The position numbers and the translations under genes are program-made. DNA of 64,000 nt from Eubacteriales bacterium (GTDB taxonomy: Bacteria > Bacillota > Clostridia > Lachnospirales > Lachnospiraceae): the NCBI GenBank assembly GCA_030524745.1, contig JAUNGC010000004.1:84846-148845 (forward strand), read 5' to 3'. This document shows, one piece after another, positions 1-64,000 of the stretch. The notes under the pieces are model-generated. The model saw only the letters and a list, made by a program, of their open reading frames with translations, was not told where the DNA came from and did not search any database. Position 1 is the first letter of the stretch; each line of letters starts with the position of its first letter.

Positions 1-2
1 CC

Positions 3-59
3 ACAATAAGACAGCAGAATAAAAGCCGGGATGATAAAATGATTGCGGTTGCGCTGTGA
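3..59 (+). CDS. Possible 3' end of an upstream gene (partial)
   Basis: One frame is open from the left edge to a TGA at 57-59 and would encode about 18 residues ending in KMIAVAL. The other two forward frames close within the first 25 bases. It is too short to identify and could be chance. Confidence 0.25.
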   Translation, partial: TIRQQNKSRDDKMIAVAL

Positions 60-78
60 ATAGGGTAAAATGAAGCAT

Positions 79-239
79 ATCAGCGAACGCCGTGTGGTGA
101 GCTGATATGCGCTACTTCTCAACAAGCGAAGCGGTTGAGAAGGGACACGATCAGCGAACGCCGTGTGGTGAGCTGATATGCGCTACTTCTCAACAAGCGA
201 AGCGGTTGAGAAGGGACACGATCAGCGAACGCCGTGTGG
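79..239 (+). repeat. 71-bp tandem repeat, two full copies plus 19 bp
   Basis: Copies start at 79, 150 and 221, exactly 71 bp apart; the third stops after 19 bp, immediately before the sortase ribosome binding site. Each full copy holds two inverted repeats: ATCAGC/GCTGAT (extended to GCATATCAGC/GCTGATATGC in copy 1) and CTTCTCAAC/GTTGAGAAG. The repeats contain in-frame ATG codons that would wrongly extend the sortase gene upstream. Transcribed, they would form a row of hairpins in the 5' leader. Confidence 0.9.
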
Positions 240-258
240 CGACAGGAGTACAGGTAAA

Positions 259-1116
259 ATGGATAAGAGAAAAAAGAGCGGACGAAAGAAAAGAAAGAGC
301 GGGAGACGTTTTCATCCGGTTGAAATTATTATTTTGGCGGTAGCGATTGTGGTTTTGTGCGTCAGCGCTTTTCAACTGATTGGAATTTTTATGGAATATA
401 AGGCGGGGAGCGACGCTTACGATGCCTTGCGGGACAAATATGTGACGGTTGTGCCGGAAGAACTGACTTCAACGCAAGAGGAAAAAGCCGGAGAGACGCA
501 GGAGGCAGAGCGGGAAGACGCGGATGCGGATTATTTTCCGGAATATGCGATTGATTTCGATGCGCTCGGCGGGGTAAACGGCGATATTACGGGATGGATT
601 TATATTCCGGTTCTGAATATTGACTATCCTGTCGTACAGGGAACGGATAACGAATACTATCTGACGCATACGTTTGAGAAGAAAGAGAATACGTCGGGCG
701 CTATTTTTATGGACAGCGGCGCGAATCCGCAGTTGACGGACTATAATACGCTGGTTTACGGACATAATATGAAAAACGGCAGCATGTTCGGCAAGCTGAA
801 AAATTTCCAGAGGGACGATTCGCTATGCGCGGAAACGCCCTATATTTTCTATTATACAAAGGAAAAGAGTTATAAGTATCTGATCGTCAGTTATTATGTA
901 ACGGTGGACGGAAGCGACAGTTATTATCTTCCGCAGACAGAGGAAAGCTACGAGGAGTACAGAAGCCTTATTCTGAAAAAAGCGATTCATAGCTGTACCC
1001 GGGAAATTCCGGAAAATATGCCGATGCTGACTTTATCCACCTGTCACGGGAACGCGGGAGGAGAGGAACGCTTTCTGGTGCACGGCATTTTGGAGGAAGT
1101 GCGGGACGTCCGATAG
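259..1116 (+). CDS. srtB: Class B sortase
   Basis: A membrane-anchored cysteine transpeptidase that would attach surface proteins to peptidoglycan. A basic N-terminus (MDKRKKSGRKKRKSGRR) is followed by one hydrophobic segment (about residues 25-45) and an acidic linker, then the sortase fold. The catalytic triad is visible: His169 in VYGHNM, Cys262 in TLSTC and Arg271 in EERFLVHG; TLSTC fits class B. The ATG at 259 is preferred because AGGAG lies 10 nt upstream, while the in-frame ATG at 178 lies inside the 71-bp repeat. Length is 285 residues. No sortase substrate is adjacent; the only candidate seen in the window is at 52485-53396. Substrate specificity is unknown. Confidence 0.88.
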   Translation: MDKRKKSGRKKRKSGRRFHPVEIIILAVAIVVLCVSAFQLIGIFMEYKAGSDAYDALRDKYVTVVPEELTSTQEEKAGETQEAEREDADADYFPEYAIDFDALGGVNGDITGWIYIPVLNIDYPVVQGTDNEYYLTHTFEKKENTSGAIFMDSGANPQLTDYNTLVYGHNMKNGSMFGKLKNFQRDDSLCAETPYIFYYTKEKSYKYLIVSYYVTVDGSDSYYLPQTEESYEEYRSLILKKAIHSCTREIPENMPMLTLSTCHGNAGGEERFLVHGILEEVRDVR

Positions 1117-1143
1117 TCTGAACGGGTAATTGCCGGAAAGATG

Positions 1144-1173
1144 ACATAAAATTGTTTCAGATGAGCCATACTT
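1144..1173 (+). promoter_or_regulatory. Possible sigma-G-like promoter of spoVAA
   Basis: ACATA (1144-1148) and CATACTT (1167-1173) are separated by 18 bp. This resembles the forespore sigma-G pattern (GNATA, about 18 bp, CATNNTA) with a mismatch in each element. The position, about 25 bp before the spoVAA start, and the expected sigma-G control of spoVA genes support it; the sequence match alone is weak. Confidence 0.3.
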
Positions 1174-1197
1174 TACATAAAAAGGCGAGGTGGGCTG

Positions 1198-1827
1198 ATG
1201 CAGAAGGAAACGCTTTATCTGAAACTGGAGAGAAATGTGGAAATACAGACGCAGGAGGTGCGGTTTAAGGATCTGGGAAAGCTGTATTGCAGGGATCAGA
1301 ACCTGTTAAATCGGATCAAAGCGGAAAAGATTGTGACGCTGAAAAAGGAAGACGGCGGAAGAAAAGTCGTCTGCGTGATGAAGCTGATCGAAATGCTGCA
1401 GAAGGAATATCCGAATCTGGAAGTGGAAAATATCGGAGAAGCGGAAGTTGTGCTGGAACTTGTAAAGACAAATAAGTATAAGGGCGCAATGCAGGCGGCA
1501 AAAATCTGCTTTGTGTGCGGCATCTGCTTTTTTGGGGCTGCTTTTACGATTATGGCGTTTCATAATGATGTGGGAATCATTAAGACCTTCAGCCGGGTGT
1601 ACGAAATGATTACGGGACAGGCTTCCGACGGCGTGACAATTCTGGAAATTTCTTATTCCATCGGTCTGGCGTTGGGAATCATCGTATTTTTTAATCATAT
1701 CGGCGGCAGACGCATTACGAAGGATCCGACGCCGATTGAAGTGGAAATGCGCATCTATGAAAAGGAAGTGAACGATACGCTGGTGGAAACGGCGGACAGA
1801 GAAGGAAAAATGCTGGATGTGGACTAG
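1198..1827 (+). CDS. spoVAA: Stage V sporulation protein AA
   Basis: SpoVA proteins form the inner-membrane channel that moves dipicolinic acid into the forespore and out at germination. The 209-residue product has a soluble N-terminal domain (1-100), two hydrophobic segments (about 102-126 and 147-168), and a C-terminal stretch KDPTPIEVEMRIYEKE that I recognise as characteristic of SpoVAA. GGCGAGGTGG precedes the ATG. SpoVAB normally follows directly, but here it lies 9.4 kb downstream at 11222, beyond a complete sugar-transport module. The gene itself looks intact. Confidence 0.85.
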   Translation: MQKETLYLKLERNVEIQTQEVRFKDLGKLYCRDQNLLNRIKAEKIVTLKKEDGGRKVVCVMKLIEMLQKEYPNLEVENIGEAEVVLELVKTNKYKGAMQAAKICFVCGICFFGAAFTIMAFHNDVGIIKTFSRVYEMITGQASDGVTILEISYSIGLALGIIVFFNHIGGRRITKDPTPIEVEMRIYEKEVNDTLVETADREGKMLDVD

Positions 1828-1891
1828 CGGCAGCGGTTGGAACGGACCGTAACGTTTGGAAAGTCCGGCAGGAAAAACGGGGTGGATGAAG

Positions 1892-3487
1892 ATGTATACA
1901 ATCGTAGTGGCAGACGATGAAGAGGAACTCAGGAAAGCGATTATCAGACGAATCGACTGGAATGAAATCGGATTTGAGGTAATCGGCGAGGCGGAAAACG
2001 GCATTGAAGCGCTGGAACTTGTGGGGCGTCTGGAACCGGACCTTTTATTGACGGACATCCGTATGCCTTTCATTTCGGGAATAGAACTGGCAAGACAGGT
2101 ACGGGAGATCCGTCCGGCTACGCAGATCGCCTTCTTGAGCGGTTATGATGACTTTACTTATGCCCAGCAGGCCATTCAGTACAATATTATCAGTTATCTG
2201 CTAAAGCCGATCACGATGGCGGACCTGACGGCGGAACTGATCAATATCAGAAAAAAGATCGATTCCCTCTTCCGGGATTTTTCCCAGTATCCCAAGGAAA
2301 ATCCGGACGGAGGGGAATTTTTGCTGCCCCTTTTGCTGGATCCTTTGCAAAGGCAGCCGGAGAAGGGCAGAGAAGAAAGGCTGATCAGGAAAGCGGAAAC
2401 CTGCGGTCTGATTCAGGCGGAAAACAGCGCGAATCATTTTGTCGTGCTTTCCGCCGCGCTTTTTGACAAGGAAGGAAATATCTGTACGGAGCCGGGGCAT
2501 GTGCATGCGGCGGACAGCATTCTGAAAAAATATGTCCGTTACAGGAGTTTTTATGTGGAAGACAGGATTGTGGCGATATTGTCTGCGACCCATGCGTCCT
2601 TTGACAAATATTTGCATATTCTGGCGGACGAGATTCTGCAGAGCATAGAGCGGATTCTGGACCTGCACTGCTGCATCGGCGTGAGCAGAGAGGTGACGGC
2701 CCTTTGCAGTCTGCACGAAGCCTATCGGGAATCGGTGAATGCCATGCGGTATGCGAACCGCACCAGAAGCAGCAGTTGTTATATTTCGGACGAGGAACCG
2801 TTTGGCGGCGCGGATATGGAAGAGGTGCTGCAGATCAGCGCGCAGGTGGAGACACTGATCAGAAGCGGCAGCAAGGAAGCGCTTTCTGCTTTTTTGGAGG
2901 ACCAGTTTGGACAACTGGAAGGAGCCAGAAGAGAAAAAGTGAATTTTCTTCTGCTGGAACTGACCTCCAGCGTATGCCGGATTATGTATGCCGTTTCGGA
3001 CGATATGGAGATCAATCATTTTTCGCGGGAAATGTTTGTGGAGAGGGCCCCGCTTCTGGACCGGACGTTTCCGGAGGCGATGGAGCAGTTTAAAAAGCTG
3101 TGCCTGTCAGCCGCGGATCAGATTCTGCGGGAGAAAAACAAAAGCAGAATGGACGCCTGCGACAGGGCGCTTGCTCTGATCGGAGAGGAGTTTTCCAATC
3201 CGGATATTTCGCTGGTTTTTGTTGCAGGCAGAATCGGCGTCAGTCCCAATTACCTGAGCGCGCTGATTAAGAAACGAACAGGGAAGAGTTTTGTGGACTA
3301 TCTCACACAGAAACGGATGGAAGCGGCGCGGGAGCAGCTTTTACATACTTCTTTAAAAGTCAGGGAAATTTCCGAAGCCTGCGGTTATAACGATCAGCAT
3401 TATTTCAGTTATTGTTTTAAAAAGTTTGCCGGCGTATCCCCGAATATGCTGCGCCAGCAGATGAATACGGGCGTGGAGAGCATATGA
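1892..3487 (+). CDS. YesN-type response regulator (REC + AraC HTH)
   Basis: Residues 1-120 form a receiver domain with the acidic pair Asp8-Asp9, phosphoacceptor Asp55 (LLLTDIRMP) and conserved LKP. A long middle region follows, and the last ~100 residues form two AraC-type helix-turn-helix motifs ending in the family signature ACGYNDQHYFSYCFKKF. The ATG at 1892 has GGGGTGG six bases upstream; an ATG at 1886 and a TTG at 1856 are less likely. It overlaps the sensor kinase gene by ATGA, so the two are a cognate pair. By analogy with YesMN/LytS systems beside sugar ABC transporters, it probably activates mglB-mglA-mglC. Confidence 0.88.
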   Translation: MYTIVVADDEEELRKAIIRRIDWNEIGFEVIGEAENGIEALELVGRLEPDLLLTDIRMPFISGIELARQVREIRPATQIAFLSGYDDFTYAQQAIQYNIISYLLKPITMADLTAELINIRKKIDSLFRDFSQYPKENPDGGEFLLPLLLDPLQRQPEKGREERLIRKAETCGLIQAENSANHFVVLSAALFDKEGNICTEPGHVHAADSILKKYVRYRSFYVEDRIVAILSATHASFDKYLHILADEILQSIERILDLHCCIGVSREVTALCSLHEAYRESVNAMRYANRTRSSSCYISDEEPFGGADMEEVLQISAQVETLIRSGSKEALSAFLEDQFGQLEGARREKVNFLLLELTSSVCRIMYAVSDDMEINHFSREMFVERAPLLDRTFPEAMEQFKKLCLSAADQILREKNKSRMDACDRALALIGEEFSNPDISLVFVAGRIGVSPNYLSALIKKRTGKSFVDYLTQKRMEAAREQLLHTSLKVREISEACGYNDQHYFSYCFKKFAGVSPNMLRQQMNTGVESI

Positions 3488-5226
3488 ATAAAAAGGAACG
3501 GGTGCGGGAAAAGAAAAGAAGGATATCCAGTTCGGCGGTTATGATAATGCTGGTGGTTGGAATTACGGCGATTGCCATGGGCGTGGGACTTGCTGCATTT
3601 CTGGCGGTTTACAGCCGCGCCGCCAGACAGAATGCGGTAATCAGCAGCGATCATGCCGTGGTGCAGGCTTCCAACATCATGCACAATTTTACGGAGGATA
3701 TCGGAGAAGGACTGCGTCTTGTAGAGGGGATTTTTTCCAGAAATTCGCAGAGCCGGGACGCAGATATGAATGCGCTGGTATCCGTCCGCACGGATGTGGT
3801 GGCGGTCATGAGTTACGATCCTGCGACGGGAGAACTGGATGAAATGTGGAGCGGCCGGCAGCGGGTGAAGGAATCGCCGCTGGTCAATTTATCCTATGGA
3901 GAAGAAATTGCGGAAAAAGTGAAGGACGGGGATCGTATTTTTATTTCCAATCCCCATGTGGAGAGTTTGCTTGCCGATTATTATCCGTGGGTGGTCTCTG
4001 TTTGTAAACTGGTGAAGACGGCGGAGGGAGAAGAACGCGTTCTGGTGATGGACACCAGGTTTTCCCAAATCGCAGGTTATGTGGATGATGTGGGGATTGG
4101 CCATCATGGGTATTGTTTTATTATGGATGAAGCGGGAAACATCATCTATCATCCGCAGCAGCAGCTCATTTTTTCCGGTTTAAAGGAGGAAAAAACAAAG
4201 GAACTGGCTCAAAAAGAAGACGGCAGTTTTACGCAGGGAGAGATGATTTATACGATATTGACCCTGCCGGACAGCGGCTGGAGAATTGTGGGCATCAGCT
4301 TTGTGGACGAGATGGTATATGACCGGATGGCAAGTGTGGCGGCGCTGATTATTACACTGCTTCTGGCTGTGCTTGCGATTACGTTTGTCAGCAGTCTGGT
4401 ATTGTCCCGGGTGATTTCCAGACCGATGAAGGGGCTGGCAAAAGCGATGGAAGCGTTTGAAAAGGATGCGTCGGGTTTTACTTATTATCCGATAAAGGGA
4501 ACGAGCGAAGTGGAAGCGCTTTCCGATTCCTTCGGCCATATGGTGGTGCAGATTCAGGAACTGATGACGAAGGTGCGCAATGAAGAGATTTCCTTAAGAA
4601 AGACCGAACTGCGTGCGCTGCAGGCGCAGATCAATCCCCACTTTTTGTATAATACGCTGGATTCCATTGCCTGGATGTGCGAGGAGAGCAGAACGAAGGA
4701 AGCCGTGGAAATGGTAAACGCGCTGGCAAGACTGTTCAGAATCAGCATCAGCAAAGGGCACGAACTGATTCCCATTGAGAAGGAAGTGGAGCATGCCAGA
4801 AGCTATCTGATGATTCAGAATTTCCGGTATAAAAACCAGTTCCGGTATTCCTTTGAAGTGGATGAGGAATGTCTTCCTTACTATTGCAATAAAATCACGT
4901 TGCAGCCGATCATTGAAAATGCGATTTATCACGGGCTGAACCGGATGATCGACGAGGGGCTGATCCGGATCAGAATCTATATGGAAGAGGACGCCGTGAT
5001 TTTTACGGTGGAGGATAACGGCGTGGGCATGTCGGCGGAACAGTGCCGCAGCATCTTAAACCGGGAACCGGGCGACAATACGGGGATTGGCATTAAGAAT
5101 GTGAACGACAGGATCCGGATCTACTTCGGAGAGCAGTACGGACTGAAAATCGAGAGCGAGCAGGATGTGGGGACGAAAGTCATCATCACAATGCCGAAGG
5201 TGAAGGAGGAAATTCATGAAGCATAG
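3484..5226 (+). CDS. YesM-type sensor histidine kinase
   Basis: A membrane sensor kinase of 580 residues. The N-terminal TM (about 20-40) is followed by a large extracellular sensor region of Cache type, a second TM (about 280-305), a HAMP linker, the His_kinase domain with ALQAQINPHFLYN (phospho-His386), and a HATPase domain with N box IIENAIYHG, DNGVGM and GIGIKNVNDR. The start overlaps the regulator stop by ATGA, and its end overlaps the next gene, which encodes a sugar-binding protein. That arrangement suggests the binding protein presents ligand to this kinase, as XylFII does for LytS in clostridial xylose sensing. The ligand is unknown. Confidence 0.88.
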   Translation: MNKKERVREKKRRISSSAVMIMLVVGITAIAMGVGLAAFLAVYSRAARQNAVISSDHAVVQASNIMHNFTEDIGEGLRLVEGIFSRNSQSRDADMNALVSVRTDVVAVMSYDPATGELDEMWSGRQRVKESPLVNLSYGEEIAEKVKDGDRIFISNPHVESLLADYYPWVVSVCKLVKTAEGEERVLVMDTRFSQIAGYVDDVGIGHHGYCFIMDEAGNIIYHPQQQLIFSGLKEEKTKELAQKEDGSFTQGEMIYTILTLPDSGWRIVGISFVDEMVYDRMASVAALIITLLLAVLAITFVSSLVLSRVISRPMKGLAKAMEAFEKDASGFTYYPIKGTSEVEALSDSFGHMVVQIQELMTKVRNEEISLRKTELRALQAQINPHFLYNTLDSIAWMCEESRTKEAVEMVNALARLFRISISKGHELIPIEKEVEHARSYLMIQNFRYKNQFRYSFEVDEECLPYYCNKITLQPIIENAIYHGLNRMIDEGLIRIRIYMEEDAVIFTVEDNGVGMSAEQCRSILNREPGDNTGIGIKNVNDRIRIYFGEQYGLKIESEQDVGTKVIITMPKVKEEIHEA

Positions 5227-6193
5227 CAGAATGCTTAAGGCAGCTTTTGCGGTGATTCTGCTCACGGGCTGTCTGATAGCGGGCGCGGCCGGCATGGGAA
5301 GCATGAAGGTGCAGGAAGCCTATGAGATTGCGGTCATTGCCAAGTCCACGGAATCTGCATTCTGGAAAACCGTATTTGCCGGGGCGAATGCGGCGGGAAC
5401 GGAATACAATGTGAAGCTGACGGTACAGGGACCGGATACGGAAGAGGATTACGAAGCGCAGAATGACATGATCCGTCAGGCGGTGGAAAGCGGCGCGGAC
5501 GCCATCGTTTTTTCCGCTGTGGATTTTAACGCGAATGCGTCCGCCGTTGACGAGGCGGTGCAAAACGGGGTGGAAGTGGTCGTGATCGACAGCGATGTAA
5601 ACAGCGACGCGGTAAGCTGCAGAATCAGCACGGACAACTATGCTGCGGGCAGAATGGCGGGGGAGGCCGCTTTATCCTGCGCGGAGGAGACGTTGTATGT
5701 GGGAATCGTTAATTTCGATGAAAAAACCGCAAACGGACAGCAGAGAGAACTGGGATTTCGGGAAGTGGTGGAGCAGGATCCCAGGGTGAAATTCATAGAA
5801 ACGATCAACGTGCTTTCCACGACGGAAGATGCGCGCCGGGGAATGATACAGCTTTTGGAAGAGCATCCGGAAATCAATGTGGTGGCGACCTTCAACGAGT
5901 GGACGAGCCTGGGGGTGGGCTGGGCGATCCGGGATCTGGATTTAAAGGAACAGACGACCGTGGTGGCTTTTGATTCCAACGTAGTCAGCGTCGGCATGCT
6001 GGAAACGGGAGAGGTGGATGCTCTTATTGTACAGAATCCTTATGCGATGGGATATCTCGGCATAGAGACCGCCTATCAACTGCTGTCCGGTAAGAAGCCG
6101 GGGAATGCGAGAGTGGATACGGAAACAACGCTGGTTACCCGGGAAAATATGTTTTCAGAGGACTGCCAGAAAATTCTTTTTACATTCGATTGA
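5216..6193 (+). CDS. Periplasmic sugar-binding-like protein, probable co-sensor
   Basis: A 325-residue protein of the ribose/galactose binding-protein fold (Peripla_BP_4 type). Export signal: a basic start and hydrophobic stretch at 8-28; LTGC ending at Cys19 fits a lipobox, although the hydrophobic stretch continues past it, so lipid anchoring versus a plain signal is unresolved. Typical elements are IAVIAKSTESAFWKTVFAG, a DAIVFSAVDFNA strand and VVAFDSNVVSVGM near the hinge. GGAGG lies before the ATG and the gene overlaps the kinase by 11 bp, so it is translated with the sensor rather than with the transporter. A second, unlike binding protein (mglB) follows behind its own promoter. Confidence 0.8.
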   Translation: MKHSRMLKAAFAVILLTGCLIAGAAGMGSMKVQEAYEIAVIAKSTESAFWKTVFAGANAAGTEYNVKLTVQGPDTEEDYEAQNDMIRQAVESGADAIVFSAVDFNANASAVDEAVQNGVEVVVIDSDVNSDAVSCRISTDNYAAGRMAGEAALSCAEETLYVGIVNFDEKTANGQQRELGFREVVEQDPRVKFIETINVLSTTEDARRGMIQLLEEHPEINVVATFNEWTSLGVGWAIRDLDLKEQTTVVAFDSNVVSVGMLETGEVDALIVQNPYAMGYLGIETAYQLLSGKKPGNARVDTETTLVTRENMFSEDCQKILFTFD

Positions 6194-6365
6194 ACGGCGT
6201 GGCTAAACAGAGTGGACAAGAAAAAAAGCGGATTTTGTGCAAAATAACGCGTATGGTGTAGAAATCAACTATTTTGGGTAAAAAAACCTCATAACTTGTG
6301 CACAAAGGGAAGAAGGATTTCAGGGAAAATTATTGAAAATTGTACAACGATTGTGGAAAAATATA

Positions 6366-6394
6366 TTTACATTTTTGATCATAACCGATATACT
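6366..6394 (+). promoter_or_regulatory. Sigma-A promoter of mglB
   Basis: TTTACA (6366-6371), a 17-bp spacer and TATACT (6389-6394) make a near-consensus vegetative promoter, with transcription starting near 6401 and a ~95-nt leader to the mglB ATG. It lies in the 302-bp gap after the sensor binding protein. The rest of that gap (6194-6365) is AT-rich and holds no gene I can support. Confidence 0.7.
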
Positions 6395-6495
6395 TGTCTT
6401 GTGAAGCGGAAAGAAATGGAAACTTCACAGGACTTTTTTATTATAGCAGCGGTTACGCAAAGCGTGTCCGCATTTTGCAAGGAGGGCAAAGTATT

Positions 6496-7692
6496 ATGAA
6501 AAAGAAAGTTTTGGCACTGATGATGGCAGCGGCTATGGTGGTCGGCATGACAGCGTGCGGCAGCGACGCGCCTGCAGCGGCGGATCCTGCTCCGGCAGAG
6601 ACCACACAGGATGCGGAAGACCAGGCGGCTGACGAAGCGGAATCCGTAGCGGATGCAGTTGTGGATGCGGCGGATGCGGTTGATCTGAATGTGGGCGTTT
6701 TCTATTATACCTACAGTGATACATACATCACAAGCGTTCGTACCGCGCTGGATGCGGAACTGACCGCAGCAGGAATCACATTCCAGAATTATGACGGCAA
6801 TTCCAATCAGACCACACAGAACGAACAGATTGACACCGCGATTGTACAGGGATGCAATCTGCTGGTAGTGAACATCGTAACATCCGGTTCCGTGGACGCT
6901 TCTCAGGCGATCGTGGACAAAGCCAGCGCAGCGGACATTCCGGTGATCTTCTTCAACAGAGCCGTTGAGACAGACGATGATGAAGGCACTGTTCTGGGCA
7001 GCTATGATAAGTGCGCTTTCGTAGGAACAGACGCTCCGGAAGCGGGCCATATGCAGGGCCAGTTGATCGGCGAATATCTGTTGGAAAACTATGATGCGAT
7101 CGACTTAAACGGCGACGGCGTGATCAGCTATGCGATGATGATGGGCCAGTTGGGTAACGTAGAAGCGATTTATCGTACTCAGTATTCCGTAGAAGATGCA
7201 AACGCAATTCTGGAAGAGGCAGGCAAGCCCGCATTGGAATATTTCGACGCTTCCAATTCTGATTGCTATCAGGTAGACCAGGATGGTAACTGGAGCGCAA
7301 CCGCTGCAAACAACTATATGGTAACAAACCTGGCGCAGTACAGCGAAGAAAACGGCAACATGATCGAAATCGTGATCTGCAACAACGACGGCATGGCAGA
7401 AGGCGTTATTTCCGCTCTGAATGACAAAGGCTATAATCTGGGAACAGAAGATTGCACCACAATCCCCGTATTCGGCGTAGACGCAACAGACGCTGCAAAA
7501 CAGCTCATCGCTGACGGCAAGATGACCGGTACGATCAAACAGGATGCAGAAGGTATGGCAAGCGGTATCGCTTACCTGGTAAAGAACGTAGGAGCAGGCA
7601 AGGAAGTTATGGCGGATACCGAGGACTTCAACATTTCTCCTAACGTAGCGAACAAGATCTATATCCCTTATGCAACTTACACAGGGGAATGA
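6496..7692 (+). CDS. mglB: Galactose/methyl-galactoside-type ABC binding lipoprotein
   Basis: The extracellular substrate-binding component of the downstream MglA-MglC importer. A signal peptide ends in the lipobox GMTAC (Cys21), followed by an Ala/Glu/Asp-rich linker to about residue 62 and a two-lobed sugar-binding domain. DLNGDGVISYAMMMGQ matches the EF-hand-like calcium loop of galactose-binding proteins, which supports the MglB assignment over ribose-type proteins. Length is 398 residues. AAGGAGGGC precedes the ATG at 6496; an upstream in-frame start falls inside the promoter. The exact sugar cannot be read from sequence. Confidence 0.85.
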   Translation: MKKKVLALMMAAAMVVGMTACGSDAPAAADPAPAETTQDAEDQAADEAESVADAVVDAADAVDLNVGVFYYTYSDTYITSVRTALDAELTAAGITFQNYDGNSNQTTQNEQIDTAIVQGCNLLVVNIVTSGSVDASQAIVDKASAADIPVIFFNRAVETDDDEGTVLGSYDKCAFVGTDAPEAGHMQGQLIGEYLLENYDAIDLNGDGVISYAMMMGQLGNVEAIYRTQYSVEDANAILEEAGKPALEYFDASNSDCYQVDQDGNWSATAANNYMVTNLAQYSEENGNMIEIVICNNDGMAEGVISALNDKGYNLGTEDCTTIPVFGVDATDAAKQLIADGKMTGTIKQDAEGMASGIAYLVKNVGAGKEVMADTEDFNISPNVANKIYIPYATYTGE

Positions 7693-7720
7693 AGATACGT
7701 TTCATAAGTGAATAACATTC

Positions 7721-7756
7721 AAAACGGCTGCCAGCAGCGGCAGCCGTTTTCTTTAT
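7721..7756 (+). terminator. Hairpin terminator/attenuator between mglB and mglA
   Basis: AAAACGGCTGCC (7721-7732) pairs perfectly with GGCAGCCGTTTT (7739-7750) across a 6-nt loop, and the 3' arm ends in TTTTCTTTAT. It follows the binding-protein gene and precedes mglA, the usual place for a partial terminator that keeps binding protein in excess of the membrane components. Confidence 0.75.
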
Positions 7757-7789
7757 AAAACAGGAGAAGCTTCTCCTGTTTTATAAAGA
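7750..7789. repeat. 40-bp perfect palindrome
   Basis: The sequence from 7750 to 7769 is exactly the reverse complement of 7770-7789, centred on AAGCTT with no loop. It overlaps the last base of the preceding terminator stem. As RNA it would form a 17-18 bp hairpin; as DNA it is fully symmetric. It may be a second terminator, a processing or stability element, or a protein site. Confidence 0.85.
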
Positions 7790-7844
7790 GAAACATAAAA
7801 CGCGCAGGTTGCGTTATTTTTGCAGGAAAGGGGGACATTCATTT

Positions 7845-9344
7845 ATGGGGCAGGAAGTTTTGCTTGAAATGAAAGATATCTGTAAAGAATTTCCGGGCGT
7901 CAAAGCGTTGGATCACGTATCCCTCACAGTGAAGCGCGGAACTGTTCATGCGCTGATGGGAGAAAACGGCGCGGGAAAATCCACCCTCATGAAGTGTCTT
8001 TTTGGTATGTACCAGAAGAACAGCGGACAGATATTTCTGGAAGGAAAGGAAGTCAATTTCAAAAATTCCAAGGAAGCGCTGGAAAACGGCGTCGCAATGG
8101 TTCATCAGGAGTTGAATCAGGCGTTGAAAAGAAACGTCATGGACAATATCTGGCTGGGACGCTACCCGAAAAAGGGCGGCGTCATGATCGATGAGAAAAA
8201 GATGTATCAGGATACGATGGAGGTTTTTGCGGAACTGGGCATTGAAGTGGATCCCAGAAGAATTATGAGCACAATGCCCGTATCCCAGAGACAGATGGCG
8301 GAGATCGCCAAAGCGGTTTCCTTCCACTCCAAAGTGATTGTGTTTGACGAACCGACCTCTTCACTGACAGAACAGGAAGTGGAGCACTTATTCAAGATTA
8401 TTAATATGCTGCGCGACAACGGCTGCGGCATTATTTACATATCGCATAAGATGGCGGAGATTTTGCGGATTGCGGATGAGGTGACCGTCATGCGCGACGG
8501 CACCTGGGTGGCGACCCGCCCGGCAGCGGAACTGACGACGGAAGAGATCATTCGTCTGATGGTTGGCCGTGAACTCAAAAACCAGTTCCCGCCAAAGACC
8601 AATAAGCCCGGCGAGGTAGCGCTGGAAGTGGAACATCTGACGGCGCAATATTCTCTGTTAAAGGACGTTTCTTTCCAGGTCAGAAGGGGAGAAATTGTAG
8701 GACTTGCAGGTCTGGACGGCAGCGGCCGCACGGAGACGCTGGAGAATATTTTCGGCATTGCAACCCGCAAAGGCGGCACGATCCGGCTGGATGGAAAAAC
8801 GGTAAGAAACAGGAATGCGCGGGAATCCATCAAAAACGGTTTCGCCATGCTGACGGAGGAACGCCGTGCAACCGGTATTTTCGGAATTTTAAATATCTGC
8901 GAGAATACGGTGATTTCCAGTCTGAAAAAGCATTTGAAGGGCGGTCTTGTGCTGAGCGACAAATCCATGGCGCAGGATACGCAGTGGGGCATAGATACGA
9001 TGCGCACAAAGACGCCGGGGCAGAAGACGAAAATCCGCTCCCTATCCGGCGGCAATCAGCAGAAAGTTATTTTAAGCAGATGGCTTCTGACGGAACCGGA
9101 AGTGCTGCTCCTGGATGAGCCGACAAGGGGCATTGACGTAGGCGCGAAATATGAGATCTACCAGTTGATTATCGACCTTGCCAACAAGGGCAAGATCGTC
9201 ATGGTGGTATCTTCGGAAATGCCTGAACTTTTGGGTATCTGCGACCGTATTCTCGTCATGTCCGGCGGACGGCTGGCCGGAGAGGTGGATGCAAGAAATA
9301 CCACGCAGGAGGAGATTATGACTCTCGCTGCGAAGTATGTGTAA
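7845..9344 (+). CDS. mglA: Sugar ABC transporter ATP-binding protein (two NBDs)
   Basis: A 499-residue ATPase with two nucleotide-binding domains, which drives uptake through MglC. NBD1 has Walker [13 protein letters not shown], a signature region [12 protein letters not shown] and Walker [14 protein letters not shown]2 has the degenerate Walker A typical of this family (GLDGSGRTE), [13 protein letters not shown] and [22 protein letters not shown] lies 9 nt before the ATG at 7845; an upstream in-frame start at 7809 is less likely. The gene lies between mglB and mglC, behind the attenuator and palindrome. Confidence 0.92.
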
Positions 9345-9360
9345 AGGGGGTTTTGGATAT

Positions 9361-10431
9361 ATGAATGCAATCGCAAATGTAAAATCAAAATTTCAAAATT
9401 ATAAAAACCTGGATTCCAAAGATAAGAAAACCTTCTGGAAAGAAACCGCGCTCAACAATGCGCTGTATGTGCTGCTGATTCTTGCGGTCATCTATACGTT
9501 TCTGCAGAATAATAGGTTTTTGTCCATCAATTCCATTGTAAATATCGTCAGTCTGTCGGCGGCCAATCTGCCGATCGCCTGCGGTATCGCGGGATGTATT
9601 GTGCTGACGGGTACCGACCTTTCCGCCGGGCGTGTGGTTGGTCTGACCGCCTGCATCAGCGCGTCGCTTTTACAGTCCATGACTTATGCGTCTAAGATGT
9701 TTCCGAACATGAATCCTTTGCCGATTCCGGTGGTGATTTTAGCGGTCATCGTCGTAGGTGGTATTGTTGGATGGGTCAACGGCTTTTTCGTGGCGAAGTT
9801 CCAGCTTCATCCCTTCATTGTGACGCTGGCGACGCAGTTGATCGTGAACGGCGTTTTACTGATGTACATCATGATTAACGGCAACAACGGACAGCCCCTG
9901 TCCGGTCTGGATGATTCCTTCAAGAAATTCGTAACGGGCAGCATTTTGTCCATCGGCGGCGTGGCGATTCCGAATTATGTCTGGTATGGCCTGATCGTGG
10001 TTGTTATCATGTGGTTTATCTGGAATAAAACTACATTTGGTAAAAATATGTTTGCAGTCGGTTCCAATCCGGAAGCGGCAAATGTATCCGGCGTCAATGT
10101 TATGAAAACCACTATCATGGTTCATACTCTGGCGGGAATGATGTACGGCGTAACGGGATTTATTGAATCTGCGCGTATCGGTTCCAACTCTGCAACGACC
10201 GGATTAAACTATGAGTGCGACGCGATTGCGGCCTGCGTTATCGGCGGCGTATCCTTTGTCGGAGGCACCGGTAAGATCAGCGGCGTAGTAATGGGCGTAT
10301 TTTTGCTTCGTATCATCTTCGTTGCGCTGAATTTCCTTTCCATCAACATGAACATGCAGTATGTGATCAAAGGTCTGATCATCCTGGTTGCCTGCGCGAT
10401 CGATATGAGAAAGTATCTTGTGAGAAAATAA
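9361..10431 (+). CDS. mglC: Sugar ABC transporter permease
   Basis: The membrane channel of the importer; 356 residues with about eight to ten hydrophobic helices of the branched-chain/ribose-type permease family. Recognisable family stretches include LPIACGIAGCIVLTGTDLS, the VGWVNGFFVAKF loop and ACVIGGVSFVGGTGK. The ATG at 9361 follows AAGGGGG at 10 nt. It starts 16 bp after mglA ends, and the next gene begins one base after its stop. Confidence 0.9.
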   Translation: MNAIANVKSKFQNYKNLDSKDKKTFWKETALNNALYVLLILAVIYTFLQNNRFLSINSIVNIVSLSAANLPIACGIAGCIVLTGTDLSAGRVVGLTACISASLLQSMTYASKMFPNMNPLPIPVVILAVIVVGGIVGWVNGFFVAKFQLHPFIVTLATQLIVNGVLLMYIMINGNNGQPLSGLDDSFKKFVTGSILSIGGVAIPNYVWYGLIVVVIMWFIWNKTTFGKNMFAVGSNPEAANVSGVNVMKTTIMVHTLAGMMYGVTGFIESARIGSNSATTGLNYECDAIAACVIGGVSFVGGTGKISGVVMGVFLLRIIFVALNFLSINMNMQYVIKGLIILVACAIDMRKYLVRK

Positions 10432-10432
10432 T

Positions 10433-11074
10433 ATGGAAATAAAGGAAGAAAAAAAAGAGCCTCAAAAAGGAGTGCAGGATGAATCGCAAAAGGGACCGCA
10501 GGAAAATCCCATGGTGAAAAAACGCTGGTTTGGCCGGGGGATTTATGGAAGCAAGGATGTACCGATCCGCCTGCTGGACGGATTCATCGGTATTGTGATT
10601 GTGGCGATCGTCGCAATGACCGCATACTTCGCCGTAAACGGCGGCTTTTATGTGACCTTTGACAGCCGGGGCGGCAGCGAAGTGGAGAGTCAGAAACTGC
10701 GTCACGGCAGCCTGGTGAGCGAACCGGAAACGCCCGTCAGGCCGGGCTACACCTTCGAAGGCTGGTATCTTGAGAGCAATGAGGAAGCCGGCTGGAATTT
10801 TGCCGTGGATAAAATTGAGGGGGATCTGACGTTGGTGGCGAAATGGGCGCCGGCGCAGATCATGGTGAAATTTGACCGGAACGGCGGAATTTTTGACGAC
10901 GGGGAACAGCCTGATTTTAAGATGGTCACGTTTGGAGAGACCTATGGAGAATTACCCGTTCCCTATAAAGAGGGAAGCGAGTTTCTGGGCTGGTATTACA
11001 GTGGCAGTGAGATCACGGAGAATACGCAGGTCACCATGAACGGGGAACATGTGCTCACGGCAGAATGGAATTAA
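10433..11074 (+). CDS. Membrane-anchored InlB B-repeat protein
   Basis: A 213-residue protein with a highly charged cytoplasmic N-terminus (1-40, Glu/Lys/Gln-rich), one TM segment (about 46-68, GFIGIVIVAIVAMTAYFAV), and an extracellular part with two InlB B-type repeats: one with the consensus PGYTFEGWY and LTLVAKW (about 75-140), and one with GSEFLGWYY and HVLTAEW (about 142-213). It starts one base after the mglC stop with no clear ribosome binding site of its own, so translational coupling is likely; an internal ATG at 10511 is an alternative. Function unknown. It may be a surface accessory of the sugar importer. Confidence 0.75.
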   Translation: MEIKEEKKEPQKGVQDESQKGPQENPMVKKRWFGRGIYGSKDVPIRLLDGFIGIVIVAIVAMTAYFAVNGGFYVTFDSRGGSEVESQKLRHGSLVSEPETPVRPGYTFEGWYLESNEEAGWNFAVDKIEGDLTLVAKWAPAQIMVKFDRNGGIFDDGEQPDFKMVTFGETYGELPVPYKEGSEFLGWYYSGSEITENTQVTMNGEHVLTAEWN

Positions 11075-11087
11075 AAAAAGAGGAACG

Positions 11088-11127
11088 ACGGCTATCGGAG
11101 CGGATAAGACTTCGATAGCCGTTTTTT
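11088..11127 (+). terminator. Rho-independent terminator of the mgl operon
   Basis: ACGGCTATCG (11088-11097) pairs with CGATAGCCGT (11113-11122) and runs into six T residues. It closes the sugar module just before spoVAB. Confidence 0.85.
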
Positions 11128-11221
11128 CATGTTTAAAAAACGGAGGGAAGATGAGAATGAATGATTTTCTGCTTTTTGATGCATAATGCATAATGAAAGA
11201 AAAATGCGAAGGAGACCGCAG

Positions 11222-11716
11222 ATGGTTTGGCAGCAGATAGTATTGGGAGTTGTGGGGATCAGCGCCGGAGTTCTTGTGTCGGCCGGCGTTTTCACCGTTC
11301 TTCTTGCCGTAGGTCTGGTTCCCCGTTTCGCGGGGAAAACGCACACGGCGGGAAAAGTTTTTTTATACGAAGAAATGGTGGTGCTTGGAACGCTTACCGG
11401 CGACTTTTTCAGCGTATTTGCGGATTACGGATATCTGGGAGAATGGATCCGGCAGCGGCAGATTTTAGGAGAAGCGACAGATACCGTCTGGAAAATGCTT
11501 GCAATGACGCTCGTGGCGCTTTTTGGCCTGTTTGCGGGGATCTTTGTAGGATGCCTGGCGCTGGCGATCGCGGAAATGCTGGATTCCATTCCCATTCTGA
11601 CAAGAAGAATCGGATACAGACACGGGCTGGGACTCATGGTTCTGGCGATCGCGGTGGGAAAGCTGGCAGGCAGTCTGGTATACTTTGCATACCGTGTTTT
11701 TGAAGCGGCGCTGTAA
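11222..11716 (+). CDS. spoVAB: Stage V sporulation protein AB
   Basis: A 164-residue integral membrane protein of the dipicolinate channel complex. GVLVSAGVFTVLLAVGLVP and the motif PRFAGKTHTA are what I recognise as SpoVAB; hydrophobic segments lie near 5-30, 95-118 and 130-155. AAGGAG lies 7 nt before the ATG at 11222; further in-frame ATGs at 11186 and 11204 lack such a site. SpoVAA, its usual upstream neighbour, lies 9.4 kb away. SpoVAC follows after 19 bp. Confidence 0.85.
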   Translation: MVWQQIVLGVVGISAGVLVSAGVFTVLLAVGLVPRFAGKTHTAGKVFLYEEMVVLGTLTGDFFSVFADYGYLGEWIRQRQILGEATDTVWKMLAMTLVALFGLFAGIFVGCLALAIAEMLDSIPILTRRIGYRHGLGLMVLAIAVGKLAGSLVYFAYRVFEAAL

Positions 11717-11735
11717 AAGAAGGGAGTTATGAAAC

Positions 11736-12191
11736 ATGGATGAGAGGAAACAGAAGCAATATCAGGAATATGTCAAAAAGGTAACGCCCACTCACAGTCT
11801 GCCCATGCAGATGCTGCATGCGTTTATCACCGGCGGAATCATCTGTATGATCGGACAGGGGATCTTAAACTATGCAGGCTCCATGGGACTGGATAAAGAA
11901 ACGGCAGGAAGCGTCTGCTCGTTGCTGTTGGTGCTGACCTCCGTGATTCTTACCGGGTTTAATATTTATCCGAGGATCACAAAGTGGGGCGGCGCGGGCG
12001 CGCTGGTGCCGATCACCGGTTTTGCCAATTCCGTGGCGGCGCCTGCGATTGAGTTTAAAAAAGAAGGACAGGTTTTTGGCGTAGGATGCAAAATATTTAC
12101 GATCGCCGGGCCGGTGATTCTGTACGGCATTTTTACAAGCTGGGTGCTGGGTGTGATTTATTGGGCCTGGAAGATGATGATGGGGGCATAA
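11736..12191 (+). CDS. spoVAC: Stage V sporulation protein AC
   Basis: A 151-residue membrane protein. In Bacillus, SpoVAC is a mechanosensitive channel component for dipicolinic acid release. The signature ITKWGGAGALVPITGFANS and the N-terminal VTPTHSLPMQMLHAFITGG separate it from the related SpoVAE. GAAGGGAG lies before the ATG. The gene is followed by a terminator, and spoVAD and spoVAE, which usually come next, are absent from the window. Confidence 0.87.
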   Translation: MDERKQKQYQEYVKKVTPTHSLPMQMLHAFITGGIICMIGQGILNYAGSMGLDKETAGSVCSLLLVLTSVILTGFNIYPRITKWGGAGALVPITGFANSVAAPAIEFKKEGQVFGVGCKIFTIAGPVILYGIFTSWVLGVIYWAWKMMMGA

Positions 12192-12194
12192 AGG

Positions 12195-12225
12195 AGAGTG
12201 TGTGCGTTGGCACACTCTTTTTTTG
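12195..12225 (+). terminator. Terminator after spoVAC
   Basis: AGAGTGTG (12195-12202) pairs with CACACTCT (12211-12218), followed by seven T residues. It begins four bases after the stop codon and shows that the operon ends without spoVAD. Confidence 0.85.
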
Positions 12226-12299
12226 CTCAGATTAGACAAAAAAATGCGCGCGTATCTGGGTAATATCTCACAAAAATTGTATAAAATGCACAAAAAAAC

Positions 12300-12328
12300 T
12301 TACATAAAGAAAAAAATAATGTTAAAAT
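12300..12328 (+). promoter_or_regulatory. Candidate sigma-A promoter
   Basis: TTACAT (12300-12305), a 17-bp spacer and TAAAAT (12323-12328) lie 47 bp before the small gene at 12375. The surroundings are very AT-rich. Confidence 0.55.
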
Positions 12329-12374
12329 AAGAAATGTAAAGCGGTCGAAGCTTACAAGAAGGAGGCAGGAGGAA

Positions 12375-12614
12375 ATGAAACGAGTAAAAGCGGCGTGTAT
12401 CCACCAGATTCTGCATTTCATGTTAAAGGAGGATTTCGGGCATGAATATGCGGTTAAGACGGTAAACGAAGAGGTTGCCCGCTATAAGATGCAGCTTGAA
12501 CGGAGCCGGACACAGTATAAGATTCTGAAAGAAGAGAAGCAGGAAGACGGCTCTGTGATCATTGAGATCATCAAGCAGTATAACACTTCTCCGGTAGGGG
12601 ATTTTCTGAAATAA
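12375..12614 (+). CDS. Small protein of unknown function, co-operonic with CarD
   Basis: A 79-residue, soluble, Lys/Glu-rich protein with no signal peptide. The middle (about 28-60) is predicted helical and the end reads VIIEIIKQYNTSPVGDFLK. Purine-rich GGAGGCAGGAGGAA gives a strong start. It is 15 bp upstream of the CarD-family gene with no terminator between, so the two are probably one transcript. I do not recognise a family. It is credible as a real gene because of the promoter, ribosome binding site and spacing. Confidence 0.7.
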   Translation: MKRVKAACIHQILHFMLKEDFGHEYAVKTVNEEVARYKMQLERSRTQYKILKEEKQEDGSVIIEIIKQYNTSPVGDFLK

Positions 12615-12629
12615 TAGGAGAGATGAGCA

Positions 12630-13139
12630 ATGTTTCAGGTGAATGATATTGTCGTATACGGAAGACATGGCGTTTGCAGGATAACGGATATCGGTACGAT
12701 TTCCATGTCCATGGCAGACCGGCACAAATTATATTACACGTTGAAGCCTATGTTTGGTCATGACGCGGTGATTTATGTTCCCGTTGATCATGAAGGAAGC
12801 GTTATGCGGCCCGTTATGACAAAAGAGGAGGCCAGGGAACTGATCAGTGAAATTCCGGATATTGAATGCGTCTGGAGTGTGAATGAACGGGAACGGGAAG
12901 CACAGTATAAAGAAGCGCTGCGTACCTGCGACGGCAGGGAACTGGTGAAGATTATCAAGCTGCTGTATCAGAGAAAGCAGATCAGAGTACGGCAGGGAAA
13001 AAAGATGACAGCAGTGGACGAACGGTATTTTCACCAGGCGGAGGAGCGGCTTTACGAAGAACTGGCCTATGCGCTGGACATTGCCAAGGAAACTGTCGAG
13101 ACATATATTACAGATAATATAGTGGCCCTGGGGCGCTGA
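12630..13139 (+). CDS. CarD/CdnL-family transcriptional regulator
   Basis: A 169-residue protein. The N-terminal 60 residues form the RNA-polymerase-interacting Tudor-like domain (FQVNDIVVYGRHGVCRI, YVPVDH), and the remainder is a helical DNA-contacting domain (YKEALRTCDGRELVKIIKLLYQRK, AEERLYEELAYAL). Family members bind the polymerase beta subunit and stabilise open complexes at promoters. AGGAGAG precedes the ATG. A terminator follows. Confidence 0.88.
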   Translation: MFQVNDIVVYGRHGVCRITDIGTISMSMADRHKLYYTLKPMFGHDAVIYVPVDHEGSVMRPVMTKEEARELISEIPDIECVWSVNEREREAQYKEALRTCDGRELVKIIKLLYQRKQIRVRQGKKMTAVDERYFHQAEERLYEELAYALDIAKETVETYITDNIVALGR

Positions 13140-13154
13140 AGAAAGAGAAGAAAA

Positions 13155-13184
13155 GAGAATCGGAGAAATCCGGTTCTTTTTTTT
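13155..13184 (+). terminator. Terminator after the CarD gene
   Basis: GAGAATCGGA pairs with TCCGGTTCT (one T-G wobble) across a short GAAA loop, followed by eight T residues. Confidence 0.75.
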
Positions 13185-13324
13185 GCGCTCTGCCTTATCG
13201 CGCAGATTTTTCGTATCATAATTCTGCGTTCTCCCACATAGTTTATATCAGTGTACAGGCCCTGCGGTATGCGAAGGCGAAAACGGCGGGGCGTGCGCAA
13301 TATCGGGACAAGGAGTGGGAGGAA

Positions 13325-16060
13325 ATGTTCGAGCAAAAGACGGCAAAAGAAACCTGTGAAATATTACAATGCGATGGAAAACGCGGGCTTTCGTCCGCAG
13401 AAGCAAAAAAGCGTCTGGAAGAAAACGGCCCTAATCAACTGCTGGATGGTCCGAAAAAGAGCCGGATTGCCTCTTTTGTGGAACAACTCAACGATCCGCT
13501 GATTTATGTGCTGCTGGCGGCGGCCGCCATATCTTTGCTGCTGCATGAAGTCAGCGACGCGGTCATCATTCTGGCGGTTGTCGGTCTGAACGCTTTTGTG
13601 GGCATGGTGCAGGAGGGAAAGGCGCAAAAGGCGCTGGATTCCTTAAAAAAGCTGACGCAGCCGAAAGCCTGCGTGATACGGGACGGGGCAGAGCGGGAGA
13701 TCGAGGCGGCGGATCTTGTTTTAGGCGATCTGGTCTGTCTGGAAGCGGGACGCCAGGTGCCGGCGGATCTGCGCCTTCTGAAAACGGACAACCTGCAGGT
13801 GGAGGAGTCCACCCTGACAGGGGAGGCGGTGCCGGTCATGAAGGACGCTGCCTGGCAGGATAGCCCGGGCAAAGGAGAAGTCCCGCTGGGAGACCGGAAA
13901 AATATGGCATATATGTCCACAATCGTCACGGGAGGAAGAGGATACGGCGTTGTGACTGCCGCAGGGATGGATACGGAAATCGGCCGGATTGCGGACATGA
14001 TGCGGGAAAGCGAAGAAGAACTGACGCCGCTGCAAAAGAAGCTGGGCGAATTGGGAAAGATATTGAGTTTTCTGTCGCTGGGAATCTGCGCCGCGCTTTT
14101 CGGAATCGCCATCATTCAGAAGAGGAATGTGTTTGATATGCTTCTGACGGCGATTTCCCTCGCGGTGGCGGCGGTGCCGGAGGGGCTTCCGGCCGTGGTA
14201 ACGCTGTGTCTGGCGCTTTCCGTAACCCGGATGGTGAAGGTCAACACAATTATCAGAAGGCTTCCTTCCGTGGAAACGCTGGGAGCCGTCAATGTGGTCT
14301 GTTCCGATAAAACGGGGACGCTGACGCAGAACAAGATGACGGTAACGGCCTGCTTTGCGGACCAGAAAATGCAGGAAGCGCAGAAGCTGAAAGTATCGGA
14401 ACTGAAGCATTTTTTCTATGCAATGACATTGTGTAATGACGCGACGATCAAAGAAGAGCGCATCGGAGACCCCACGGAACTGGCCCTTTTGGATCTGTCT
14501 AATCGTTATGGCATGACCAGAGAAGAACTGGAGGCGGATATGCCCAGATATGCGGAAATCGCCTTTGATTCCGACCGGAAAATGATGTCCACTTTTCACA
14601 GGGGAAAGACGGAACGCATGATGTATACGAAGGGCGCGCCGGACCGGGTATTGTCGGGCTGCAGTTCCGTTTTATTAAATGGGAAGGCGGTCCCTCTGAC
14701 AAAGACCCACAGGCAGCAGATCGAGAGCGCCGTCGGGCAGATGGCGTCCCTGGCGCTGCGCACGCTGGCGCTGGCCTGTGGCAGCGACGCCGGCAGGCGG
14801 GAAGAAAAAAATCTGACCTTTCTGGGACTGGTAGGCATGCAGGACCCGATCCGGCCGGAAGCCGTGGGCGCGGTTCAAACCTTCCGGCAGGCGGGCGTCT
14901 CCACGGTAATGATTACCGGAGATCATGTGGAAACGGCTTTTGCAATCGGCAAACAACTGGGCATCGTGAACCGGATAGACGAATGTATGACGGGAGAGGA
15001 ACTGTCCGGTCTGGCAGAAGAGGAACTTTCCCGGAAACTCAAGAAGGTGAGAGTGTTCGCGCGGGTTTCTCCGGCCAATAAGGTGCAGATCGTGAAAGGC
15101 TTTCAGAAGGACGGGAATATCGTCGCCATGACGGGCGACGGCGTGAACGATGCGCCGTCTTTAAAAGCGGCGGATGTGGGCGTGGCCATGGGAAAAAACG
15201 GAACGGACGTGGCGCGCCAGGCTTCCGACATGATTCTGACGGACGACAATTTCGCCACCATTGAAAAAGCGATTGAAGAGGGAAGAGGCGTTTATGAAAA
15301 TATCAGAAAGTCGGTGATTTTCCTGCTCTCGTCCAATCTGGGAGAAATCATGACGATGTTTGTGGCGGTGCTTTTAGGGCTTTCTTCCCCCTTGAAGTCG
15401 GCGCATATTCTGTGGATCAATCTCATCACGGATTCCCTGCCGGCGCTGGCGCTGGGCGTGGACCAAAACGATGGGGAAAGCCTGATGCGGCGTCCGCCCA
15501 GAAAGGCGAAGGAAAGTCTGTTTGCGCAGGGCGGATTGTCCAGAACGGTGTTTTACGGCGTTCTGATTGCGGGCATCAGTCTGACGGCTTTTTTTACGGT
15601 CCCCTGGCAGATCCTGCGGGCGCAGGGACTTCCCTTTTCACTGGAACAGATCGCGCCGCTGCTTATGCAGGAGGCGGTGGTGTCCCGCGCCCAGACCTAT
15701 GCCTTTACGGTGCTGGGAATGTCCCAATTGTTCCATGCCGTGGGAATGCGGGATGTCCATAAATCGTTTTTTTTCATGAATCATCTGGAAAACCGGATGA
15801 TGATTCTGGCCTGCATAGCGGGATTTGCGCTGCAGTTTGCGGTGACGGAACTTCCTTTCTTAGTGGGCGCGTTCGGGACCGCAAGACTGGACCGGACAGA
15901 ATGGCTTTACCTGACGGGACTGGCGGCGTTTCCGCTGCTTGCCCACGAATTGCTGGTGCTGTTTTCCGGGGACTGGGAAGCGCACATTATGCAGACGCCG
16001 GAGGAAAATTGTGATCCTTCCGGGAGGCCGGACTGTTCCGGTCAGGCAGGCCCGCTATAA
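13325..16060 (+). CDS. Ca2+-translocating P-type ATPase (P2A type)
   Basis: A 911-residue cation pump. It has actuator LTGEAVP, phosphorylation motif CSDKTGT with Asp328, MITGDH, and hinge [12 protein letters not shown]. Residues lining the SERCA calcium sites are conserved: VPEGLPA in M4, SSNLGEI in M5 and [10 protein letters not shown] in M6. This supports Ca2+ over Na+/K+ or Mg2+. About ten TM helices are present, and the N-terminal cation_ATPase_N region runs from 5 to 70. GGAGTGGGAGGAA precedes the ATG. It is likely monocistronic: a terminator lies upstream, and spoIIIAA begins about 100 bp downstream. Its link to sporulation calcium is speculative. Confidence 0.9.
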
Positions 16061-16161
16061 AAATTTTCATGTATATGCGGGAAAAAAGAACAATATATTG
16101 AATTATATGGACAACGCCGAAACGGCGGGTGGAAAAGTCTGATCTGGCGGGAGGAATCGAA

Positions 16162-17124
16162 ATGCAGCTTCAGGAGGAAATCATCCGGCTGTTTCCGGAG
16201 CATCTGCGTTTTAAGTGGAAATACGCAGCCGGGACAGGAAACGAATTGCAGGAAATCAGGCTGCGGGCGCAGCGGCCAATCATGGTTTATCTAAGAAGCG
16301 GAGAGTGGTATCTGGAGGAATCGGGGCGGCTGACGAAGGACGAAGAGGCTGCCCGATGTTTGCCGAAAGAGGAACTGGGCCAGATTTTAAAGCATATTTG
16401 CCGTTATTCGCTGTACGCCTATGAAGAGGAAATGAGCAAAGGGTATATCAGCGCGGACGGGGGATTCCGGGTCGGTATTGCGGGCGAAGTGATTCTGAAT
16501 CCGGACGGAAGCGTGAAAAACGTCCGTTACATATCCAGTCTGAATATCCGGATTGCGCATGAAATAAAAGGGGCGGCAGCGGCGGTCATGCCCTGGCTGT
16601 ATGAAGAGGGAAAACTTCAGAATACGCTGATTATTTCCCCGCCCGGGTGCGGAAAAACGACGCTTTTGCGGGATGCGATCCGTCTGATATCCGACGGGAA
16701 CGAACTGGCGCGGGGACGGACGGTGGGGCTGGTGGATGAGCGTTCCGAAATCGCGGGATGTTTTCAGGGGATTCCCGGAAACGATGTGGGAAGAAGGACG
16801 GACGTGCTGGACGGTTGTCCGAAGGCGGAAGGAATGATGATGCTGCTTCGTTCCATGGCGCCGGAAGTGGTGGCTGTGGATGAATTGGGAAGCGAAGCGG
16901 ACGTGCATGCGCTGGAGCAGGTTTTGAAGTGCGGCTGCAGCGTGATGGCCACCATTCACGGCGCATGCTGGGAGGAAGCTTGTCGAAAGCGTTTTTTAAA
17001 ACCGCTGTTTGAGAGCCGGACGTTCGGACGTTTTCTGATTCTGGAAAAGCGGGACGGAAATTTTTGGGTGGAGCAGGTCAGAAACGGGACCGGAGAAATT
17101 CTCACCGGCCATCTGCCATGCTGA
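16162..17124 (+). CDS. spoIIIAA: Stage III sporulation protein AA (ATPase)
   Basis: First gene of the mother-cell spoIIIA operon, which builds the channel between mother cell and engulfed forespore. SpoIIIAA resembles secretion ATPases: Walker A ISPPGCGKTTLLRD (about 154-167), VDERSEIAG, and the Walker-B-like stretch VVAVDELGSEAD. Start: ATG at 16162 with GGCGGGAGG seven bases upstream; a GTG at 16129 is in frame but poorer. Length 320. It overlaps spoIIIAB by 7 bp. A mother-cell sigma-E promoter is expected upstream, but I found no convincing match in 16061-16161. Confidence 0.92.
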   Translation: MQLQEEIIRLFPEHLRFKWKYAAGTGNELQEIRLRAQRPIMVYLRSGEWYLEESGRLTKDEEAARCLPKEELGQILKHICRYSLYAYEEEMSKGYISADGGFRVGIAGEVILNPDGSVKNVRYISSLNIRIAHEIKGAAAAVMPWLYEEGKLQNTLIISPPGCGKTTLLRDAIRLISDGNELARGRTVGLVDERSEIAGCFQGIPGNDVGRRTDVLDGCPKAEGMMMLLRSMAPEVVAVDELGSEADVHALEQVLKCGCSVMATIHGACWEEACRKRFLKPLFESRTFGRFLILEKRDGNFWVEQVRNGTGEILTGHLPC

Positions 17125-17648
17125 AGCTGATCGGGGCCTGTCTCATCGTCGTAGGAGCAGCCGGCGCGGGGGGCTGCATTTGTATGGAGAGAGCGTGCAG
17201 AATCCGGCAGTTGGAAGCGCTGGCAAGAACTTTTTCGCTGATTGCAGGAGAGATTTCCTACAGCAGGATTTCACTGCCCGAAATTTTTATGGAAACAGGA
17301 GAAAAGCTGAAAGGACCTGCGGATTTTGGCATAGGACCTGTGCTGGTCCGGATCGGCGGCCGGCTTTTTGACGGGAGCGGACAGGATATTCGGGAGGTCT
17401 GGCAGGAGGAAATGCGCATGCTGCTGTCGGAAACCAAACTGCGCGTGCCGGAAAAAGATCTGGTGCTTTCCTTTCCTGACGCCGTCTGGTTTTTGGACGG
17501 GCTAAGACAACAGACGGCGGTGACGGAATTTGCCCGGACGCTTCAGGAAGCGGCGCGGCAGGCCGGAAAAAGGCGCAGGGAAGAAGACAGGATCACGATG
17601 GCCTTTTGTCTGGCCTGCGGCTTTCTGGCGGCGATTCTGCTTTTGTGA
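17118..17648 (+). CDS. spoIIIAB: Stage III sporulation protein AB
   Basis: A 176-residue membrane protein with an N-terminal TM (1-24), a soluble helical domain resembling GspF/T2SS domains, and a C-terminal TM (about 156-176, ITMAFCLACGFLAAILLL). RQLEALARTFSLIAGEI and the closing segment are typical. The start overlaps the spoIIIAA stop (ATGCTGA). Length fits the family. Confidence 0.9.
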   Translation: MLKLIGACLIVVGAAGAGGCICMERACRIRQLEALARTFSLIAGEISYSRISLPEIFMETGEKLKGPADFGIGPVLVRIGGRLFDGSGQDIREVWQEEMRMLLSETKLRVPEKDLVLSFPDAVWFLDGLRQQTAVTEFARTLQEAARQAGKRRREEDRITMAFCLACGFLAAILLL

Positions 17649-17684
17649 TTGGAAATGAATAAAAAGAAAGGTACTTTAAAGAAC

Positions 17685-17879
17685 ATGGAGATCAGTCTGA
17701 TTTTTAAAATAGCGGCAATAGGCGTCCTGGTGACGATATTGAGCCAGGTCTTAAAGCATAGCGGAAGGGAAGAACACGCCTTTTTGCTGTCGCTGGCTGC
17801 GCTGATCCTGGTATTGAGCTGGATCGTACCTTATATTTATGATCTGTTTACGACGGTTCAAACGTTGTTTTCCCTGTGA
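17685..17879 (+). CDS. spoIIIAC: Stage III sporulation protein AC
   Basis: A very small (64-residue) two-TM protein of the spoIIIA complex. It begins MEISLIFKIAAIGVLVTIL and contains LKHSGREEHAFL between the helices, both family-typical. ATG at 17685 gives the usual length; an ATG ten codons upstream (17655) is possible. GAAAGG lies somewhat far (13 nt) upstream. It ends overlapping the following open frame. Confidence 0.88.
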   Translation: MEISLIFKIAAIGVLVTILSQVLKHSGREEHAFLLSLAALILVLSWIVPYIYDLFTTVQTLFSL

Positions 17880-17893
17880 GGAGGTGCGGCGGT

Positions 17894-18280
17894 TTGTCAT
17901 TTGTGAAAGTGGGGGCGATCGCTCTTTTAGGGGTGCTTTTGGGGATTCAGTTTAAGAGCGGAAAGCAGGAATACAGCATTTACATCGGTATGGGAATCTG
18001 CCTGCTGATCTTTTTTTATACTGCCGCCTATATGGGACAGGTGAAAACGCAGATGGAAACCCTGTTTGGACATATTTCTTCCGGAAACCGCTACTTTACG
18101 ATTCTTTTTAAGGTGGTGGGCATTACCTGGATCTGTGAATTTGTGGCGGGTATATGCCGGGACAGCGGTTTCGGCGCGATTGCCGCGCAGATAGAGTTGT
18201 TTGGAAAGATCGCAATATTATTTGCGGGAATGCCCGTGTTTTTGGCGCTGATTGAAACGATCGCCGGATTTGTGGGGTGA
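17894..18280 (+). CDS. spoIIIAD: Stage III sporulation protein AD
   Basis: A 128-residue multispanning membrane protein with homology to SpoIIIAC in one half. The TTG at 17894 is chosen because AGGAGGTG sits 7 nt upstream; a GTG at 17876 overlapping the previous stop is in frame but lacks a site. Hydrophobic helices occur throughout (KVGAIALLGVLLGIQF, LFGKIAILFAGMPVFLALIE). Confidence 0.87.
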   Translation: MSFVKVGAIALLGVLLGIQFKSGKQEYSIYIGMGICLLIFFYTAAYMGQVKTQMETLFGHISSGNRYFTILFKVVGITWICEFVAGICRDSGFGAIAAQIELFGKIAILFAGMPVFLALIETIAGFVG

Positions 18281-18282
18281 AC

Positions 18283-19332
18283 ATGGAGCATTATCTGGAA
18301 CAGTTGGATATGACGGAGATGATGGAGAATCTGGATAGATTTTTCCCTGAGTTTACCTGGAATCTGTCCGGCATGTTTGATCAGATTCTTGCGGGGAACT
18401 GGAAAGAAGCGCTGTCGATGATCTGGCAGGGGATATTTGGGAATTTACTTTCGGAAGCGGCCGGGATGAAGGGGCTTCTGGCGACCATATTGCTTCTGGG
18501 AATGCTGTCCGTGCTCATTTCCGGTTTTATGACAGGATTTGAAAACCGGCAGATTGCGGAGATCGCGCATACCATTTTTTATCTGCTTCTGCTGGCCGTA
18601 TTACTGAAAATTTTTTACCAGTGCTATCAGACTGCGCTCAGGGTGCTGGAAGGAATGACCCAGTTTTCCGCTCTCGTTTTGCCGGCTCTATGCTTAAGCC
18701 TGGGACCGGCTGCCGGAACCGTGACGGCGGCGGGCTATTATGAATTGGCGCTGTTCATCATTTTTCTGGTGGAAAATTTTATTCTGCACATCTGTATGCC
18801 GCTCATGCCCGTTTTCATGCTGCTGCTTTTGATGAACGGGGTGTGGGAGGAAGGAAAGCTGGCGCCGCTGATGGAATTGTTGGAGAAAGGGATTTTGGCT
18901 GCGTCAAAATTCTGTCTCGCCGCAGTGACGGGATTTGGCTTTCTGCAGTCCATGGTAGCGCCGGCTCTGGATTCGCTCAAGCGCGGCGCGGCCCAGAAGG
19001 TCATTTCCGTGATCCCCGGACTGGGGGATCTGGCGGAAGGAACGACGCAGCTTCTCATCGGTTCCGCTATACTGGTGAAAAACGGACTCGGGGTTTTTGT
19101 GCTGCTGCTGCTGGTCGCGCTGGTGGCGGTGCCCTTCGGAGAACTGCTGTTGTATGGCGTTTTATTGAAAGTGAGCGGCGCTCTGGTGGGAGTGGCGGCT
19201 GATAAAAGGCTGACAGCGTCGATTCTCCGCACGGCCGACGCGGTTTTTCTTTCATTGCGGCTGGCTGGATGCGGCGCGGCGTGCTTTTTTATTCTGGCGG
19301 CGATTATTACCTGTCTGGTGGGAAGGGGATAG
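18283..19332 (+). CDS. spoIIIAE: Stage III sporulation protein AE
   Basis: A 349-residue polytopic membrane protein of the spoIIIA channel with about eight hydrophobic helices and the family segment RGAAQKVISVIPGLGDLAEG. It begins MEHYLEQLDMTEMMENLDRF without a signal peptide and is about 50 residues shorter than the Bacillus protein, which carries one. The ATG at 18283 follows GTGGGG closely; the spoIIIAD stop is 2 bp upstream. Confidence 0.88.
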   Translation: MEHYLEQLDMTEMMENLDRFFPEFTWNLSGMFDQILAGNWKEALSMIWQGIFGNLLSEAAGMKGLLATILLLGMLSVLISGFMTGFENRQIAEIAHTIFYLLLLAVLLKIFYQCYQTALRVLEGMTQFSALVLPALCLSLGPAAGTVTAAGYYELALFIIFLVENFILHICMPLMPVFMLLLLMNGVWEEGKLAPLMELLEKGILAASKFCLAAVTGFGFLQSMVAPALDSLKRGAAQKVISVIPGLGDLAEGTTQLLIGSAILVKNGLGVFVLLLLVALVAVPFGELLLYGVLLKVSGALVGVAADKRLTASILRTADAVFLSLRLAGCGAACFFILAAIITCLVGRG

Positions 19333-19336
19333 GAAA

Positions 19337-19936
19337 ATGGAGAGTTTGAGCCGGATTTTTGACGTACTGAAAGGAACGGCCCTGTTTCTTGTGGCCGCCA
19401 GAATTATTTTGCTGATCTTCCCCGGAAAAAAGTACGATAAATACGGGAAAATGGTGGTTGCGCTTGTGGTGCTCTCCCAGCTTGCGGTCCCGATTCTTTC
19501 TTTCGGGAACGAAGATCTTGCCGGCTTTTTTACCGAGACGGCGGACGTCCTGGAAGCGCAGAACGAGATGTTTTCCGCAAAAATAGAGGGGATTTCTCAG
19601 GAACAGGACGATCTGGTGGAGAACGGGCTTGTATTATCGGTGGAAGAGCGGATTGCCGGTCAGGCACAACAGGCGGGCGTAAAGGTCACGGACGTGCGCG
19701 TGGGGGACGGCAGCATCATCATAGAGGTGAAAGCAAATGGGGCGGAAGAAAACAGCGTCGCGGTTGATCCTGTGAAGATCGGAACGATTGAACTGGGCGG
19801 CGATACCGGGGAAGACGTCGCAGCGAGAGCGGATGCGGGGGCGCGGAAGGGAAAGCGGCGGGAAGATCTGGAAGGCCTTTTTGCCGGCGCGCTGGGAATG
19901 GGGGAAAAGGAGGTGGAGGTGATTGAACTTCAGTAA
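19337..19936 (+). CDS. spoIIIAF: Stage III sporulation protein AF
   Basis: A 199-residue protein with two N-terminal TM helices (about 10-30, 37-55) and a soluble ring-building-motif-like domain (KVTDVRVGDGSIIIEVKA). The cluster position between AE and AG and the typical FPGKKYDKYGKMVVALVVLS segment support the call. Its last 14 bp overlap spoIIIAG. Confidence 0.87.
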   Translation: MESLSRIFDVLKGTALFLVAARIILLIFPGKKYDKYGKMVVALVVLSQLAVPILSFGNEDLAGFFTETADVLEAQNEMFSAKIEGISQEQDDLVENGLVLSVEERIAGQAQQAGVKVTDVRVGDGSIIIEVKANGAEENSVAVDPVKIGTIELGGDTGEDVAARADAGARKGKRREDLEGLFAGALGMGEKEVEVIELQ

Positions 19937-20522
19937 ATTGCGGACATGGTGCAAAAAGAGAATGACCAGGGAAAACATGATTGTGTTGGGACTTCTGGGA
20001 ATTCTGATCATGGTGATCGCTCTTCCGACGGAAAAAAAAGAAAAAGCGAACACAGAGTCCGGTTTATTGGACTCTGGAAATGATATGATGGATTCAGATA
20101 CCGGACAGGGAGATTTTTTACAGGAAGAAGCGCTGGAGAAAAGGCTGGAGGCGTTTTTGGCCTGCATGGACGGCGTGGGAGAGGTGCGGGTGATGATTAC
20201 CTTTGCATCCACACAGGAGCAGGTGGTGGAAAAGGACAGTCCGGCCAGCCGTTCCCAAACGAATGAAAGCGATTCGGCGGGCGGCAGCCGCAGCGTGGTA
20301 TCGGAGGATCTGGAGGAAGACACCGTTTATACGACGGACCAGGCAGGGAATCAGGTTCCTTATGTGAAGCAGACGCTGGCGGCGCGAGTGGAGGGGGTGA
20401 CTGTGCTGGCGCAGGGGGGTGACTCCGGCACAGTACAGAAGAATATTACCGATGTGATTGAGGCATTATTTGGAATAGAGGCTCATAAAATAAAAGTAGC
20501 TAAGATGGTGACGGCTCCGTAA
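19923..20522 (+). CDS. spoIIIAG: Stage III sporulation protein AG
   Basis: Forms the large ring of the mother cell-forespore channel. A single TM (about 20-34), an acidic disordered stretch, and a ring-building domain (LEAFLACMDGVGEVRVMITF ... VEGVTVLAQGGD ... IEALFGIEAHKIKVAKM) are visible. TTG start at 19923 with AAGGAGGTGG 7 nt upstream. Length 199 residues. Confidence 0.9.
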   Translation: MNFSKLRTWCKKRMTRENMIVLGLLGILIMVIALPTEKKEKANTESGLLDSGNDMMDSDTGQGDFLQEEALEKRLEAFLACMDGVGEVRVMITFASTQEQVVEKDSPASRSQTNESDSAGGSRSVVSEDLEEDTVYTTDQAGNQVPYVKQTLAARVEGVTVLAQGGDSGTVQKNITDVIEALFGIEAHKIKVAKMVTAP

Positions 20523-20569
20523 GCAATGCCGTTATCGAAGATGAATGAGGAAAGCAGAGGGAGCAGAAA

Positions 20570-21328
20570 TTGAAAAACATGTTCAAACGCAACCAGATCA
20601 TGATTACAGCCCTGGCGATTATGATCGCTGTAGCAGGTTACCTGAATTTTGCAGGAACAAAGATCGGGGAAGAGGAATTGGTGAGTGCAGGGGTGCAGAC
20701 ATCAGAGGACGATATGGCGGCGCTCCTGGATCTTTCGGAGGAAGATATCGCGTACGATATTCCGAGCCTGGATTCGGACGACGAGGCTTTGGCGGCGGAT
20801 AATTATCTGGATGCGGATATGCAGATGGTGGATCAGGCCAATGTCTCCGTCGTATCGGACTATGTGGACGAGGGGATGGCGGAAGCGGCTGATGATACCG
20901 GCGCAGTCAGTCAGGAGGTGGAAGTGCCGGACGGCGAGACGCCGGGAGAAGCGGTATATACCAGTTCGGCGGGAGTTTCCACACTTTCGGGAGCGAAGCT
21001 TTTAAAGGAGCAGACGCGGGCGAAAAATAAAGAAACGCTTCTGGAAATCATCAATAACGCAAACATAGCGGAGGACCAGAAGCAGGAAGCTGTGAACAAT
21101 ATGATCGCGCTGACAGATATCGCGGAGCGGGAGACTGCGGCTGAAATCCTGCTGGAGGCCAAAGGCTTTGCGGACGCCGTCGTCACGATTACGGATGACA
21201 GCGCCGATGTGGTGGTGGGGATTTCCACGCTGACGGACGCACAGTGCGCGCAGATTGAGGATATCGTATCAAGAAAGACGCAGATTGCAGCAGAGAATAT
21301 CGTCATCAACCCGCTTTCGGGCAACTGA
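20570..21328 (+). CDS. spoIIIAH: Stage III sporulation protein AH
   Basis: Mother-cell half of the SpoIIQ-SpoIIIAH zipper and channel. One N-terminal TM (about 9-25), a long acidic linker (35-135), and a YscJ/FliF-like ring domain at the end (DAVVTITDDSADVVVGIS). TTG at 20570 has GAGGGAG five bases upstream; the ATG at 20579 is the alternative. Length 252 residues. Last gene of the operon. Confidence 0.9.
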   Translation: MKNMFKRNQIMITALAIMIAVAGYLNFAGTKIGEEELVSAGVQTSEDDMAALLDLSEEDIAYDIPSLDSDDEALAADNYLDADMQMVDQANVSVVSDYVDEGMAEAADDTGAVSQEVEVPDGETPGEAVYTSSAGVSTLSGAKLLKEQTRAKNKETLLEIINNANIAEDQKQEAVNNMIALTDIAERETAAEILLEAKGFADAVVTITDDSADVVVGISTLTDAQCAQIEDIVSRKTQIAAENIVINPLSGN

Positions 21329-21344
21329 AAAAGGGTGGGCAGCA

Positions 21345-21361
21345 GTTCGGCTGCGCCGGAC
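21345..21361 (+). repeat. Short GC hairpin, copy 1 of a related pair
   Basis: GTTCGGC and GCCGGAC pair around TGC. The core TTCGGCTGCGCCG recurs exactly at 25695-25707 before asp23. Confidence 0.6.
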
Positions 21362-21382
21362 CGTTACAGGCGCGGTCCCGAA

Positions 21383-21404
21383 TTATCCCAACGTTATCCC
21401 AACG
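21383..21404 (+). repeat. 11-bp tandem duplication before deoB
   Basis: TTATCCCAACG occurs twice head to tail (21383-21393 and 21394-21404), 74 bp upstream of the deoB start. It may be a regulator site or a chance duplication. Confidence 0.6.
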
Positions 21405-21477
21405 TTTTCAAAAAAGCGTGCTAAAATGAAAAGAGTGTGGTACACTATTGCTATCTGTACAGTTAGGAGATACAAAC

Positions 21478-22629
21478 GTGAAAAGAGTATTTTTGATTGT
21501 TTTGGACAGCGTGGGAATCGGGGAGATGCCGGATGCCGCCGCCTATGGGGATGCAGGAACCAATACCCTCAAAGCGGCCGCATCCAGTCCCTATTTCCAT
21601 ATGCCGAATATGGCGAAACTGGGTCTGTTTCATATGGACGGAGTTGACTGGCATGAGAGAGAAGGTGAATTTACCGGCAGAATTGCCCGGATGAAGGAGG
21701 CTTCCAGGGGGAAGGACACGACGATTGGGCATTGGGAGATTGCGGGAATTTATTCTCCGAAGCCCCTGCCCACTTATCCGGACGGATTTCCAAAAGAGGT
21801 TCTGGAGCGTTTCAGCCAGGCTGTCGGAAGAGGGATTTTGTGCAACCGGCCTTATTCCGGCACGGCTGTGATTCAGGATTATGGAGATGAGCATGTAAAG
21901 ACGGGCAAACTCATCGTTTATACGTCGGCGGACAGCGTATTTCAGATCGCCGCTCATGAGGAGGTGGTGAGCCTTGAAGAACTCTACCGCGACTGTGAAA
22001 TCGCGCGGCAGCAGCTTTGCGGAGAGCATGGCGTGGGCCGGGTGATCGCGCGGCCTTTTACCGGAGAGAGCGGTCATTATACCAGAACGCCCAGACGGCA
22101 TGATTATTCCCTTCTGCCGCCGGGCACCACGATGCTGGATCAACTGCAGGACGCCGGTAAAACGGTGATCGGCGTCGGTAAAATCCGGGATATTTTTGCG
22201 GGGAAAGGGATTACGGAATATGTGACCACCACCGGCAATGAGGACGGCATTGCAAAGACCATGGAATATATGAAGAAGGAGTTCGAGGGGCTTTGCTTTG
22301 TCAATCTTGTGGATTATGATATGCTGTACGGGCATCGAAGGGATATCGACGGATATGCCAAAGCGCTCTCCTATTTTGACGGGAAGCTGCCCGGGATGCT
22401 GTCTTTGCTGAAAGAAGAGGATATTCTGATGATTACGGCAGATCACGGATGCGATCCTTCCTATACAAAAACCACGGATCACACGAGAGAATATACGCCG
22501 TTTGTGATGGCCGGGCCGGGCGTGAGGGCGAAAAATCTCGGGACGCGGGAAACCTTTGCGGATATTGCGGCGACCGTTTTGGATTATTTTGGAATAAAAC
22601 CGGCCTTTCAAGGGGATTCCATGCTTTAA
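21478..22629 (+). CDS. deoB: Phosphopentomutase
   Basis: Interconverts ribose-1-phosphate/deoxyribose-1-phosphate and the 5-phosphates in nucleoside salvage. An alkaline-phosphatase-superfamily enzyme of 383 residues. Metal-binding and active-site motifs are visible: VLDSVGIGEMPDA, GKDTTIGHWEI (nucleophilic Thr region), and DHGCDPSYTKTTDHTRE. The GTG at 21478 is chosen because AGGAG lies 8 nt upstream; an in-frame TTG at 21448 has no site. Neighbouring purine-nucleoside genes often found with deoB are absent. Confidence 0.92.
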   Translation: MKRVFLIVLDSVGIGEMPDAAAYGDAGTNTLKAAASSPYFHMPNMAKLGLFHMDGVDWHEREGEFTGRIARMKEASRGKDTTIGHWEIAGIYSPKPLPTYPDGFPKEVLERFSQAVGRGILCNRPYSGTAVIQDYGDEHVKTGKLIVYTSADSVFQIAAHEEVVSLEELYRDCEIARQQLCGEHGVGRVIARPFTGESGHYTRTPRRHDYSLLPPGTTMLDQLQDAGKTVIGVGKIRDIFAGKGITEYVTTTGNEDGIAKTMEYMKKEFEGLCFVNLVDYDMLYGHRRDIDGYAKALSYFDGKLPGMLSLLKEEDILMITADHGCDPSYTKTTDHTREYTPFVMAGPGVRAKNLGTRETFADIAATVLDYFGIKPAFQGDSML

Positions 22630-22712
22630 CGCTGCCGGAGAAAAAGCAGCTTTTACGAAGCCCGCCCTGAAAGCGGGAAAATAGGACAGACGATATATCG
22701 GAGGAAATCAGA

Positions 22713-24308
22713 GTGAGTAACCTGAAGGAAGAAATCAACAGAAGAAGAACATTTGCCATTATCTCCCATCCGGACGCCGGAAAGACGACGCTGACGGAGA
22801 AGTTTTTGCTGTATGGCGGCGCGATTAATCTTGCGGGAAGCGTCAAGGGAAAAGCGACGGCAAGGCATGCGGTTTCCGACTGGATGGAGATCGAGAAGCA
22901 GAGAGGTATTTCCGTCACCTCTTCCGTGCTGCAGTTTGAATATGACGGCTATTGCATTAACATACTGGATACGCCGGGGCATCAGGATTTCTCGGAAGAC
23001 ACGTACAGGACGCTGATGGCGGCGGATTCTGCGGTCATGGTGATCGATGCCAGCAAGGGCGTGGAAGCGCAGACGAGAAAGCTGTTTAAAGTCTGTGTAA
23101 TGCGCAAGATTCCGATTTTTACATTCATCAATAAGATGGACCGGGACGCTAACGATACATTTGACCTTCTGGATGACATTGAAAAGGAACTGGGGATTGC
23201 GACCTGCCCGATGAACTGGCCGATCGGTTCCGGCAAAAGTTTCAAGGGCGTGTATGACCGGGAAAAACGGTGTGTGATCACCTATTCCGATACGGAAAAG
23301 GGAACCAAAGAGGGCGAGTCGACGGAAATTGCGCTGGAGGAATTGGACAAGCTTACAGGTTTTGTGGGAGAGAATCTGAAGGACAAGCTGCTTGAGGAAA
23401 TTGAACTGCTGGACGGCGCCAGCGCGGAGTTTGATCTGGGGGAGGTGCAGGCGGGAACGCTGACGCCGGTATTTTTCGGTTCCGCGCTGACGAATTTCGG
23501 CGTGGAGGACTTTTTGCAGCATTTTCTGAAAATGACGACGACGCCGCTGCCAAGAAGGGCGGACTGCGGCGTTATAGATCCGGTGGACAACCAGTTTTCC
23601 GCTTTTGTGTTCAAGATTCAGGCGAACATGAATAAGGCGCACAGAGACAGGGTGGCCTTCATGCGGATCTGTTCCGGGAAGTTCGATGCGGATATGGAAG
23701 TGAAGCACGTTCAGGGAAACCGGGTGATGCGCCTTTCCCAGCCGCAGCAGATCATGGCGAACGACAGAAAGATTTTGTCGGAGGCTTATGCGGGAGATAT
23801 CATCGGCGTGTTTGATCCCGGCGTATTTTCTATCGGGGATACGCTGTGCATGCCGAAGGAGCAGTTTACTTATGAAGGGATTCCGACCTTTGCGCCGGAG
23901 CATTTTGCCCGGGTGCGTCAGGTGGATACCATGAAGAGAAAGCAGTTCATCAAAGGAATCAGCCAGATCGCCCAGGAGGGCGCGATCCAGATTTTTCAGG
24001 AGTTCAACACCGGTATGGAAGAGATCATCGTCGGCGTGGTAGGCGTTTTGCAGTTCGACGTGCTTAAGTTCCGGCTGGAGAATGAATATAATGTGGACAT
24101 TAAGCTGGAACCTTTGCCGTACGAGCATATCCGCTGGATTGAGAATAAGGACGAGGTGGATCTGACGAAGCTGGTGGGCACCTCGGATATGAAGAAAGTG
24201 AAGGATTTGAAGGATAATCCGCTTCTCCTGTTTGTCAATTCCTGGAGCGTCGGTATGGTGCTTGACCGGAATAAGGGACTGGCGCTTTCAGAGTTTGGAC
24301 GGAACTGA
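22713..24308 (+). CDS. prfC: Peptide chain release factor 3
   Basis: A translational GTPase that recycles RF1/RF2 after termination. 531 residues. GTP-binding motifs are SHPDAGKTTLTEK (G1), DTPGHQDFSEDTYRTL (G3) and NKMDRDANDTFDLLDD (G4). The C-terminal RF3 domain contains GVVGVLQFDVLKFRLENEYN. A GTG start at 22713 follows TCGGAGGAAA by 6 nt. Long open frames on the opposite strand are shadows. Confidence 0.94.
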   Translation: MSNLKEEINRRRTFAIISHPDAGKTTLTEKFLLYGGAINLAGSVKGKATARHAVSDWMEIEKQRGISVTSSVLQFEYDGYCINILDTPGHQDFSEDTYRTLMAADSAVMVIDASKGVEAQTRKLFKVCVMRKIPIFTFINKMDRDANDTFDLLDDIEKELGIATCPMNWPIGSGKSFKGVYDREKRCVITYSDTEKGTKEGESTEIALEELDKLTGFVGENLKDKLLEEIELLDGASAEFDLGEVQAGTLTPVFFGSALTNFGVEDFLQHFLKMTTTPLPRRADCGVIDPVDNQFSAFVFKIQANMNKAHRDRVAFMRICSGKFDADMEVKHVQGNRVMRLSQPQQIMANDRKILSEAYAGDIIGVFDPGVFSIGDTLCMPKEQFTYEGIPTFAPEHFARVRQVDTMKRKQFIKGISQIAQEGAIQIFQEFNTGMEEIIVGVVGVLQFDVLKFRLENEYNVDIKLEPLPYEHIRWIENKDEVDLTKLVGTSDMKKVKDLKDNPLLLFVNSWSVGMVLDRNKGLALSEFGRN

Positions 24309-24331
24309 GCGGAGCATTTTTCTCAAAATAA

Positions 24332-25567
24332 ATGAAGAGAATTGATATGATCAGAAAATGGAAGAGTATTGTCTGGCTGATGGCCATCGTTTTTCTGACG
24401 TCCTGCGGCAGGATGGATGCGCCGGACGCTGTTTTCAGGACGGAGACGGCCGCGGAGGCGGATGCGTTTTCGGACGGCCTTTCGGAGGCGGATCCTGAAC
24501 CGGAAACTCAAATGCGCGGCGGGGAAGAGCGGACTAAGAAAGAGGACGGAATCTTTTTGTATGCCTATGAAACGCTTGCTACGCAGGAAGAGCGGCAGCT
24601 TTATGAAGAAATGCTGCGCTCCTTAACGCAGCGGGAGAGTGAGACGGAACTTTCCACGCTGAAGCAGGAATTGTTGGAGCCCGTGTTCCATTGCGTGCTG
24701 GCAGATCATCCGGAAATCTTTTATGTGGACGGATATACGAGCACGACCTACAAGCTGGGGGATGCGCTGAAAAAGATCACGTTTTCCGGCGACTATACGA
24801 TGGAAGAAGAAGAGATTGTCAGAAGAAGCGGTCTTTTAGAGGACGTGATCGGCGAGTGGCTTTCCGGACTGGAAGCGGATGCGGATGATTACGAAAAGGT
24901 CAAATATCTGTATGATTTATTGATTTTGAAGACGGAATATGAGTTGGGATGCGCCGACAGTCAGAACATCTGCTCCGTTTTCCTAAACGGCAGATCCGTC
25001 TGCCAGGGGTACGCCAAAGCGCTGCAGCTTTTGTGCCAGAGGGCCGGCATCCCGGCGCTTCTGGTAACCGGCCGGGTGAACGGAGGCGGTCACGCATGGG
25101 ACATGCTGCAGCTTGACGGCGAATGGTATTATGCGGATCCGACCTGGGGAGATGCGTCCTATCAGAAGGAAGAGGGGGACGCTTTATCAGGGGCGGACTA
25201 TCCGGCGGTCAATTATGATTATTTCTGCGTGACCACAGAGCAGATTACGAAGACGCATCAGTTGGGCGAAGAACAGAATCTGCCCGTTTGTACGGCGGTT
25301 TCTGCGCAGTATTACCGCCATGAAGGCCTGTATCTGGAATCCGCCGATGAGGAGAAGCTTGCCGCCATCTTCAGCCGGGCGGGGCAAAGCGGTGCGGAAA
25401 CGGTGACGTTTCAGTGCGCCGATGAGGAAGTCTACCGGGAAGTATACCGGCTTCTCATAGAGCAGCAGAAGATTTTTGATTATCTGCCAGATACAAACGG
25501 TACGGTAGCCTATGCGGATTCTCCCGTCCAGGGAACTTTCTGCTTCTGGCTGTCGCAGTCTGGGTGA
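24332..25567 (+). CDS. Transglutaminase-like lipoprotein
   Basis: A 411-residue probable lipoprotein: signal peptide with lipobox FLTSC (Cys25). An acidic linker follows, then a transglutaminase-like domain with the triad Cys in RSVCQGYAKAL, His in GGHAWDMLQLDG and Asp in YYADPTWGD. Such domains act as proteases or crosslinking enzymes at the cell surface; activity here is unproven. ATG at 24332 or 24347 are both possible; neither has a strong ribosome binding site. It stands between prfC and the asp23 operon. Confidence 0.75.
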   Translation: MKRIDMIRKWKSIVWLMAIVFLTSCGRMDAPDAVFRTETAAEADAFSDGLSEADPEPETQMRGGEERTKKEDGIFLYAYETLATQEERQLYEEMLRSLTQRESETELSTLKQELLEPVFHCVLADHPEIFYVDGYTSTTYKLGDALKKITFSGDYTMEEEEIVRRSGLLEDVIGEWLSGLEADADDYEKVKYLYDLLILKTEYELGCADSQNICSVFLNGRSVCQGYAKALQLLCQRAGIPALLVTGRVNGGGHAWDMLQLDGEWYYADPTWGDASYQKEEGDALSGADYPAVNYDYFCVTTEQITKTHQLGEEQNLPVCTAVSAQYYRHEGLYLESADEEKLAAIFSRAGQSGAETVTFQCADEEVYREVYRLLIEQQKIFDYLPDTNGTVAYADSPVQGTFCFWLSQSG

Positions 25568-25631
25568 CAGAGCAAATCCCCATTTTATCAGGCGGCAGCG
25601 ACGAAAAATACTAGGCAAATGCAGTTGATTT

Positions 25632-25640
25632 TGTTATAAT
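25632..25640 (+). promoter_or_regulatory. Extended -10 promoter of the asp23-nusB operon
   Basis: TGT followed by TATAAT (25635-25640) forms an extended -10. The -35 region (TAGGCA, 17 bp upstream) is poor. It lies 100 bp before asp23 and upstream of the 13-bp hairpin. Confidence 0.55.
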
Positions 25641-25687
25641 GCAAGATAGAGTGGCAATTGTCTGAATTGTTTGTTACGGGATAATAG

Positions 25688-25716
25688 GGAACAATTCGGC
25701 TGCGCCGAACTGTTCC
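25688..25716 (+). repeat. GC hairpin in the asp23 leader, copy 2 of a related pair
   Basis: GGAACAATTCGGC pairs with GCCGAACTGTTCC around TGC with one mismatch. There is no T tract, so it is not a normal terminator. Its core is identical to 21346-21358. Confidence 0.65.
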
Positions 25717-25740
25717 GATAAGAGTGAAGGAGGCAACAGC

Positions 25741-26127
25741 ATGGAAAAGGAACTGAGCAAAAATACGTATGTATTACAGGAAGACGAAAATATCGGCACC
25801 GTACAGATCGCCGATGAAGTGGTTGCCATGATCGCATCTCTGGCGGCCACGGAAGTTGACGGCGTTTCCGCAATGGCCGGCAATATTTCCAACGAGTTGA
25901 TGAGCAAGGTCGGCGTGAAGAGCCTGACCAAGGGCGTGAAGGTGGAAGTGATCGGTTCCAGCGTGAAGGTGGAACTGACCGTATTGATGGAGTATGGTTA
26001 TAATATTCCGGGGACCAGCCGCAAGGTGCAGGAACGTGTGAAGAATGCGATCGAGAATATGACGGGTCTTAAGGTGACGGATGTGAATATCCGGATTGCC
26101 GGCGTGAATATGAATGCCGGAAAATAG
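25741..26127 (+). CDS. Asp23/Gls24 family envelope stress protein
   Basis: A 128-residue protein with the DUF322/Asp23 fold: IGTVQIADEVVAMIASLAA, DGVSAMAG, KVEVELTVLMEYG-like core and VKNAIENMTGLKVTDVNI. In Firmicutes a member (YqhY) regularly lies directly upstream of nusB and is linked to fatty-acid/envelope homeostasis; that order is kept here. AAGGAGGCAAC precedes the ATG. Confidence 0.9.
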   Translation: MEKELSKNTYVLQEDENIGTVQIADEVVAMIASLAATEVDGVSAMAGNISNELMSKVGVKSLTKGVKVEVIGSSVKVELTVLMEYGYNIPGTSRKVQERVKNAIENMTGLKVTDVNIRIAGVNMNAGK

Positions 26128-26144
26128 AGTTGCCAGGAGAAGCG

Positions 26145-26543
26145 ATGAACAGAAGAGAACTGAGAGAGCAGATTTTTAAATTGTTGTTCCGGGTGGAATT
26201 CAACGCGCAAAGCGAGATGACCGAGCAATGCACTCTTTTTTTCGAGGATGAGGAGAATACGGCGTCCGAGAAGGATATCGCGTATATCCGGGGAAAATAT
26301 GAGAAGATTGCGGAGAAGCTGCCCGAAATTGATGAACTGATTAACAAGACGGCGAAGGGATGGAGCACGGACCGCATGGGAAAGGTGGATCTTACCATCA
26401 TCCGGCTCGCCGTTTATGAGATCCGGTACGACGAGGAAGTGCCGGAGGGCGTGGCGATCAATGAAGCGGTGGAACTGGCCAAGAAATTCGGACAGGACGG
26501 ATCTTCCGGTTTTGTAAACGGTATCCTGGCAAAGTTTGCGTGA
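26145..26543 (+). CDS. nusB: Transcription antitermination factor NusB
   Basis: A 132-residue all-helical RNA-binding protein that with NusE binds boxA and prevents early termination in rRNA operons. MNRRELREQIFKLLFRVEF and VPEGVAINEAVELAKKFG are typical. ATG 26145 has CAGGAGA six bases upstream. It is 17 bp after asp23 and close to xseA. Confidence 0.92.
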   Translation: MNRRELREQIFKLLFRVEFNAQSEMTEQCTLFFEDEENTASEKDIAYIRGKYEKIAEKLPEIDELINKTAKGWSTDRMGKVDLTIIRLAVYEIRYDEEVPEGVAINEAVELAKKFGQDGSSGFVNGILAKFA

Positions 26544-26551
26544 GTGGAAGC

Positions 26552-27769
26552 ATGAAAAATGTTTATACGGTAGCCCAGGTAAATTCTTATATCAAGAATA
26601 TGTTTACCCAGGACTTTTTACTCCAGTCCATTCTGGTGAAAGGCGAAGTGAGCAATTGCAAGTATCATTCTTCAGGGCATATTTATTTTACGCTGAAGGA
26701 TGCGAAGGGTGCGATTTCCTGTGTCATGTTTGCCGGAAACCGGAGCGGACTGAAATTTCATATGCGGGAAGGGCAGCAGGTCGTCGCCGCCGGCACGATT
26801 GACGTCTATGAGAGGGACGGAAAATACCAACTCTATGCGCGGCAGATTTTCCCGGACGGCGCAGGTCTTCTTTATGAAAGATTCGAGCAGTTGAAGCGGG
26901 ACCTGCAGGAGAGAGGGCTTTTTGCGCCGGAGTACAAACAGCCCATTCCCCGGTTCATCCACAGGCTGGGCGTGGTGACGGCGCCTACCGGCGCCGCCGT
27001 GAGAGATATTATCAATATTGCGACCCGGAGAAATCCCTATGTGCAGATCATTCTGTACCCCGCTATCGTGCAGGGGGAACAGGCTCCGGAGAGCATCGTC
27101 AAAGGAATCCGGGCGTTAGAGGCGCTGGGCGTGGATGTGATGATCGTGGGGCGCGGCGGCGGATCCATCGAAGATTTGTGGGCCTTCAATGAAGAAGCTG
27201 TGGCGCAGGCCATTTTTGACTGCAGTGTGCCCGTCATTTCTGCGGTCGGTCACGAAACGGATACCACGATTGCGGATTACGTGGCGGATCTTAGGGCGCC
27301 GACGCCTTCCGCGGGCGCGGAACTGGCGGTTTATGATTACAGCTTGCTGAAGGCGCAGTTGGACGAGGCGTCTGCCGGACTGACGAGACGGATGAAACAG
27401 AAGCTGGAGCAAAACAGGATGCAGCTTCGGCGCTATCAGATGCAATTGCAGTATTTAAGTCCTGCCAGTCAGATCAGGGAGAAGCGGAATTATTTAGTCC
27501 AGATGGAGGAGAAGCTTTCCGGCCGGATGCAGAAACGGATTGCGGACAGCCGCCATCAGTTTTTGCTCTATGTGGAGAAATTAAAGGGCCTTTCCCCCCT
27601 GGAAAAACTCAACCAGGGATTTTCCCATGTATCGGATCAGGAAGGCAATACGGTGACGGATGTGAACCGGATTGGGGAAGGGGAACTTCTCACCATTCAT
27701 GTGAAGAACGGCCGGATTGTGGCCGAAGTGAAAGAAAAGGAAGAATGGCAATGGCAGAAGAACGGATGA
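26552..27769 (+). CDS. xseA: Exodeoxyribonuclease VII large subunit
   Basis: The catalytic subunit of the single-strand-specific nuclease ExoVII; 405 residues. An N-terminal OB fold (YTVAQVNSYIKN ... HIYFTLKD) is followed by the exonuclease domain with GVVTAPTGAAVRDII and VGRGGGSIEDLWAFNEE, then coiled-coil repeats. ATG 26552 is preferred over an in-frame GTG at 26540 overlapping the nusB stop. It overlaps xseB at the end. Confidence 0.93.
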   Translation: MKNVYTVAQVNSYIKNMFTQDFLLQSILVKGEVSNCKYHSSGHIYFTLKDAKGAISCVMFAGNRSGLKFHMREGQQVVAAGTIDVYERDGKYQLYARQIFPDGAGLLYERFEQLKRDLQERGLFAPEYKQPIPRFIHRLGVVTAPTGAAVRDIINIATRRNPYVQIILYPAIVQGEQAPESIVKGIRALEALGVDVMIVGRGGGSIEDLWAFNEEAVAQAIFDCSVPVISAVGHETDTTIADYVADLRAPTPSAGAELAVYDYSLLKAQLDEASAGLTRRMKQKLEQNRMQLRRYQMQLQYLSPASQIREKRNYLVQMEEKLSGRMQKRIADSRHQFLLYVEKLKGLSPLEKLNQGFSHVSDQEGNTVTDVNRIGEGELLTIHVKNGRIVAEVKEKEEWQWQKNG

Positions 27770-27960
27770 CGTTGGAGGAGGCGTTTGCACAACTGGAACA
27801 GGTGACAAAGGCGCTGGAGGATGAGAATATTTCTCTGGAGGAGTCTTTTGCCGTATACCAGCAGGGCATGCAACTCTTAAAATATTGCAATGACAGCATC
27901 GATAAGGTGGAGAAAAAGGTACTGGTTTTAAACGGGGAGGGAAAACTGGATGAATTTTGA
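27751..27960 (+). CDS. xseB: Exodeoxyribonuclease VII small subunit
   Basis: A 69-residue helical subunit that binds the XseA coiled coil. EEAFAQLEQVTKALEDENIS and EESFAVYQQGMQLLKYCN are family-typical. AAGGAAG lies 7 nt before the ATG at 27751; an ATG at 27745 is too close to it. It overlaps xseA and ispA. Confidence 0.93.
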   Translation: MAEERMTLEEAFAQLEQVTKALEDENISLEESFAVYQQGMQLLKYCNDSIDKVEKKVLVLNGEGKLDEF

Positions 27961-28897
27961 GGAAACGCTGGCGGCGCGGGTGGAAGAAGCGGAACGGGTT
28001 TTAAAACAATATCTGCCGGAGGAGTCCGGATTTGCGAAGCCTGTGATGGAAGCCATGAATTACAGCGTGCTGGGCGGCGGAAAGCGGCTGCGCCCGGTCA
28101 TGATGAAGGAAAGCTATACCTTGTTCGGCGGGAAATCCGGAATCGTGGAGCCGTTCATGGCTGCGCTGGAAATGATTCATAATTATTCTCTTGTGCACGA
28201 TGATCTGCCGGCCATGGACAACGACGAATACCGCCGGGGACGCAAAACGACCTGGTGCGTGTACGGGGAAGGAATGGCGGTTCTGGCGGGGGACGCTCTG
28301 TTAAACTACGCTTTTGAGACGGCGTCCAAAGCTTTTTCCATGGTCCGGTCAGAATCCGGTTATGAGGACGGTCCGGACCGGATGGCGAACGCGCTTTCCC
28401 TTTATGAGGCGGTGGGAAAAGCGATGCAGATTCTTTCGCAGAAGTCGGGCATATCCGGCATGGTGGGCGGACAGTGTGCGGACATCTGCGCGGAAAAGCT
28501 GGAGTCTTCAGACGTGACGGAAGAGTTGCTTCTTTATATTCATAAGAACAAGACTGCGGCGCTGATGGAAAGCGCGCTGATGATCGGGGCTGTGCTGGCC
28601 GGCGCGTCGGAGGGAGAGATCCGCCGGATGGAACGGATCGCGGAGAATATCGGAATCGCCTTCCAGATTCAGGACGATATTCTGGATGTGACCAGTTCTC
28701 TGGAAGTGCTGGGCAAACCTGCCGGCAGCGATGAGAAGAATCATAAAGTGACATATGTCAGTCTGAACGGACTGGAGAAATCAAAAGAGGATGTGCGCAG
28801 GCTGTCGGAGGAGGCGCTTGCAGGTCTGCAGTCTTTTGGCACCCGCAATGAATTTTTAGAGCAGCTTGTTGCAAATTTGATTACCCGTGTGAAATAA
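27950..28897 (+). CDS. ispA: Farnesyl/geranylgeranyl diphosphate synthase
   Basis: A trans-prenyltransferase of 315 residues that condenses isopentenyl units to C15 (or longer) diphosphates. The first Asp-rich motif is HDDLPAMDNDEYRRGR and the second is FQIQDDILDVT; GGGKRLRP is also present. Insertion of two residues in the first Asp motif (DDxxxxD) is typical of bacterial short-chain enzymes. Start overlaps xseB, preceded by GGGGAGGG; dxs follows, placing isoprenoid synthesis in one operon. Confidence 0.92.
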   Translation: MNFEETLAARVEEAERVLKQYLPEESGFAKPVMEAMNYSVLGGGKRLRPVMMKESYTLFGGKSGIVEPFMAALEMIHNYSLVHDDLPAMDNDEYRRGRKTTWCVYGEGMAVLAGDALLNYAFETASKAFSMVRSESGYEDGPDRMANALSLYEAVGKAMQILSQKSGISGMVGGQCADICAEKLESSDVTEELLLYIHKNKTAALMESALMIGAVLAGASEGEIRRMERIAENIGIAFQIQDDILDVTSSLEVLGKPAGSDEKNHKVTYVSLNGLEKSKEDVRRLSEEALAGLQSFGTRNEFLEQLVANLITRVK

Positions 28898-28913
28898 ATG
28901 CAAGGAGGCGCCT

Positions 28914-30770
28914 ATGCTTCTGGAACAGATACAGCAGACGAATGATATTAAGAAAATAGAACCCAGGGATTATCCGCTTCTGGCGGAAGAAATCAGGCAG
29001 TTTCTGATCGAGAAGATCAGCGTGACAGGCGGCCATCTCGGCTCCAACTTAGGAGCGGTGGAACTGACGATGGCGTTGCATCTTGCCCTGAATCTTCCGG
29101 AGGATAAGATTGTGTGGGATGTGGGGCATCAGTCCTATACCCATAAGCTTTTGACGGGCCGAAGGGACGGCTTTGATACGCTGCGCAAATACGGCGGTAT
29201 GAGCGGATTCCCGAAACGCAAGGAAAGCGATTGCGACTGTTTTGATACGGGACACAGTTCCACCTCCATTTCAGCCGGGCTTGGGCTGGTGCGGGCGCGG
29301 GATATTCAGGGCGGAACCAATACGGTGGTATCGGTCATCGGGGACGGCGCGCTGACGGGCGGCATGGCCTATGAAGCTTTGAACAACGCGGCCAGGATGG
29401 AGACCAATTATATCATCATTTTGAATGATAACAACATGTCCATTTCTGAGAACGTGGGCGGCGTTTCCAAATATCTGAGCAACATCCGCACTTCCAACAA
29501 ATATCTGGATGTGAAGGACAATATTTATGACGCGGTCCGCAAAACCAAGTACGGAGACGGCGTTGTGACCGGCGTGCGGCGCGTGAAGAACAGCTTAAAG
29601 CAGCTTGTCATTCCGGGCATGTGGTTTGAAGATCTGGGCATCACCTATTTAGGGCCGGTGGACGGACATGACGTGAACGGCCTTGTCCGCGTGATCCGGG
29701 AAGCGAAGAGACGCAAAAACTGTGTGCTGATTCATATTCTGACCCAGAAGGGCAAAGGATATGGGCCTGCGGAAAAACATCCGGCCAGATTCCACGGGGC
29801 GGAGCCTTTTGACGTGGCCACAGGCGTGCCGTTAAAGAAGAAGACGAAAGCCAACTATACCGACGTCTTTTCCACAGTCATGGTGAAGCTGGCGGCCCGC
29901 CATGAGGATGTGGTGGCGATCACGGCGGCGATGCCGGACGGAACCGGGTTAAAGCGGTTCCGGAATCTCTACCCGGAACGGTTTTTCGATGTGGGGATTG
30001 CGGAAGAACACGCGGTGACGTTTGCGGCGGGACTGGCGGTCGGCGGTCTGCATCCGGTTGTGGCGATTTACTCCTCTTTCCTGCAGCGCGCTTATGATCA
30101 GATTTTGCACGACGTCTGTCTGCAGAATCTTCCGGTGATTTTTGCGATTGACCGGGCGGGGCTGGTGGGCAGCGACGGAGAAACCCATCAGGGGATTTTT
30201 GATTTGTCCTTCCTTTCTTCGATTCCGAACATGCACCTGATGGCGCCCAAGAATAAGTGGGAACTTTCCGATATGATGAAATTCGCCTATGATTTTAAAG
30301 GGCCGATTGCGATTCGCTATCCCAGAGGAACGGCCTATGACGGTCTGCAGGAAATGCGTACGCCGATCGAAATGGGCAAGAGCGAGATGATTTATGAGGA
30401 GAGCGGCATTGCGCTGATGGCGGCGGGCAGCATGGTATGCACGGCGGTGAACGTGTACAACAGCCTGAAGGCGCAGGGCAGGTCCTGCACGCTGGTGAAC
30501 GCGCGGTTCATAAAGCCCATCGATGAAGACATGGTGCGCAGGCTCGCCCGGAATCACGAACTGCTGGTGACGTTGGAAGAAAATGTGGCCAGCGGAGGCT
30601 TCGGAGAAAAGGTGCGGGAACTGGTCGACCGGGAGAAGTTAGGGATTCAGGTGTTGACGGTCACGATACCGGACGAATATGTGGAGCACGGAAATGTGGA
30701 TATTCTGAAAAAAGAAATCGGCATTGATGAAGAATCCGTTTTAAAGAAAATTTCTGCGGCGCTTTCGTAG
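28914..30770 (+). CDS. dxs: 1-Deoxy-D-xylulose-5-phosphate synthase
   Basis: First enzyme of the MEP isoprenoid pathway; thiamine diphosphate-dependent condensation of pyruvate and glyceraldehyde-3-phosphate. 618 residues. TPP-binding GDGALTGGMAYEALNNA, NDNNMSISENVGG, the transketolase motif DVGIAEEHAVTFAAG and the C-terminal domain are all present. AAGGAGGCGCC precedes the ATG, 16 bp after ispA. Confidence 0.94.
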   Translation: MLLEQIQQTNDIKKIEPRDYPLLAEEIRQFLIEKISVTGGHLGSNLGAVELTMALHLALNLPEDKIVWDVGHQSYTHKLLTGRRDGFDTLRKYGGMSGFPKRKESDCDCFDTGHSSTSISAGLGLVRARDIQGGTNTVVSVIGDGALTGGMAYEALNNAARMETNYIIILNDNNMSISENVGGVSKYLSNIRTSNKYLDVKDNIYDAVRKTKYGDGVVTGVRRVKNSLKQLVIPGMWFEDLGITYLGPVDGHDVNGLVRVIREAKRRKNCVLIHILTQKGKGYGPAEKHPARFHGAEPFDVATGVPLKKKTKANYTDVFSTVMVKLAARHEDVVAITAAMPDGTGLKRFRNLYPERFFDVGIAEEHAVTFAAGLAVGGLHPVVAIYSSFLQRAYDQILHDVCLQNLPVIFAIDRAGLVGSDGETHQGIFDLSFLSSIPNMHLMAPKNKWELSDMMKFAYDFKGPIAIRYPRGTAYDGLQEMRTPIEMGKSEMIYEESGIALMAAGSMVCTAVNVYNSLKAQGRSCTLVNARFIKPIDEDMVRRLARNHELLVTLEENVASGGFGEKVRELVDREKLGIQVLTVTIPDEYVEHGNVDILKKEIGIDEESVLKKISAALS

Positions 30771-30820
30771 AAAGCGGGCGATTTTGGATAGAATGAATTT
30801 ATGAGGGATCTGATACAGGA

Positions 30821-31714
30821 ATGAAAGAACGTTTGGATGTGCTGCTGGTAAAGCAGGGGCTTGCGGAGTCCAGAGAAAAGGCGAAAGCGGTCATCATGGC
30901 GGGCGACGTGTTCGTACAGGGCCAGAGAGAAGATAAGGCGGGCGCCATGTTTGACGAAACCAAAGTGCAGATTACGGTAAAGGGTGCTTCTCTGAAATAT
31001 GTGAGCCGCGGCGGCCTGAAGCTGGAAAAGGCGATGAAATGTTTTCCGATCTGTCTGGAAGGCAGGGTATGTATGGACATCGGCGCTTCGACCGGCGGCT
31101 TTACGGACTGCATGCTGCAAAACGGCGCGGCGAAGGTTTATTCCGTGGATGTGGGACATGGACAGCTTGCCTGGAAACTCCGGAACGATGAGCGGGTGGT
31201 CTGTATGGAAAAGACGAATTTCCGCTATATGACCAGAGCCGATATCGGGGACGATCTGGATTTCGCTTCCGTGGACGTTTCCTTCATTTCCCTGACGAAG
31301 ATTTTAGTTCCGGCAAGGAAGCTGTTAAAACAGGGCGGACAGATGGTCTGTCTGATTAAACCCCAGTTTGAGGCCGGAAGAGAAAAGGTTGGGAAAAAAG
31401 GCGTGGTCAGGGAGCCGTCGGTGCATCTGGAAGTGATTCGGAAGGTCATGGATTTTGCGGATTTGACGGGATTTGAAATTCTCGGACTCAGCTTTTCTCC
31501 GATCAAAGGACCGGAAGGAAATATAGAATATCTGATCTGGTTACAAAAGGATGAAAGAGCGGGCGGAGCCGAGGCGCCCGATGAGGAACATGAGGCGGAG
31601 GAACGCCTCGCGCAGCTTTGCAGGGACGGCGCCGGTATTTCGGGGCAGGAAAGCATGAAAAAGCTGGCGATAAAGATTGTGGAGGAAGCCCACTCGCGGC
31701 TGCAGGAATCATGA
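30821..31714 (+). CDS. tlyA: TlyA-family rRNA 2'-O-methyltransferase
   Basis: A 297-residue protein with an S4 RNA-binding domain (1-62, RLDVLLVKQGLAESREKAK) and an FtsJ-type methyltransferase (DIGASTGGFTDCMLQNGA; LIKPQFEAGREKVGKKGVV). Family members methylate cytidines in 16S/23S rRNA and are often labelled hemolysin A. A seven-codon open frame (30801-30824) with its own ATG ends by overlapping this ATG, so translation may be coupled. Long acidic C-terminal tail (about 247-297) is unusual in length. It overlaps nadK by ATGA. Confidence 0.9.
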   Translation: MKERLDVLLVKQGLAESREKAKAVIMAGDVFVQGQREDKAGAMFDETKVQITVKGASLKYVSRGGLKLEKAMKCFPICLEGRVCMDIGASTGGFTDCMLQNGAAKVYSVDVGHGQLAWKLRNDERVVCMEKTNFRYMTRADIGDDLDFASVDVSFISLTKILVPARKLLKQGGQMVCLIKPQFEAGREKVGKKGVVREPSVHLEVIRKVMDFADLTGFEILGLSFSPIKGPEGNIEYLIWLQKDERAGGAEAPDEEHEAEERLAQLCRDGAGISGQESMKKLAIKIVEEAHSRLQES

Positions 31715-32562
31715 AGCACTTTATGATTGTCACAAATAAAGGGAAGGATCCCGGACTGGCAAGGACAGAGGAAATTTGCCGGTATCTGGAATCGGCGGGC
31801 TGCTCCGTCAGCGTATATGCGGACGAGATTTCCGGAAAAGAATGGGAAGCGATTCTGGCGAAGGAGAAGGAGCGGGCGGAAGGAATGCTGGTGCTGGGCG
31901 GAGACGGTACCTTGCTCCGGGCAGCCCGGGATACGGTGGAGAGCAAAATCCCGTTGCTGGGCATCAATCTGGGAACGCTGGGGTATCTGGCGGAAGTGGA
32001 ACAGAGCAGCCTGATCCCTGCCCTTCAACAGCTTGTGGACGGGGATTACATGCTGGAGGAACGGATGCTTTTGGCCGGACAGGTGATCCGGAAGCAGCAA
32101 AGGATTCTGGAAACGCGGGCGCTGAACGACATCACAATCACCCGGAACGGACGGCTGCAGATGCTCTACTTTCAGATCTATGTTAACGGAAAGCTGTTAA
32201 AGGAGTATCATGCGGACGGAATCATTGTCGCAACGCCCACCGGCTCCACCGGCTATAATCTATCCGCCGGCGGACCGATCGTGGAACCGAGCGCGAAGGT
32301 GACGCTTTTGACGCCAGTATGCGCCCATACGCTGCAGACCAGAAGCGTGATTCTGCGGGCGGAGGACAATATCGTCATCCGCATCGGAGAAAGGGAAGGA
32401 AAGGCGGCGCAGCCGGTGGAAGTGTGCTTTGACGGAAACCAGAACCTGGGGCTGGCGCCCGGGGATGAGGTACATATCACCCGCAGCAATATGGTAACTA
32501 CCATTATCAAACTGAAAGAGACAAGCTTTCTGGACGTTTTGAACAGAAAGATGAGCGAGTGA
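31711..32562 (+). CDS. nadK: NAD kinase
   Basis: Phosphorylates NAD to NADP. 283 residues. Motifs: VLGGDGTLLRAARD, NDITITR and PTGSTGYNLSAGGPIV. It begins MKHFMIVTNKGKD at the ATG overlapping the tlyA stop; upstream in-frame starts would lie deep in tlyA. The tlyA-nadK-argR-recN order is conserved in many Clostridia. Confidence 0.93.
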   Translation: MKHFMIVTNKGKDPGLARTEEICRYLESAGCSVSVYADEISGKEWEAILAKEKERAEGMLVLGGDGTLLRAARDTVESKIPLLGINLGTLGYLAEVEQSSLIPALQQLVDGDYMLEERMLLAGQVIRKQQRILETRALNDITITRNGRLQMLYFQIYVNGKLLKEYHADGIIVATPTGSTGYNLSAGGPIVEPSAKVTLLTPVCAHTLQTRSVILRAEDNIVIRIGEREGKAAQPVEVCFDGNQNLGLAPGDEVHITRSNMVTTIIKLKETSFLDVLNRKMSE

Positions 32563-32638
32563 CTTTTGTCCGGCGTTGGATACAGGGGCGAATGAAACGG
32601 GCGTTTTACGAGGATAATAGAAAGGCATAATAAAAAAG

Positions 32639-33088
32639 ATGAAGCAGAACAGACATCAGAAAATTGCAGAACTGGTATCCCTTTACGATATCGAAACGCA
32701 GGAAGAACTTGCAGAGAAATTAAAGGATGCGGGATTTCCTGTGACGCAGGCTACGATTTCCAGGGATATCCGTCAGATGAAGCTGTCCAAAGTATCTACG
32801 GGGGACGGGCGGCAGAAATATGCGCTTCTGCCCCAGGAGAACAATGTACATGCGGATAAGTACATTCGTGTGATGAGAGACGGTTTTGTTTCCATGGATA
32901 TGGCGCAGAATATTCTGGTGATGCGCACGGTTTCCGGTATGGCGATGGCGGTAGCGGCGGCAGTCGATTCGATGAAGTTTCCGGAAGTGGTCGGCTGCAT
33001 CGCGGGAGACGATACGATTATGATTGCGGTTCGTTCTGTGGAAGAAACAAAAGTGCTGATGGGAAAAATCAAAGATCTGATAAAATGA
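32639..33088 (+). CDS. argR: Arginine repressor ArgR
   Basis: A 149-residue hexameric regulator of arginine metabolism. An N-terminal winged helix (RHQKIAELVSLYDIETQEEL, QATISRDIRQMKL) and C-terminal arginine-binding domain with GCIAGDDTIMIAVRS. ATG at 32639 with AAAGG about 13 nt upstream. Gap to nadK is 76 bp. Gap to recN (33089-33179) holds a CAGCCGC/GCGGCTG hairpin at 33136-33157 without a T tract. Confidence 0.93.
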   Translation: MKQNRHQKIAELVSLYDIETQEELAEKLKDAGFPVTQATISRDIRQMKLSKVSTGDGRQKYALLPQENNVHADKYIRVMRDGFVSMDMAQNILVMRTVSGMAMAVAAAVDSMKFPEVVGCIAGDDTIMIAVRSVEETKVLMGKIKDLIK

Positions 33089-33179
33089 GCGTCAGTTCGT
33101 TGAAGGAAGACGTTTATGCAACGAGCGGCGAACGGCAGCCGCAGGCGTTTGCGGCTGTGACAGAATAGAGGGAAAAAAC

Positions 33180-34853
33180 GTGTTAGTAAGCTTACATGTG
33201 AAAAATCTGGCGTTGATTCAGGAGACGGAAGTCTTCTTCGGGACAGGACTCAATATCCTGACCGGCGAAACCGGCGCCGGCAAATCTGTGATTTTAGGAT
33301 CCGTGGCTTTGGCGCTGGGCGCGAAAGCGGACCGGGATATGATACGGACAGGTGCAGAATATGCTCTGATTGAATTGAATTTTGAAGTGTCACAGGAGAT
33401 CAGAAAGAAGCTGGAAGAGATGGAGATTCCGGTGGAGGATGATCTGGTCGTTCTGCAGAGACGGGTGATGCCTGCGCGGAGCATTTGCCGTGTCAACGGA
33501 GAGACGGTGAATGCGAAAACGCTGCGGGAACTGGCGGGGCTTTTGATCGATATTCACGGACAGCATGACAGCCAGGTGCTGCTGCAGACAAAGCGGCATC
33601 TGGAAATACTGGACGGCTACGCGCAGGGCGCGGTGGCGGAAAAGAAGGAAGCGGTCAAAAAAGCGTGGCAGCGCTATAATGCGCTGGAACGGGAACTGGC
33701 AGAAAATGAACTGGACGAGGCGTCCAGGAAACGGGAACTGTCCCTGGCCCAGTATGAACTGGAAGAAATTGAGGATGCGGCGCTGCAGGCGGGAGAGGAT
33801 GAACAACTGGAAAAGGACTATCGCCGCATGGTCAACGGCAGGCGCATAGCGGAGTCTCTCGGACAGGTCTACAGCCTGACCGGATACGACGGACAGGAAG
33901 GCGCCGGCGAGTCGATCGGGCGCGCCGTGCGGGAACTTTCCGGAATCCTTTCGTTTGACGAAGAACTGGAGAATTTTTACCGGCAGTTAAATGAGGTGGA
34001 CGAACTGCTCAATGATTTTAACCGCGGCATTTCCGATTATTTGAACGACTTTGAATTTGATGAAGAAACGTTTAAAAACGCGGAAGAGCGGTTAAATATA
34101 ATAAACCGCCTGAAAGATAAATACGGCAGGACAATCGAAGAAATTCTCGCCTATGCGGACCGGCGCCGCAGCGAAGTGGACAGGCTGCTCAATCAGGACG
34201 CGTGGGTTTTGGAAAAGCGAAAACAGCTTTCGGAAGCGGAGAAAACCATGCTTGCGTTGGCGGAAGAACTCTCAGGGCTCAGAAAGGACGCCGCAGAGCA
34301 ATTCCGGGAAGATATGCAGGCGGCGCTGCAGGATCTGAACTTTCTGCATGTGGAATTTTGCGTATCTCTGACGCGGAAAGAGCGCTGCAGCGCGGAAGGT
34401 CTGGACGATGCGGTGTTTATGATCTCCACGAATCCCGGAGAGCCGGTCAAACCGCTGGCATCCATCGCAAGCGGCGGCGAATTGTCCCGTATCATGCTGG
34501 CGCTGAAAACGATCACGGCGAAACAGGAACCGATCGGAACCTTCATTTTTGATGAAATTGACGCGGGCATCAGCGGAAAAACGGCCTGGAAGGTTTCGGA
34601 AAAACTGGGACTTTTAAGCAGAACCCATCAGATCATCTGCATCACCCATCTGCCCCAGATTGCCGCGATGGCGGACCATCATTTTTATATTGAAAAAAAT
34701 GCGGTGGACGCAACGACCGCCACAACGATCAGCAAACTTTCTTACGAGGAAAGTTTACAGGAATTGGCAAGACTTTCCGGAGCCGTGCAAATTACGGAAA
34801 ATGTGCTTGCAAATGCCCGTGAAATGAAAGAATTGGCAGAAAAAAATAAATAG
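33180..34853 (+). CDS. recN: DNA repair protein RecN
   Basis: An SMC-like ATPase recruited to double-strand breaks; 557 residues. Walker A LTGETGAGKSVILGSV near residue 30, coiled-coil regions (about 150-330), signature SGGELSRIMLALK and Walker B FDEIDAGISGK. The GTG start at 33180 is preceded by AGAGGGA. Followed by two terminators. Confidence 0.93.
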   Translation: MLVSLHVKNLALIQETEVFFGTGLNILTGETGAGKSVILGSVALALGAKADRDMIRTGAEYALIELNFEVSQEIRKKLEEMEIPVEDDLVVLQRRVMPARSICRVNGETVNAKTLRELAGLLIDIHGQHDSQVLLQTKRHLEILDGYAQGAVAEKKEAVKKAWQRYNALERELAENELDEASRKRELSLAQYELEEIEDAALQAGEDEQLEKDYRRMVNGRRIAESLGQVYSLTGYDGQEGAGESIGRAVRELSGILSFDEELENFYRQLNEVDELLNDFNRGISDYLNDFEFDEETFKNAEERLNIINRLKDKYGRTIEEILAYADRRRSEVDRLLNQDAWVLEKRKQLSEAEKTMLALAEELSGLRKDAAEQFREDMQAALQDLNFLHVEFCVSLTRKERCSAEGLDDAVFMISTNPGEPVKPLASIASGGELSRIMLALKTITAKQEPIGTFIFDEIDAGISGKTAWKVSEKLGLLSRTHQIICITHLPQIAAMADHHFYIEKNAVDATTATTISKLSYEESLQELARLSGAVQITENVLANAREMKELAEKNK

Positions 34854-34867
34854 AACCGAACATACTA

Positions 34868-34898
34868 AAGAGGACATTGTGCGATGTCTTCTTTTTTT
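34868..34898 (+). terminator. Terminator after recN
   Basis: AAGAGGACAT pairs with ATGTCTTCTT (one G-T wobble) across a 6-nt loop; the T-rich arm continues to seven T residues. Confidence 0.8.
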
Positions 34899-34928
34899 AT
34901 AGCTATGAGCCGGGCGTTTGGAAAAAGA

Positions 34929-34976
34929 TGAACATTGATCGGGGAGTTTGCTCACCAGGCAATGTTCAGATTTTTT
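34929..34976 (+). terminator. Second terminator-like hairpin before spoIVB
   Basis: TGAACATTG (34929-34937) pairs with CAATGTTCA (34960-34968), with a partial inner stem GGGGAG/CTCACC, followed by six T residues. It insulates spoIVB from recN read-through. Confidence 0.65.
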
Positions 34977-34983
34977 CAAACAT

Positions 34984-35067
34984 GCGGCGACAGCCGCAAA
35001 GCGAGGAACCGAAGGTTTCGAGCAGGCCCGGCGGGGCAGCGGAAAAATGTTTCGAGCGTGCCCGGCG
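34984..35067 (+). repeat. GC-rich short repeats in the spoIVB leader
   Basis: A GCGGC/GCCGC hairpin (34984-34997) is followed by two imperfect 18-mers, TTTCGAGCAGGCCCGGCG (35016-35033) and TTTCGAGCGTGCCCGGCG (35050-35067), 34 bp apart. No gene is convincing in this 260-bp gap. Confidence 0.6.
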
Positions 35068-35116
35068 TATAGAACGGGAATGGAAAAAGGCAAATCCGTA
35101 GAAAGGATGTAAAGAT

Positions 35117-36430
35117 GTGGGAAAAGGGACAGTTAAAAAAATAATTTTGCCGATTGCGCTGATTCTGACAACATTGTGTTTGAGCGGAATCTGGCTTTAT
35201 TGTACATGGGAGAAAATCCCTTCTTCAATCCGGATCAAAGCCGGCGTGAGTCAGGAACTGGCGTGGAATCTGCCCGTTCAGGGAGAGGTATATCTGGACA
35301 GAGCGGCGGCGGAAGAGGAAGCTGTGCCGGCGGTGGGAATGCAGATGCAAAGCGTGAAAGAGGACGCATCCATACAGGTGAATTTTGGAAATCCGGTAAC
35401 GTTTGTGGCAAATCAGATGCAGAATTACAAAATGGATGTGAAGCTGTTTGGCTTTATTCCGTTTAAAACTGTGGACGTACAGGTGATTCCGGATGAAATG
35501 CTGATTCCTGCCGGCGTTCCCATTGGAATTTACGTGAAAACGGACGGAATTATGGTGATTGCCGAGGGGGAGTTTGAGGGACAGGATCACACGCGCAAAG
35601 AACCTGCCAAACATGTTTTGCAGTCCGGCGATTATATTTTGAAGGTGGACGGGGAAGAGATCGGAAGCAAAACAGAATTTATGGAAAAAGTGAATGGCTG
35701 CGACGGAAGCGAACTGGTTCTCACAATACGCAGAAACGAGGAAACATTCGATGTAAAAGTGAAGCCTGAATTAAATCTCAATGGGGAATACAAGCTGGGG
35801 ATCTGGATCCGTGATAATGCACAGGGCGTCGGCACGATGACCTATCTGGAAGCGGATCATACGTTTGGCGCGCTGGGGCATGGCATTAACGATACGGACA
35901 CCACGCTTTTGATGGAGGTAAAAAGCGGCAGTCTTTATAAAACGGAGATCGTTTCTGTCAAGAAAGGGCAGGACGGAACGCCGGGAGAACTGACAGGGGT
36001 CATCGATTATAATCTCAATAATAAAATCGGAACGGTAGAGGCCAATTCGGTGGGAGGAATATTCGGGACATTAAATGAGGATATCGCGCAGGAACTGCAG
36101 AGCGAGGCGCTTCCGATCGGGTTAAAACAGGATGTGCAGGCGGGAAGCGCCCAGATTCTTTGCTGCGTGGACGGGAATATAACGCCGCAATTATATGATA
36201 TTGAAATTACCGCGATTCATTTGGATCATGACAATGTCAACCGCGGTCTGGAACTTCATGTGACAGATCCCGATCTTCTTGCACAGACGGGAGGAATTGT
36301 TCAGGGAATGAGCGGGTCGCCGATTCTCCAGGATGGAAAGATCATCGGGGCGGTCACGCACGTGCTGGTCAATGATCCGACCAGAGGATATGGAATCTTT
36401 ATCGAAAATATGCTGGCTGCTGCAAGCTGA
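35117..36430 (+). CDS. spoIVB: SpoIVB serine peptidase
   Basis: Forespore-secreted S55 peptidase that cleaves SpoIVFA to trigger SpoIVFB and sigma-K activation. 437 residues: N-terminal TM/signal (about 8-28), a PDZ domain (about 125-225, with LQSGDYILKVDGEEI), catalytic His in ALGHGINDTDT, and Ser in VQGMSGSPILQDGK. GTG at 35117 with AAAGGATG upstream. In most spore formers spo0A follows; here a TetR regulator and exporter genes follow. Confidence 0.9.
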   Translation: MGKGTVKKIILPIALILTTLCLSGIWLYCTWEKIPSSIRIKAGVSQELAWNLPVQGEVYLDRAAAEEEAVPAVGMQMQSVKEDASIQVNFGNPVTFVANQMQNYKMDVKLFGFIPFKTVDVQVIPDEMLIPAGVPIGIYVKTDGIMVIAEGEFEGQDHTRKEPAKHVLQSGDYILKVDGEEIGSKTEFMEKVNGCDGSELVLTIRRNEETFDVKVKPELNLNGEYKLGIWIRDNAQGVGTMTYLEADHTFGALGHGINDTDTTLLMEVKSGSLYKTEIVSVKKGQDGTPGELTGVIDYNLNNKIGTVEANSVGGIFGTLNEDIAQELQSEALPIGLKQDVQAGSAQILCCVDGNITPQLYDIEITAIHLDHDNVNRGLELHVTDPDLLAQTGGIVQGMSGSPILQDGKIIGAVTHVLVNDPTRGYGIFIENMLAAAS

Positions 36431-36444
36431 AAATCTTTTTGGTC

Positions 36445-36473
36445 TTGACTTATGAAAAACTTCCTGCTAGAAT
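36445..36473 (+). promoter_or_regulatory. Sigma-A promoter of the TetR gene
   Basis: TTGACT (36445-36450), a 17-bp spacer and TAGAAT (36468-36473). The operator-like palindrome begins three bases after the -10. Confidence 0.75.
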
Positions 36474-36476
36474 AAA

Positions 36477-36498
36477 AACATCGTTATGAAACGATGTT
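36477..36498. promoter_or_regulatory. Operator-like palindrome (TetR autoregulation)
   Basis: AACATCGTT and AACGATGTT are perfect 9-bp arms around ATGA. The site covers the expected transcription start, the usual position for a TetR-family repressor controlling its own gene. Confidence 0.65.
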
Positions 36499-36525
36499 AT
36501 GAAAAAAACAAGGGAAGGTAGTAAC

Positions 36526-37149
36526 ATGAGAAAACGGGTGGAAGGCGTTCAGGAGAAAATACTGGCGTGCGCGTTGGAGGAATTTCTGGAAAAGGGCTAT
36601 ACGGATGCGTCCCTGCGCACGATCGCTGAAAAAGCGGGAACCAGCACCAATTCCATCTATGTCCGTTTTGGAGATAAGGAAGGGCTGTTCACTGCCATTG
36701 TGGAGCCTGTGGTCGGGGGCATGAAAGAAATGTTTCAGAACATTCAGGAAACTTTCCATTCCTTTGATAAAGAAACACAGCGGCGCGAGGTCGGACAGTA
36801 TTCGTCAAATGAGATGCTGAACATCATAGATTATATTTATGATAACTTAGATGCGTTTCGTCTGCTCCTGGACGCTTCTTATGGCACGAGATTTCATAAT
36901 TTTGTAGATTGGCTGGTATCCATTGAGGAGGAATATACCTATAAATGGATGGCGGTCACAGGTTATGGATTGCAGATGGAAGGGGCGGTGACGAAAGAAC
37001 TGCTCCATATGGTCTTCACGTCCTATTTTGAGGGGATATTTGAAGTCGTCCGTCATGGGATAAATCGGGAGGATGCCAGAAAATATATTGATATGCTCGG
37101 AACCTATCATCATGCGGGTTTTTTGGCAATTACGAAAAGCGATTCATAA
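36526..37149 (+). CDS. TetR/AcrR-family regulator
   Basis: A 207-residue protein. The N-terminal helix-turn-helix is clear (KILACALEEFLEKGYTDASL, TIAEKAGTSTNSIYVRFGDK). The C-terminal ligand domain is not assigned to a subfamily. ATG 36526 follows GGGAAGGTAG. It precedes the ABC pair and likely represses it and itself. Ligand unknown. Confidence 0.85.
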   Translation: MRKRVEGVQEKILACALEEFLEKGYTDASLRTIAEKAGTSTNSIYVRFGDKEGLFTAIVEPVVGGMKEMFQNIQETFHSFDKETQRREVGQYSSNEMLNIIDYIYDNLDAFRLLLDASYGTRFHNFVDWLVSIEEEYTYKWMAVTGYGLQMEGAVTKELLHMVFTSYFEGIFEVVRHGINREDARKYIDMLGTYHHAGFLAITKSDS

Positions 37150-37153
37150 AAGA

Positions 37154-37191
37154 GTTAAGGGCTGCCTGATCCGCGGTTTGGCAGCCTTAAC
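37154..37191 (+). terminator. Hairpin between TetR and ABC genes
   Basis: GTTAAG-G-GCTGCC pairs with GGCAGC-CTTAAC with one bulged G and a 13-nt loop. No T tract follows, so it may only attenuate. Confidence 0.45.
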
Positions 37192-37203
37192 ATAAAATTT
37201 AGC

Positions 37204-37219
37204 GTTAGAAAATACTAAC
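37204..37219. promoter_or_regulatory. Operator-like palindrome GTTAG-N6-CTAAC (copy 1)
   Basis: GTTAG (37204-37208) and CTAAC (37215-37219) are spaced 6 bp, 21 bp before the ABC gene start. The same half-sites and spacing recur at 40755-40770. They do not match the site in front of the TetR gene. Confidence 0.5.
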
Positions 37220-37240
37220 TTGAGTGAGGAGGTAATTGAC

Positions 37241-38983
37241 ATGCAGAAGCAAAGCCCGCTGCTCAGAATATGGAGTTGGGGAAAGGAGGAACACGGCAGC
37301 CTGATAGGGGCGATTATCAGCGCGTTTGCCGGCGTTTTACTCGGAATGCTGCCATATTTTTCGGCGGCGCAAATGATTATAAAGCTGTTGGCAGGAGAAA
37401 GGGAACTTTCCGCTTATCTGCCATGGCTCGGGATTGGTCTGGCAGGATACATAGCAAGAACGCTGCTTTACAATATGGCGCTTTCCATTTCGCACAGGGC
37501 GACCTTTTCCATTTTAAAAACCATACGGCAGAAGATTCTTTCCAAGCTGCCGGATCTTCCGCTCGGAACAGTCATGGATATGCCAAGCGGCAAGATAAAA
37601 CAAATCATTGTAGACCAGGTGGACGGCATGGAGACGACGCTTGCGCATCTCTTTCCGGAAATGACCGCCAATGTGGCGGGACCGGTATTGATCCTGCTCT
37701 ATCTCTTTGTTCTGGATTGGAGGATGGCGCTTTTATCTCTGGTAACGATTCCGGTCGGTTTTGCGTTTATGATGTCCGTCATGGGAAACTATCAGAAACA
37801 ATATGAAGGAGCCGTCAAAACGACGATGGAAATGAACGGGACTATCGTGGAATATATCGGCGGCATTGAGGTGATCAAGGCGTTTAACCAGGGGAAGGCT
37901 TCTTATGCCAGATTTTCCGATAAAGTCATGGCAAACGCGTCGTATTACTATAACTGGATGAAAAGCTGCATATTCGGCACATCGATGGGATACGCCGTTG
38001 TACCGGCTACGCTGATTACTATTCTTCCGGCCGGATGGCTGTTCTATCAAAACGGAACGCTTTCGGCGGATACATTTATTACCGCGGTGATTTTATCACT
38101 CGGTATTGCCGGACCGCTCATGGCGGCGATGAACTTTGTGGATACCCTGGCGCAGGTGGGAACTACAGTGGGAGCCGTGGATGAACTGCTGGGCGCGGAA
38201 GAACAGCGGCACGGAAACCGTCCGGTTTCCATTCCCAATGCGGACATAGCCCTTTCTCATGTGTCCTTTGGCTATCAGGGGGACAAGGAAATTTTGAAAG
38301 ATATCAGTCTGTCCATTCCGGCCGGCAGCATGACGGCGCTGGTGGGACCTTCCGGCTCCGGAAAATCCACTATCGCAAAACTGATCGCGGGATTCTGGGA
38401 TGTGAAAAACGGAAGCGTGACCATCGGCGGTGTGGATGAAAAGGAAATTCCGTTAAAACAGCTTTATGACGAGGTGGCGTTTGTGTCCCAGGATAATTAT
38501 CTGTTTGATGAAAGCGTGCGCGAGAATATCCGTATGGGCAGACTGACCGCTGCGGATGAGGAAGTGGAGGCGGCGGCAAAGGCCGCAGGCTGCGACAGCT
38601 TTATCCGCGCGCTGGAAAACGGCTATGACACCGTTGTGGGCAGCGGCGGCGCACATCTTTCCGGCGGAGAACGGCAGCGCATCGCCATTGCGAGAGCGAT
38701 GTTAAAGGACGCCCCAATTGTAATACTTGATGAAGCCACGGCCTACATTGACCCCGAAAACGAGGCGGTGGTGCAGAAGGCCATTGCGAAGCTGGTGAAG
38801 GGGAAAACGGTCATTGTCATTGCGCACAGATTATCCACCATCAAGGATGCGGACAAAATCGTTGTCGTAAAGGACGGCCGGATTGAAGCGCAGGGAACGC
38901 ATGAAGAGTTAAGGAAGAACTGCCTGTTGTATGAATCCATGTGGCAGGCGCATATTGGGGCAAAGGACGGTGAAGTGGCATGA
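37241..38983 (+). CDS. ABC half-transporter (TM + NBD), first of a pair
   Basis: A 580-residue exporter-type half-transporter: six TM helices (about 25-310), then an ATPase with GPSGSGKSTIAKLIAG, LSGGERQRIAIARAML and VILDEATAYIDPENE plus H-loop IAHRLSTIKDAD; the catalytic Glu is present. GAGGAGGT lies before the ATG at 37241. Resembles the YbtP/IrtA type, so substrate could be a siderophore, peptide or drug. It overlaps the partner by ATGA; the two likely form a heterodimer. Confidence 0.88.
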   Translation: MQKQSPLLRIWSWGKEEHGSLIGAIISAFAGVLLGMLPYFSAAQMIIKLLAGERELSAYLPWLGIGLAGYIARTLLYNMALSISHRATFSILKTIRQKILSKLPDLPLGTVMDMPSGKIKQIIVDQVDGMETTLAHLFPEMTANVAGPVLILLYLFVLDWRMALLSLVTIPVGFAFMMSVMGNYQKQYEGAVKTTMEMNGTIVEYIGGIEVIKAFNQGKASYARFSDKVMANASYYYNWMKSCIFGTSMGYAVVPATLITILPAGWLFYQNGTLSADTFITAVILSLGIAGPLMAAMNFVDTLAQVGTTVGAVDELLGAEEQRHGNRPVSIPNADIALSHVSFGYQGDKEILKDISLSIPAGSMTALVGPSGSGKSTIAKLIAGFWDVKNGSVTIGGVDEKEIPLKQLYDEVAFVSQDNYLFDESVRENIRMGRLTAADEEVEAAAKAAGCDSFIRALENGYDTVVGSGGAHLSGGERQRIAIARAMLKDAPIVILDEATAYIDPENEAVVQKAIAKLVKGKTVIVIAHRLSTIKDADKIVVVKDGRIEAQGTHEELRKNCLLYESMWQAHIGAKDGEVA

Positions 38984-40719
38984 TTGAGACTTTCAGAAAA
39001 ATATGGAAGTTTGCCGGGAAAGAACGAACAAATATCAATAAATCTGTGGCTGTCAGCTTTTTCAATGCGGTCTTTCGGATGTTTGAGGTCAGCGCTATTT
39101 ATTTTGTGATCGTGGCATTGACGCAGGGGCAGAGCGGAACAAAAGCGGCATGGACCGCGCTTGGATTTATGCTGGTAAGTATTATCGGAAACGGCATTAC
39201 CGCCGGCGTTTCCAAAATGCAGCAGACCCACGCGGGCTATTTTATGGCGGCAAACGAGCGGATTAAAATCGGGAATCTCTTAAAAGGAGTGCCGATGGGA
39301 TTCTTTAACGAGAACAGTCTGGGAGAAGTGACGGGAGTCTGTACTACGGTGCTTGGAAATGTGGAAATGCTCGTTCCCATGACGCTGGTAAATATCATGG
39401 GAGGCGTGATTGGGACGGTCGTCTTTACGGCGATGATTTTACTGTTTGAGTGGAGGGTCGGATTGATTGCGGCAGCGGGAATCTTTTTCTACTTCCTGGT
39501 GGTTTCCGCGATGGAAAAGAAATCCGCGGCGATTGCGCCAAATACGCAGAAATCTCAGACCGCCCTTACGGCGGCGGTACTTGAGTACGTTCAGGGAATG
39601 GGAGTGGTCAAGTCCTTCAATTTAAGCGGTAAAGGGGATAAAAAGCTGCAGGAGGCGCTGGAATTTAACCGGAAGAGCAATCTGGACATGGAGAAACTCA
39701 TGACGCCGTACACCATTTTTCAGGAACTTGTTCTGCAGGCGGCCGGCATCTGTATGATCTTCGTAACCGTCTTGTGTTGGATCAACCAAACGATGCCCAT
39801 AGCCAAAGCGCTTATGTGCATCGTAATGTCTTTTCTCGTGTTTGGACAGATCAAGCTGTTTGGTATGGGTATTTCTATGCTGAGGCTGTCGTCGGCCAGC
39901 ATTGACCGTACGCTGGAAACGGAAAATATGGAGCAGATGGACGAAAAAGGCCGGGCAATGTCCCCCAAAAGTCACGACATTCTATTGGAGAATGTGCGGT
40001 TCTCCTATGAAAACAAAGAAATTTTACATGGTATCAGCGTGAAAATACCGGATAAGACCACGACGGCGGTAATCGGTCCGTCCGGTTCCGGGAAGACCAC
40101 TCTTTGCAATCTGATCGCCCGATTCTGGGATGTGAACGGCGGGAGTATCAAAATCGGAGGACAGGACATACGGGAGTATACACTGGAAACACTGATGGAT
40201 CAGATCAGCATGGTATTCCAGAATGTTTATCTTTTTGCGGATACCATTGAAAATAATATTAAGTTCGGAAGACCGGATGCTACCCATGAGGAGGTTGTGG
40301 CGGCGGCGAAGAAAGCCTGCTGTGATGAGTTTATAGAGGCGCTTCCCGACGGATATCAGACGGTGATCGGCGAGGGCGGCGCATCCCTCTCCGGCGGTGA
40401 AAAGCAGCGGATCAGCATTGCCAGAGCCATGCTGAAGGACGCGCCCATTATTATACTGGATGAAGCGACCGCTAATGTGGACCCGGAGAATGAGGACAGA
40501 CTGCAGAAGGCCATCGAGGAACTGACGAGGAACAAGACCATCCTCATGATCGCCCATCGCTTAAAGACGGTGCGAAACGCTGACCAGATTCTGGTGATCG
40601 ATGAAGGAAAGCTGGTTCAGCAGGGCAGACATGAAGAACTCATCACACAAAAAGGGATTTATGCGGACTTTGTGTTGGGCAGAAAAGAGGCTATCGAGTG
40701 GAAGCTGAATGCATTTTAG
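38980..40719 (+). CDS. ABC half-transporter (TM + NBD), second of a pair
   Basis: A 579-residue half-transporter of the same architecture: six TM helices, GPSGSGKTTLCNLIARFWD, VFQNVYLFADTIENNI, LSGGEKQRISIARAML, IILDEATANVDPENE. Both ATP sites of the presumed heterodimer look canonical, unlike heterodimeric exporters with one dead site. YbtQ/IrtB-like. Confidence 0.88.
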   Translation: MIETFRKIWKFAGKERTNINKSVAVSFFNAVFRMFEVSAIYFVIVALTQGQSGTKAAWTALGFMLVSIIGNGITAGVSKMQQTHAGYFMAANERIKIGNLLKGVPMGFFNENSLGEVTGVCTTVLGNVEMLVPMTLVNIMGGVIGTVVFTAMILLFEWRVGLIAAAGIFFYFLVVSAMEKKSAAIAPNTQKSQTALTAAVLEYVQGMGVVKSFNLSGKGDKKLQEALEFNRKSNLDMEKLMTPYTIFQELVLQAAGICMIFVTVLCWINQTMPIAKALMCIVMSFLVFGQIKLFGMGISMLRLSSASIDRTLETENMEQMDEKGRAMSPKSHDILLENVRFSYENKEILHGISVKIPDKTTTAVIGPSGSGKTTLCNLIARFWDVNGGSIKIGGQDIREYTLETLMDQISMVFQNVYLFADTIENNIKFGRPDATHEEVVAAAKKACCDEFIEALPDGYQTVIGEGGASLSGGEKQRISIARAMLKDAPIIILDEATANVDPENEDRLQKAIEELTRNKTILMIAHRLKTVRNADQILVIDEGKLVQQGRHEELITQKGIYADFVLGRKEAIEWKLNAF

Positions 40720-40721
40720 GC

Positions 40722-40750
40722 TTGCAAGCGGTCGTGATCAGGGATATAAT
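40722..40750 (+). promoter_or_regulatory. Sigma-A promoter upstream of the truncated MBL gene
   Basis: TTGCAA (40722-40727), 17-bp spacer, TATAAT (40745-40750). It starts three bases after the ABC stop codon, and the palindrome at 40755-40770 covers its start point. Confidence 0.75.
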
Positions 40751-40754
40751 AAAA

Positions 40755-40770
40755 GTTAGTCAGAACTAAC
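40755..40770. promoter_or_regulatory. Operator-like palindrome GTTAGT-N4-ACTAAC (copy 2)
   Basis: Perfect 6-bp arms around CAGA, placed at about +1 of the promoter just upstream. It shares half-sites and spacing with 37204-37219. GTTAGT/ACTAAC arms are typical of TetR-family operators. Confidence 0.65.
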
Positions 40771-40783
40771 AAAAGAGGCGATT

Positions 40784-41335
40784 CTTTACAGAGGAGAGTG
40801 CGAGGAAGAGAACCGCTATCTGACCGGCGAAAAGCGCCGCCGCGTCATCTGCGGTTTGTATCGGCTGCCTATGGTGAAAATTGAGAATTCCAAAGTCCTG
40901 CTCAGGGACGGACAGATTTTCCATATTGGGGACATTAAAATCGAGTGCTTTCTCGTCCCGGGGCATACCTGGGGACATATGGCGTATCTCATTGACGATA
41001 CCTATCTTTTTACGGGGGATACGCTGTGGTTTGGCGCGGACGGCGGTTACAGTTTTATCAATATGCTGGCTGAGAATAATAAGGTGGCGGTCCGTTCCCT
41101 GGCTGTGTTGGAAAACAGGCTGAGGGAGCGGGGAATTCGTCCCATGGTGATCACCGGACATACAGGATGGACCGATGATTTGGATTTCGCTTTTGCGCAC
41201 AGGGACAAGGTATGCAACTCCTGGGTCCGGCAAAAGCCTCACGATCCGGACGCGCCCTACGACGCGTACGACGAATCGGATGATACGGAAGAGAAGGCGC
41301 GCAACATTCGGCTGAAAAAGCAAAACAGGAAGTGA
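40784..41335 (+). pseudogene. 5'-truncated metallo-beta-lactamase-fold hydrolase
   Basis: The reading frame is MBL-like from about 40784 (encoding LYRGECEEENRYLTGEKRR) through 41335, with FLVPGHTWGHMAYLIDD, YLFTGDTLWFGADGG and ITGHTGW, the second half of an MBL fold. The N-terminal half with the HxHxDH metal site is missing; the frame meets a TAG at 40757, inside the operator. The earliest starts would be TTG 40856 or ATG 40871, inside conserved sequence. It is therefore a headless gene directly behind a promoter/operator. It could still give a short protein, but not a normal enzyme. Confidence 0.75.
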
Positions 41336-41363
41336 AGAGAGGATGAGAGGGGACGGCGTAAGG

Positions 41364-42155
41364 ATGGAAACAGTAAATATTCAGGGCGTTCCGGAAACCA
41401 TGCTGCAGACATTGTTTGCCCGGGCGTCCTATTCTCAGAAGAAGGGAAGCAAATTCTATGATAAAAAGGCGATAGAGATCGTAGGGCGGCTGGACTATGA
41501 CTTTTCTAAAGCGGAGAAGGATGCGGCCATGAGCGACGGCGTTATCGCCCGCACCATTCTGCTGGATCGGTTGGTGGGCGCTTTCCTGGAGGAAAATCCG
41601 GATGTAACCGTTGTGAATATCGCCTGCGGACTGGATACCCGGTTCTACCGGCTGGATAACGGACTGGTACGCTGGTACAATCTGGACCTGCCGGAGGTGA
41701 TCGATATCCGGCGGCGCGTTCTGAATGAACAGGGACGTATCTCTACAATTGCAAAATCGGCTATGGATGAAAAATGGGCGGCGGAAATTGAGGATCCAAA
41801 AGGAAACGTGCTCGTGTTGATTGAAGGGTTGGTCATGTATCTGACTGAGGCGGATGTGACGAAAATTCTTTCCATCATATGCAGGCGGTTTGAACATGCA
41901 CAGATCATTATGGAGACCATGAATCCTTTTGTCATGCGGCACATAAAGGAGAAATCGATCGAGGCCAGCAAAGCCCGCTTTACCTGGGGACTGAAAAACG
42001 GCAGGGATCTTGAAAGGATAGCGCCGGAGTTGAAATGGATAGAGGATATAAGCCTGACAGAAGGAATGAAGGAACTGTATCCGGTTTACCGTCTGCTGGG
42101 ACGGATGGGCTTTGTCAGAAACCTCTCCAATAAGCTGGTAATATTAAGAAAATAG
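41364..42155 (+). CDS. Leucine carboxyl methyltransferase-family SAM methyltransferase
   Basis: A 263-residue class I methyltransferase of the LCM/PPM type, often annotated as tetracenomycin-like O-methyltransferase. SAM-binding VVNIACGLDTRFYRL, then YNLDLPEVIDIRR and VLIEGLVMYLTEADV. The start METVNIQGVPETML at 41364 fits relatives; an ATG at 41343 is possible. It is the last gene before a terminator. Substrate unknown; probably a small acid or secondary metabolite. Confidence 0.8.
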   Translation: METVNIQGVPETMLQTLFARASYSQKKGSKFYDKKAIEIVGRLDYDFSKAEKDAAMSDGVIARTILLDRLVGAFLEENPDVTVVNIACGLDTRFYRLDNGLVRWYNLDLPEVIDIRRRVLNEQGRISTIAKSAMDEKWAAEIEDPKGNVLVLIEGLVMYLTEADVTKILSIICRRFEHAQIIMETMNPFVMRHIKEKSIEASKARFTWGLKNGRDLERIAPELKWIEDISLTEGMKELYPVYRLLGRMGFVRNLSNKLVILRK

Positions 42156-42188
42156 ACGGGAAATATTTGAAATTGTGCCCCTGATATG

Positions 42189-42218
42189 CCCGAACGGCTT
42201 GCGCTGTTCGGGTTTTTT
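42189..42218 (+). terminator. Terminator after the methyltransferase
   Basis: CCCGAAC (42189-42195) pairs with GTTCGGG (42206-42212), followed by six T residues. Confidence 0.8.
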
Positions 42219-42266
42219 CGTATTTGAGGCATGGAGAAAATCGAGATAGGAAATCGGGGGATTGTG

Positions 42267-42275
42267 TGCTATAAT
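42267..42275 (+). promoter_or_regulatory. Extended -10 promoter of the helicase gene
   Basis: TGC followed by TATAAT (42270-42275). No good -35. Start near 42282 leaves a 50-nt leader and excludes the upstream in-frame ATG at 42231. Confidence 0.55.
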
Positions 42276-42332
42276 CAGTGCAATAGGCCGGAATTTCATT
42301 CAGAAAGAATTTGGCATGGCGGGGATGTGCAG

Positions 42333-44294
42333 ATGATACAGAAAGAGAAGCTGGTGCAGTTTTATTTTTCACAGTATAAAGACTGTACCGTGAAGTTCAG
42401 GAAGAAAAACAACGACGGAAAGAAAACCTACGAGAAGAGAATCGACAGCCTTCTGGCGGAAATGAGAAGAGTGAACGTAAATAAACTCAGTCAGCCTCAT
42501 TTGGAAGAATATCACAGGCAGATCCGGAATATGTCCTTTTTTGCGTTTCGTGACAATAACCAGATTGCGGTGATGAAGATTAGGGATTATCTGCTGGCGG
42601 AACTGGTGCGCCTGGATCTTGCCGTCATGCGGGCGGAGGAGCAGGAACTGATTACCGGAAAATTTCTGGAATTTTTGCGGAGAGAAAGAGCCTTTGAAAT
42701 TTGCAAAAGAACGCTTCGCAGTCTGATAAAAAGCTACGCGGATGTGGAAATCAAAAACCAGATCATCGATATGGTTCCGGTCAGGCCGGAAACGGAGTTT
42801 GTGCAGGCGCGGGCGATGAAGCGCCATTTTATTTTGCATGTCGGGCCGACGAACTGCGGGAAAACCTATCAGGCGCTGGAACGTTTAAAGAGGGCGGAGA
42901 ACGGCGTTTATCTGGGGCCGCTGCGTCTGCTTGCGCTGGAAGTGTATGAAAAAATGAAGGAAGCGCAGATTCCCTGCACCATGCTGACAGGAGAGGAGCG
43001 CATTTATGAGGATGACAGCAGGATCATTTCTTCCACCGTGGAAATGCTGGATCTCGATCAGAAATACGATGTGGCCGTCATAGACGAAGCGCAGATGATC
43101 GCCGATTCCGAACGGGGGCATTCCTGGACCCGGGCGATTCTCGGCGTGCAGGCGCCTGAAATTCATGTGTGCATGAGCCCGGCTGCCCATAAAGTGGTCA
43201 CGCATCTGATCGCGCTGTGCGGGGACAGCTATGAGAGCAGGGAATATGAAAGAAAAACCGCTCTGGTATGCGAAGAGATTCCCTACCGGTTTCCGGAGGA
43301 CGTGCAGGAAGGCGATGCGCTGATCGTCTTTACCAAGCGCGCGGTGCTGGATATTGCGGGACGCCTGGAGAGAAGCGGCATGAAGGTGAGCGTGATCTAC
43401 GGCAGCCTTCCGCCGGAAATCAGGCGGCGGCAGATTCAGTTGTTTTCCGCAAAGCAGACGACCGTAGTGGTATCTACAGACGCGATCGGCATGGGCCTGA
43501 ACCTTCCGGTTAAGAGAATTGTTTTTGTGCAGACCGACAAGTTTGACGGAAAGAGCACGCGGCCTTTAAACATTACGGAAATCCGGCAGATCGCGGGCCG
43601 TGCGGGAAGATACGGAATTTATGATACCGGCTATGTGAACGCAGTGGGAGAGGAAGGGCTGGAGTATATCCGCGCGCTTTTCTCCCGGGAAGAGCCGGAA
43701 GTGGCCCATGTGAGCCTTGGATTCCCGCAGGTGCTTCTGGATATGGACGAGCCGTTGGACACCGTATTGAAAATCTGGAAATCCGTGGAGACGGAACCGC
43801 CTTTTCGGAAGATCAGCATAGAGGAAGTGTTATTTCTGTACGAAAAGGCATATAAGGACCGGAAGGAGATAGACGGGTTTGAAGACAAGCATATGCTTTA
43901 CCGCATGCTGACCTGCTCCATCGACATTAAAAACAGCGATATTGTCGCCCTGTGGCTTTATTATTGCAAAACCTATACCGCAGATGTGTCGCTGCATTTC
44001 CCGGCGTTGATGATGTGTTCGGATACCGGCCTGATGCGGTATGAGACTTACTACAGAATGCTGGATCTGTACTATCAGTTTTCCGTCCGTCTCGGAAAAG
44101 AAATCGACGGCGACAGGCTGGAGCGGGAACGGGAAAAGACGGAGGAGACGATCATGCGTTATCTCTCCAGAAATAAAAAAGAGTATATCCGCAAGTGCAG
44201 GTACTGCGGAAGTCTGCTCACGCCCGGCACGGCCGGCAGCGTATGCGACAAATGCCATACGGAACTACATGTCCGCAGGAGAGGGCGCAGGTGA
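42333..44294 (+). CDS. SUV3-like DExH RNA helicase with zinc ribbon
   Basis: A 653-residue superfamily 2 helicase closest in motifs to mitochondrial SUV3: motif I VGPTNCGKTYQAL (about 170-182), GVYLGPLRLLALEVYEKM, TGEER, motif II VIDEAQMI (Asp251), RGHSWTRAILG, and motifs V/VI STDAIGMGLNLP and QIAGRAGR. A SUV3_C-like helical region follows, and the C-terminus carries CRYCG...CDKCH, a probable zinc ribbon absent from mitochondrial SUV3 as I know it. N-terminal 150 residues are helical and unassigned. ATG 42333 follows GGCGGGGATG. Likely role: RNA unwinding in decay or ribosome-related work. It appears monocistronic. Confidence 0.8.
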   Translation: MIQKEKLVQFYFSQYKDCTVKFRKKNNDGKKTYEKRIDSLLAEMRRVNVNKLSQPHLEEYHRQIRNMSFFAFRDNNQIAVMKIRDYLLAELVRLDLAVMRAEEQELITGKFLEFLRRERAFEICKRTLRSLIKSYADVEIKNQIIDMVPVRPETEFVQARAMKRHFILHVGPTNCGKTYQALERLKRAENGVYLGPLRLLALEVYEKMKEAQIPCTMLTGEERIYEDDSRIISSTVEMLDLDQKYDVAVIDEAQMIADSERGHSWTRAILGVQAPEIHVCMSPAAHKVVTHLIALCGDSYESREYERKTALVCEEIPYRFPEDVQEGDALIVFTKRAVLDIAGRLERSGMKVSVIYGSLPPEIRRRQIQLFSAKQTTVVVSTDAIGMGLNLPVKRIVFVQTDKFDGKSTRPLNITEIRQIAGRAGRYGIYDTGYVNAVGEEGLEYIRALFSREEPEVAHVSLGFPQVLLDMDEPLDTVLKIWKSVETEPPFRKISIEEVLFLYEKAYKDRKEIDGFEDKHMLYRMLTCSIDIKNSDIVALWLYYCKTYTADVSLHFPALMMCSDTGLMRYETYYRMLDLYYQFSVRLGKEIDGDRLEREREKTEETIMRYLSRNKKEYIRKCRYCGSLLTPGTAGSVCDKCHTELHVRRRGRR

Positions 44295-44351
44295 TTTTTG
44301 CGGACGGGCCTGTAGCTTTCCTGTAAACCATTCACGACCGGGAGGAAAATC

Positions 44352-46661
44352 ATGTCTTTGGCTTATGGCGTAACCAGCATGATTGCGCTGGCGCTGTTGG
44401 GCGTCTGCGTGATAATTGACAGAAAAAAAGATATCTGGCTTTTGCTGTTGTTCGTTTCGGTTTTTGTATGCGACTTCGGCTATTTTTTGCTGTCAGTATC
44501 CAAAACGCTGAATCTGGCGCTGCTGTCTAACAGAATTGCATATTTCGGCAATGTTTTTTTGCCGTTTTTTATATTTATGATGATCTTAAAGCTGTGCAGA
44601 ATCAGGTTCGCCAAATGGCTTCCCTGCCTGCTGGCCGCTGTCAGTGTTTTAATCTTTGCAGTCGCCGCAAGTCCCGGCTATCTTACGGTATATTATAAAA
44701 CCGTTTCCATTGAGATAACGGAGGGCGTAACCAGGCTTGTAAGAGAATACGGGCCTCTTCACGTTCTGTATTATATCTATCTGTTTCTGTATTTTGGGGG
44801 AATGCTGGTTGTTGTGGGCGATTCGATTGTCAAAAAAAGGATCACCTCCTATATTACCGGGGCGTGCCTGCTGGCGGCGGTGCTCGTCAATATTGTAGTA
44901 TGGCTGATCGAGCAGTTTTTGCCCCGGAACTTTGAGTTTTTGTCGATATCCTATATGCTGTCCGAAGCGCTGATTCTGCTTTTGTACGGAGCGTTTCAAA
45001 AGTACAGCATAGAGCGGCGCATCATTTGCGTCTGGACGGCCGCATCTGCCTGCGTGGGAATTGCTTTGCTTTGTAAGGCGGTTCCGCCTGAAAATCCGCT
45101 GTACGTGCCGTGCAATATGATTCGCAGCTTCCTTTATATGGGAATGTATTATACCTGGTGGAGGATCGCCTGCCGCGGCATCATACAGAAAACACAGCGC
45201 CGCTGCCTGAACGGAATCTGCATTCTTCTCATCTTCTGGATCGCTGTGAGCACCTGTAAACATTTTGTCTTCGAAGATAATATCACAGTGGTCCGCTATT
45301 TATGGTATGCCTATTATATTCCGCAGATTCTGATCGTCGTTTTGAGCCTGGTTACGGTTCTGATGGTCGGCAAGGGAGAAGACGCAAGGCCGGGAAAATG
45401 GGGACCGGTTCTGTTTGGAAGCGCTGCCGGACTGCTCCTTTTGGTGCTGACCAATGATTTGCACCAGCTTGTTTTTTCTTTCCCGGAGGGGGAAGCATGG
45501 AGAAATGAAGTTTGTACCCATGAAGCCGGATATTATCTGATTATGGCGCTGATCGCGCTGTGCAGCGTGGGAATTCTGGCCGCCTTTGCGTTTAAATGCC
45601 GGGTTCCGGGACGGAAGAAACTCGCAGGAATTCCCTTTTTGTGTCTGACGTTTCTGATTGCATACGGAATTTTGTATTTTGTGGAAGGCAGTATTGTGGA
45701 CACCTATCTGAATGATATGACGGCAACGGGCTGCCTGATGATTGCCGCACTGGTGGAATGTGTGATTGAAAGCGGGCTGCTGCGGATGAATATCGGCTAT
45801 GACGAATTGCTTTGGAACTCCGGCCTCGCAGTGCAGATCGCGGATGGCGCGCATCAGGTCCGGTACGCCGGGAGAAGCGCCACAAGCGTTCCGGCTCCGA
45901 CGCTGGCTGCGGCCGACGCCGCGCCGGTCATGCTGGATCGGTCTACCAGATTGTTCGGAGCCGCAATCTGCGGAGGGCATATATATTGGCAGGAGGATGT
46001 GGGCAGGCTGCTCAGGATTTGTGAAAAGCTGGAAATCACCCAGGAAGAACTGCGCGATACCGGAGATGTTCTGAAAGCGGAGTCCGGGCAAAAGGCTTAC
46101 CGGCTGCATTTGGAGGAAGAAAACCGGCTCTATGATCTGGTAGAGACGCAGACGGCCCGGCAGGTCGGTATGCTCCGGGAACTGACGGCGCAGCTTGGGC
46201 GGACGCAGAATCTGAACGAAGCGAAGCGTCTGCTGGGCAAGATCGTTATGATCGGTACCTATATCAAGCGCCGCAGCAACCTCATTTTTGTCGCCGGGCA
46301 GGAACAGAATATTCCTGCGGCAGAACTGGCTCTGAGCATAAAGGAATCGGCAGAAAACCTGAAATTATATGGTGTGGACTGCAGTGTACGGATTTTGGAC
46401 TGTGAAAAGTTCCTGCCGGAAACTGCCAATATGATATATGATATTTTTGAGGCGGTCATAGAAAAGAGCATGGATACGGTTTCCACCCTTTTGCTTCGTG
46501 TGGAATCGGAAAATGGCGGATTGCTGCTCACTATCTGCAGCGACGGTAAAGATGATCTGACTTCTCTATGCCGGATCTTTCCATGCGTCAGCGTGCGGCG
46601 GGACGAAGATGATTTGTGGTATTTGAACATGGCGCTGGAAATGGGAGGTACTGGCAGGTGA
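44352..46661 (+). CDS. Polytopic membrane protein with degenerate histidine-kinase tail
   Basis: A 769-residue protein. The first ~225 residues resemble the seven-helix N-terminal module of histidine kinases (HisKA_7TM); a second block of about seven helices spans 225-450. The cytoplasmic end (480-769) has helical DHp-like segments (LEEENRLYDLVETQTARQ) without a convincing phospho-His, and an ATPase-like fold (VESENGGLLLTICSDGKDD) lacking a clear N box. It is probably a pseudokinase sensor. GGGAGGAAAA precedes the ATG; the true kinase gene overlaps its stop codon. Confidence 0.65.
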   Translation: MSLAYGVTSMIALALLGVCVIIDRKKDIWLLLLFVSVFVCDFGYFLLSVSKTLNLALLSNRIAYFGNVFLPFFIFMMILKLCRIRFAKWLPCLLAAVSVLIFAVAASPGYLTVYYKTVSIEITEGVTRLVREYGPLHVLYYIYLFLYFGGMLVVVGDSIVKKRITSYITGACLLAAVLVNIVVWLIEQFLPRNFEFLSISYMLSEALILLLYGAFQKYSIERRIICVWTAASACVGIALLCKAVPPENPLYVPCNMIRSFLYMGMYYTWWRIACRGIIQKTQRRCLNGICILLIFWIAVSTCKHFVFEDNITVVRYLWYAYYIPQILIVVLSLVTVLMVGKGEDARPGKWGPVLFGSAAGLLLLVLTNDLHQLVFSFPEGEAWRNEVCTHEAGYYLIMALIALCSVGILAAFAFKCRVPGRKKLAGIPFLCLTFLIAYGILYFVEGSIVDTYLNDMTATGCLMIAALVECVIESGLLRMNIGYDELLWNSGLAVQIADGAHQVRYAGRSATSVPAPTLAAADAAPVMLDRSTRLFGAAICGGHIYWQEDVGRLLRICEKLEITQEELRDTGDVLKAESGQKAYRLHLEEENRLYDLVETQTARQVGMLRELTAQLGRTQNLNEAKRLLGKIVMIGTYIKRRSNLIFVAGQEQNIPAAELALSIKESAENLKLYGVDCSVRILDCEKFLPETANMIYDIFEAVIEKSMDTVSTLLLRVESENGGLLLTICSDGKDDLTSLCRIFPCVSVRRDEDDLWYLNMALEMGGTGR

Positions 46662-47926
46662 CATCTTTTTCATATTGTGGAAATCCGGAACAAACGCTGC
46701 TGATCCTGCTTTTGTTCGCCGCGTCGTTGCTGCAGTTGTTTTTTGTGATTGAGGTAGCCGCGGAGCGCAGATATGTATGCGGTATTTTTCATGCTTTTTT
46801 GTTTCTTTTGGAACTGGCAGGCTGTACGGTCCTGATCGCAGTCAGCCAGGGGGCCGAAGGCGGAGCGTTCGCGGCGCTCCCGGCGGCGGTTTTCTGGATT
46901 GTAGAGGGGACGCTGCTGATCTGGAGCGCCGTCAGTTACGCCGGTATGCTGCGGAGAATGAACCGTTCCCTGTCCCGCAGGTCGATCGAGGAAGGGATTG
47001 ATAATCTGCCCGACGGAGTCTGCTTTTTTGACGCGCGCGGCGCAGTGCGGCTGATCAACCGCAAAATGCTGTCGGTGGGGGTTCTGCTGTTCGGCAGTGA
47101 AATACAGACGCTGGACGAACTGCATACGGCGCTTGAAAATCCGCCGGATCATGTAAAACGTCTCGATGAGGCGGCCTGGCTGTATCGTTTTCCGGACGGC
47201 GACGTTCTTCGTTTTACGGAACGCGTCGTTACGGACCGGAATCAGGACACGGTGACGGAAATGATTGCGGCAAACGTCACGGAACTGTACGGGAAGCAGG
47301 AAGAGTTAAAACGGGAAAACGCCCGGCTTGCCGACGCCAACCGGAAGATGAAGCGGATTTTGGACAACATGAACGAAATCGTGCGGGAGGAAGAGATTTT
47401 GTCCATGAAGATGCGGGTACACAACGATATCGGACATAGTATTCTTTCCGCAAGAAAGGCGCTTTTGCAGCAGCAGGACATTTCCGCTATCCGTGAAAAC
47501 GCCGCCCTGTGGGAGAATGCGGTCAGTCTGCTTGACCGGGCCAACCATATGCCGCCGCTTCCGGACGAGTGGGAAACGGCCAAAAGCCGCGCCGGGGAAC
47601 TGGGCGTTGAGATCATACTGGACGGAGCGCTGCCAAAGGAGGAATCCCGGAAGCATTTGCTGACGCTTGCCGTCCGGGAGTGTGTGACAAACTGCGTGCG
47701 TCATGCGGGAGGAAGTAAGGTTTTCGCGGCGCTGCGTCCGGACGAAAAGGGAATGACCTGTGTGATTACCAATAACGGCAAAGCGCCTGCAGAGACGGTG
47801 GAAGAAGGCGGCGGACTTTCCGGACTGCGCCGCCGTATAGAACGGGAGGGCGGCAGGATGGAAGTGCAAAGCAATCCTTATTTTGCGCTTACACTGACTT
47901 TGCCGTCAGAGGAGGAACGATTGTGA
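46658..47926 (+). CDS. NarL-partner sensor histidine kinase
   Basis: A 422-residue kinase: several TM helices in the first 110 residues, a PAS-like segment (IDNLPDGVCFFDARGAVRLI), a DHp helix with MRVHNDIGHSILSARKAL (His255), and an ATPase with VRECVTNCVRHAGG and GGGLSGLRRRIEREGG, the DesK/NarX-type arrangement. GTG at 46658 overlaps the preceding stop and follows GGGAGGT by 9 nt. It overlaps the response regulator. Confidence 0.85.
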   Translation: MTSFSYCGNPEQTLLILLLFAASLLQLFFVIEVAAERRYVCGIFHAFLFLLELAGCTVLIAVSQGAEGGAFAALPAAVFWIVEGTLLIWSAVSYAGMLRRMNRSLSRRSIEEGIDNLPDGVCFFDARGAVRLINRKMLSVGVLLFGSEIQTLDELHTALENPPDHVKRLDEAAWLYRFPDGDVLRFTERVVTDRNQDTVTEMIAANVTELYGKQEELKRENARLADANRKMKRILDNMNEIVREEEILSMKMRVHNDIGHSILSARKALLQQQDISAIRENAALWENAVSLLDRANHMPPLPDEWETAKSRAGELGVEIILDGALPKEESRKHLLTLAVRECVTNCVRHAGGSKVFAALRPDEKGMTCVITNNGKAPAETVEEGGGLSGLRRRIEREGGRMEVQSNPYFALTLTLPSEEERL

Positions 47927-48561
47927 AAAACGTTATGATCGTGGAAGATCAGAAGATGATAAGGAGCATTTTGGAGGGATATATCAGTAAAAACGGCCAT
48001 TTCCGGCTGGCCGCTTCCATTGAGGGCGCGGAGCAGGCGTTTGAAATCTGCGAGAGGAAAGCGATTCATCTGATTCTGATGGACGTACAGACCGCGCATC
48101 GGGAAAACGGTCTGGCGGCGGTAAAAAAGATCAAAGCGGTCTATCCGGATATCAGGATTGTGGTCGTGACGTCTCTGGTCGACTCAAACGTTTTGGAACA
48201 GGCAAAGCGGGCCGACGCGGACAGTCTCTGGTACAAGGACACGGGGGAGGAGATTCTGACGGACATCATATCCCGCACCATGGCCGGCGCGCATATTTTT
48301 CCCGACGAACCGCCGGTTGTGGAGATCGGCACGGCAAAAAGCACTGAATTTACCAAAGCGGAACTGCGGGTTCTGCGTTGCCTTGTGAGAGGGCTTTCTT
48401 ATCCGAAGATTGCGGAAAAACTGAACATGGAGGTCGTTACCGTAAAATATCACGTATCCAATATGCTGCAGAAGACGAATCTGCAGAACAAACTTCAGCT
48501 TGCCGTAGCCGTAAGCGACGCCAAATTTGTTGTGGACCTTATGGAAGATGAGGAGGAATAA
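47923..48561 (+). CDS. NarL/LuxR-type response regulator
   Basis: A 212-residue regulator: receiver with MIVEDQKMIRSIL and Asp54 (LILMDVQTA), and a LuxR helix-turn-helix at 148-205 (LRVLRCLVRGLSYPKIAEKL, TVKYHVSNMLQKTNLQNKLQL). GTG start overlaps the kinase stop. Followed by a strong terminator, so the seven-TM protein, kinase and regulator form one three-gene unit. Confidence 0.9.
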   Translation: MKNVMIVEDQKMIRSILEGYISKNGHFRLAASIEGAEQAFEICERKAIHLILMDVQTAHRENGLAAVKKIKAVYPDIRIVVVTSLVDSNVLEQAKRADADSLWYKDTGEEILTDIISRTMAGAHIFPDEPPVVEIGTAKSTEFTKAELRVLRCLVRGLSYPKIAEKLNMEVVTVKYHVSNMLQKTNLQNKLQLAVAVSDAKFVVDLMEDEEE

Positions 48562-48579
48562 TTCAATATCCGTTCTGTT

Positions 48580-48605
48580 GCGCCGGGATTTTTCCGGCGC
48601 TTTTT
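48580..48605 (+). terminator. Terminator after the NarL-type regulator
   Basis: GCGCCGG (48580-48586) pairs with CCGGCGC (48594-48600), followed by five T residues. Confidence 0.85.
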
Positions 48606-48625
48606 ATAAAAATTTTTTCAAAAAA

Positions 48626-48670
48626 CCTATACTTTAGTATAGGGCGCACATTCCACGAAGAAAGTATAAT
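48626..48670 (+). promoter_or_regulatory. 18-bp palindrome and -10 box upstream of the second kinase
   Basis: CCTATACT-TT-AGTATAGG (48626-48643) is a perfect 8-bp inverted repeat. TATAAT lies at 48665-48670, with no -35 match at the right distance. The palindrome centre is about 42 bp before the predicted start point, the position of a class II activator site. Confidence 0.6.
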
Positions 48671-48732
48671 AATAAATAATGTTAAAATTGCAATATTCAG
48701 ACGCTGGGGATAAACAGGACGGGGGATGAAGT

Positions 48733-50007
48733 TTGAGCATCAATCATGTAGTATCGATTATTTCTTTTATCACTTTGGTATCTATGTTCTATCATGTGGA
48801 AGTTCTTCCGTTTTCTGCAAAGAAAGAAAAAATAATTTCTGTTTTGGCAGTTCTGTTTATGGCAGTGGTCAGCGCGGCGCTTTTTGCAGGTACGGATATG
48901 CCGGACGGGCAGGTGACGCTATTTGTGCAAACCATACCTTCGCTGGTTTTATGCTGGATGATGGCGCAGCATAAGGACCTGCGCTTCTGGTTTGTGTTTT
49001 GCCTGATCGATGTTGTGGGCTTCATGACGATTCTGTTCTGTAACGGGACGGCCGTTATGTTCCATTTGAATGACGGCGTGAGGGCGGGGCTCAACATATT
49101 GGTGCTGATTTTGATCGTTCTGATTATCCGGAAATATGGAAAAGAATGGAAAAAGTCAATGGAGAAGGTGGAAAAAAATTGGGGAATGCCGGCGCTTTTT
49201 GTTCTGTTGATTTATGCCTTCAGCTATTTTCTGACGCTGTATCCGGTTCCCTGGATGGAAAGGCCGGAGTATGCGCCTGTCGTCATAGGCTATTCTTTGC
49301 TGATGCTTTTATGCTGCGCCATTCTCATAAAAATGTTGGTGGGGATGAATCGGATCAGCCATATGGAGCAGGAAAGACTGCGGATGAAGCTGGAACTGGA
49401 AGAAACGAAATCCCGTATTATGCTCGATCAGATTCATCCTCATTTTATTTATAACACGTTGGCTTCGATCCGGTATTTTGTGAAGAAGGAACCGCAGACG
49501 GCCTACGACATGCTCTATGATTTTTCCAGATATCTGCGTTCCAATATAGATTCTCTTACCGGAAATGAATACATTTCATGGGAGGAGGAACTGGAACACA
49601 TTAACGCGTACGTCAGCATTGAGAAAATGCGTTTCAAAGAGCGGCTGAATGTTATATATGAACTGGAGGACGCAGACTTCCTTCTTCCGCCGCTGACAGT
49701 GGAACTGCTGGTGGAAAATGCAATCAAGCATGGCGTTTCCGTTAAAACGGACGGCGGAACCGTGTGGATTCGGGGAAAGAAACGTCCGGGAGGCTATTTG
49801 GTCATTGTGGAGGACGACGGCGCAGGCTTTGAGGTTGAAAAGCTGGAAAGGGAGAAGACTGTTGGACTGAACTATATCCGGGCACAACTGAAAAAGATGC
49901 CTGGGTCCGGCATGAAGATAGAAAGCAGTCCCGGAAGTGGAACGACGGTGTCTGTCTTTTTTACGGGAAATGCGGGAGAGAGAATGAATGAAGATAATGT
50001 TGGTTGA
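48733..50007 (+). CDS. LytS/YesM-type sensor histidine kinase
   Basis: A 424-residue kinase with about six TM helices (1-205), a short coiled linker (EQERLRMKLELEETK), the phosphoacceptor region LDQIHPHFIYNTLASI (His237), and ATPase motifs LLVENAIKHG, VEDDGAGF and VGLNYIRAQL. TTG start at 48733 after GGGGGA. It overlaps the next regulator gene and lies directly upstream of the surface locus. Confidence 0.87.
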   Translation: MSINHVVSIISFITLVSMFYHVEVLPFSAKKEKIISVLAVLFMAVVSAALFAGTDMPDGQVTLFVQTIPSLVLCWMMAQHKDLRFWFVFCLIDVVGFMTILFCNGTAVMFHLNDGVRAGLNILVLILIVLIIRKYGKEWKKSMEKVEKNWGMPALFVLLIYAFSYFLTLYPVPWMERPEYAPVVIGYSLLMLLCCAILIKMLVGMNRISHMEQERLRMKLELEETKSRIMLDQIHPHFIYNTLASIRYFVKKEPQTAYDMLYDFSRYLRSNIDSLTGNEYISWEEELEHINAYVSIEKMRFKERLNVIYELEDADFLLPPLTVELLVENAIKHGVSVKTDGGTVWIRGKKRPGGYLVIVEDDGAGFEVEKLEREKTVGLNYIRAQLKKMPGSGMKIESSPGSGTTVSVFFTGNAGERMNEDNVG

Positions 50008-50794
50008 TGATGAAACGAATAATATGGACGCCTTTGAGATGGAAACAGAGGGGATGGAAGACATAGAGATTGTGGGCAAATTCCAAAACGGACAGGATGC
50101 TTTGGCGTTTGCCGCACATGAAAGGGTGGAACTCGCCGTGCTGGATGTGGAAATGCCGCAGATCAACGGGATTATGCTGGGGCGAAAACTCAAAGAACGG
50201 AATCCGGGGATCGCCCTGGTCTATGTGACCGGATATAAACAGTATGCTTACGACGCGTTTCAACTGGAAGCCAGCGCCTATCTTCTGAAGCCTTTCAACC
50301 GGGAGGATGTGGAAAAGGCGATTCTGCGGGCAAAAAAAATGGCGGGCCTTGCGGACGGCCCCCGCGTTTTGATCCGGACCTTCGGAAGGTTTGAAGTGTT
50401 TGTGGATGACGGGCCGGTGGTATTTAAAAGCAGAAAAGCGAAAGAACTGCTGGCTCTTTTGGTGGACAGGGCCGGCGGCATCGTGACGACGGAGGAAATT
50501 CTGACTTATTTGTGGGAGGATAAGCCGGATACCGACAGCAACCGGAGCCTTTGCCGGAAAGTGATACAGCGGCTTCACAACACCCTGGAGGAATATGGAA
50601 TCGGGGAAATCGTTTTGCGGCACAGCAGAGGCAGGAGCCTGGACAGGACTAAGGTGGACTGCGATTATTACCGGTGGCTGGAAGGGAAAAACGGGGAAGA
50701 ACAGAAATTTTTGGGAGAATATATGACGAATTACGGCTGGGGAGAAGAAACGCTGAGCCGGCTGCTGGCCAGAGAGAAACAAAATCGGGAATAA
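49988..50794 (+). CDS. Response regulator with SARP-like winged helix
   Basis: A 268-residue regulator: receiver (1-120; VDDE, Asp53 in LAVLDVEMP, LLKPF), then a winged-helix output domain (about 130-230; IRTFGRFEVFVDDGPVVF, KAKELLALLVDRAG, RKVIQRLHNTLEEYGI) of OmpR/SARP type. The tail may be a shortened BTAD region. It is the last regulatory gene before the signal peptidase/fibre genes and the best local candidate for their control. Confidence 0.82.
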   Translation: MKIMLVDDETNNMDAFEMETEGMEDIEIVGKFQNGQDALAFAAHERVELAVLDVEMPQINGIMLGRKLKERNPGIALVYVTGYKQYAYDAFQLEASAYLLKPFNREDVEKAILRAKKMAGLADGPRVLIRTFGRFEVFVDDGPVVFKSRKAKELLALLVDRAGGIVTTEEILTYLWEDKPDTDSNRSLCRKVIQRLHNTLEEYGIGEIVLRHSRGRSLDRTKVDCDYYRWLEGKNGEEQKFLGEYMTNYGWGEETLSRLLAREKQNRE

Positions 50795-50854
50795 AAGCAA
50801 AGCGGCACGGTTGGGGCGGACCCGCGCGGATGCACGAATTTGTCACGGGCGTTT

Positions 50855-50863
50855 TGTTATAAT
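50855..50863 (+). promoter_or_regulatory. Extended -10 promoter of the surface locus
   Basis: TGT followed by TATAAT (50858-50863), 43 bp before the first SipW-type gene. The -35 region is poor, which may reflect activator dependence. Confidence 0.5.
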
Positions 50864-50906
50864 AAACAGAAGGACATTTTGGCGGAAGAAGAAAAGGGGA
50901 GACACT

Positions 50907-51584
50907 ATGGGAAAAAAGAGAAAAGGGCGAAGAAAAGCGGAAAAAAGCGACGTTCTGAATCGGGTATGGACGGGGGTCGGGATTGTTCTGTGCGTGATTC
51001 TGCTTCCGGTGCTCATCATAAACGTCACATTGATTGTCAAAAGCTATGTAAATCAGGACGAAGTTCCCAGCGTGGGCGGCTATTTGCCGATGATTGTCCT
51101 GACGGATTCCATGTATCCTGAGATCCAAAGCGGCGATCTGATCATTTGCCGCAGGATTGCGGCCGGGGAAGTCCGCGCCGGCGATGTGATTTCCTTTTTT
51201 GATCCGGCGGGAAACGGAACGAGCGTGGTAACGCACCGGGTAGTGGAATGTGTGGAACAGGACGGCGGGTTGGCATTCCGGACGAAAGGCGATGCGAATA
51301 ACACAGAAGACGCCGAAGCCGTCCCCGCTGCCAATCTGGTGGGCGTTTATCAGAGGAGAATTGCAGGCGCCGGCAACGTCGCCATGTTTATGCAGACCAC
51401 GCCGGGGCTGATCGTCTGCGTGATCGTTCCCTTTTTACTGCTCGTCCTTTACGATATGATCCGCCGCCGGGCTTATGAAAAGGGCAGGCAGCAGGATACG
51501 GAGGCTCTGCTGGCCGAACTGGAACGGCTCAAGGCTGAGAAGGCCCAAAAGACCGGTACGGGAACAAAAGAGGAGTCCTTTTAG
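50907..51584 (+). CDS. SipW-type signal peptidase I (first)
   Basis: A 225-residue ER/SipW-type signal peptidase. N-terminal TM (about 20-42), Ser68 in LTDSMYPEIQSGDLI, His110 in VVTHRVVE in place of the bacterial Lys, KGDANNTED, then a C-terminal TM (about 154-175) and charged tail. SipW-type enzymes process TasA-like fibre subunits. ATG 50907 after AAAAGGGGA. The 85-bp gap after it holds a 14-bp palindrome at 51626-51639. Confidence 0.87.
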   Translation: MGKKRKGRRKAEKSDVLNRVWTGVGIVLCVILLPVLIINVTLIVKSYVNQDEVPSVGGYLPMIVLTDSMYPEIQSGDLIICRRIAAGEVRAGDVISFFDPAGNGTSVVTHRVVECVEQDGGLAFRTKGDANNTEDAEAVPAANLVGVYQRRIAGAGNVAMFMQTTPGLIVCVIVPFLLLVLYDMIRRRAYEKGRQQDTEALLAELERLKAEKAQKTGTGTKEESF

Positions 51585-51669
51585 GTACATTCTTTCCGCG
51601 GGAGCCACGCCCGGGAATGGATATAAATGCCGCGGCATTCTCCGCGAACTTTGAGAAAGGAGTTTTGTC

Positions 51670-52338
51670 ATGAAGAAAAACAAAATGATGAGAATTGCTT
51701 CCGGGCTGTTGGTACTTTGCCTTTTGACGACCTGCGCCATCAGCGGTACCTTCGCCAAGTATGTGACGAGCGAGAGCGGAAGCGACAGCGCAAGGGTGGC
51801 GAAGTTTGGCGTGGAGATCACTGCCAACGGTTCCATGTTTGCAAAGACTTATGAGACCGATGACCAGACTGTCACGGGCATTGCGAATTCCGTAGTATCA
51901 ACGGAAAATGTGATTGCGCCCGGAACCGAAGGCGAAATGGTCGGAATGGCGCTGTCCGGCACGCCGGAAGTGGCGGTTGCGGTGACCTATGCGGTGACCA
52001 AACTCGACCTGACCGGCTGGACGGATGAGGAAGGCAATTACTATTGTCCGCTTGAGATTACGGTGGGCAACGATACGATAAAAGGGCTTGACTATGCTTC
52101 GGCGGCAGAGTTTTCCGCAGCGGTTTCTCAAAAAATTGCGGGTTATTCCAAAAACTACGCCCCGAACACTGATTTGAGAACGGTATCCGCCGACAGTCTT
52201 TCCGTTTCCTGGGCATGGCCGTTTTATGTTTCTGAAGGCAATGATGTAAAAGATACTTATCTTGGGGATCAGGCTGCTGAGGGCAATGCTTCTAAGGTTG
52301 AAATCGAAGTAACCACAACGGTCACCCAGATCGACTGA
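51670..52338 (+). CDS. TasA/CalY-like secreted fibre subunit (probable major)
   Basis: A 222-residue secreted protein with a SipW-type signal peptide: basic MKKNKMMR, hydrophobic 9-25, and cleavage region AISGTFAKYVT. The mature part is beta-rich and ends VEIEVTTTVTQID, an ending also seen in the product at 53960. GAGAAAGGAG gives a strong start. Its position right after a dedicated SipW and before a stable hairpin suggests the most abundant product. Fibre formation is by analogy with TasA/camelysin. Confidence 0.78.
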   Translation: MKKNKMMRIASGLLVLCLLTTCAISGTFAKYVTSESGSDSARVAKFGVEITANGSMFAKTYETDDQTVTGIANSVVSTENVIAPGTEGEMVGMALSGTPEVAVAVTYAVTKLDLTGWTDEEGNYYCPLEITVGNDTIKGLDYASAAEFSAAVSQKIAGYSKNYAPNTDLRTVSADSLSVSWAWPFYVSEGNDVKDTYLGDQAAEGNASKVEIEVTTTVTQID

Positions 52339-52356
52339 TTATTTTATCGTACATAA

Positions 52357-52391
52357 GCTGCTGTCCGACCGTGTGGCCGGCGGGCGGCAGC
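52357..52391 (+). terminator. Stable hairpin after the fibre gene (attenuator or mRNA stabiliser)
   Basis: GCTGCTGTCCG (52357-52367) pairs with CGGGCGGCAGC (52381-52391): 11 bp including two G-T wobbles, 13-nt loop, only a short T run after it. It probably limits read-through or protects the upstream message. Confidence 0.5.
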
Positions 52392-52484
52392 CTTTGATAC
52401 CGGACTTTTGTTTTGCCTGGCGCCGCTGTATGGAAGCGGCGCCGGTCAAAGCAAAAGACTTATGTTGCGCAAAGGGGCTGTTTC

Positions 52485-53396
52485 ATGAGCGGTAGAAATG
52501 TTAAAAAGTCCAATATGGCGATGGGAGGACCCGGTTTTGCCGGGATTATACTCCTTTTGGGGGTGATTCTGACGGCGGTTGTGTGTGTTTGGCGGATTGC
52601 CTCTTTTGCGGCCGAAGACGCTACTCTGGTCATTCCGGTGGCGGTTTCCGAATCTGTCGATACCGCGGTCCTGTATGAGCAAAACACTGCCCTGCCCAAT
52701 GTGCGGACGGAACAAAACAGCTTATCCGCAGCAGAAGCGGGCTTTGCGGTTTCGGATGAAAAACAGGTCTGGAGCAGTCAGACCGCAGTGGAGATTTTCC
52801 GGATTTCCTATGAGAATGGGGATAATCAGATCACCGTGGCGGGGGACGGGGAGAAGCTTATAGCGCCCGGCACCGCAAACGAGTATGATTTTCGTCTGTC
52901 CAATACCGGCAACGTCGCGGTGGACTATACGATGACAATGGAGGCTTATTTCGGCCGGGAAAACAGGACCATTCCGGTTGAAGTGCGTGTGAACGATTAT
53001 CAGGGAAATTATCTGGCCGGAAGCCGGGACGAATGGTCGCCCGTTATGGAGTTGAACAGCGTCAGCGATACCGCGGTGCTTGGCGCCGGTCATTATAACG
53101 GTTATACGTTGACATGGCAATGGCCGTTTGAGGGAGACGACGCCTATGATACGCTGCTTGGAAATTCGGCGGTGCAGGAGGATATCACGCTGACGATCGT
53201 GATCTGTGTCCTTGCGGCTGCCAGCGAGGATCCGGATGCGTCCGGCGGAATCCCGCAGACAGGCATTTTCGGTGTGCCCGGCGGCGTGCGGACCGGAGAT
53301 GAACACGGCGCCGCGCTGTGGCTGGCATTGCTGGCGGCTGCGGTTATTGTGATCGTGATATGTCTGTCGGCCAGGTTTAGAGGAAAGAAAAGATGA
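52485..53396 (+). CDS. Cell-wall-anchored surface protein, possible sortase substrate
   Basis: A 303-residue protein: N-terminal hydrophobic segment (about 17-39), a beta-rich ectodomain (APGTANEYDFRLSNTGNVAV; LTWQWPFEGDDAYDTLLG, the latter like the TasA-like protein upstream), then IPQTG at about 258, VRTGD about ten residues later, a hydrophobic stretch and a basic end (RFRGKKR). This fits a sorting signal, with either IPQTG or VRTGD as the motif. ATG 52485 has AAAGGGG upstream; an in-frame ATG or other start at 52413 is less likely. It may tether fibres to the wall. Confidence 0.72.
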   Translation: MSGRNVKKSNMAMGGPGFAGIILLLGVILTAVVCVWRIASFAAEDATLVIPVAVSESVDTAVLYEQNTALPNVRTEQNSLSAAEAGFAVSDEKQVWSSQTAVEIFRISYENGDNQITVAGDGEKLIAPGTANEYDFRLSNTGNVAVDYTMTMEAYFGRENRTIPVEVRVNDYQGNYLAGSRDEWSPVMELNSVSDTAVLGAGHYNGYTLTWQWPFEGDDAYDTLLGNSAVQEDITLTIVICVLAAASEDPDASGGIPQTGIFGVPGGVRTGDEHGAALWLALLAAAVIVIVICLSARFRGKKR

Positions 53397-53956
53397 AAAA
53401 GAAAGGCGCGCTTTTAAAACCTTCCGGATACCGTATTGTCCTGCTGATGATCCTCAGCCTCGTGATCGGCGCCGGCGTTTACCGGTGGAACGCCCGGAAT
53501 CTTATGGGGAATGAATTGCCAATGCCCTTTGGTTACGGATCTGCCGTGGTACTTTCGGGCAGCATGGAACCGGCCCTGTCGGTGAACGATTGGATTATGA
53601 TAAAAGAAACGGAAACCTATGAGACTGGCGATATCGTTGTGTTTCAAAGCGAAGGGGAATTGATCGTGCATCGCGTGATCGGAATCGGTCATGAGATGAT
53701 TCAGACAAAAGGCGACGCGAATCTTGCTGCGGACGAGCCGGTCGCGCTATCCTGCGTGAAGGGAAAAGTGATCGGCCGCGTTCCCAAAGCAGGCGTTATG
53801 ATAAATGCGGTGAAATCTCCGCCGGGCATCGCGGTAATTTTGATCGCGGCGGTTTTTCTGATGGAACTCTCTTACCGTAAGGACCGGGAGAGGGACGACG
53901 GCGAGTTGGAAAAGCTGAAGGATGAAATCCGTAAGCTGAAAGAGGAACGGGAATAA
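53393..53956 (+). CDS. SipW-type signal peptidase I (second)
   Basis: A 187-residue enzyme with N-terminal TM (about 14-31), Ser57 in VLSGSMEPALSVNDW, His93 in LIVHRVIG, QTKGDANLAAD, C-terminal TM (about 140-160) and coiled basic/acidic tail. It is clearly different in sequence from the first (50907), so it is not a recent duplicate. It overlaps the previous gene by ATGA. Confidence 0.87.
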   Translation: MKKKGALLKPSGYRIVLLMILSLVIGAGVYRWNARNLMGNELPMPFGYGSAVVLSGSMEPALSVNDWIMIKETETYETGDIVVFQSEGELIVHRVIGIGHEMIQTKGDANLAADEPVALSCVKGKVIGRVPKAGVMINAVKSPPGIAVILIAAVFLMELSYRKDRERDDGELEKLKDEIRKLKEERE

Positions 53957-53959
53957 AGG

Positions 53960-54517
53960 ATGAAGAGAAACGGCAGTGGGGCAAAAAAACAAAACAGAAT
54001 ACGAAACTATGCGCTGCGTCTGGCGGCCTTGCTGATTTTGCTGGTGGGCGGTTCATTCTGGACGCTTACCGGACTTCTTGCCCGCTACACCGGCGGAGCT
54101 GCCGGCAGTGATGCTGCCGGAGTCGCTTCCTTTCGCGTGTCTGCAAAGGGGGATAGGGAACTTCTTTCCGTAGACTGTTCAGATGCGGACCCGGAGGCGG
54201 CATATACGATTTTTTTGCGGAATGACTCTGGAGTGGCGGTGTCTTATGACGTGATTCTCCTGTTTGAAAAGCCGCTGCCTGACAGCGTATCGGTCACCTT
54301 AAACGGAGAAACTCCCATCCTTTCAGATGAAGGAAAAACCATGACCTTTCTGCGGGCCGGAGAACTGGCCGCTGCAGAAGATGCGGGCGCTTCTTTGGCG
54401 GAGCGGGAACTGGTTTTTGCGGCGGACAAAGCGATTCATAATGAACTTGCAGACGCGCAGAACCATGCGTTATCCAACAGTTTTGAAATAGCGGTCAATT
54501 TTACGCAGATTGATTGA
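53960..54517 (+). CDS. Small TasA-like secreted protein
   Basis: A 185-residue protein with SipW-type signal (basic 1-20, hydrophobic 21-38, LLARYTGGAAGSDAA). Beta-rich mature domain with NDSGVAVSYDVILLFE and a C-terminal FEIAVNFTQID ending like that of 51670. It begins 3 bp after the signal peptidase stop. Likely minor fibre subunit or assembly factor. Confidence 0.72.
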   Translation: MKRNGSGAKKQNRIRNYALRLAALLILLVGGSFWTLTGLLARYTGGAAGSDAAGVASFRVSAKGDRELLSVDCSDADPEAAYTIFLRNDSGVAVSYDVILLFEKPLPDSVSVTLNGETPILSDEGKTMTFLRAGELAAAEDAGASLAERELVFAADKAIHNELADAQNHALSNSFEIAVNFTQID

Positions 54518-54528
54518 GGGAGAAGTCG

Positions 54529-55173
54529 ATGAAGAGACGCTTCGGTGGAAAAAAATATTGCATCGCTGCCGCAGTTTGCGCGGCGGCGCTCATGCCGGCT
54601 CTTTTAGCGACCGGCATCTGGGCCAGGTATATCCGGTCGATCTCATGGAAAGCGGATATTACCTTTTCGGCGGATTTGGCGGAAGAGATTTACCTGGTCG
54701 AACATAAAGCGGAAAAGCAGACGGACGGCAGCTACCGGCTGGATGATACCGTGACAGTGACGGAAAATGCGTATACCGTTATGCCGGGCGTGGATATTCC
54801 GAAGGATCCCTGGGTGTATATCGGCAACAAGAGCGCAGTTGACGCCTGGTTATATATAGAAGTGGCCGACGGCTGTCCGGAAGGAATTACCTATAGCCTG
54901 ACGGAAAACTGGATAGCGCTGAAAGGGGAGAACGGAGAACCTGTGACGGGAAGTCACGGCGGCGCTGTTTATGTGTATAGCGCGGACAAAATGAACGCCT
55001 CTGTGCTGAATGAAACATTTACGCAGCACGCGCTTCCGATTTTACAGGATGATACCGTTTTTGTCAGTCAGTTTATCACAAATCCTGCCGGATTTTCCCT
55101 GGATTTTTATGGTTATATGGCGCAGACCGCAGAGGGAAAAACGGCGGCAGAGGTGTTTATGGAAAGCTTTTAG
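54529..55173 (+). CDS. TasA-family-like secreted protein
   Basis: A 214-residue protein: signal (about 9-28) followed by ATGIWARYIRSISWKADI, the RY motif typical after SipW cleavage. Mature domain contains PWVYIGNKSAVDAWLYIEV and FVSQFITNPAGFSLDFYGYM. ATG 54529 follows GAGGGAG; the in-frame start at 54514 overlaps the previous stop. Function inferred from locus. Confidence 0.7.
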   Translation: MKRRFGGKKYCIAAAVCAAALMPALLATGIWARYIRSISWKADITFSADLAEEIYLVEHKAEKQTDGSYRLDDTVTVTENAYTVMPGVDIPKDPWVYIGNKSAVDAWLYIEVADGCPEGITYSLTENWIALKGENGEPVTGSHGGAVYVYSADKMNASVLNETFTQHALPILQDDTVFVSQFITNPAGFSLDFYGYMAQTAEGKTAAEVFMESF

Positions 55174-55200
55174 CAGCGGCGCTGAAGGAGAAGGAAATAC

Positions 55201-58200
55201 ATGAGGAAGAAGCTGAGTCTGAAAATCATAGTCTTATTATTTGCCGTCTTGCTGCTGGTCCCTGTTTTTTCTGTGAACCTGTGGAATCTGGCGGTCAATG
55301 CGGCCGGCCTGCCCGGCGGAAGCGGCCTGACCATCTATTGCGGCAACGATCCGGTCAGCAGTCTGCTTTTGGAAACGGATGAAAGGATGACTCTGACGGC
55401 GGAGGGATTGTCCGGAAACGCGGCTTATTCATGGCAGATTTTAAAAATGGATACGGGCGAGTGGGTGGATATTTACGACGCGACAGACACGGCGTGCGGC
55501 CTGTCATATGCGCTGGTGAAAAATATCATCGGCAGCGGCGTAAAAACGGCGATTCGCTGTTCTGCCCGGCAGAATGATACGCTCTATTACAGCGATCCGG
55601 TTTTTGTGACGGTGGATCTGTCTTCGGGGCAGGAGACGCAGGAGGCTGTGACGGTTGTGCCGGTATCGGAGCAGACTGTTGTACAAAGCGCTGCGCAGCG
55701 GAAGAGGGCGGCAGCGGCGGCGTCCGCAGAATCGGATACTGACACGGTAACGATCACCATTCATTATCAACTGGAGGACGGCACGACGATTTTCCAGGAC
55801 TATGTGGCGAGCTTGCTGGATGGGAGTTCATTTTCTGCAAGCGTTTTGTCTCCGCTTTATATCGGGTATACGCCGTTTATAGAAGAGGATGGCGGATATA
55901 CGGATGCCTCCACAGTAGCGTTGCAATATACCAATCTGCATACGGATGTGGAATTGACGGTGGTGTATAAGCCGGCAGAGTCCCCTTATACGGTTCACTA
56001 TTTTCTGCAGAATGTTTTAAACGATCTGTATACGGAGGACGCCAGTCTGAAATTCAGGGGATCCGCGCTGACAGGATCCTATCCTTCCGAAAAGATTGAG
56101 ATTGAAATTCCGGGTTTTACGGCGCTTTTTCATCTTCCGGACGTCGTTGCCGCCGATGGAAGCACGGAATTTGAATGTTATTATGACCGCAATTACTATT
56201 TGTATAATTTTGACTGCAACGGCGGCTATGGCGTTGAGCCGGTCTATGCCCGTTACGGCGCCAGTCTGATTATCGGCGAACCGACGAGAACGGGCTATAC
56301 ATTTGCGGGCTGGGATCTGATGGCGGAGGACGGCAGCTATGACGGCATTGCGGACGAACCGGATGCAACGGTCGGCATCGGAAATAAAACGTACCGGGCG
56401 CTCTGGACTGCGGGAACCGCCTCCTTTACAGTCGTTTACTGGGGAGAAAATGCGGACGACGACGGCTTCAGTTATATTTCTTCCCATACATATGAAACGA
56501 CTTCCGGTTTACGGATCCGAAGCACGGATTTTTCAAGCTTTGAATTCTCCAGCAAGGAAGGGGACACATATCCCGGCGGTACGCCTCGGCCCTACTATGC
56601 GGAGGCGGATTACTTTGTTTACGACAGCGAGCGGACGGAAAGAAATAATGCGTTTCTGGATGAGACGGACGCAAACGGCAACCCGATGAAATGTCTTTAT
56701 ATAGAGGGGGACGGTTCCACTACGCTTAACGTTGTTTACAAGAGAAAAGAATATACGCTGAAGTTTTTTTATGCGAAAAGTCAGGTGGAAGACGGCGAAA
56801 ATCAATATTATGTTGTCGGCGGCAGCACCTATTATTTTGGATGGGCGGATACGGCGGATGAGCAGACCATGCTGGAAGCGGAAAACAGCGTTTCCGGAGT
56901 GTGGGGGCAGGTGGAAAGTCAACCGACGCTCAACGACAGGGGAAAAGCCCGGGGGTATACGCTCGGATCGGAAACCTATAATGGCGTGACGTATTATTAT
57001 CTGTCCTTTGACGCAAAATACGGTTCTGATATCAGCGGACTCTGGCCGGTTTCCGTGTTTGAACCGGTGAAGAGGACCGAAGCGAATACGCATGGAAACT
57101 GGTCCGGCATGGAAGCGTACCGCAGCGCCTGGAACGGCGAACCTTATGTGAAGTATACCCAGGATAATCTGAACGGAAATCAGACGATTAAGGGAATTTA
57201 TCAGAAACTGGATTCTCAGATTCTTTACGATTTGAATAAACATGCGGATTCCGACACGGTCCGGTATCTCTGCTTCTGGGAAAACGGGGCGGATATCAGT
57301 TGGAGCGTGCCCAAGCTGTTTATCTATGAACTATATGTTCCGGCGGCGGAAGGGGAAGAGGGCAGCTATTTTTATGATGGTGTGGCGTATAAATTATATG
57401 TTGCGCCGTTTAATACCTATGATGATTCCGACGTGAACAATCAGACGGCTTCCGCGCTGGAAGGCTTTACGTTTTTAACAAGGGATTCTTCTCAGAATCC
57501 GGATCTTGAAAACGGAATGAAATCTCATACCGTACGTTTTTTCTATACGCGCAACAGCCATACGCTGACCTTTTCCAGCCAGAACGATTCCGTGTTCAGC
57601 GCCACGACGCCCTATGAATACGAACTGAGAAACTATGCCGGAGAAACCGCCGTCGCAAATCCGCCCTATCCGTCTTCACTGGAACCGGGCGCATATGAAT
57701 TTGACGGCTGGTATCTTGCTCCGGAAGGCCAGGGGACCCGGATTGATATGGAAAATACGCAGATGACGATGCCGGATTCCGAGTTGACCCTGTATGCTTA
57801 CTGGAGACCCGTGGAGCATACCGTTACGTTTTCCGATACGTATCAGAAAATGCTGGACGGCGAATATAAAGAGACCGTGACGGTTGCGCATGGCGATTTC
57901 ATCGCGGCGGCGGATGTGCCGGATCCGGATTCTTCCGCTCTGGGCGCGGGTTCGTATGATTTCAAGGGCTGGTTTTATATCAATGGAAAAGGAGAAAAAC
58001 AGGCGTTCAGCGCTTCTGAGATGATGGTGAATGCGGACATGCATTTGTTCGCGGAATGGCAATCCGCGTCGGTAGTGCCTTATACGATATATTATTGCGA
58101 TGAGAACGGCAATAAAGTTGCGGAAGATACCGTCGGTTATTCTTATGCGGGAGCCACTAAAACCTTTGTGGCCAAGGCGGGAGAAGAACTGAACGAAGGA

Positions 58201-59616
58201 TACCGGTCGCACTATTATCCGGCGACGAATTCGCATTCCGTTCTGATGAGCATGGAGGAGGCGAACCAATATACCTTCCGGTATGTTTATAAAGCGGAGG
58301 TCGGCTATACGGTGCGCTATGTCGCGCAGGATACGGGAGAGGAATTGATTCCTGCCAAAACGGACATAACCGACAAGTCGGTGCTGACGGAGAAATTTGA
58401 ATATATTTCGGGCTATATTCCGGACGCGTTTTACAAAAGGCTCGTTCTGGCGGCGGATGAAGAAGAGAATATCATTACCTTTTATTATACCAGGGATGCG
58501 GGGCATGCGATCTATGCGATCCGTCATATGGTGGAGGAACTGGATGGTTCCTATAGCGAATATGCCTATATTGAAGGCGTCGGCGATCTGGACCAGGAGG
58601 TGTTCGTGCCACCGATGATCATAGACGGCTTTACCTATGATACGGATGTGACCGGAAAGAAAAATGCCGGGGACATTACGGTATCGGAATCCGGCGTTTC
58701 GGGAATTGTGACGCAGGACGGCCTGGAAATGGAACTTTATTATCGAAGAGATCTCTTAAGCTATACGATTCAGTATGTGGAATACGGAACCTCCAATGTG
58801 CTGGAGGAGCCGGTCGTTGAGGAAAAGGCAAAGTTCGGAGAAACGATCACGCATGAGCCTGTACCGGAACTGACGATAGGGGAAGGGACCGAAGACAGCG
58901 CCACCTATCAGTTGATCGACCCGCAGAATACGCCCCGCACTTTTACGCTGCGGGAAGATCACCAGATTTTTACGGTGTATTACCGGATCCAGCAGCATAC
59001 GATTAACTATATTGCGGTTTCCAACTATCCGGGCGCGGTCGATTTCGGCAGTGTGAGTCCTCTGTCGGAAATGGTTTCAAGGGTTTCGGGGGTTGCCGGT
59101 TCGACGCCGGAAGCTGCGGAAGGATACCGCTTTGAAGGCTGGTATACGGACGCGGCATGTACCGTGCCTGTGGATCCTGACTGGATTGACGATAACAAGA
59201 AACTGACGCCCGAAGATTTGTCTTTGGAGGTCTCCAATTATTATGCGTTGTTTGTTCCGCAGATCGGCAATCTGACAATTTATAAAGAAGGCGCGGCGGA
59301 TGCGGATCAGAATCAGACGTTTCTGTTTTCTGTGATCGGCGCGGGAAGGGGACTGGCTTCCGGCATCAATCTGACCGTTTCGATTACCGGAAACGGCAGC
59401 GTGACGGTGACGGATCTGCCCGTGGGAAGATATGCGGTGGCAGAGATCACGGACTGGTCATGGCGGTATCTATGCGACGGCGCCGATTCTCAGTCGGTTA
59501 TCGTAACGGAGGACGGCGCAAATTCCGTCACCTTTAAAAATATTGGAAAAAATACGACATGGCTGGGAGGCGAGGCGTCGAAAGACAACCGGTTCCGGGC
59601 TGCAGCGGCGCCGTAA
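55201..59616 (+). CDS. Giant secreted repeat protein (InlB B-repeats, MucBP-like)
   Basis: A 1471-residue extracellular protein. Signal peptide 1-35. MucBP-like unit near 182-260 (VTITIHYQLEDGTTIF); InlB B-type repeats near 335-410 (TGYTFAGWD), 785-870 (YEFDGWYLAPEG) and 870-950 (YDFKGWFYINGKG); MucBP-like repeats near 959-1260 (YTIYYCDENGNKVAE, GYTVRYVAQDTGEEL, SYTIQYVEYGTSN); a further B-repeat near 1265-1350 (YRFEGWYTDAAC); a final Cna-B/SpaA-like domain (1355-1455). It ends RFRAAAAP with no TM or sorting signal, so it is released or held by other proteins. Probable adhesin or matrix protein. Confidence 0.8.
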   Translation: MRKKLSLKIIVLLFAVLLLVPVFSVNLWNLAVNAAGLPGGSGLTIYCGNDPVSSLLLETDERMTLTAEGLSGNAAYSWQILKMDTGEWVDIYDATDTACGLSYALVKNIIGSGVKTAIRCSARQNDTLYYSDPVFVTVDLSSGQETQEAVTVVPVSEQTVVQSAAQRKRAAAAASAESDTDTVTITIHYQLEDGTTIFQDYVASLLDGSSFSASVLSPLYIGYTPFIEEDGGYTDASTVALQYTNLHTDVELTVVYKPAESPYTVHYFLQNVLNDLYTEDASLKFRGSALTGSYPSEKIEIEIPGFTALFHLPDVVAADGSTEFECYYDRNYYLYNFDCNGGYGVEPVYARYGASLIIGEPTRTGYTFAGWDLMAEDGSYDGIADEPDATVGIGNKTYRALWTAGTASFTVVYWGENADDDGFSYISSHTYETTSGLRIRSTDFSSFEFSSKEGDTYPGGTPRPYYAEADYFVYDSERTERNNAFLDETDANGNPMKCLYIEGDGSTTLNVVYKRKEYTLKFFYAKSQVEDGENQYYVVGGSTYYFGWADTADEQTMLEAENSVSGVWGQVESQPTLNDRGKARGYTLGSETYNGVTYYYLSFDAKYGSDISGLWPVSVFEPVKRTEANTHGNWSGMEAYRSAWNGEPYVKYTQDNLNGNQTIKGIYQKLDSQILYDLNKHADSDTVRYLCFWENGADISWSVPKLFIYELYVPAAEGEEGSYFYDGVAYKLYVAPFNTYDDSDVNNQTASALEGFTFLTRDSSQNPDLENGMKSHTVRFFYTRNSHTLTFSSQNDSVFSATTPYEYELRNYAGETAVANPPYPSSLEPGAYEFDGWYLAPEGQGTRIDMENTQMTMPDSELTLYAYWRPVEHTVTFSDTYQKMLDGEYKETVTVAHGDFIAAADVPDPDSSALGAGSYDFKGWFYINGKGEKQAFSASEMMVNADMHLFAEWQSASVVPYTIYYCDENGNKVAEDTVGYSYAGATKTFVAKAGEELNEGYRSHYYPATNSHSVLMSMEEANQYTFRYVYKAEVGYTVRYVAQDTGEELIPAKTDITDKSVLTEKFEYISGYIPDAFYKRLVLAADEEENIITFYYTRDAGHAIYAIRHMVEELDGSYSEYAYIEGVGDLDQEVFVPPMIIDGFTYDTDVTGKKNAGDITVSESGVSGIVTQDGLEMELYYRRDLLSYTIQYVEYGTSNVLEEPVVEEKAKFGETITHEPVPELTIGEGTEDSATYQLIDPQNTPRTFTLREDHQIFTVYYRIQQHTINYIAVSNYPGAVDFGSVSPLSEMVSRVSGVAGSTPEAAEGYRFEGWYTDAACTVPVDPDWIDDNKKLTPEDLSLEVSNYYALFVPQIGNLTIYKEGAADADQNQTFLFSVIGAGRGLASGINLTVSITGNGSVTVTDLPVGRYAVAEITDWSWRYLCDGADSQSVIVTEDGANSVTFKNIGKNTTWLGGEASKDNRFRAAAAP

Positions 59617-59682
59617 ATACGGGAAAGAGCAACTGTTTCGGCGCTTTGCGTGATTCGAAAGAAGAGGCGGGAGGAAAGCACT

Positions 59683-60296
59683 ATGGCATCACAGCGCGCA
59701 AAATCACATTGTTCAAAATCGTGCCGGCTAAAACCGCGCCTTAAAAGAAAAAAAGGCCGGTGCGCCGTCTGGCAGGAATGTTTGCGCTCGCTTTTTTGCT
59801 GGCCGCATCGGTTGGTTTTTTGGGAGTTTTCGCTTATATGAAGTGGAACGGCGGAATTAAAAATGAGTTTTTGGCGGAAACCGCTTCTGACCCGGTCATC
59901 AGGGAGAACTTTGACGGAGAGGAAAAGAAAGATGTTTTGGTCGGCGTCGGTAATACGGGATGTTCGGTTTATGTCCGCGCCGCGGTGGTTGTGACGTGGA
60001 TGAATGCGGACGGAGAGGTCTTCTCACAGTCTCCCGTGGCGGGAACGGACTATGCGATCGAATGGAATCTGTCGGATTCCGGCTGGAGCAGGGGAGACGA
60101 TGGATTCTATTACTATGCCGCGCCGGTTGAAAGCGGCGGGGAAACGGCGGTTCTGATCAGAAACTGCGCGCCTTTGACGGAAGCGCCGAAAGAAGGATAC
60201 GCTCTGAACGTTAAAATTGCGGCCCAGACCATACAGGCCGCCGGAACAACGGATGGTGGAGAGATTCCGGCCGTAACGGACGCGTGGGGCGGATAA
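59683..60296 (+). CDS. TasA-like secreted protein, N-terminus in a different frame (A7 tract)
   Basis: The C-terminal frame (from GTG 59760) encodes a hydrophobic signal (FALAFLLAASVGFLGVFAYM), then VRENFDGEEKKDVLVGVGN-like and VYVRAAVVVTW, ending IPAVTDAWGG. It has no good ribosome binding site. A better start, ATG 59683 after GGGAGGAAA, encodes MASQRAKSHCSKSC and a Lys/Arg run in another frame that ends at 59841. A -1 shift within AAAAAAA (59748-59754) joins the basic N-region to the hydrophobic segment, making a normal signal peptide. This could be programmed slippage, phase variation, a mutation or a sequencing error. Without the shift, only weak GTG initiation would make it. Confidence 0.62.
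59748..59756 (+). other. Slippery A7 tract (candidate -1 frameshift site)
   Basis: Seven A residues followed by GG. In the frame of the ATG at 59683 it reads A AAA AAA GGC, a permissive -1 heptamer. One slip links the two frames described for 59683-60296. Confidence 0.5.
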
Positions 60297-60305
60297 AAAT
60301 TTTTA

Positions 60306-60334
60306 TTGTCAGAAAAATAACGATGTGGTATGAT
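60306..60334 (+). promoter_or_regulatory. Sigma-A promoter of the CoA operon
   Basis: TTGTCA (60306-60311), 17-bp spacer, TATGAT (60329-60334). A 14-bp AT palindrome (60293-60306) immediately precedes it and may end the surface transcript. Confidence 0.7.
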
Positions 60335-60384
60335 TACACCGTATTGTATCTCACTAAGAGAATAATAACAGGAGGAATCGTACC

Positions 60385-61200
60385 ATGAAAAACGAAAAAA
60401 CTTATGAATTTGTGCTGCTTGCACTGTTCACCGCCATTATTGTCATAATGGCATTCACACCGCTGGGATATATCCCGTTAGTTGTAATCAATGCAACGAT
60501 CATTCACATCCCGGTTATCCTTGGAGCGCTATTTTTAGGACCGAAAAAAGGTGCATTTTTAGGATTCGTATTTGGATTAACCAGTTTTATCAACAACACT
60601 TTCAAGGCAGCCACCGCGTCGGCATTTGTGTTTTCGCCGGTTCTGGCGGCCAACGTCATCGGTGTTTCCGGCGTATTTAAGAGTCTCTACATCTGCTTTG
60701 TGCCGAGAATTTTAGTCGGAATCATCCCGTATTTTGTCTATATCCTGATTCGCAGACTGTTAAAGAGCGAACAGAAAGTATGGCGTGTTGTGATCAATGC
60801 GGTTGTATCCGTCATTTTATTTGTTTCCTTAAGAGCTTTTTTGAGCAATTTAATAGAGAGCGGCAACAGCGGCATGATCGGAACGCTGATCGGTCTTGCT
60901 GTGGGAATTGCGCTGTTTGTGATCCTGACTGTATTCGAACAGAAAAAGACCGCTGCGAGCGTGGCGCTGGCTTATGCGGGAATTACGGGCGCGTTTACCA
61001 ATACGCTGTTTGTCATGAGCGGTATCTATATTCTGTATAAGGACGCTTATGCGCAGGCGCTCGGCATTGCCGGAGACACGGTCATTGATGTGATTATGGG
61101 GATTGTCACCTTTAACGGCATCGTGGAAGCGGCAGTCGCGGCGATTCTGGTTGCGGGCGTGGGCATGGCTCTGTTGCAGATAAAGCCTATTAAGGCATAA
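60385..61200 (+). CDS. panT: ECF transporter S component, probably pantothenate-specific
   Basis: A 271-residue membrane protein with about six to eight hydrophobic helices. MAFTPLGYIPLVVINATIIH, HIPVILGALFLGPKKGAFLG and GLTSFINNTF match what I know of PanT-like S components, which bind the vitamin and use a shared EcfAAT energy module. The adjacent pantothenate kinase and coaBC support pantothenate as substrate. CAGGAGG precedes the ATG. The ECF ATPases and T component are not in the window. Confidence 0.78.
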   Translation: MKNEKTYEFVLLALFTAIIVIMAFTPLGYIPLVVINATIIHIPVILGALFLGPKKGAFLGFVFGLTSFINNTFKAATASAFVFSPVLAANVIGVSGVFKSLYICFVPRILVGIIPYFVYILIRRLLKSEQKVWRVVINAVVSVILFVSLRAFLSNLIESGNSGMIGTLIGLAVGIALFVILTVFEQKKTAASVALAYAGITGAFTNTLFVMSGIYILYKDAYAQALGIAGDTVIDVIMGIVTFNGIVEAAVAAILVAGVGMALLQIKPIKA

Positions 61201-61237
61201 TCAATAGGAATTCACAGAGAAAGACAGGGGAAGAACA

Positions 61238-62014
61238 ATGATTTTAGCAGTGGATATCGGAAATACCAACATAGTGATCGGCTGTATCGAGCAGGAGAAA
61301 ATATATTTTGTGGAGCGCGCTTCCACCGATATTTCCAAAACGGAACTGGAATATGTGGTGGAGTTTAAAACGCTTCTGGAACTATATAACATTAAATTGG
61401 AAGAGATCACAGGATGCATCATCGCTTCCGTTGTGCCTCCCCTGACGAATATTGTGAAGGCGTCCATGGAGAAGCTTCTGAAGGTTTCTCCTCTGATCGT
61501 GGGACCGGGGGTGAAAACCGGACTGAATATTTTAATGGACAATCCGGGACAGGTAGGGGCCGATCTGATTGTGAACGCGGTTGCAGGGCTGAAATATTAC
61601 GGCGCTCCTATCATTATGATTGATATGGGGACGGCCACGACAATCAGCGTGGTGGATGAGAAAAAGAACTATATCGGCGGCATGATTCTGCCAGGTGTGA
61701 AGGTTTCGCTGGAGTCTTTGGTAAACCGTACTTCCCAACTGCCCAAGATCAGTCTGGAAGCGCCCAGAAAGGTGATCGGGAAAAATACCATCGACTGTAT
61801 GAAGAGCGGCATTATTATGGGGCAGGCCGCCTGTATGGACGGGATGATCGAACGGATATGGGAAGAGATGGGACGTCAGATACCGGTCGTGGCGACCGGC
61901 GGCCTTGCGGGCTGCATCGTCCCCTATTGTAAAAAAGAGATTATCTATGACAATGAGTTGACGCTGAAGGGGCTGAATATCATTTACCGGAAAAATATGG
62001 AGCCTACAGCCTGA
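61238..62014 (+). CDS. coaX: Type III pantothenate kinase
   Basis: First committed step of CoA synthesis: ATP-dependent phosphorylation of pantothenate, insensitive to CoA feedback in this type. 258 residues. VDIGNTNIVIG at the N-terminus, GADLIVNAVAG, and DMGTATTISVVDEKKNYIGG are hallmarks. Purine-rich AGACAGGGGAAG precedes the ATG. 37 bp after panT, 24 bp before coaBC. Confidence 0.93.
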   Translation: MILAVDIGNTNIVIGCIEQEKIYFVERASTDISKTELEYVVEFKTLLELYNIKLEEITGCIIASVVPPLTNIVKASMEKLLKVSPLIVGPGVKTGLNILMDNPGQVGADLIVNAVAGLKYYGAPIIMIDMGTATTISVVDEKKNYIGGMILPGVKVSLESLVNRTSQLPKISLEAPRKVIGKNTIDCMKSGIIMGQAACMDGMIERIWEEMGRQIPVVATGGLAGCIVPYCKKEIIYDNELTLKGLNIIYRKNMEPTA

Positions 62015-62038
62015 ACCTGGGGCGGAAAGGACGGCAGT

Positions 62039-63238
62039 ATGTTACAGGGAAAGCATATCGTGCTTGGCGTAACGGGCAGCATCGCGGCTTATAAGATTGC
62101 GTCGCTTGCCAGTATGTTAAAGAAGCGGGGGGCGGACGTTACCGTTATTATGACGTCCAACGCCACCAATTTTATCAATCCTATTACGTTTGAAACTCTG
62201 ACGGGCAATAAATGTCTGGTCGATACGTTTGACCGGAACTTTCAATACAGCGTGGAACATGTGTCGCTGGCAAAGCAGACGGATGTATTTCTGGTCGCGC
62301 CGGCATCCGCGAATGTAATTGCGAAGGCGGCCTGCGGCATTGCGGACGATATGCTGACCACGACGCTTCTGGCCTGCGAATGTCCGAAGATCGTTGCGCC
62401 TGCCATGAATACCCGTATGTACAAAAATCCGATTGTGCAGAATAATATCAAAATTCTGCAGAACTACGGAATGGAAGTGATCACGCCCGCCACCGGATAT
62501 CTGGCCTGCGGCGATACCGGAGAGGGAAAAATGCCGGAACCGGAACTGCTTTTGGAATACATCATCAAAGCGCTGCAGCCCAAAGATATGGAGGGGCTGA
62601 AGGTGCTGGTGACAGCGGGACCCACCAGAGAGAAGATTGATCCGGTGCGCTATATCAGCAATCATTCCACCGGAAAAATGGGATATGCCATCGCAAGAGC
62701 CGCCATGATGCGCGGCGCCGAGGTGACGCTGGTGAGCGGAAAGACCGCGATCGCGCCGCCCGCAGGCGTGCATACGATAGACGTTGAGTCGGCGCAGGAT
62801 ATGGCGGAGGCCGTGAAGGAATGCGCCGCGAAACAGGATATCATCATTAAAGCGGCTGCGGTGGCGGATTACCGGCCGAAATCTGTTGCGGAGCAGAAGG
62901 TGAAGAAAAAAGACGGCGATATGAGCATCGAACTGGAACGCACCGAAGATATTCTGGGATATCTGGGCGCGCATAAACAGCCGGGACAGTTCTTGTGCGG
63001 ATTTTCCATGGAAACGGAGAATATGATTGCCAATTCCCGGGCAAAGCTGGAACGGAAAAATCTGGATCTGATTGTCGCCAACAATTTAAAACAGCAGGGA
63101 GCGGGCTTCGGCACGGATACCAATATCGTAACGCTGCTTTCCAAAGAGGATACAATACAGCTTTCGATCATGAGCAAAGAGGAAGTGGCGGATGAACTGC
63201 TGAATTATATTATGAAACAAAAGCCGGGACAAAAATAA
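62039..63238 (+). CDS. coaBC: Bifunctional phosphopantothenoylcysteine synthetase/decarboxylase
   Basis: Joins cysteine to 4'-phosphopantothenate and decarboxylates to 4'-phosphopantetheine. 399 residues. CoaC flavoprotein half (1-180): LGVTGSIAAYKIA, VEHVSLA (catalytic His), PAMNTRMY and active Cys in ACGDTGEGKMPE. CoaB half (185-399): VTAGPTREKIDPVRYI, NHSTGKMGYAIA and DLIVANNL. GGAAAGGA precedes the ATG. Last gene of the operon. Confidence 0.94.
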   Translation: MLQGKHIVLGVTGSIAAYKIASLASMLKKRGADVTVIMTSNATNFINPITFETLTGNKCLVDTFDRNFQYSVEHVSLAKQTDVFLVAPASANVIAKAACGIADDMLTTTLLACECPKIVAPAMNTRMYKNPIVQNNIKILQNYGMEVITPATGYLACGDTGEGKMPEPELLLEYIIKALQPKDMEGLKVLVTAGPTREKIDPVRYISNHSTGKMGYAIARAAMMRGAEVTLVSGKTAIAPPAGVHTIDVESAQDMAEAVKECAAKQDIIIKAAAVADYRPKSVAEQKVKKKDGDMSIELERTEDILGYLGAHKQPGQFLCGFSMETENMIANSRAKLERKNLDLIVANNLKQQGAGFGTDTNIVTLLSKEDTIQLSIMSKEEVADELLNYIMKQKPGQK

Positions 63239-63286
63239 CCGGAATTGAAAAAAGAAGCGCGGCCGGCATAGCCGGATGATGAAGAA

Positions 63287-63339
63287 AGCGCGGGATTTCC
63301 TGTCAGGGTAAATAAGACAGGAAGTTCCGCGCTTTTTTT
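63287..63339 (+). terminator. Strong terminator of the CoA operon
   Basis: AGCGCGG...TTCCTGTC pairs with GACAGGAA...CCGCGCT (short internal loop), followed by seven T residues. Confidence 0.88.
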
Positions 63340-63589
63340 GCGGCAGAAACGCTGCGTAAAACGGTTACTCCATCCTCATAAAAAACAGAAAGTTTCACCG
63401 GAGACAGCAGCGGCTGTTGGAACAGAGGAGGCGGAAGACGAAGCGGTGTCCGTCACCGGTAAGGCGGAGTTCTGGAACGATAAGTTTGCAGGGATGGATC
63501 AGACGGATCTGCACAAAGCGGAGGCTGCCGGAGAAATTGCCCTGCAGGAAGCTGCCGATAATGAAGCGGTCAATCTGTGCGATAATTTC
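63340..63589. other. Non-coding or decayed stretch
   Basis: One frame is open (ending 63667) and encodes an Ala/Glu-rich sequence (LHKAEAAGEIALQEAADNEA), but it has no ribosome binding site and matches nothing I know. It leads into the GH125 fragment and may be remains of the same or another gene. Confidence 0.4.
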
Positions 63590-63904
63590 GGAGGAGGAGA
63601 TCCGGGATGGTATATCGGATTAAGGCATCGTGAATCATCCGAAATACGGCAGGATTTATGCCTATGAAACGGATGGATTTGGAAACTACAATCTGATGGA
63701 CGACGCAAATTCCCTCAGCCTTCCGGCAATATGCCCTATCTGGGGTATTGCCGGAAGGAGGATCCGCTTTATCAAAATACGAGAAAATTCATTCTTTCAT
63801 CGGATAATCCCTATTATTTTTGCGGGAACTATGCAAAAGGCGTGGGGAGTCCCCATACGCCGCCAGGTTATGTGTGGCATATCGGCATTGTGATGCCTGC
63901 ATAA
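63590..63904 (+). pseudogene. Frameshifted fragment of a GH125 alpha-mannosidase
   Basis: Joining frames gives SEEEIRDGI, a stop, then GIVNHPKYGRIYAYETDG, FGNYNLMDDAN, a shift near 63725-63733, then MPYLGYCRKEDPLYQNTRK, FILSSDNPYYFCGNYAKG, VGSPHTPPGYVWHIGIVM and a stop at 63902. This is the conserved core of GH125 (metal-independent exo-alpha-1,6-mannosidase). Only about 100 of some 430 residues remain, with a stop, a frameshift and both ends lost. Confidence 0.8.
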
Positions 63905-64000
63905 ATAGATTATTGCCGCGAATAATATGTATGTGCGCAAGCAATATGTCAATAACTTTTGAAAATGTCACTTTTTAAGATGGAAATTCACTTGAAAAAA
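63905..64000. other. AT-rich right edge
   Basis: No gene or strong signal is visible up to the window end; this may be the leader of the next gene. Confidence 0.3.

Follow-up and report, generated by a model that had tools for sequence, protein, structure and literature searches.

The matrix-fibre studies cited here concern Bacillus species and one Clostridium, whereas the locus described below is related to those systems and occurs in many gut Clostridia as well as in three records of actinobacteria. The tapA-sipW-tasA operon of B. subtilis, with its dedicated SipW and its SipW-type subunits, a main one and a minor partner (PMC9674648, PMC10903470), has the same general plan as the present locus, but it has one SipW and two structural proteins, whereas here two SipW peptidases, a putatively anchored relative of the proposed main subunit B and a giant protein were found. 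The TasA-CalY-CapP filaments of B. cereus offer a further likeness, namely several subunits with an assembly helper and independence of sortase; however, the subunits are of the TasA/CalY type, and the abstract of that study mentions neither a second SipW nor a giant adhesin (PMC13082335). In the sipW-bsaABCRSD operon of C. perfringens, sipW-bsaA is separated from the other genes by a terminator that follows bsaA and permits read-through (PMC7395162). The present locus has in common with it a SipW, short secreted proteins, an own two-component system and, putatively, a transcript boundary after the main subunit, and two of its proteins (F and H) are BsaA/camelysin-related; the C. perfringens operon differs by its one SipW, the excerpts of that report mention no giant repeat protein or paired RNA elements (PMC7395162), and B is unrecognised by the BsaA model. 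As to RNA, the 5' and 3' untranslated regions of the S. aureus icaR message pair with each other in biofilm control, UCCCCUG binding to the Shine-Dalgarno region with a repressive effect, and its authors call this a singular example (PMC3868564); here, in contrast, the complementary sequences are hairpin loops which lie upstream of the Shine-Dalgarno sequence and past the stop codon of a matrix-type gene. Among the matches listed in the open literature (titles and starts of abstracts, preprints and most subscription papers being outside this scope), none dealt with a locus having two SipW genes, with these RNA elements or with Lachnospiraceae SipW loci, and some parts of the locus are unnamed by curated family models. 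The reading considered reasonably probable is that the locus is a spreading one, that it encodes a TasA/BsaA-type surface fibre built of several parts, and that RNA loops would clasp the B message.

The window, i.e., the whole stretch of 64,000 nt that was analysed, belongs to a 3.57-Mb draft genome of a Lachnospiraceae bacterium. The original prediction of a one-strand gene set of about 9 kb was borne out, with all eight genes (sipW1, B, C, sipW2, E, F, G, H) in place at 50907-60296, preceded by the genes of a LytS-type kinase and a response regulator (Table 1). A kinase homolog adjoins the locus in the same order in another genome (L104, 9e-140), and a related response regulator was found in 11 of the 80 sipW1-type loci considered below (E 0.001); this neighbouring two-component system would probably switch the locus on. 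The median gaps in the two-SipW loci are 187 nt before B and 177 nt after it, then -8, 24, 27, 33 and -0.5 nt, that is, B is flanked by long gaps and the genes from C to H are tightly packed.

Table 1. Features of the locus and its regulatory neighbours, in positions of the window
Feature	Position	Strand	Evidence
LytS-type sensor histidine kinase (His_kinase + HATPase_c)	48733..50007	+	PF06580 77.4 bits, PF02518 37.6 bits
Response regulator, Trans_reg_C DNA-binding domain	49988..50794	+	PF00072 74.9 bits, PF00486 27.4 bits
sipW1, SipW/ER-type signal peptidase (Ser-His)	50907..51584	+	TIGR02228 96.3 bits, cut-off 51.85
5' RNA element of B, loop GCCACG at 51604-51609	51580..51632	+	R2 50.1 bits, E 4.4e-8 (score of a row of the R2 training set itself)
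B, short secreted protein, 222 aa, AKY signal, ends TQID, proposed main fibre subunit	51670..52338	+	
3' RNA hairpin of B, loop TGTGGC at 52372-52377	52357..52391	+	R1 28.6 bits, E 0.0026 (row belongs to the R1 training set)
C, B-type domain + IPQTG + C-terminal hydrophobic stretch + basic tail, proposed anchor	52485..53396	+	
sipW2, second SipW-type signal peptidase, start inside end of C	53393..53956	+	TIGR02228 72.1 bits
E, minor B-type secreted protein, 185 aa, ARY signal, ends TQID	53960..54517	+	hhalign to B
F, BsaA/camelysin-related secreted protein, 214 aa, ARY signal	54529..55173	+	hhalign
G, 1471-aa secreted repeat protein, List_Bact/InlB-type repeats, proposed adhesin	55201..59616	+	
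C-terminal module of G, prealbumin-like domain with WSWRY, then WLGG tail	59239..59616	+	alignment, genome searches
H, BsaA/camelysin-related secreted protein, 178 aa from putative GTG start	59760..60296	+	TIGR04090 E 0.0013 (below cut-off), hhalign

The two peptidases, predicted to be of the SipW type with the catalytic Ser and His, both pass the TIGR02228 cut-off and are the sole two matches to this model in the genome, with the dyad conserved in the alignments (SipW1: Ser in 62/62 rows, His in 61/62; SipW2: 61/62 for each), the exceptions being gaps. The equivalog model of the Bacillus SipW, NF046067, gave 96.0 and 65.6 bits, both below its cut-off of 190 bits. In a tree of 171 SipW rows, built by a quick method with SH-aLRT support only and having many open forks, 59 of the 62 SipW2 rows and one duplicate record formed a single group (support 97), and all 62 SipW1 rows with 7 other SipW rows lay on the opposite side of a weak split (72); L131_2 and L132_2 stood apart from the SipW2 group, and L135_2 is a fragment of sipW1 mislabelled as SipW2 by the slot rule. 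SipW1 and SipW2 are thus mostly separate lineages, and their identities covary between the loci (Spearman 0.81 for 1485 pairs; 0.56 for the 903 pairs of the main clade). As suggested by the family, both would release the short proteins from the membrane. A second peptidase that is a redundant duplicate lacking its own substrates is a rather doubtful alternative: the one-SipW locus L125 agrees with it by retaining B, C, the giant and H, but SipW2 is a lineage of its own kept beside SipW1, with its gene starting at the end of C (the median gap of -8 nt), and it forms a single ORF with the E homolog in L118. A strict pairing of SipW2 with E was also considered and is weakened by L052/L125, which has one SipW although it encodes a small protein whose start, YARY, resembles that of E (by eye).

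The presence of at least four short secreted proteins with SipW-style signals was confirmed, since A[KR]Y comes after a hydrophobic stretch at the N-terminus of B, E and F, and H has AYM. When counted by operon position, with the slots assigned by position and a few wrong ORFs included, A[KR][YF] after the signal is found in 53/55 B, 47/57 E, 16/19 F, 6/55 C, 1/29 G and 0/10 H proteins, a mark that sets B, E and F apart from C, G and H. Profile comparison by hhalign relates C to B over the mature core (99.5%, E 1.7e-22) and E to B (99.7%, E 3.5e-25), and H and F to a BsaA/camelysin-type set of 14 proteins from other SipW loci (99.7%, E 9.9e-27, and 97.9%, E 3.8e-13, respectively), to which B has a weak similarity (92.4% over 86 columns that start in the signal region) and C is at 40.8%. 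Therefore, two kinds of subunits are distinguished, B/C/E and F/H. No Pfam or NCBIfam match reached the cut-off for B, C, E or F. The TasA/CalY (camelysin) model PF12389 had no match in the own genome at E 0.001 and none among 38 B-family members at E 0.01, and the BsaA model TIGR04090 likewise had none in the own genome at E 0.001 (H reaches 18.5 bits against the cut-off of 60 bits) and matches 1 of the 38 B-family members (E 0.0004); the locus is therefore a relative of the TasA/BsaA systems and not a member of them. Accordingly, the earlier label of TasA-like proteins holds in so far as F and H relate to the BsaA/camelysin type and C and E to B, but B itself is not recognised as such by Pfam or NCBIfam. 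A sequence search of the PDB gave no match with the B profile and four hits with the H profile, all with E 0.06 or worse.

In the proposed fibre, B would be the main subunit and E its minor relative, and C, another relative of B, would be held at the cell surface by its C-terminal hydrophobic tail. By analogy with TasA, the subunits would probably join by strand exchange. The C-terminus of C, with IPQTG, a hydrophobic stretch and a basic tail, has no NCBIfam match; in the C family, the LPXTG model matches 4/36 and srtB_target 3/36 members, and among the 55 C-slot proteins the C-terminal hydrophobic stretch is present in 38 and an xTG motif within the last 80 residues in 32. A class B sortase gene is located at 178-1116 of the window, and its product may act on C.

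Of the giant protein predicted as InlB/MucBP, the 1471-aa length and the InlB-type repeats, three List_Bact/InlB-type stretches (TIGR02543, 65.1 bits), were retained, while the MucBP label is unsupported, the sole trace being Muc_B2 at E 0.077. The C-terminus of G gives a weak prealbumin-like match, the homolog in L075 matches at E 4e-255, a PDB sequence search with G found nothing, and a viral scan with G gave no relative. Fifteen giants share a common C-terminal module with WSWR, followed by a WL[NSGD]G tail in 14 of them and by FGLNG in L052; for this module, Pfam gives SpaA weakly in 6/15 and DUF5979 in 5/15, and NCBIfam gives none. Among 116 relatives, the module was found below 1e-30 in five, each time in a training row and next to SipW; the remaining matches listed are partial and above 1e-8. 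At 1e-15 in 348 family genomes, there were 8 matches in 7 genomes, of which 7 lie within about 8 kb of a same-strand SipW gene, and the eighth (G242) is cut by the contig start in a genome with no SipW over the cut-off; three of the matches (G283:C16, G303:C4 and G242) are new to the alignment. The WL[NSGD]G tail is present in only 9 of the 17 complete giants of sipW1-type loci, and therefore several types of giants exist. G would be displayed on the fibre as an adhesin, with F and H as its BsaA-like partners.

The recurrence of the gene order in other genomes, which the original prediction had put up for checking, was found on a wide scale. TIGR02228 scores over the cut-off in 39 of the 116 relatives, at least five of which (G027, G043, G040, G024, G065) have two such genes on one strand with starts within 4.6 kb, and the maps of several such regions contain a giant secreted ORF beside short SipW-type proteins. 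A scan of genome contigs with the sipW1 profile found 94 relatives, of which 80 were kept (27-71% identity, 52 of them at 50% or more); by title, these loci belong to Lachnospiraceae, Oscillospiraceae, other Clostridia and some Bacilli MAGs, and the actinobacterial carriers are two Adlercreutzia (L095, L118) and an Eggerthellaceae MAG (L121). The order of SipW, two genes and SipW is present in 55/80 loci, including distant genomes, so that co-occurrence is strong and the locus is more than a matter of chance. Of the two genes in between, the first hits B and the second C in 47/55 (phmmer), a B homolog occupies slot 2 in 51/55, and in one locus, L099, B and C are exchanged. At least one of four core proteins is common to all 1485 pairs of the 55 loci, and one of up to four upstream ORFs to 67 of the 1485; thus, the locus recurs in different surroundings, with the reservation that the loci were fetched by sipW1, so the sharing of the core, unlike the gene order, is partly by construction. 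A giant ORF of at least 900 aa was found in 29 of the 45 two-SipW loci having at least 4.5 kb beyond sipW2. As for the 25/80 loci without the standard order, seven end at or near sipW1 (L074, L091, L112, L144, L145, L150, L153), three are cut after B or C (L082, L120, L133), three have the order plus an extra or fragment ORF (L092, L103, L135), and twelve differ in gene content (L114, L125, L136, L138, L140, L142, L146-L149, L151, L152), among them the one-SipW locus L125 mentioned above.

Gene fusions extend this picture. F and G form a single ORF in L075 (F at residues 8-235, G at 297-1574), F and H do so in L085 and L098, and the rows of L107 and L115 in the F alignment continue into an H-like part (by eye); together with the SipW2-E fusion of L118, they point to an F-G-H unit and to a link between SipW2 and E, L125 being against a strict rule. 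They also bear on the view that the proteins are separately acting, SipW-released surface adhesins which make up no fibre, a view in accord with the failure of sequence models to identify B as TasA or BsaA and with the locus being known here from its genes alone. This is judged unlikely, as C and E are homologous to B, as F and H are to the BsaA/camelysin type, BsaA assembles into filaments in C. perfringens (PMC7395162), and the fusions along with the fixed order favour one assembly.

Hairpins with one loop sequence came up after B during a search for terminators. A simple terminator in this place was rejected: a hairpin with a T-tract is found after B in 18/55 loci (3 when shuffled) and is absent from the window copy, with 10/55 after sipW1 (0 when shuffled). 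The motif GTGGC is present in the B-C gap of 46/56 loci against 4/55 for the sipW1-B gap, and no hexamer of the B-C gap is as widespread as CGTGGC (30/55, the next one 21). With a fixed hairpin frame, at least 7 of 12 pairs form in 38/65 loci and at least 11 in 25, the frame missing 27/65 loci and a few of the 38 that pass being other sites (L078, L083, L113, L126), while among 970 GTGGC sites elsewhere in the same loci just one reaches 11 pairs, namely that after the displaced B of L099. In an alignment of 29 gapless rows, which were chosen for a good fit to the hairpin, 90.1% of cells are paired against 57.5 in shuffled alignments, all 14 of the 14 pairs have changed on both sides, and covariation is 0.840 against 0.219 for shuffled and at most 0.208 for slid alignments; the window hairpin folds with z -4.18. 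The model R1 built for this hairpin gave 40 matches in 81 sources, 39 directly after B and one elsewhere (L119, minus strand), with 35 of the 39 copies situated 19-69 nt past the B stop; of the 11 matches outside the training rows, 10 are directly after B. A further 43 sources (L032-L071 except L035 and L052, with L072, L073 and L213-L215 added) gave the own copy only. Applied to 391 genomes at low sensitivity, with 17 candidates per genome scored and the own copy missed, R1 yielded two new matches, each immediately downstream of a B gene that also has the 5' element. The Adlercreutzia loci L095 and L118 are without the 3' hairpin.

Before B, the sipW1-B gap contains GCCAC in 45/56 loci, and GCCACG (34/56) is its most widespread hexamer, those resembling Shine-Dalgarno sequences aside, with 2/56 upstream of sipW1 itself. 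The model R2 of this 5' element, which misses 4 of its own 39 rows, gave 46 matches in 83 sources, one per source, 11 of them outside the training rows; 45 are just before B, the remaining one being in L074, which is cut by the contig end after sipW1, and in 41 further sources R2 found none. The structure was drawn by hand because RNAalifold gave 4 pairs, and its helix has modest support (80.4% paired against 76.0 shuffled; one slide 0.237 against 0.287); the window element folds with the motif unpaired at z -0.84. A long-range helix between the 5' arm and the region before the B start was dismissed as not above shuffles, at least 9 of 10 pairs forming in 16/32 loci against summed chances of about 16. 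At the gathering scores of Rfam, the window gave no match and eight loci gave tRNA and TPP only, and the L077 region gave three weak matches far below those scores.

The loops of the two elements, GCCACG on the 5' and CGUGGC on the 3' side, are reverse complements. Among the 66 loci with B, a hairpin that leaves the motif unpaired was found for the 5' motif in 46, for the 3' motif in 52, for the two together in 43 and for neither in 11. Among those 43 loci, chosen by this very rule of both loops in a hairpin, the sixth loop pair is complementary in 38 against a shuffled mean of 29.7 (0/2000 as high), being G-C in 25, A-U in 10, G-U in 3, A-A in 4 and C-C in 1; nine of the ten A-U loci are of one clade, with L102 outside it, and the sixth pair also fails in L235. 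The locus of Blautia sp. MSJ-19 (L080) contains both motifs, its sixth pair being A-A. In the same 43 loci, hairpins of -20 kcal/mol or lower leave GTGGC entirely unpaired in 35 versus 0/629 other sites, and hairpins at -10 kcal/mol leave GCCAC unpaired in 36 versus 20/397 other sites. The predicted loop duplexes of eight loci range from -9.8 to -17.2 kcal/mol, and in L099 the displaced B has taken both hairpins along. On these grounds of sequence, we propose a clasp on the B message: the two loops would pair and hold its ends together, and B would be made or kept in excess over the C-sipW2-E-F-G-H block, the direction of this effect being presumed. Separate control of B, the proposed main subunit, would be the simplest reading of its long gaps and own RNA ends.

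Alternatively, the two elements could be unrelated signals whose complementarity has no function: the 5' one would serve B as promoter or operator, and the 3' hairpin would either terminate transcription in part or stabilise the end of the message. The TATAA-like stretch that follows the 5' element in the alignment, because of which it may be promoter DNA, fits this well, as do the 18 loci with a hairpin and T-tract after B and the precedent of the bsaA terminator with read-through (PMC7395162). However, CGTGGC and GCCACG are the top hexamers of the two gaps and are mutual reverse complements, with the sixth position changing in step, and at least 6 T in the 12 nt past the stem were found in only 10/39 R1 copies. 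This reading appears possible, though it is held to fall short of probable, and the conservation of the loop pair favours the clasp over a terminator-type separation. As for the clasp, the pair of RNA elements makes testable how one operon yields far more of the main subunit than of the peptidases, the anchor and the adhesin. A broader claim is put forward tentatively, with its chances seen as close to even, namely that a previously undescribed 5'-3' RNA clasp loops out the B message and sets stoichiometry and that, with a subunit family that Pfam and NCBIfam do not recognise and the WSWRY-WLNG docking end of some giants, it marks a new branch of Gram-positive matrix fibres.

In 12/80 sipW1-type loci, a tyrosine recombinase gene is situated upstream of SipW at a distance of no more than 2.5 kb, and the same holds for another 7 of the fetched loci, among them L035, which is the contig of L127; the three genes tested match Phage_integrase with 87-100 bits, and the same search found no such gene in the window. 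They bring up a last alternative, in which the hairpins would act as sites in single-stranded DNA and recombination would move B as an exchangeable cassette. Such movement would account for L099, where B with both hairpins is at another place in the operon, for the two loops being one motif in opposite orientation when seen as double-stranded DNA, and for the recombinase genes of those 12 loci. It is nonetheless regarded as very improbable: the likely recombinase sites, inverted repeats of 20-29 nt, flank the region before sipW and not B, the window has no such recombinase gene, and B tracks the history of SipW1 at least as well as C does (Spearman 0.746 versus 0.58; main clade 0.282 versus 0.262). 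No such inverted repeats were found in L044, L038 and L041. In the other 7 of the 10 recombinase regions, a stretch of 241-312 nt before sipW is bounded by these repeats, the core of which resembles ACATAATnCnnATTATGT. This arrangement looks like an invertible promoter, so that the locus would be subject to phase variation in those strains.

Inverted repeats of 20-29 nt, spaced by 241-312 nt, were found between a tyrosine recombinase gene and the gene of the SipW-type signal peptidase in seven of the loci fetched from other genomes (see the table), and the repeat-enclosed stretch preceding SipW in these loci is likely to be an invertible promoter, the inversion of which would switch the fibre loci carrying such repeats on and off. 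With the same search as that used for the relatives' loci, a tyrosine recombinase gene of this kind was not found in the window. At least three tandem genes similar to that of the secreted protein B lie downstream of sipW1 in three loci, and in Adlercreutzia sp. ZJ141 SipW2 and the related secreted protein E are encoded by a single ORF, which joins the peptidase to a candidate substrate.

Coordinates of features in the window and in SipW loci of other genomes (L-numbers; positions in their own source records)
Feature	Record	Coordinates	Remark
Inverted-repeat region	L126	9591-9889	
Inverted-repeat region	L127	9543-9865	
Inverted-repeat region	L128	9542-9831	
Inverted-repeat region	L129	2748-3066	
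Inverted-repeat region	L139	2326-2643	
Inverted-repeat region	L213	16930-17281	
Inverted-repeat region	L214	15809-16119	
Tandem B-like genes	L136	3548-5833	
Tandem B-like genes	L138	2875-5100	
Tandem B-like genes	L146	10828-14790	
SipW2+E single ORF	L118	12925-14577	Adlercreutzia sp. ZJ141
Second regulator pair	Window	46616-48561	Just upstream; kinase-type ATPase-match protein and LuxR-type response regulator
Class B sortase	Window	178-1116	TIGR03064 159.4 bits (cut-off 153.75); ~50 kb from the locus

The response regulator of the second pair matched PF00072 (55.4 bits) and GerE (44.3 bits), the ATPase match of its partner being weak and under the cut-off. Besides the class B sortase, two further sortases are encoded at other places in the genome. 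The CoaX of the window shares 35-38% identity with its matches in 10 of 12 other same-genus genomes, while its Dxs shares 70-75% with the best ten genomes, all from other genera of the family; the window's contig may be misbinned in the draft genome, and kinship labels are therefore unsafe for the window.

For the BsaA/camelysin-related protein H (start region 59683-59770), a strong ribosome-binding site with an ATG at 59683 is out of frame with the H reading frame, from which it is separated by a run of A; either translation of H begins with the GTG at 59760, or a frame change takes place in the cell, or the record contains an error. The sipW1-B gap of the window comprises only 85 nt. Downstream of its 5' hairpin, an RNA element, the palindrome ATGCCGCGGCAT was noticed by eye at about 51615-51650, as well as in the corresponding gap of L076, L077, L088 and others; in longer gaps, additional complementary stretches, likewise seen by eye, follow the hairpin and look like a structured leader.
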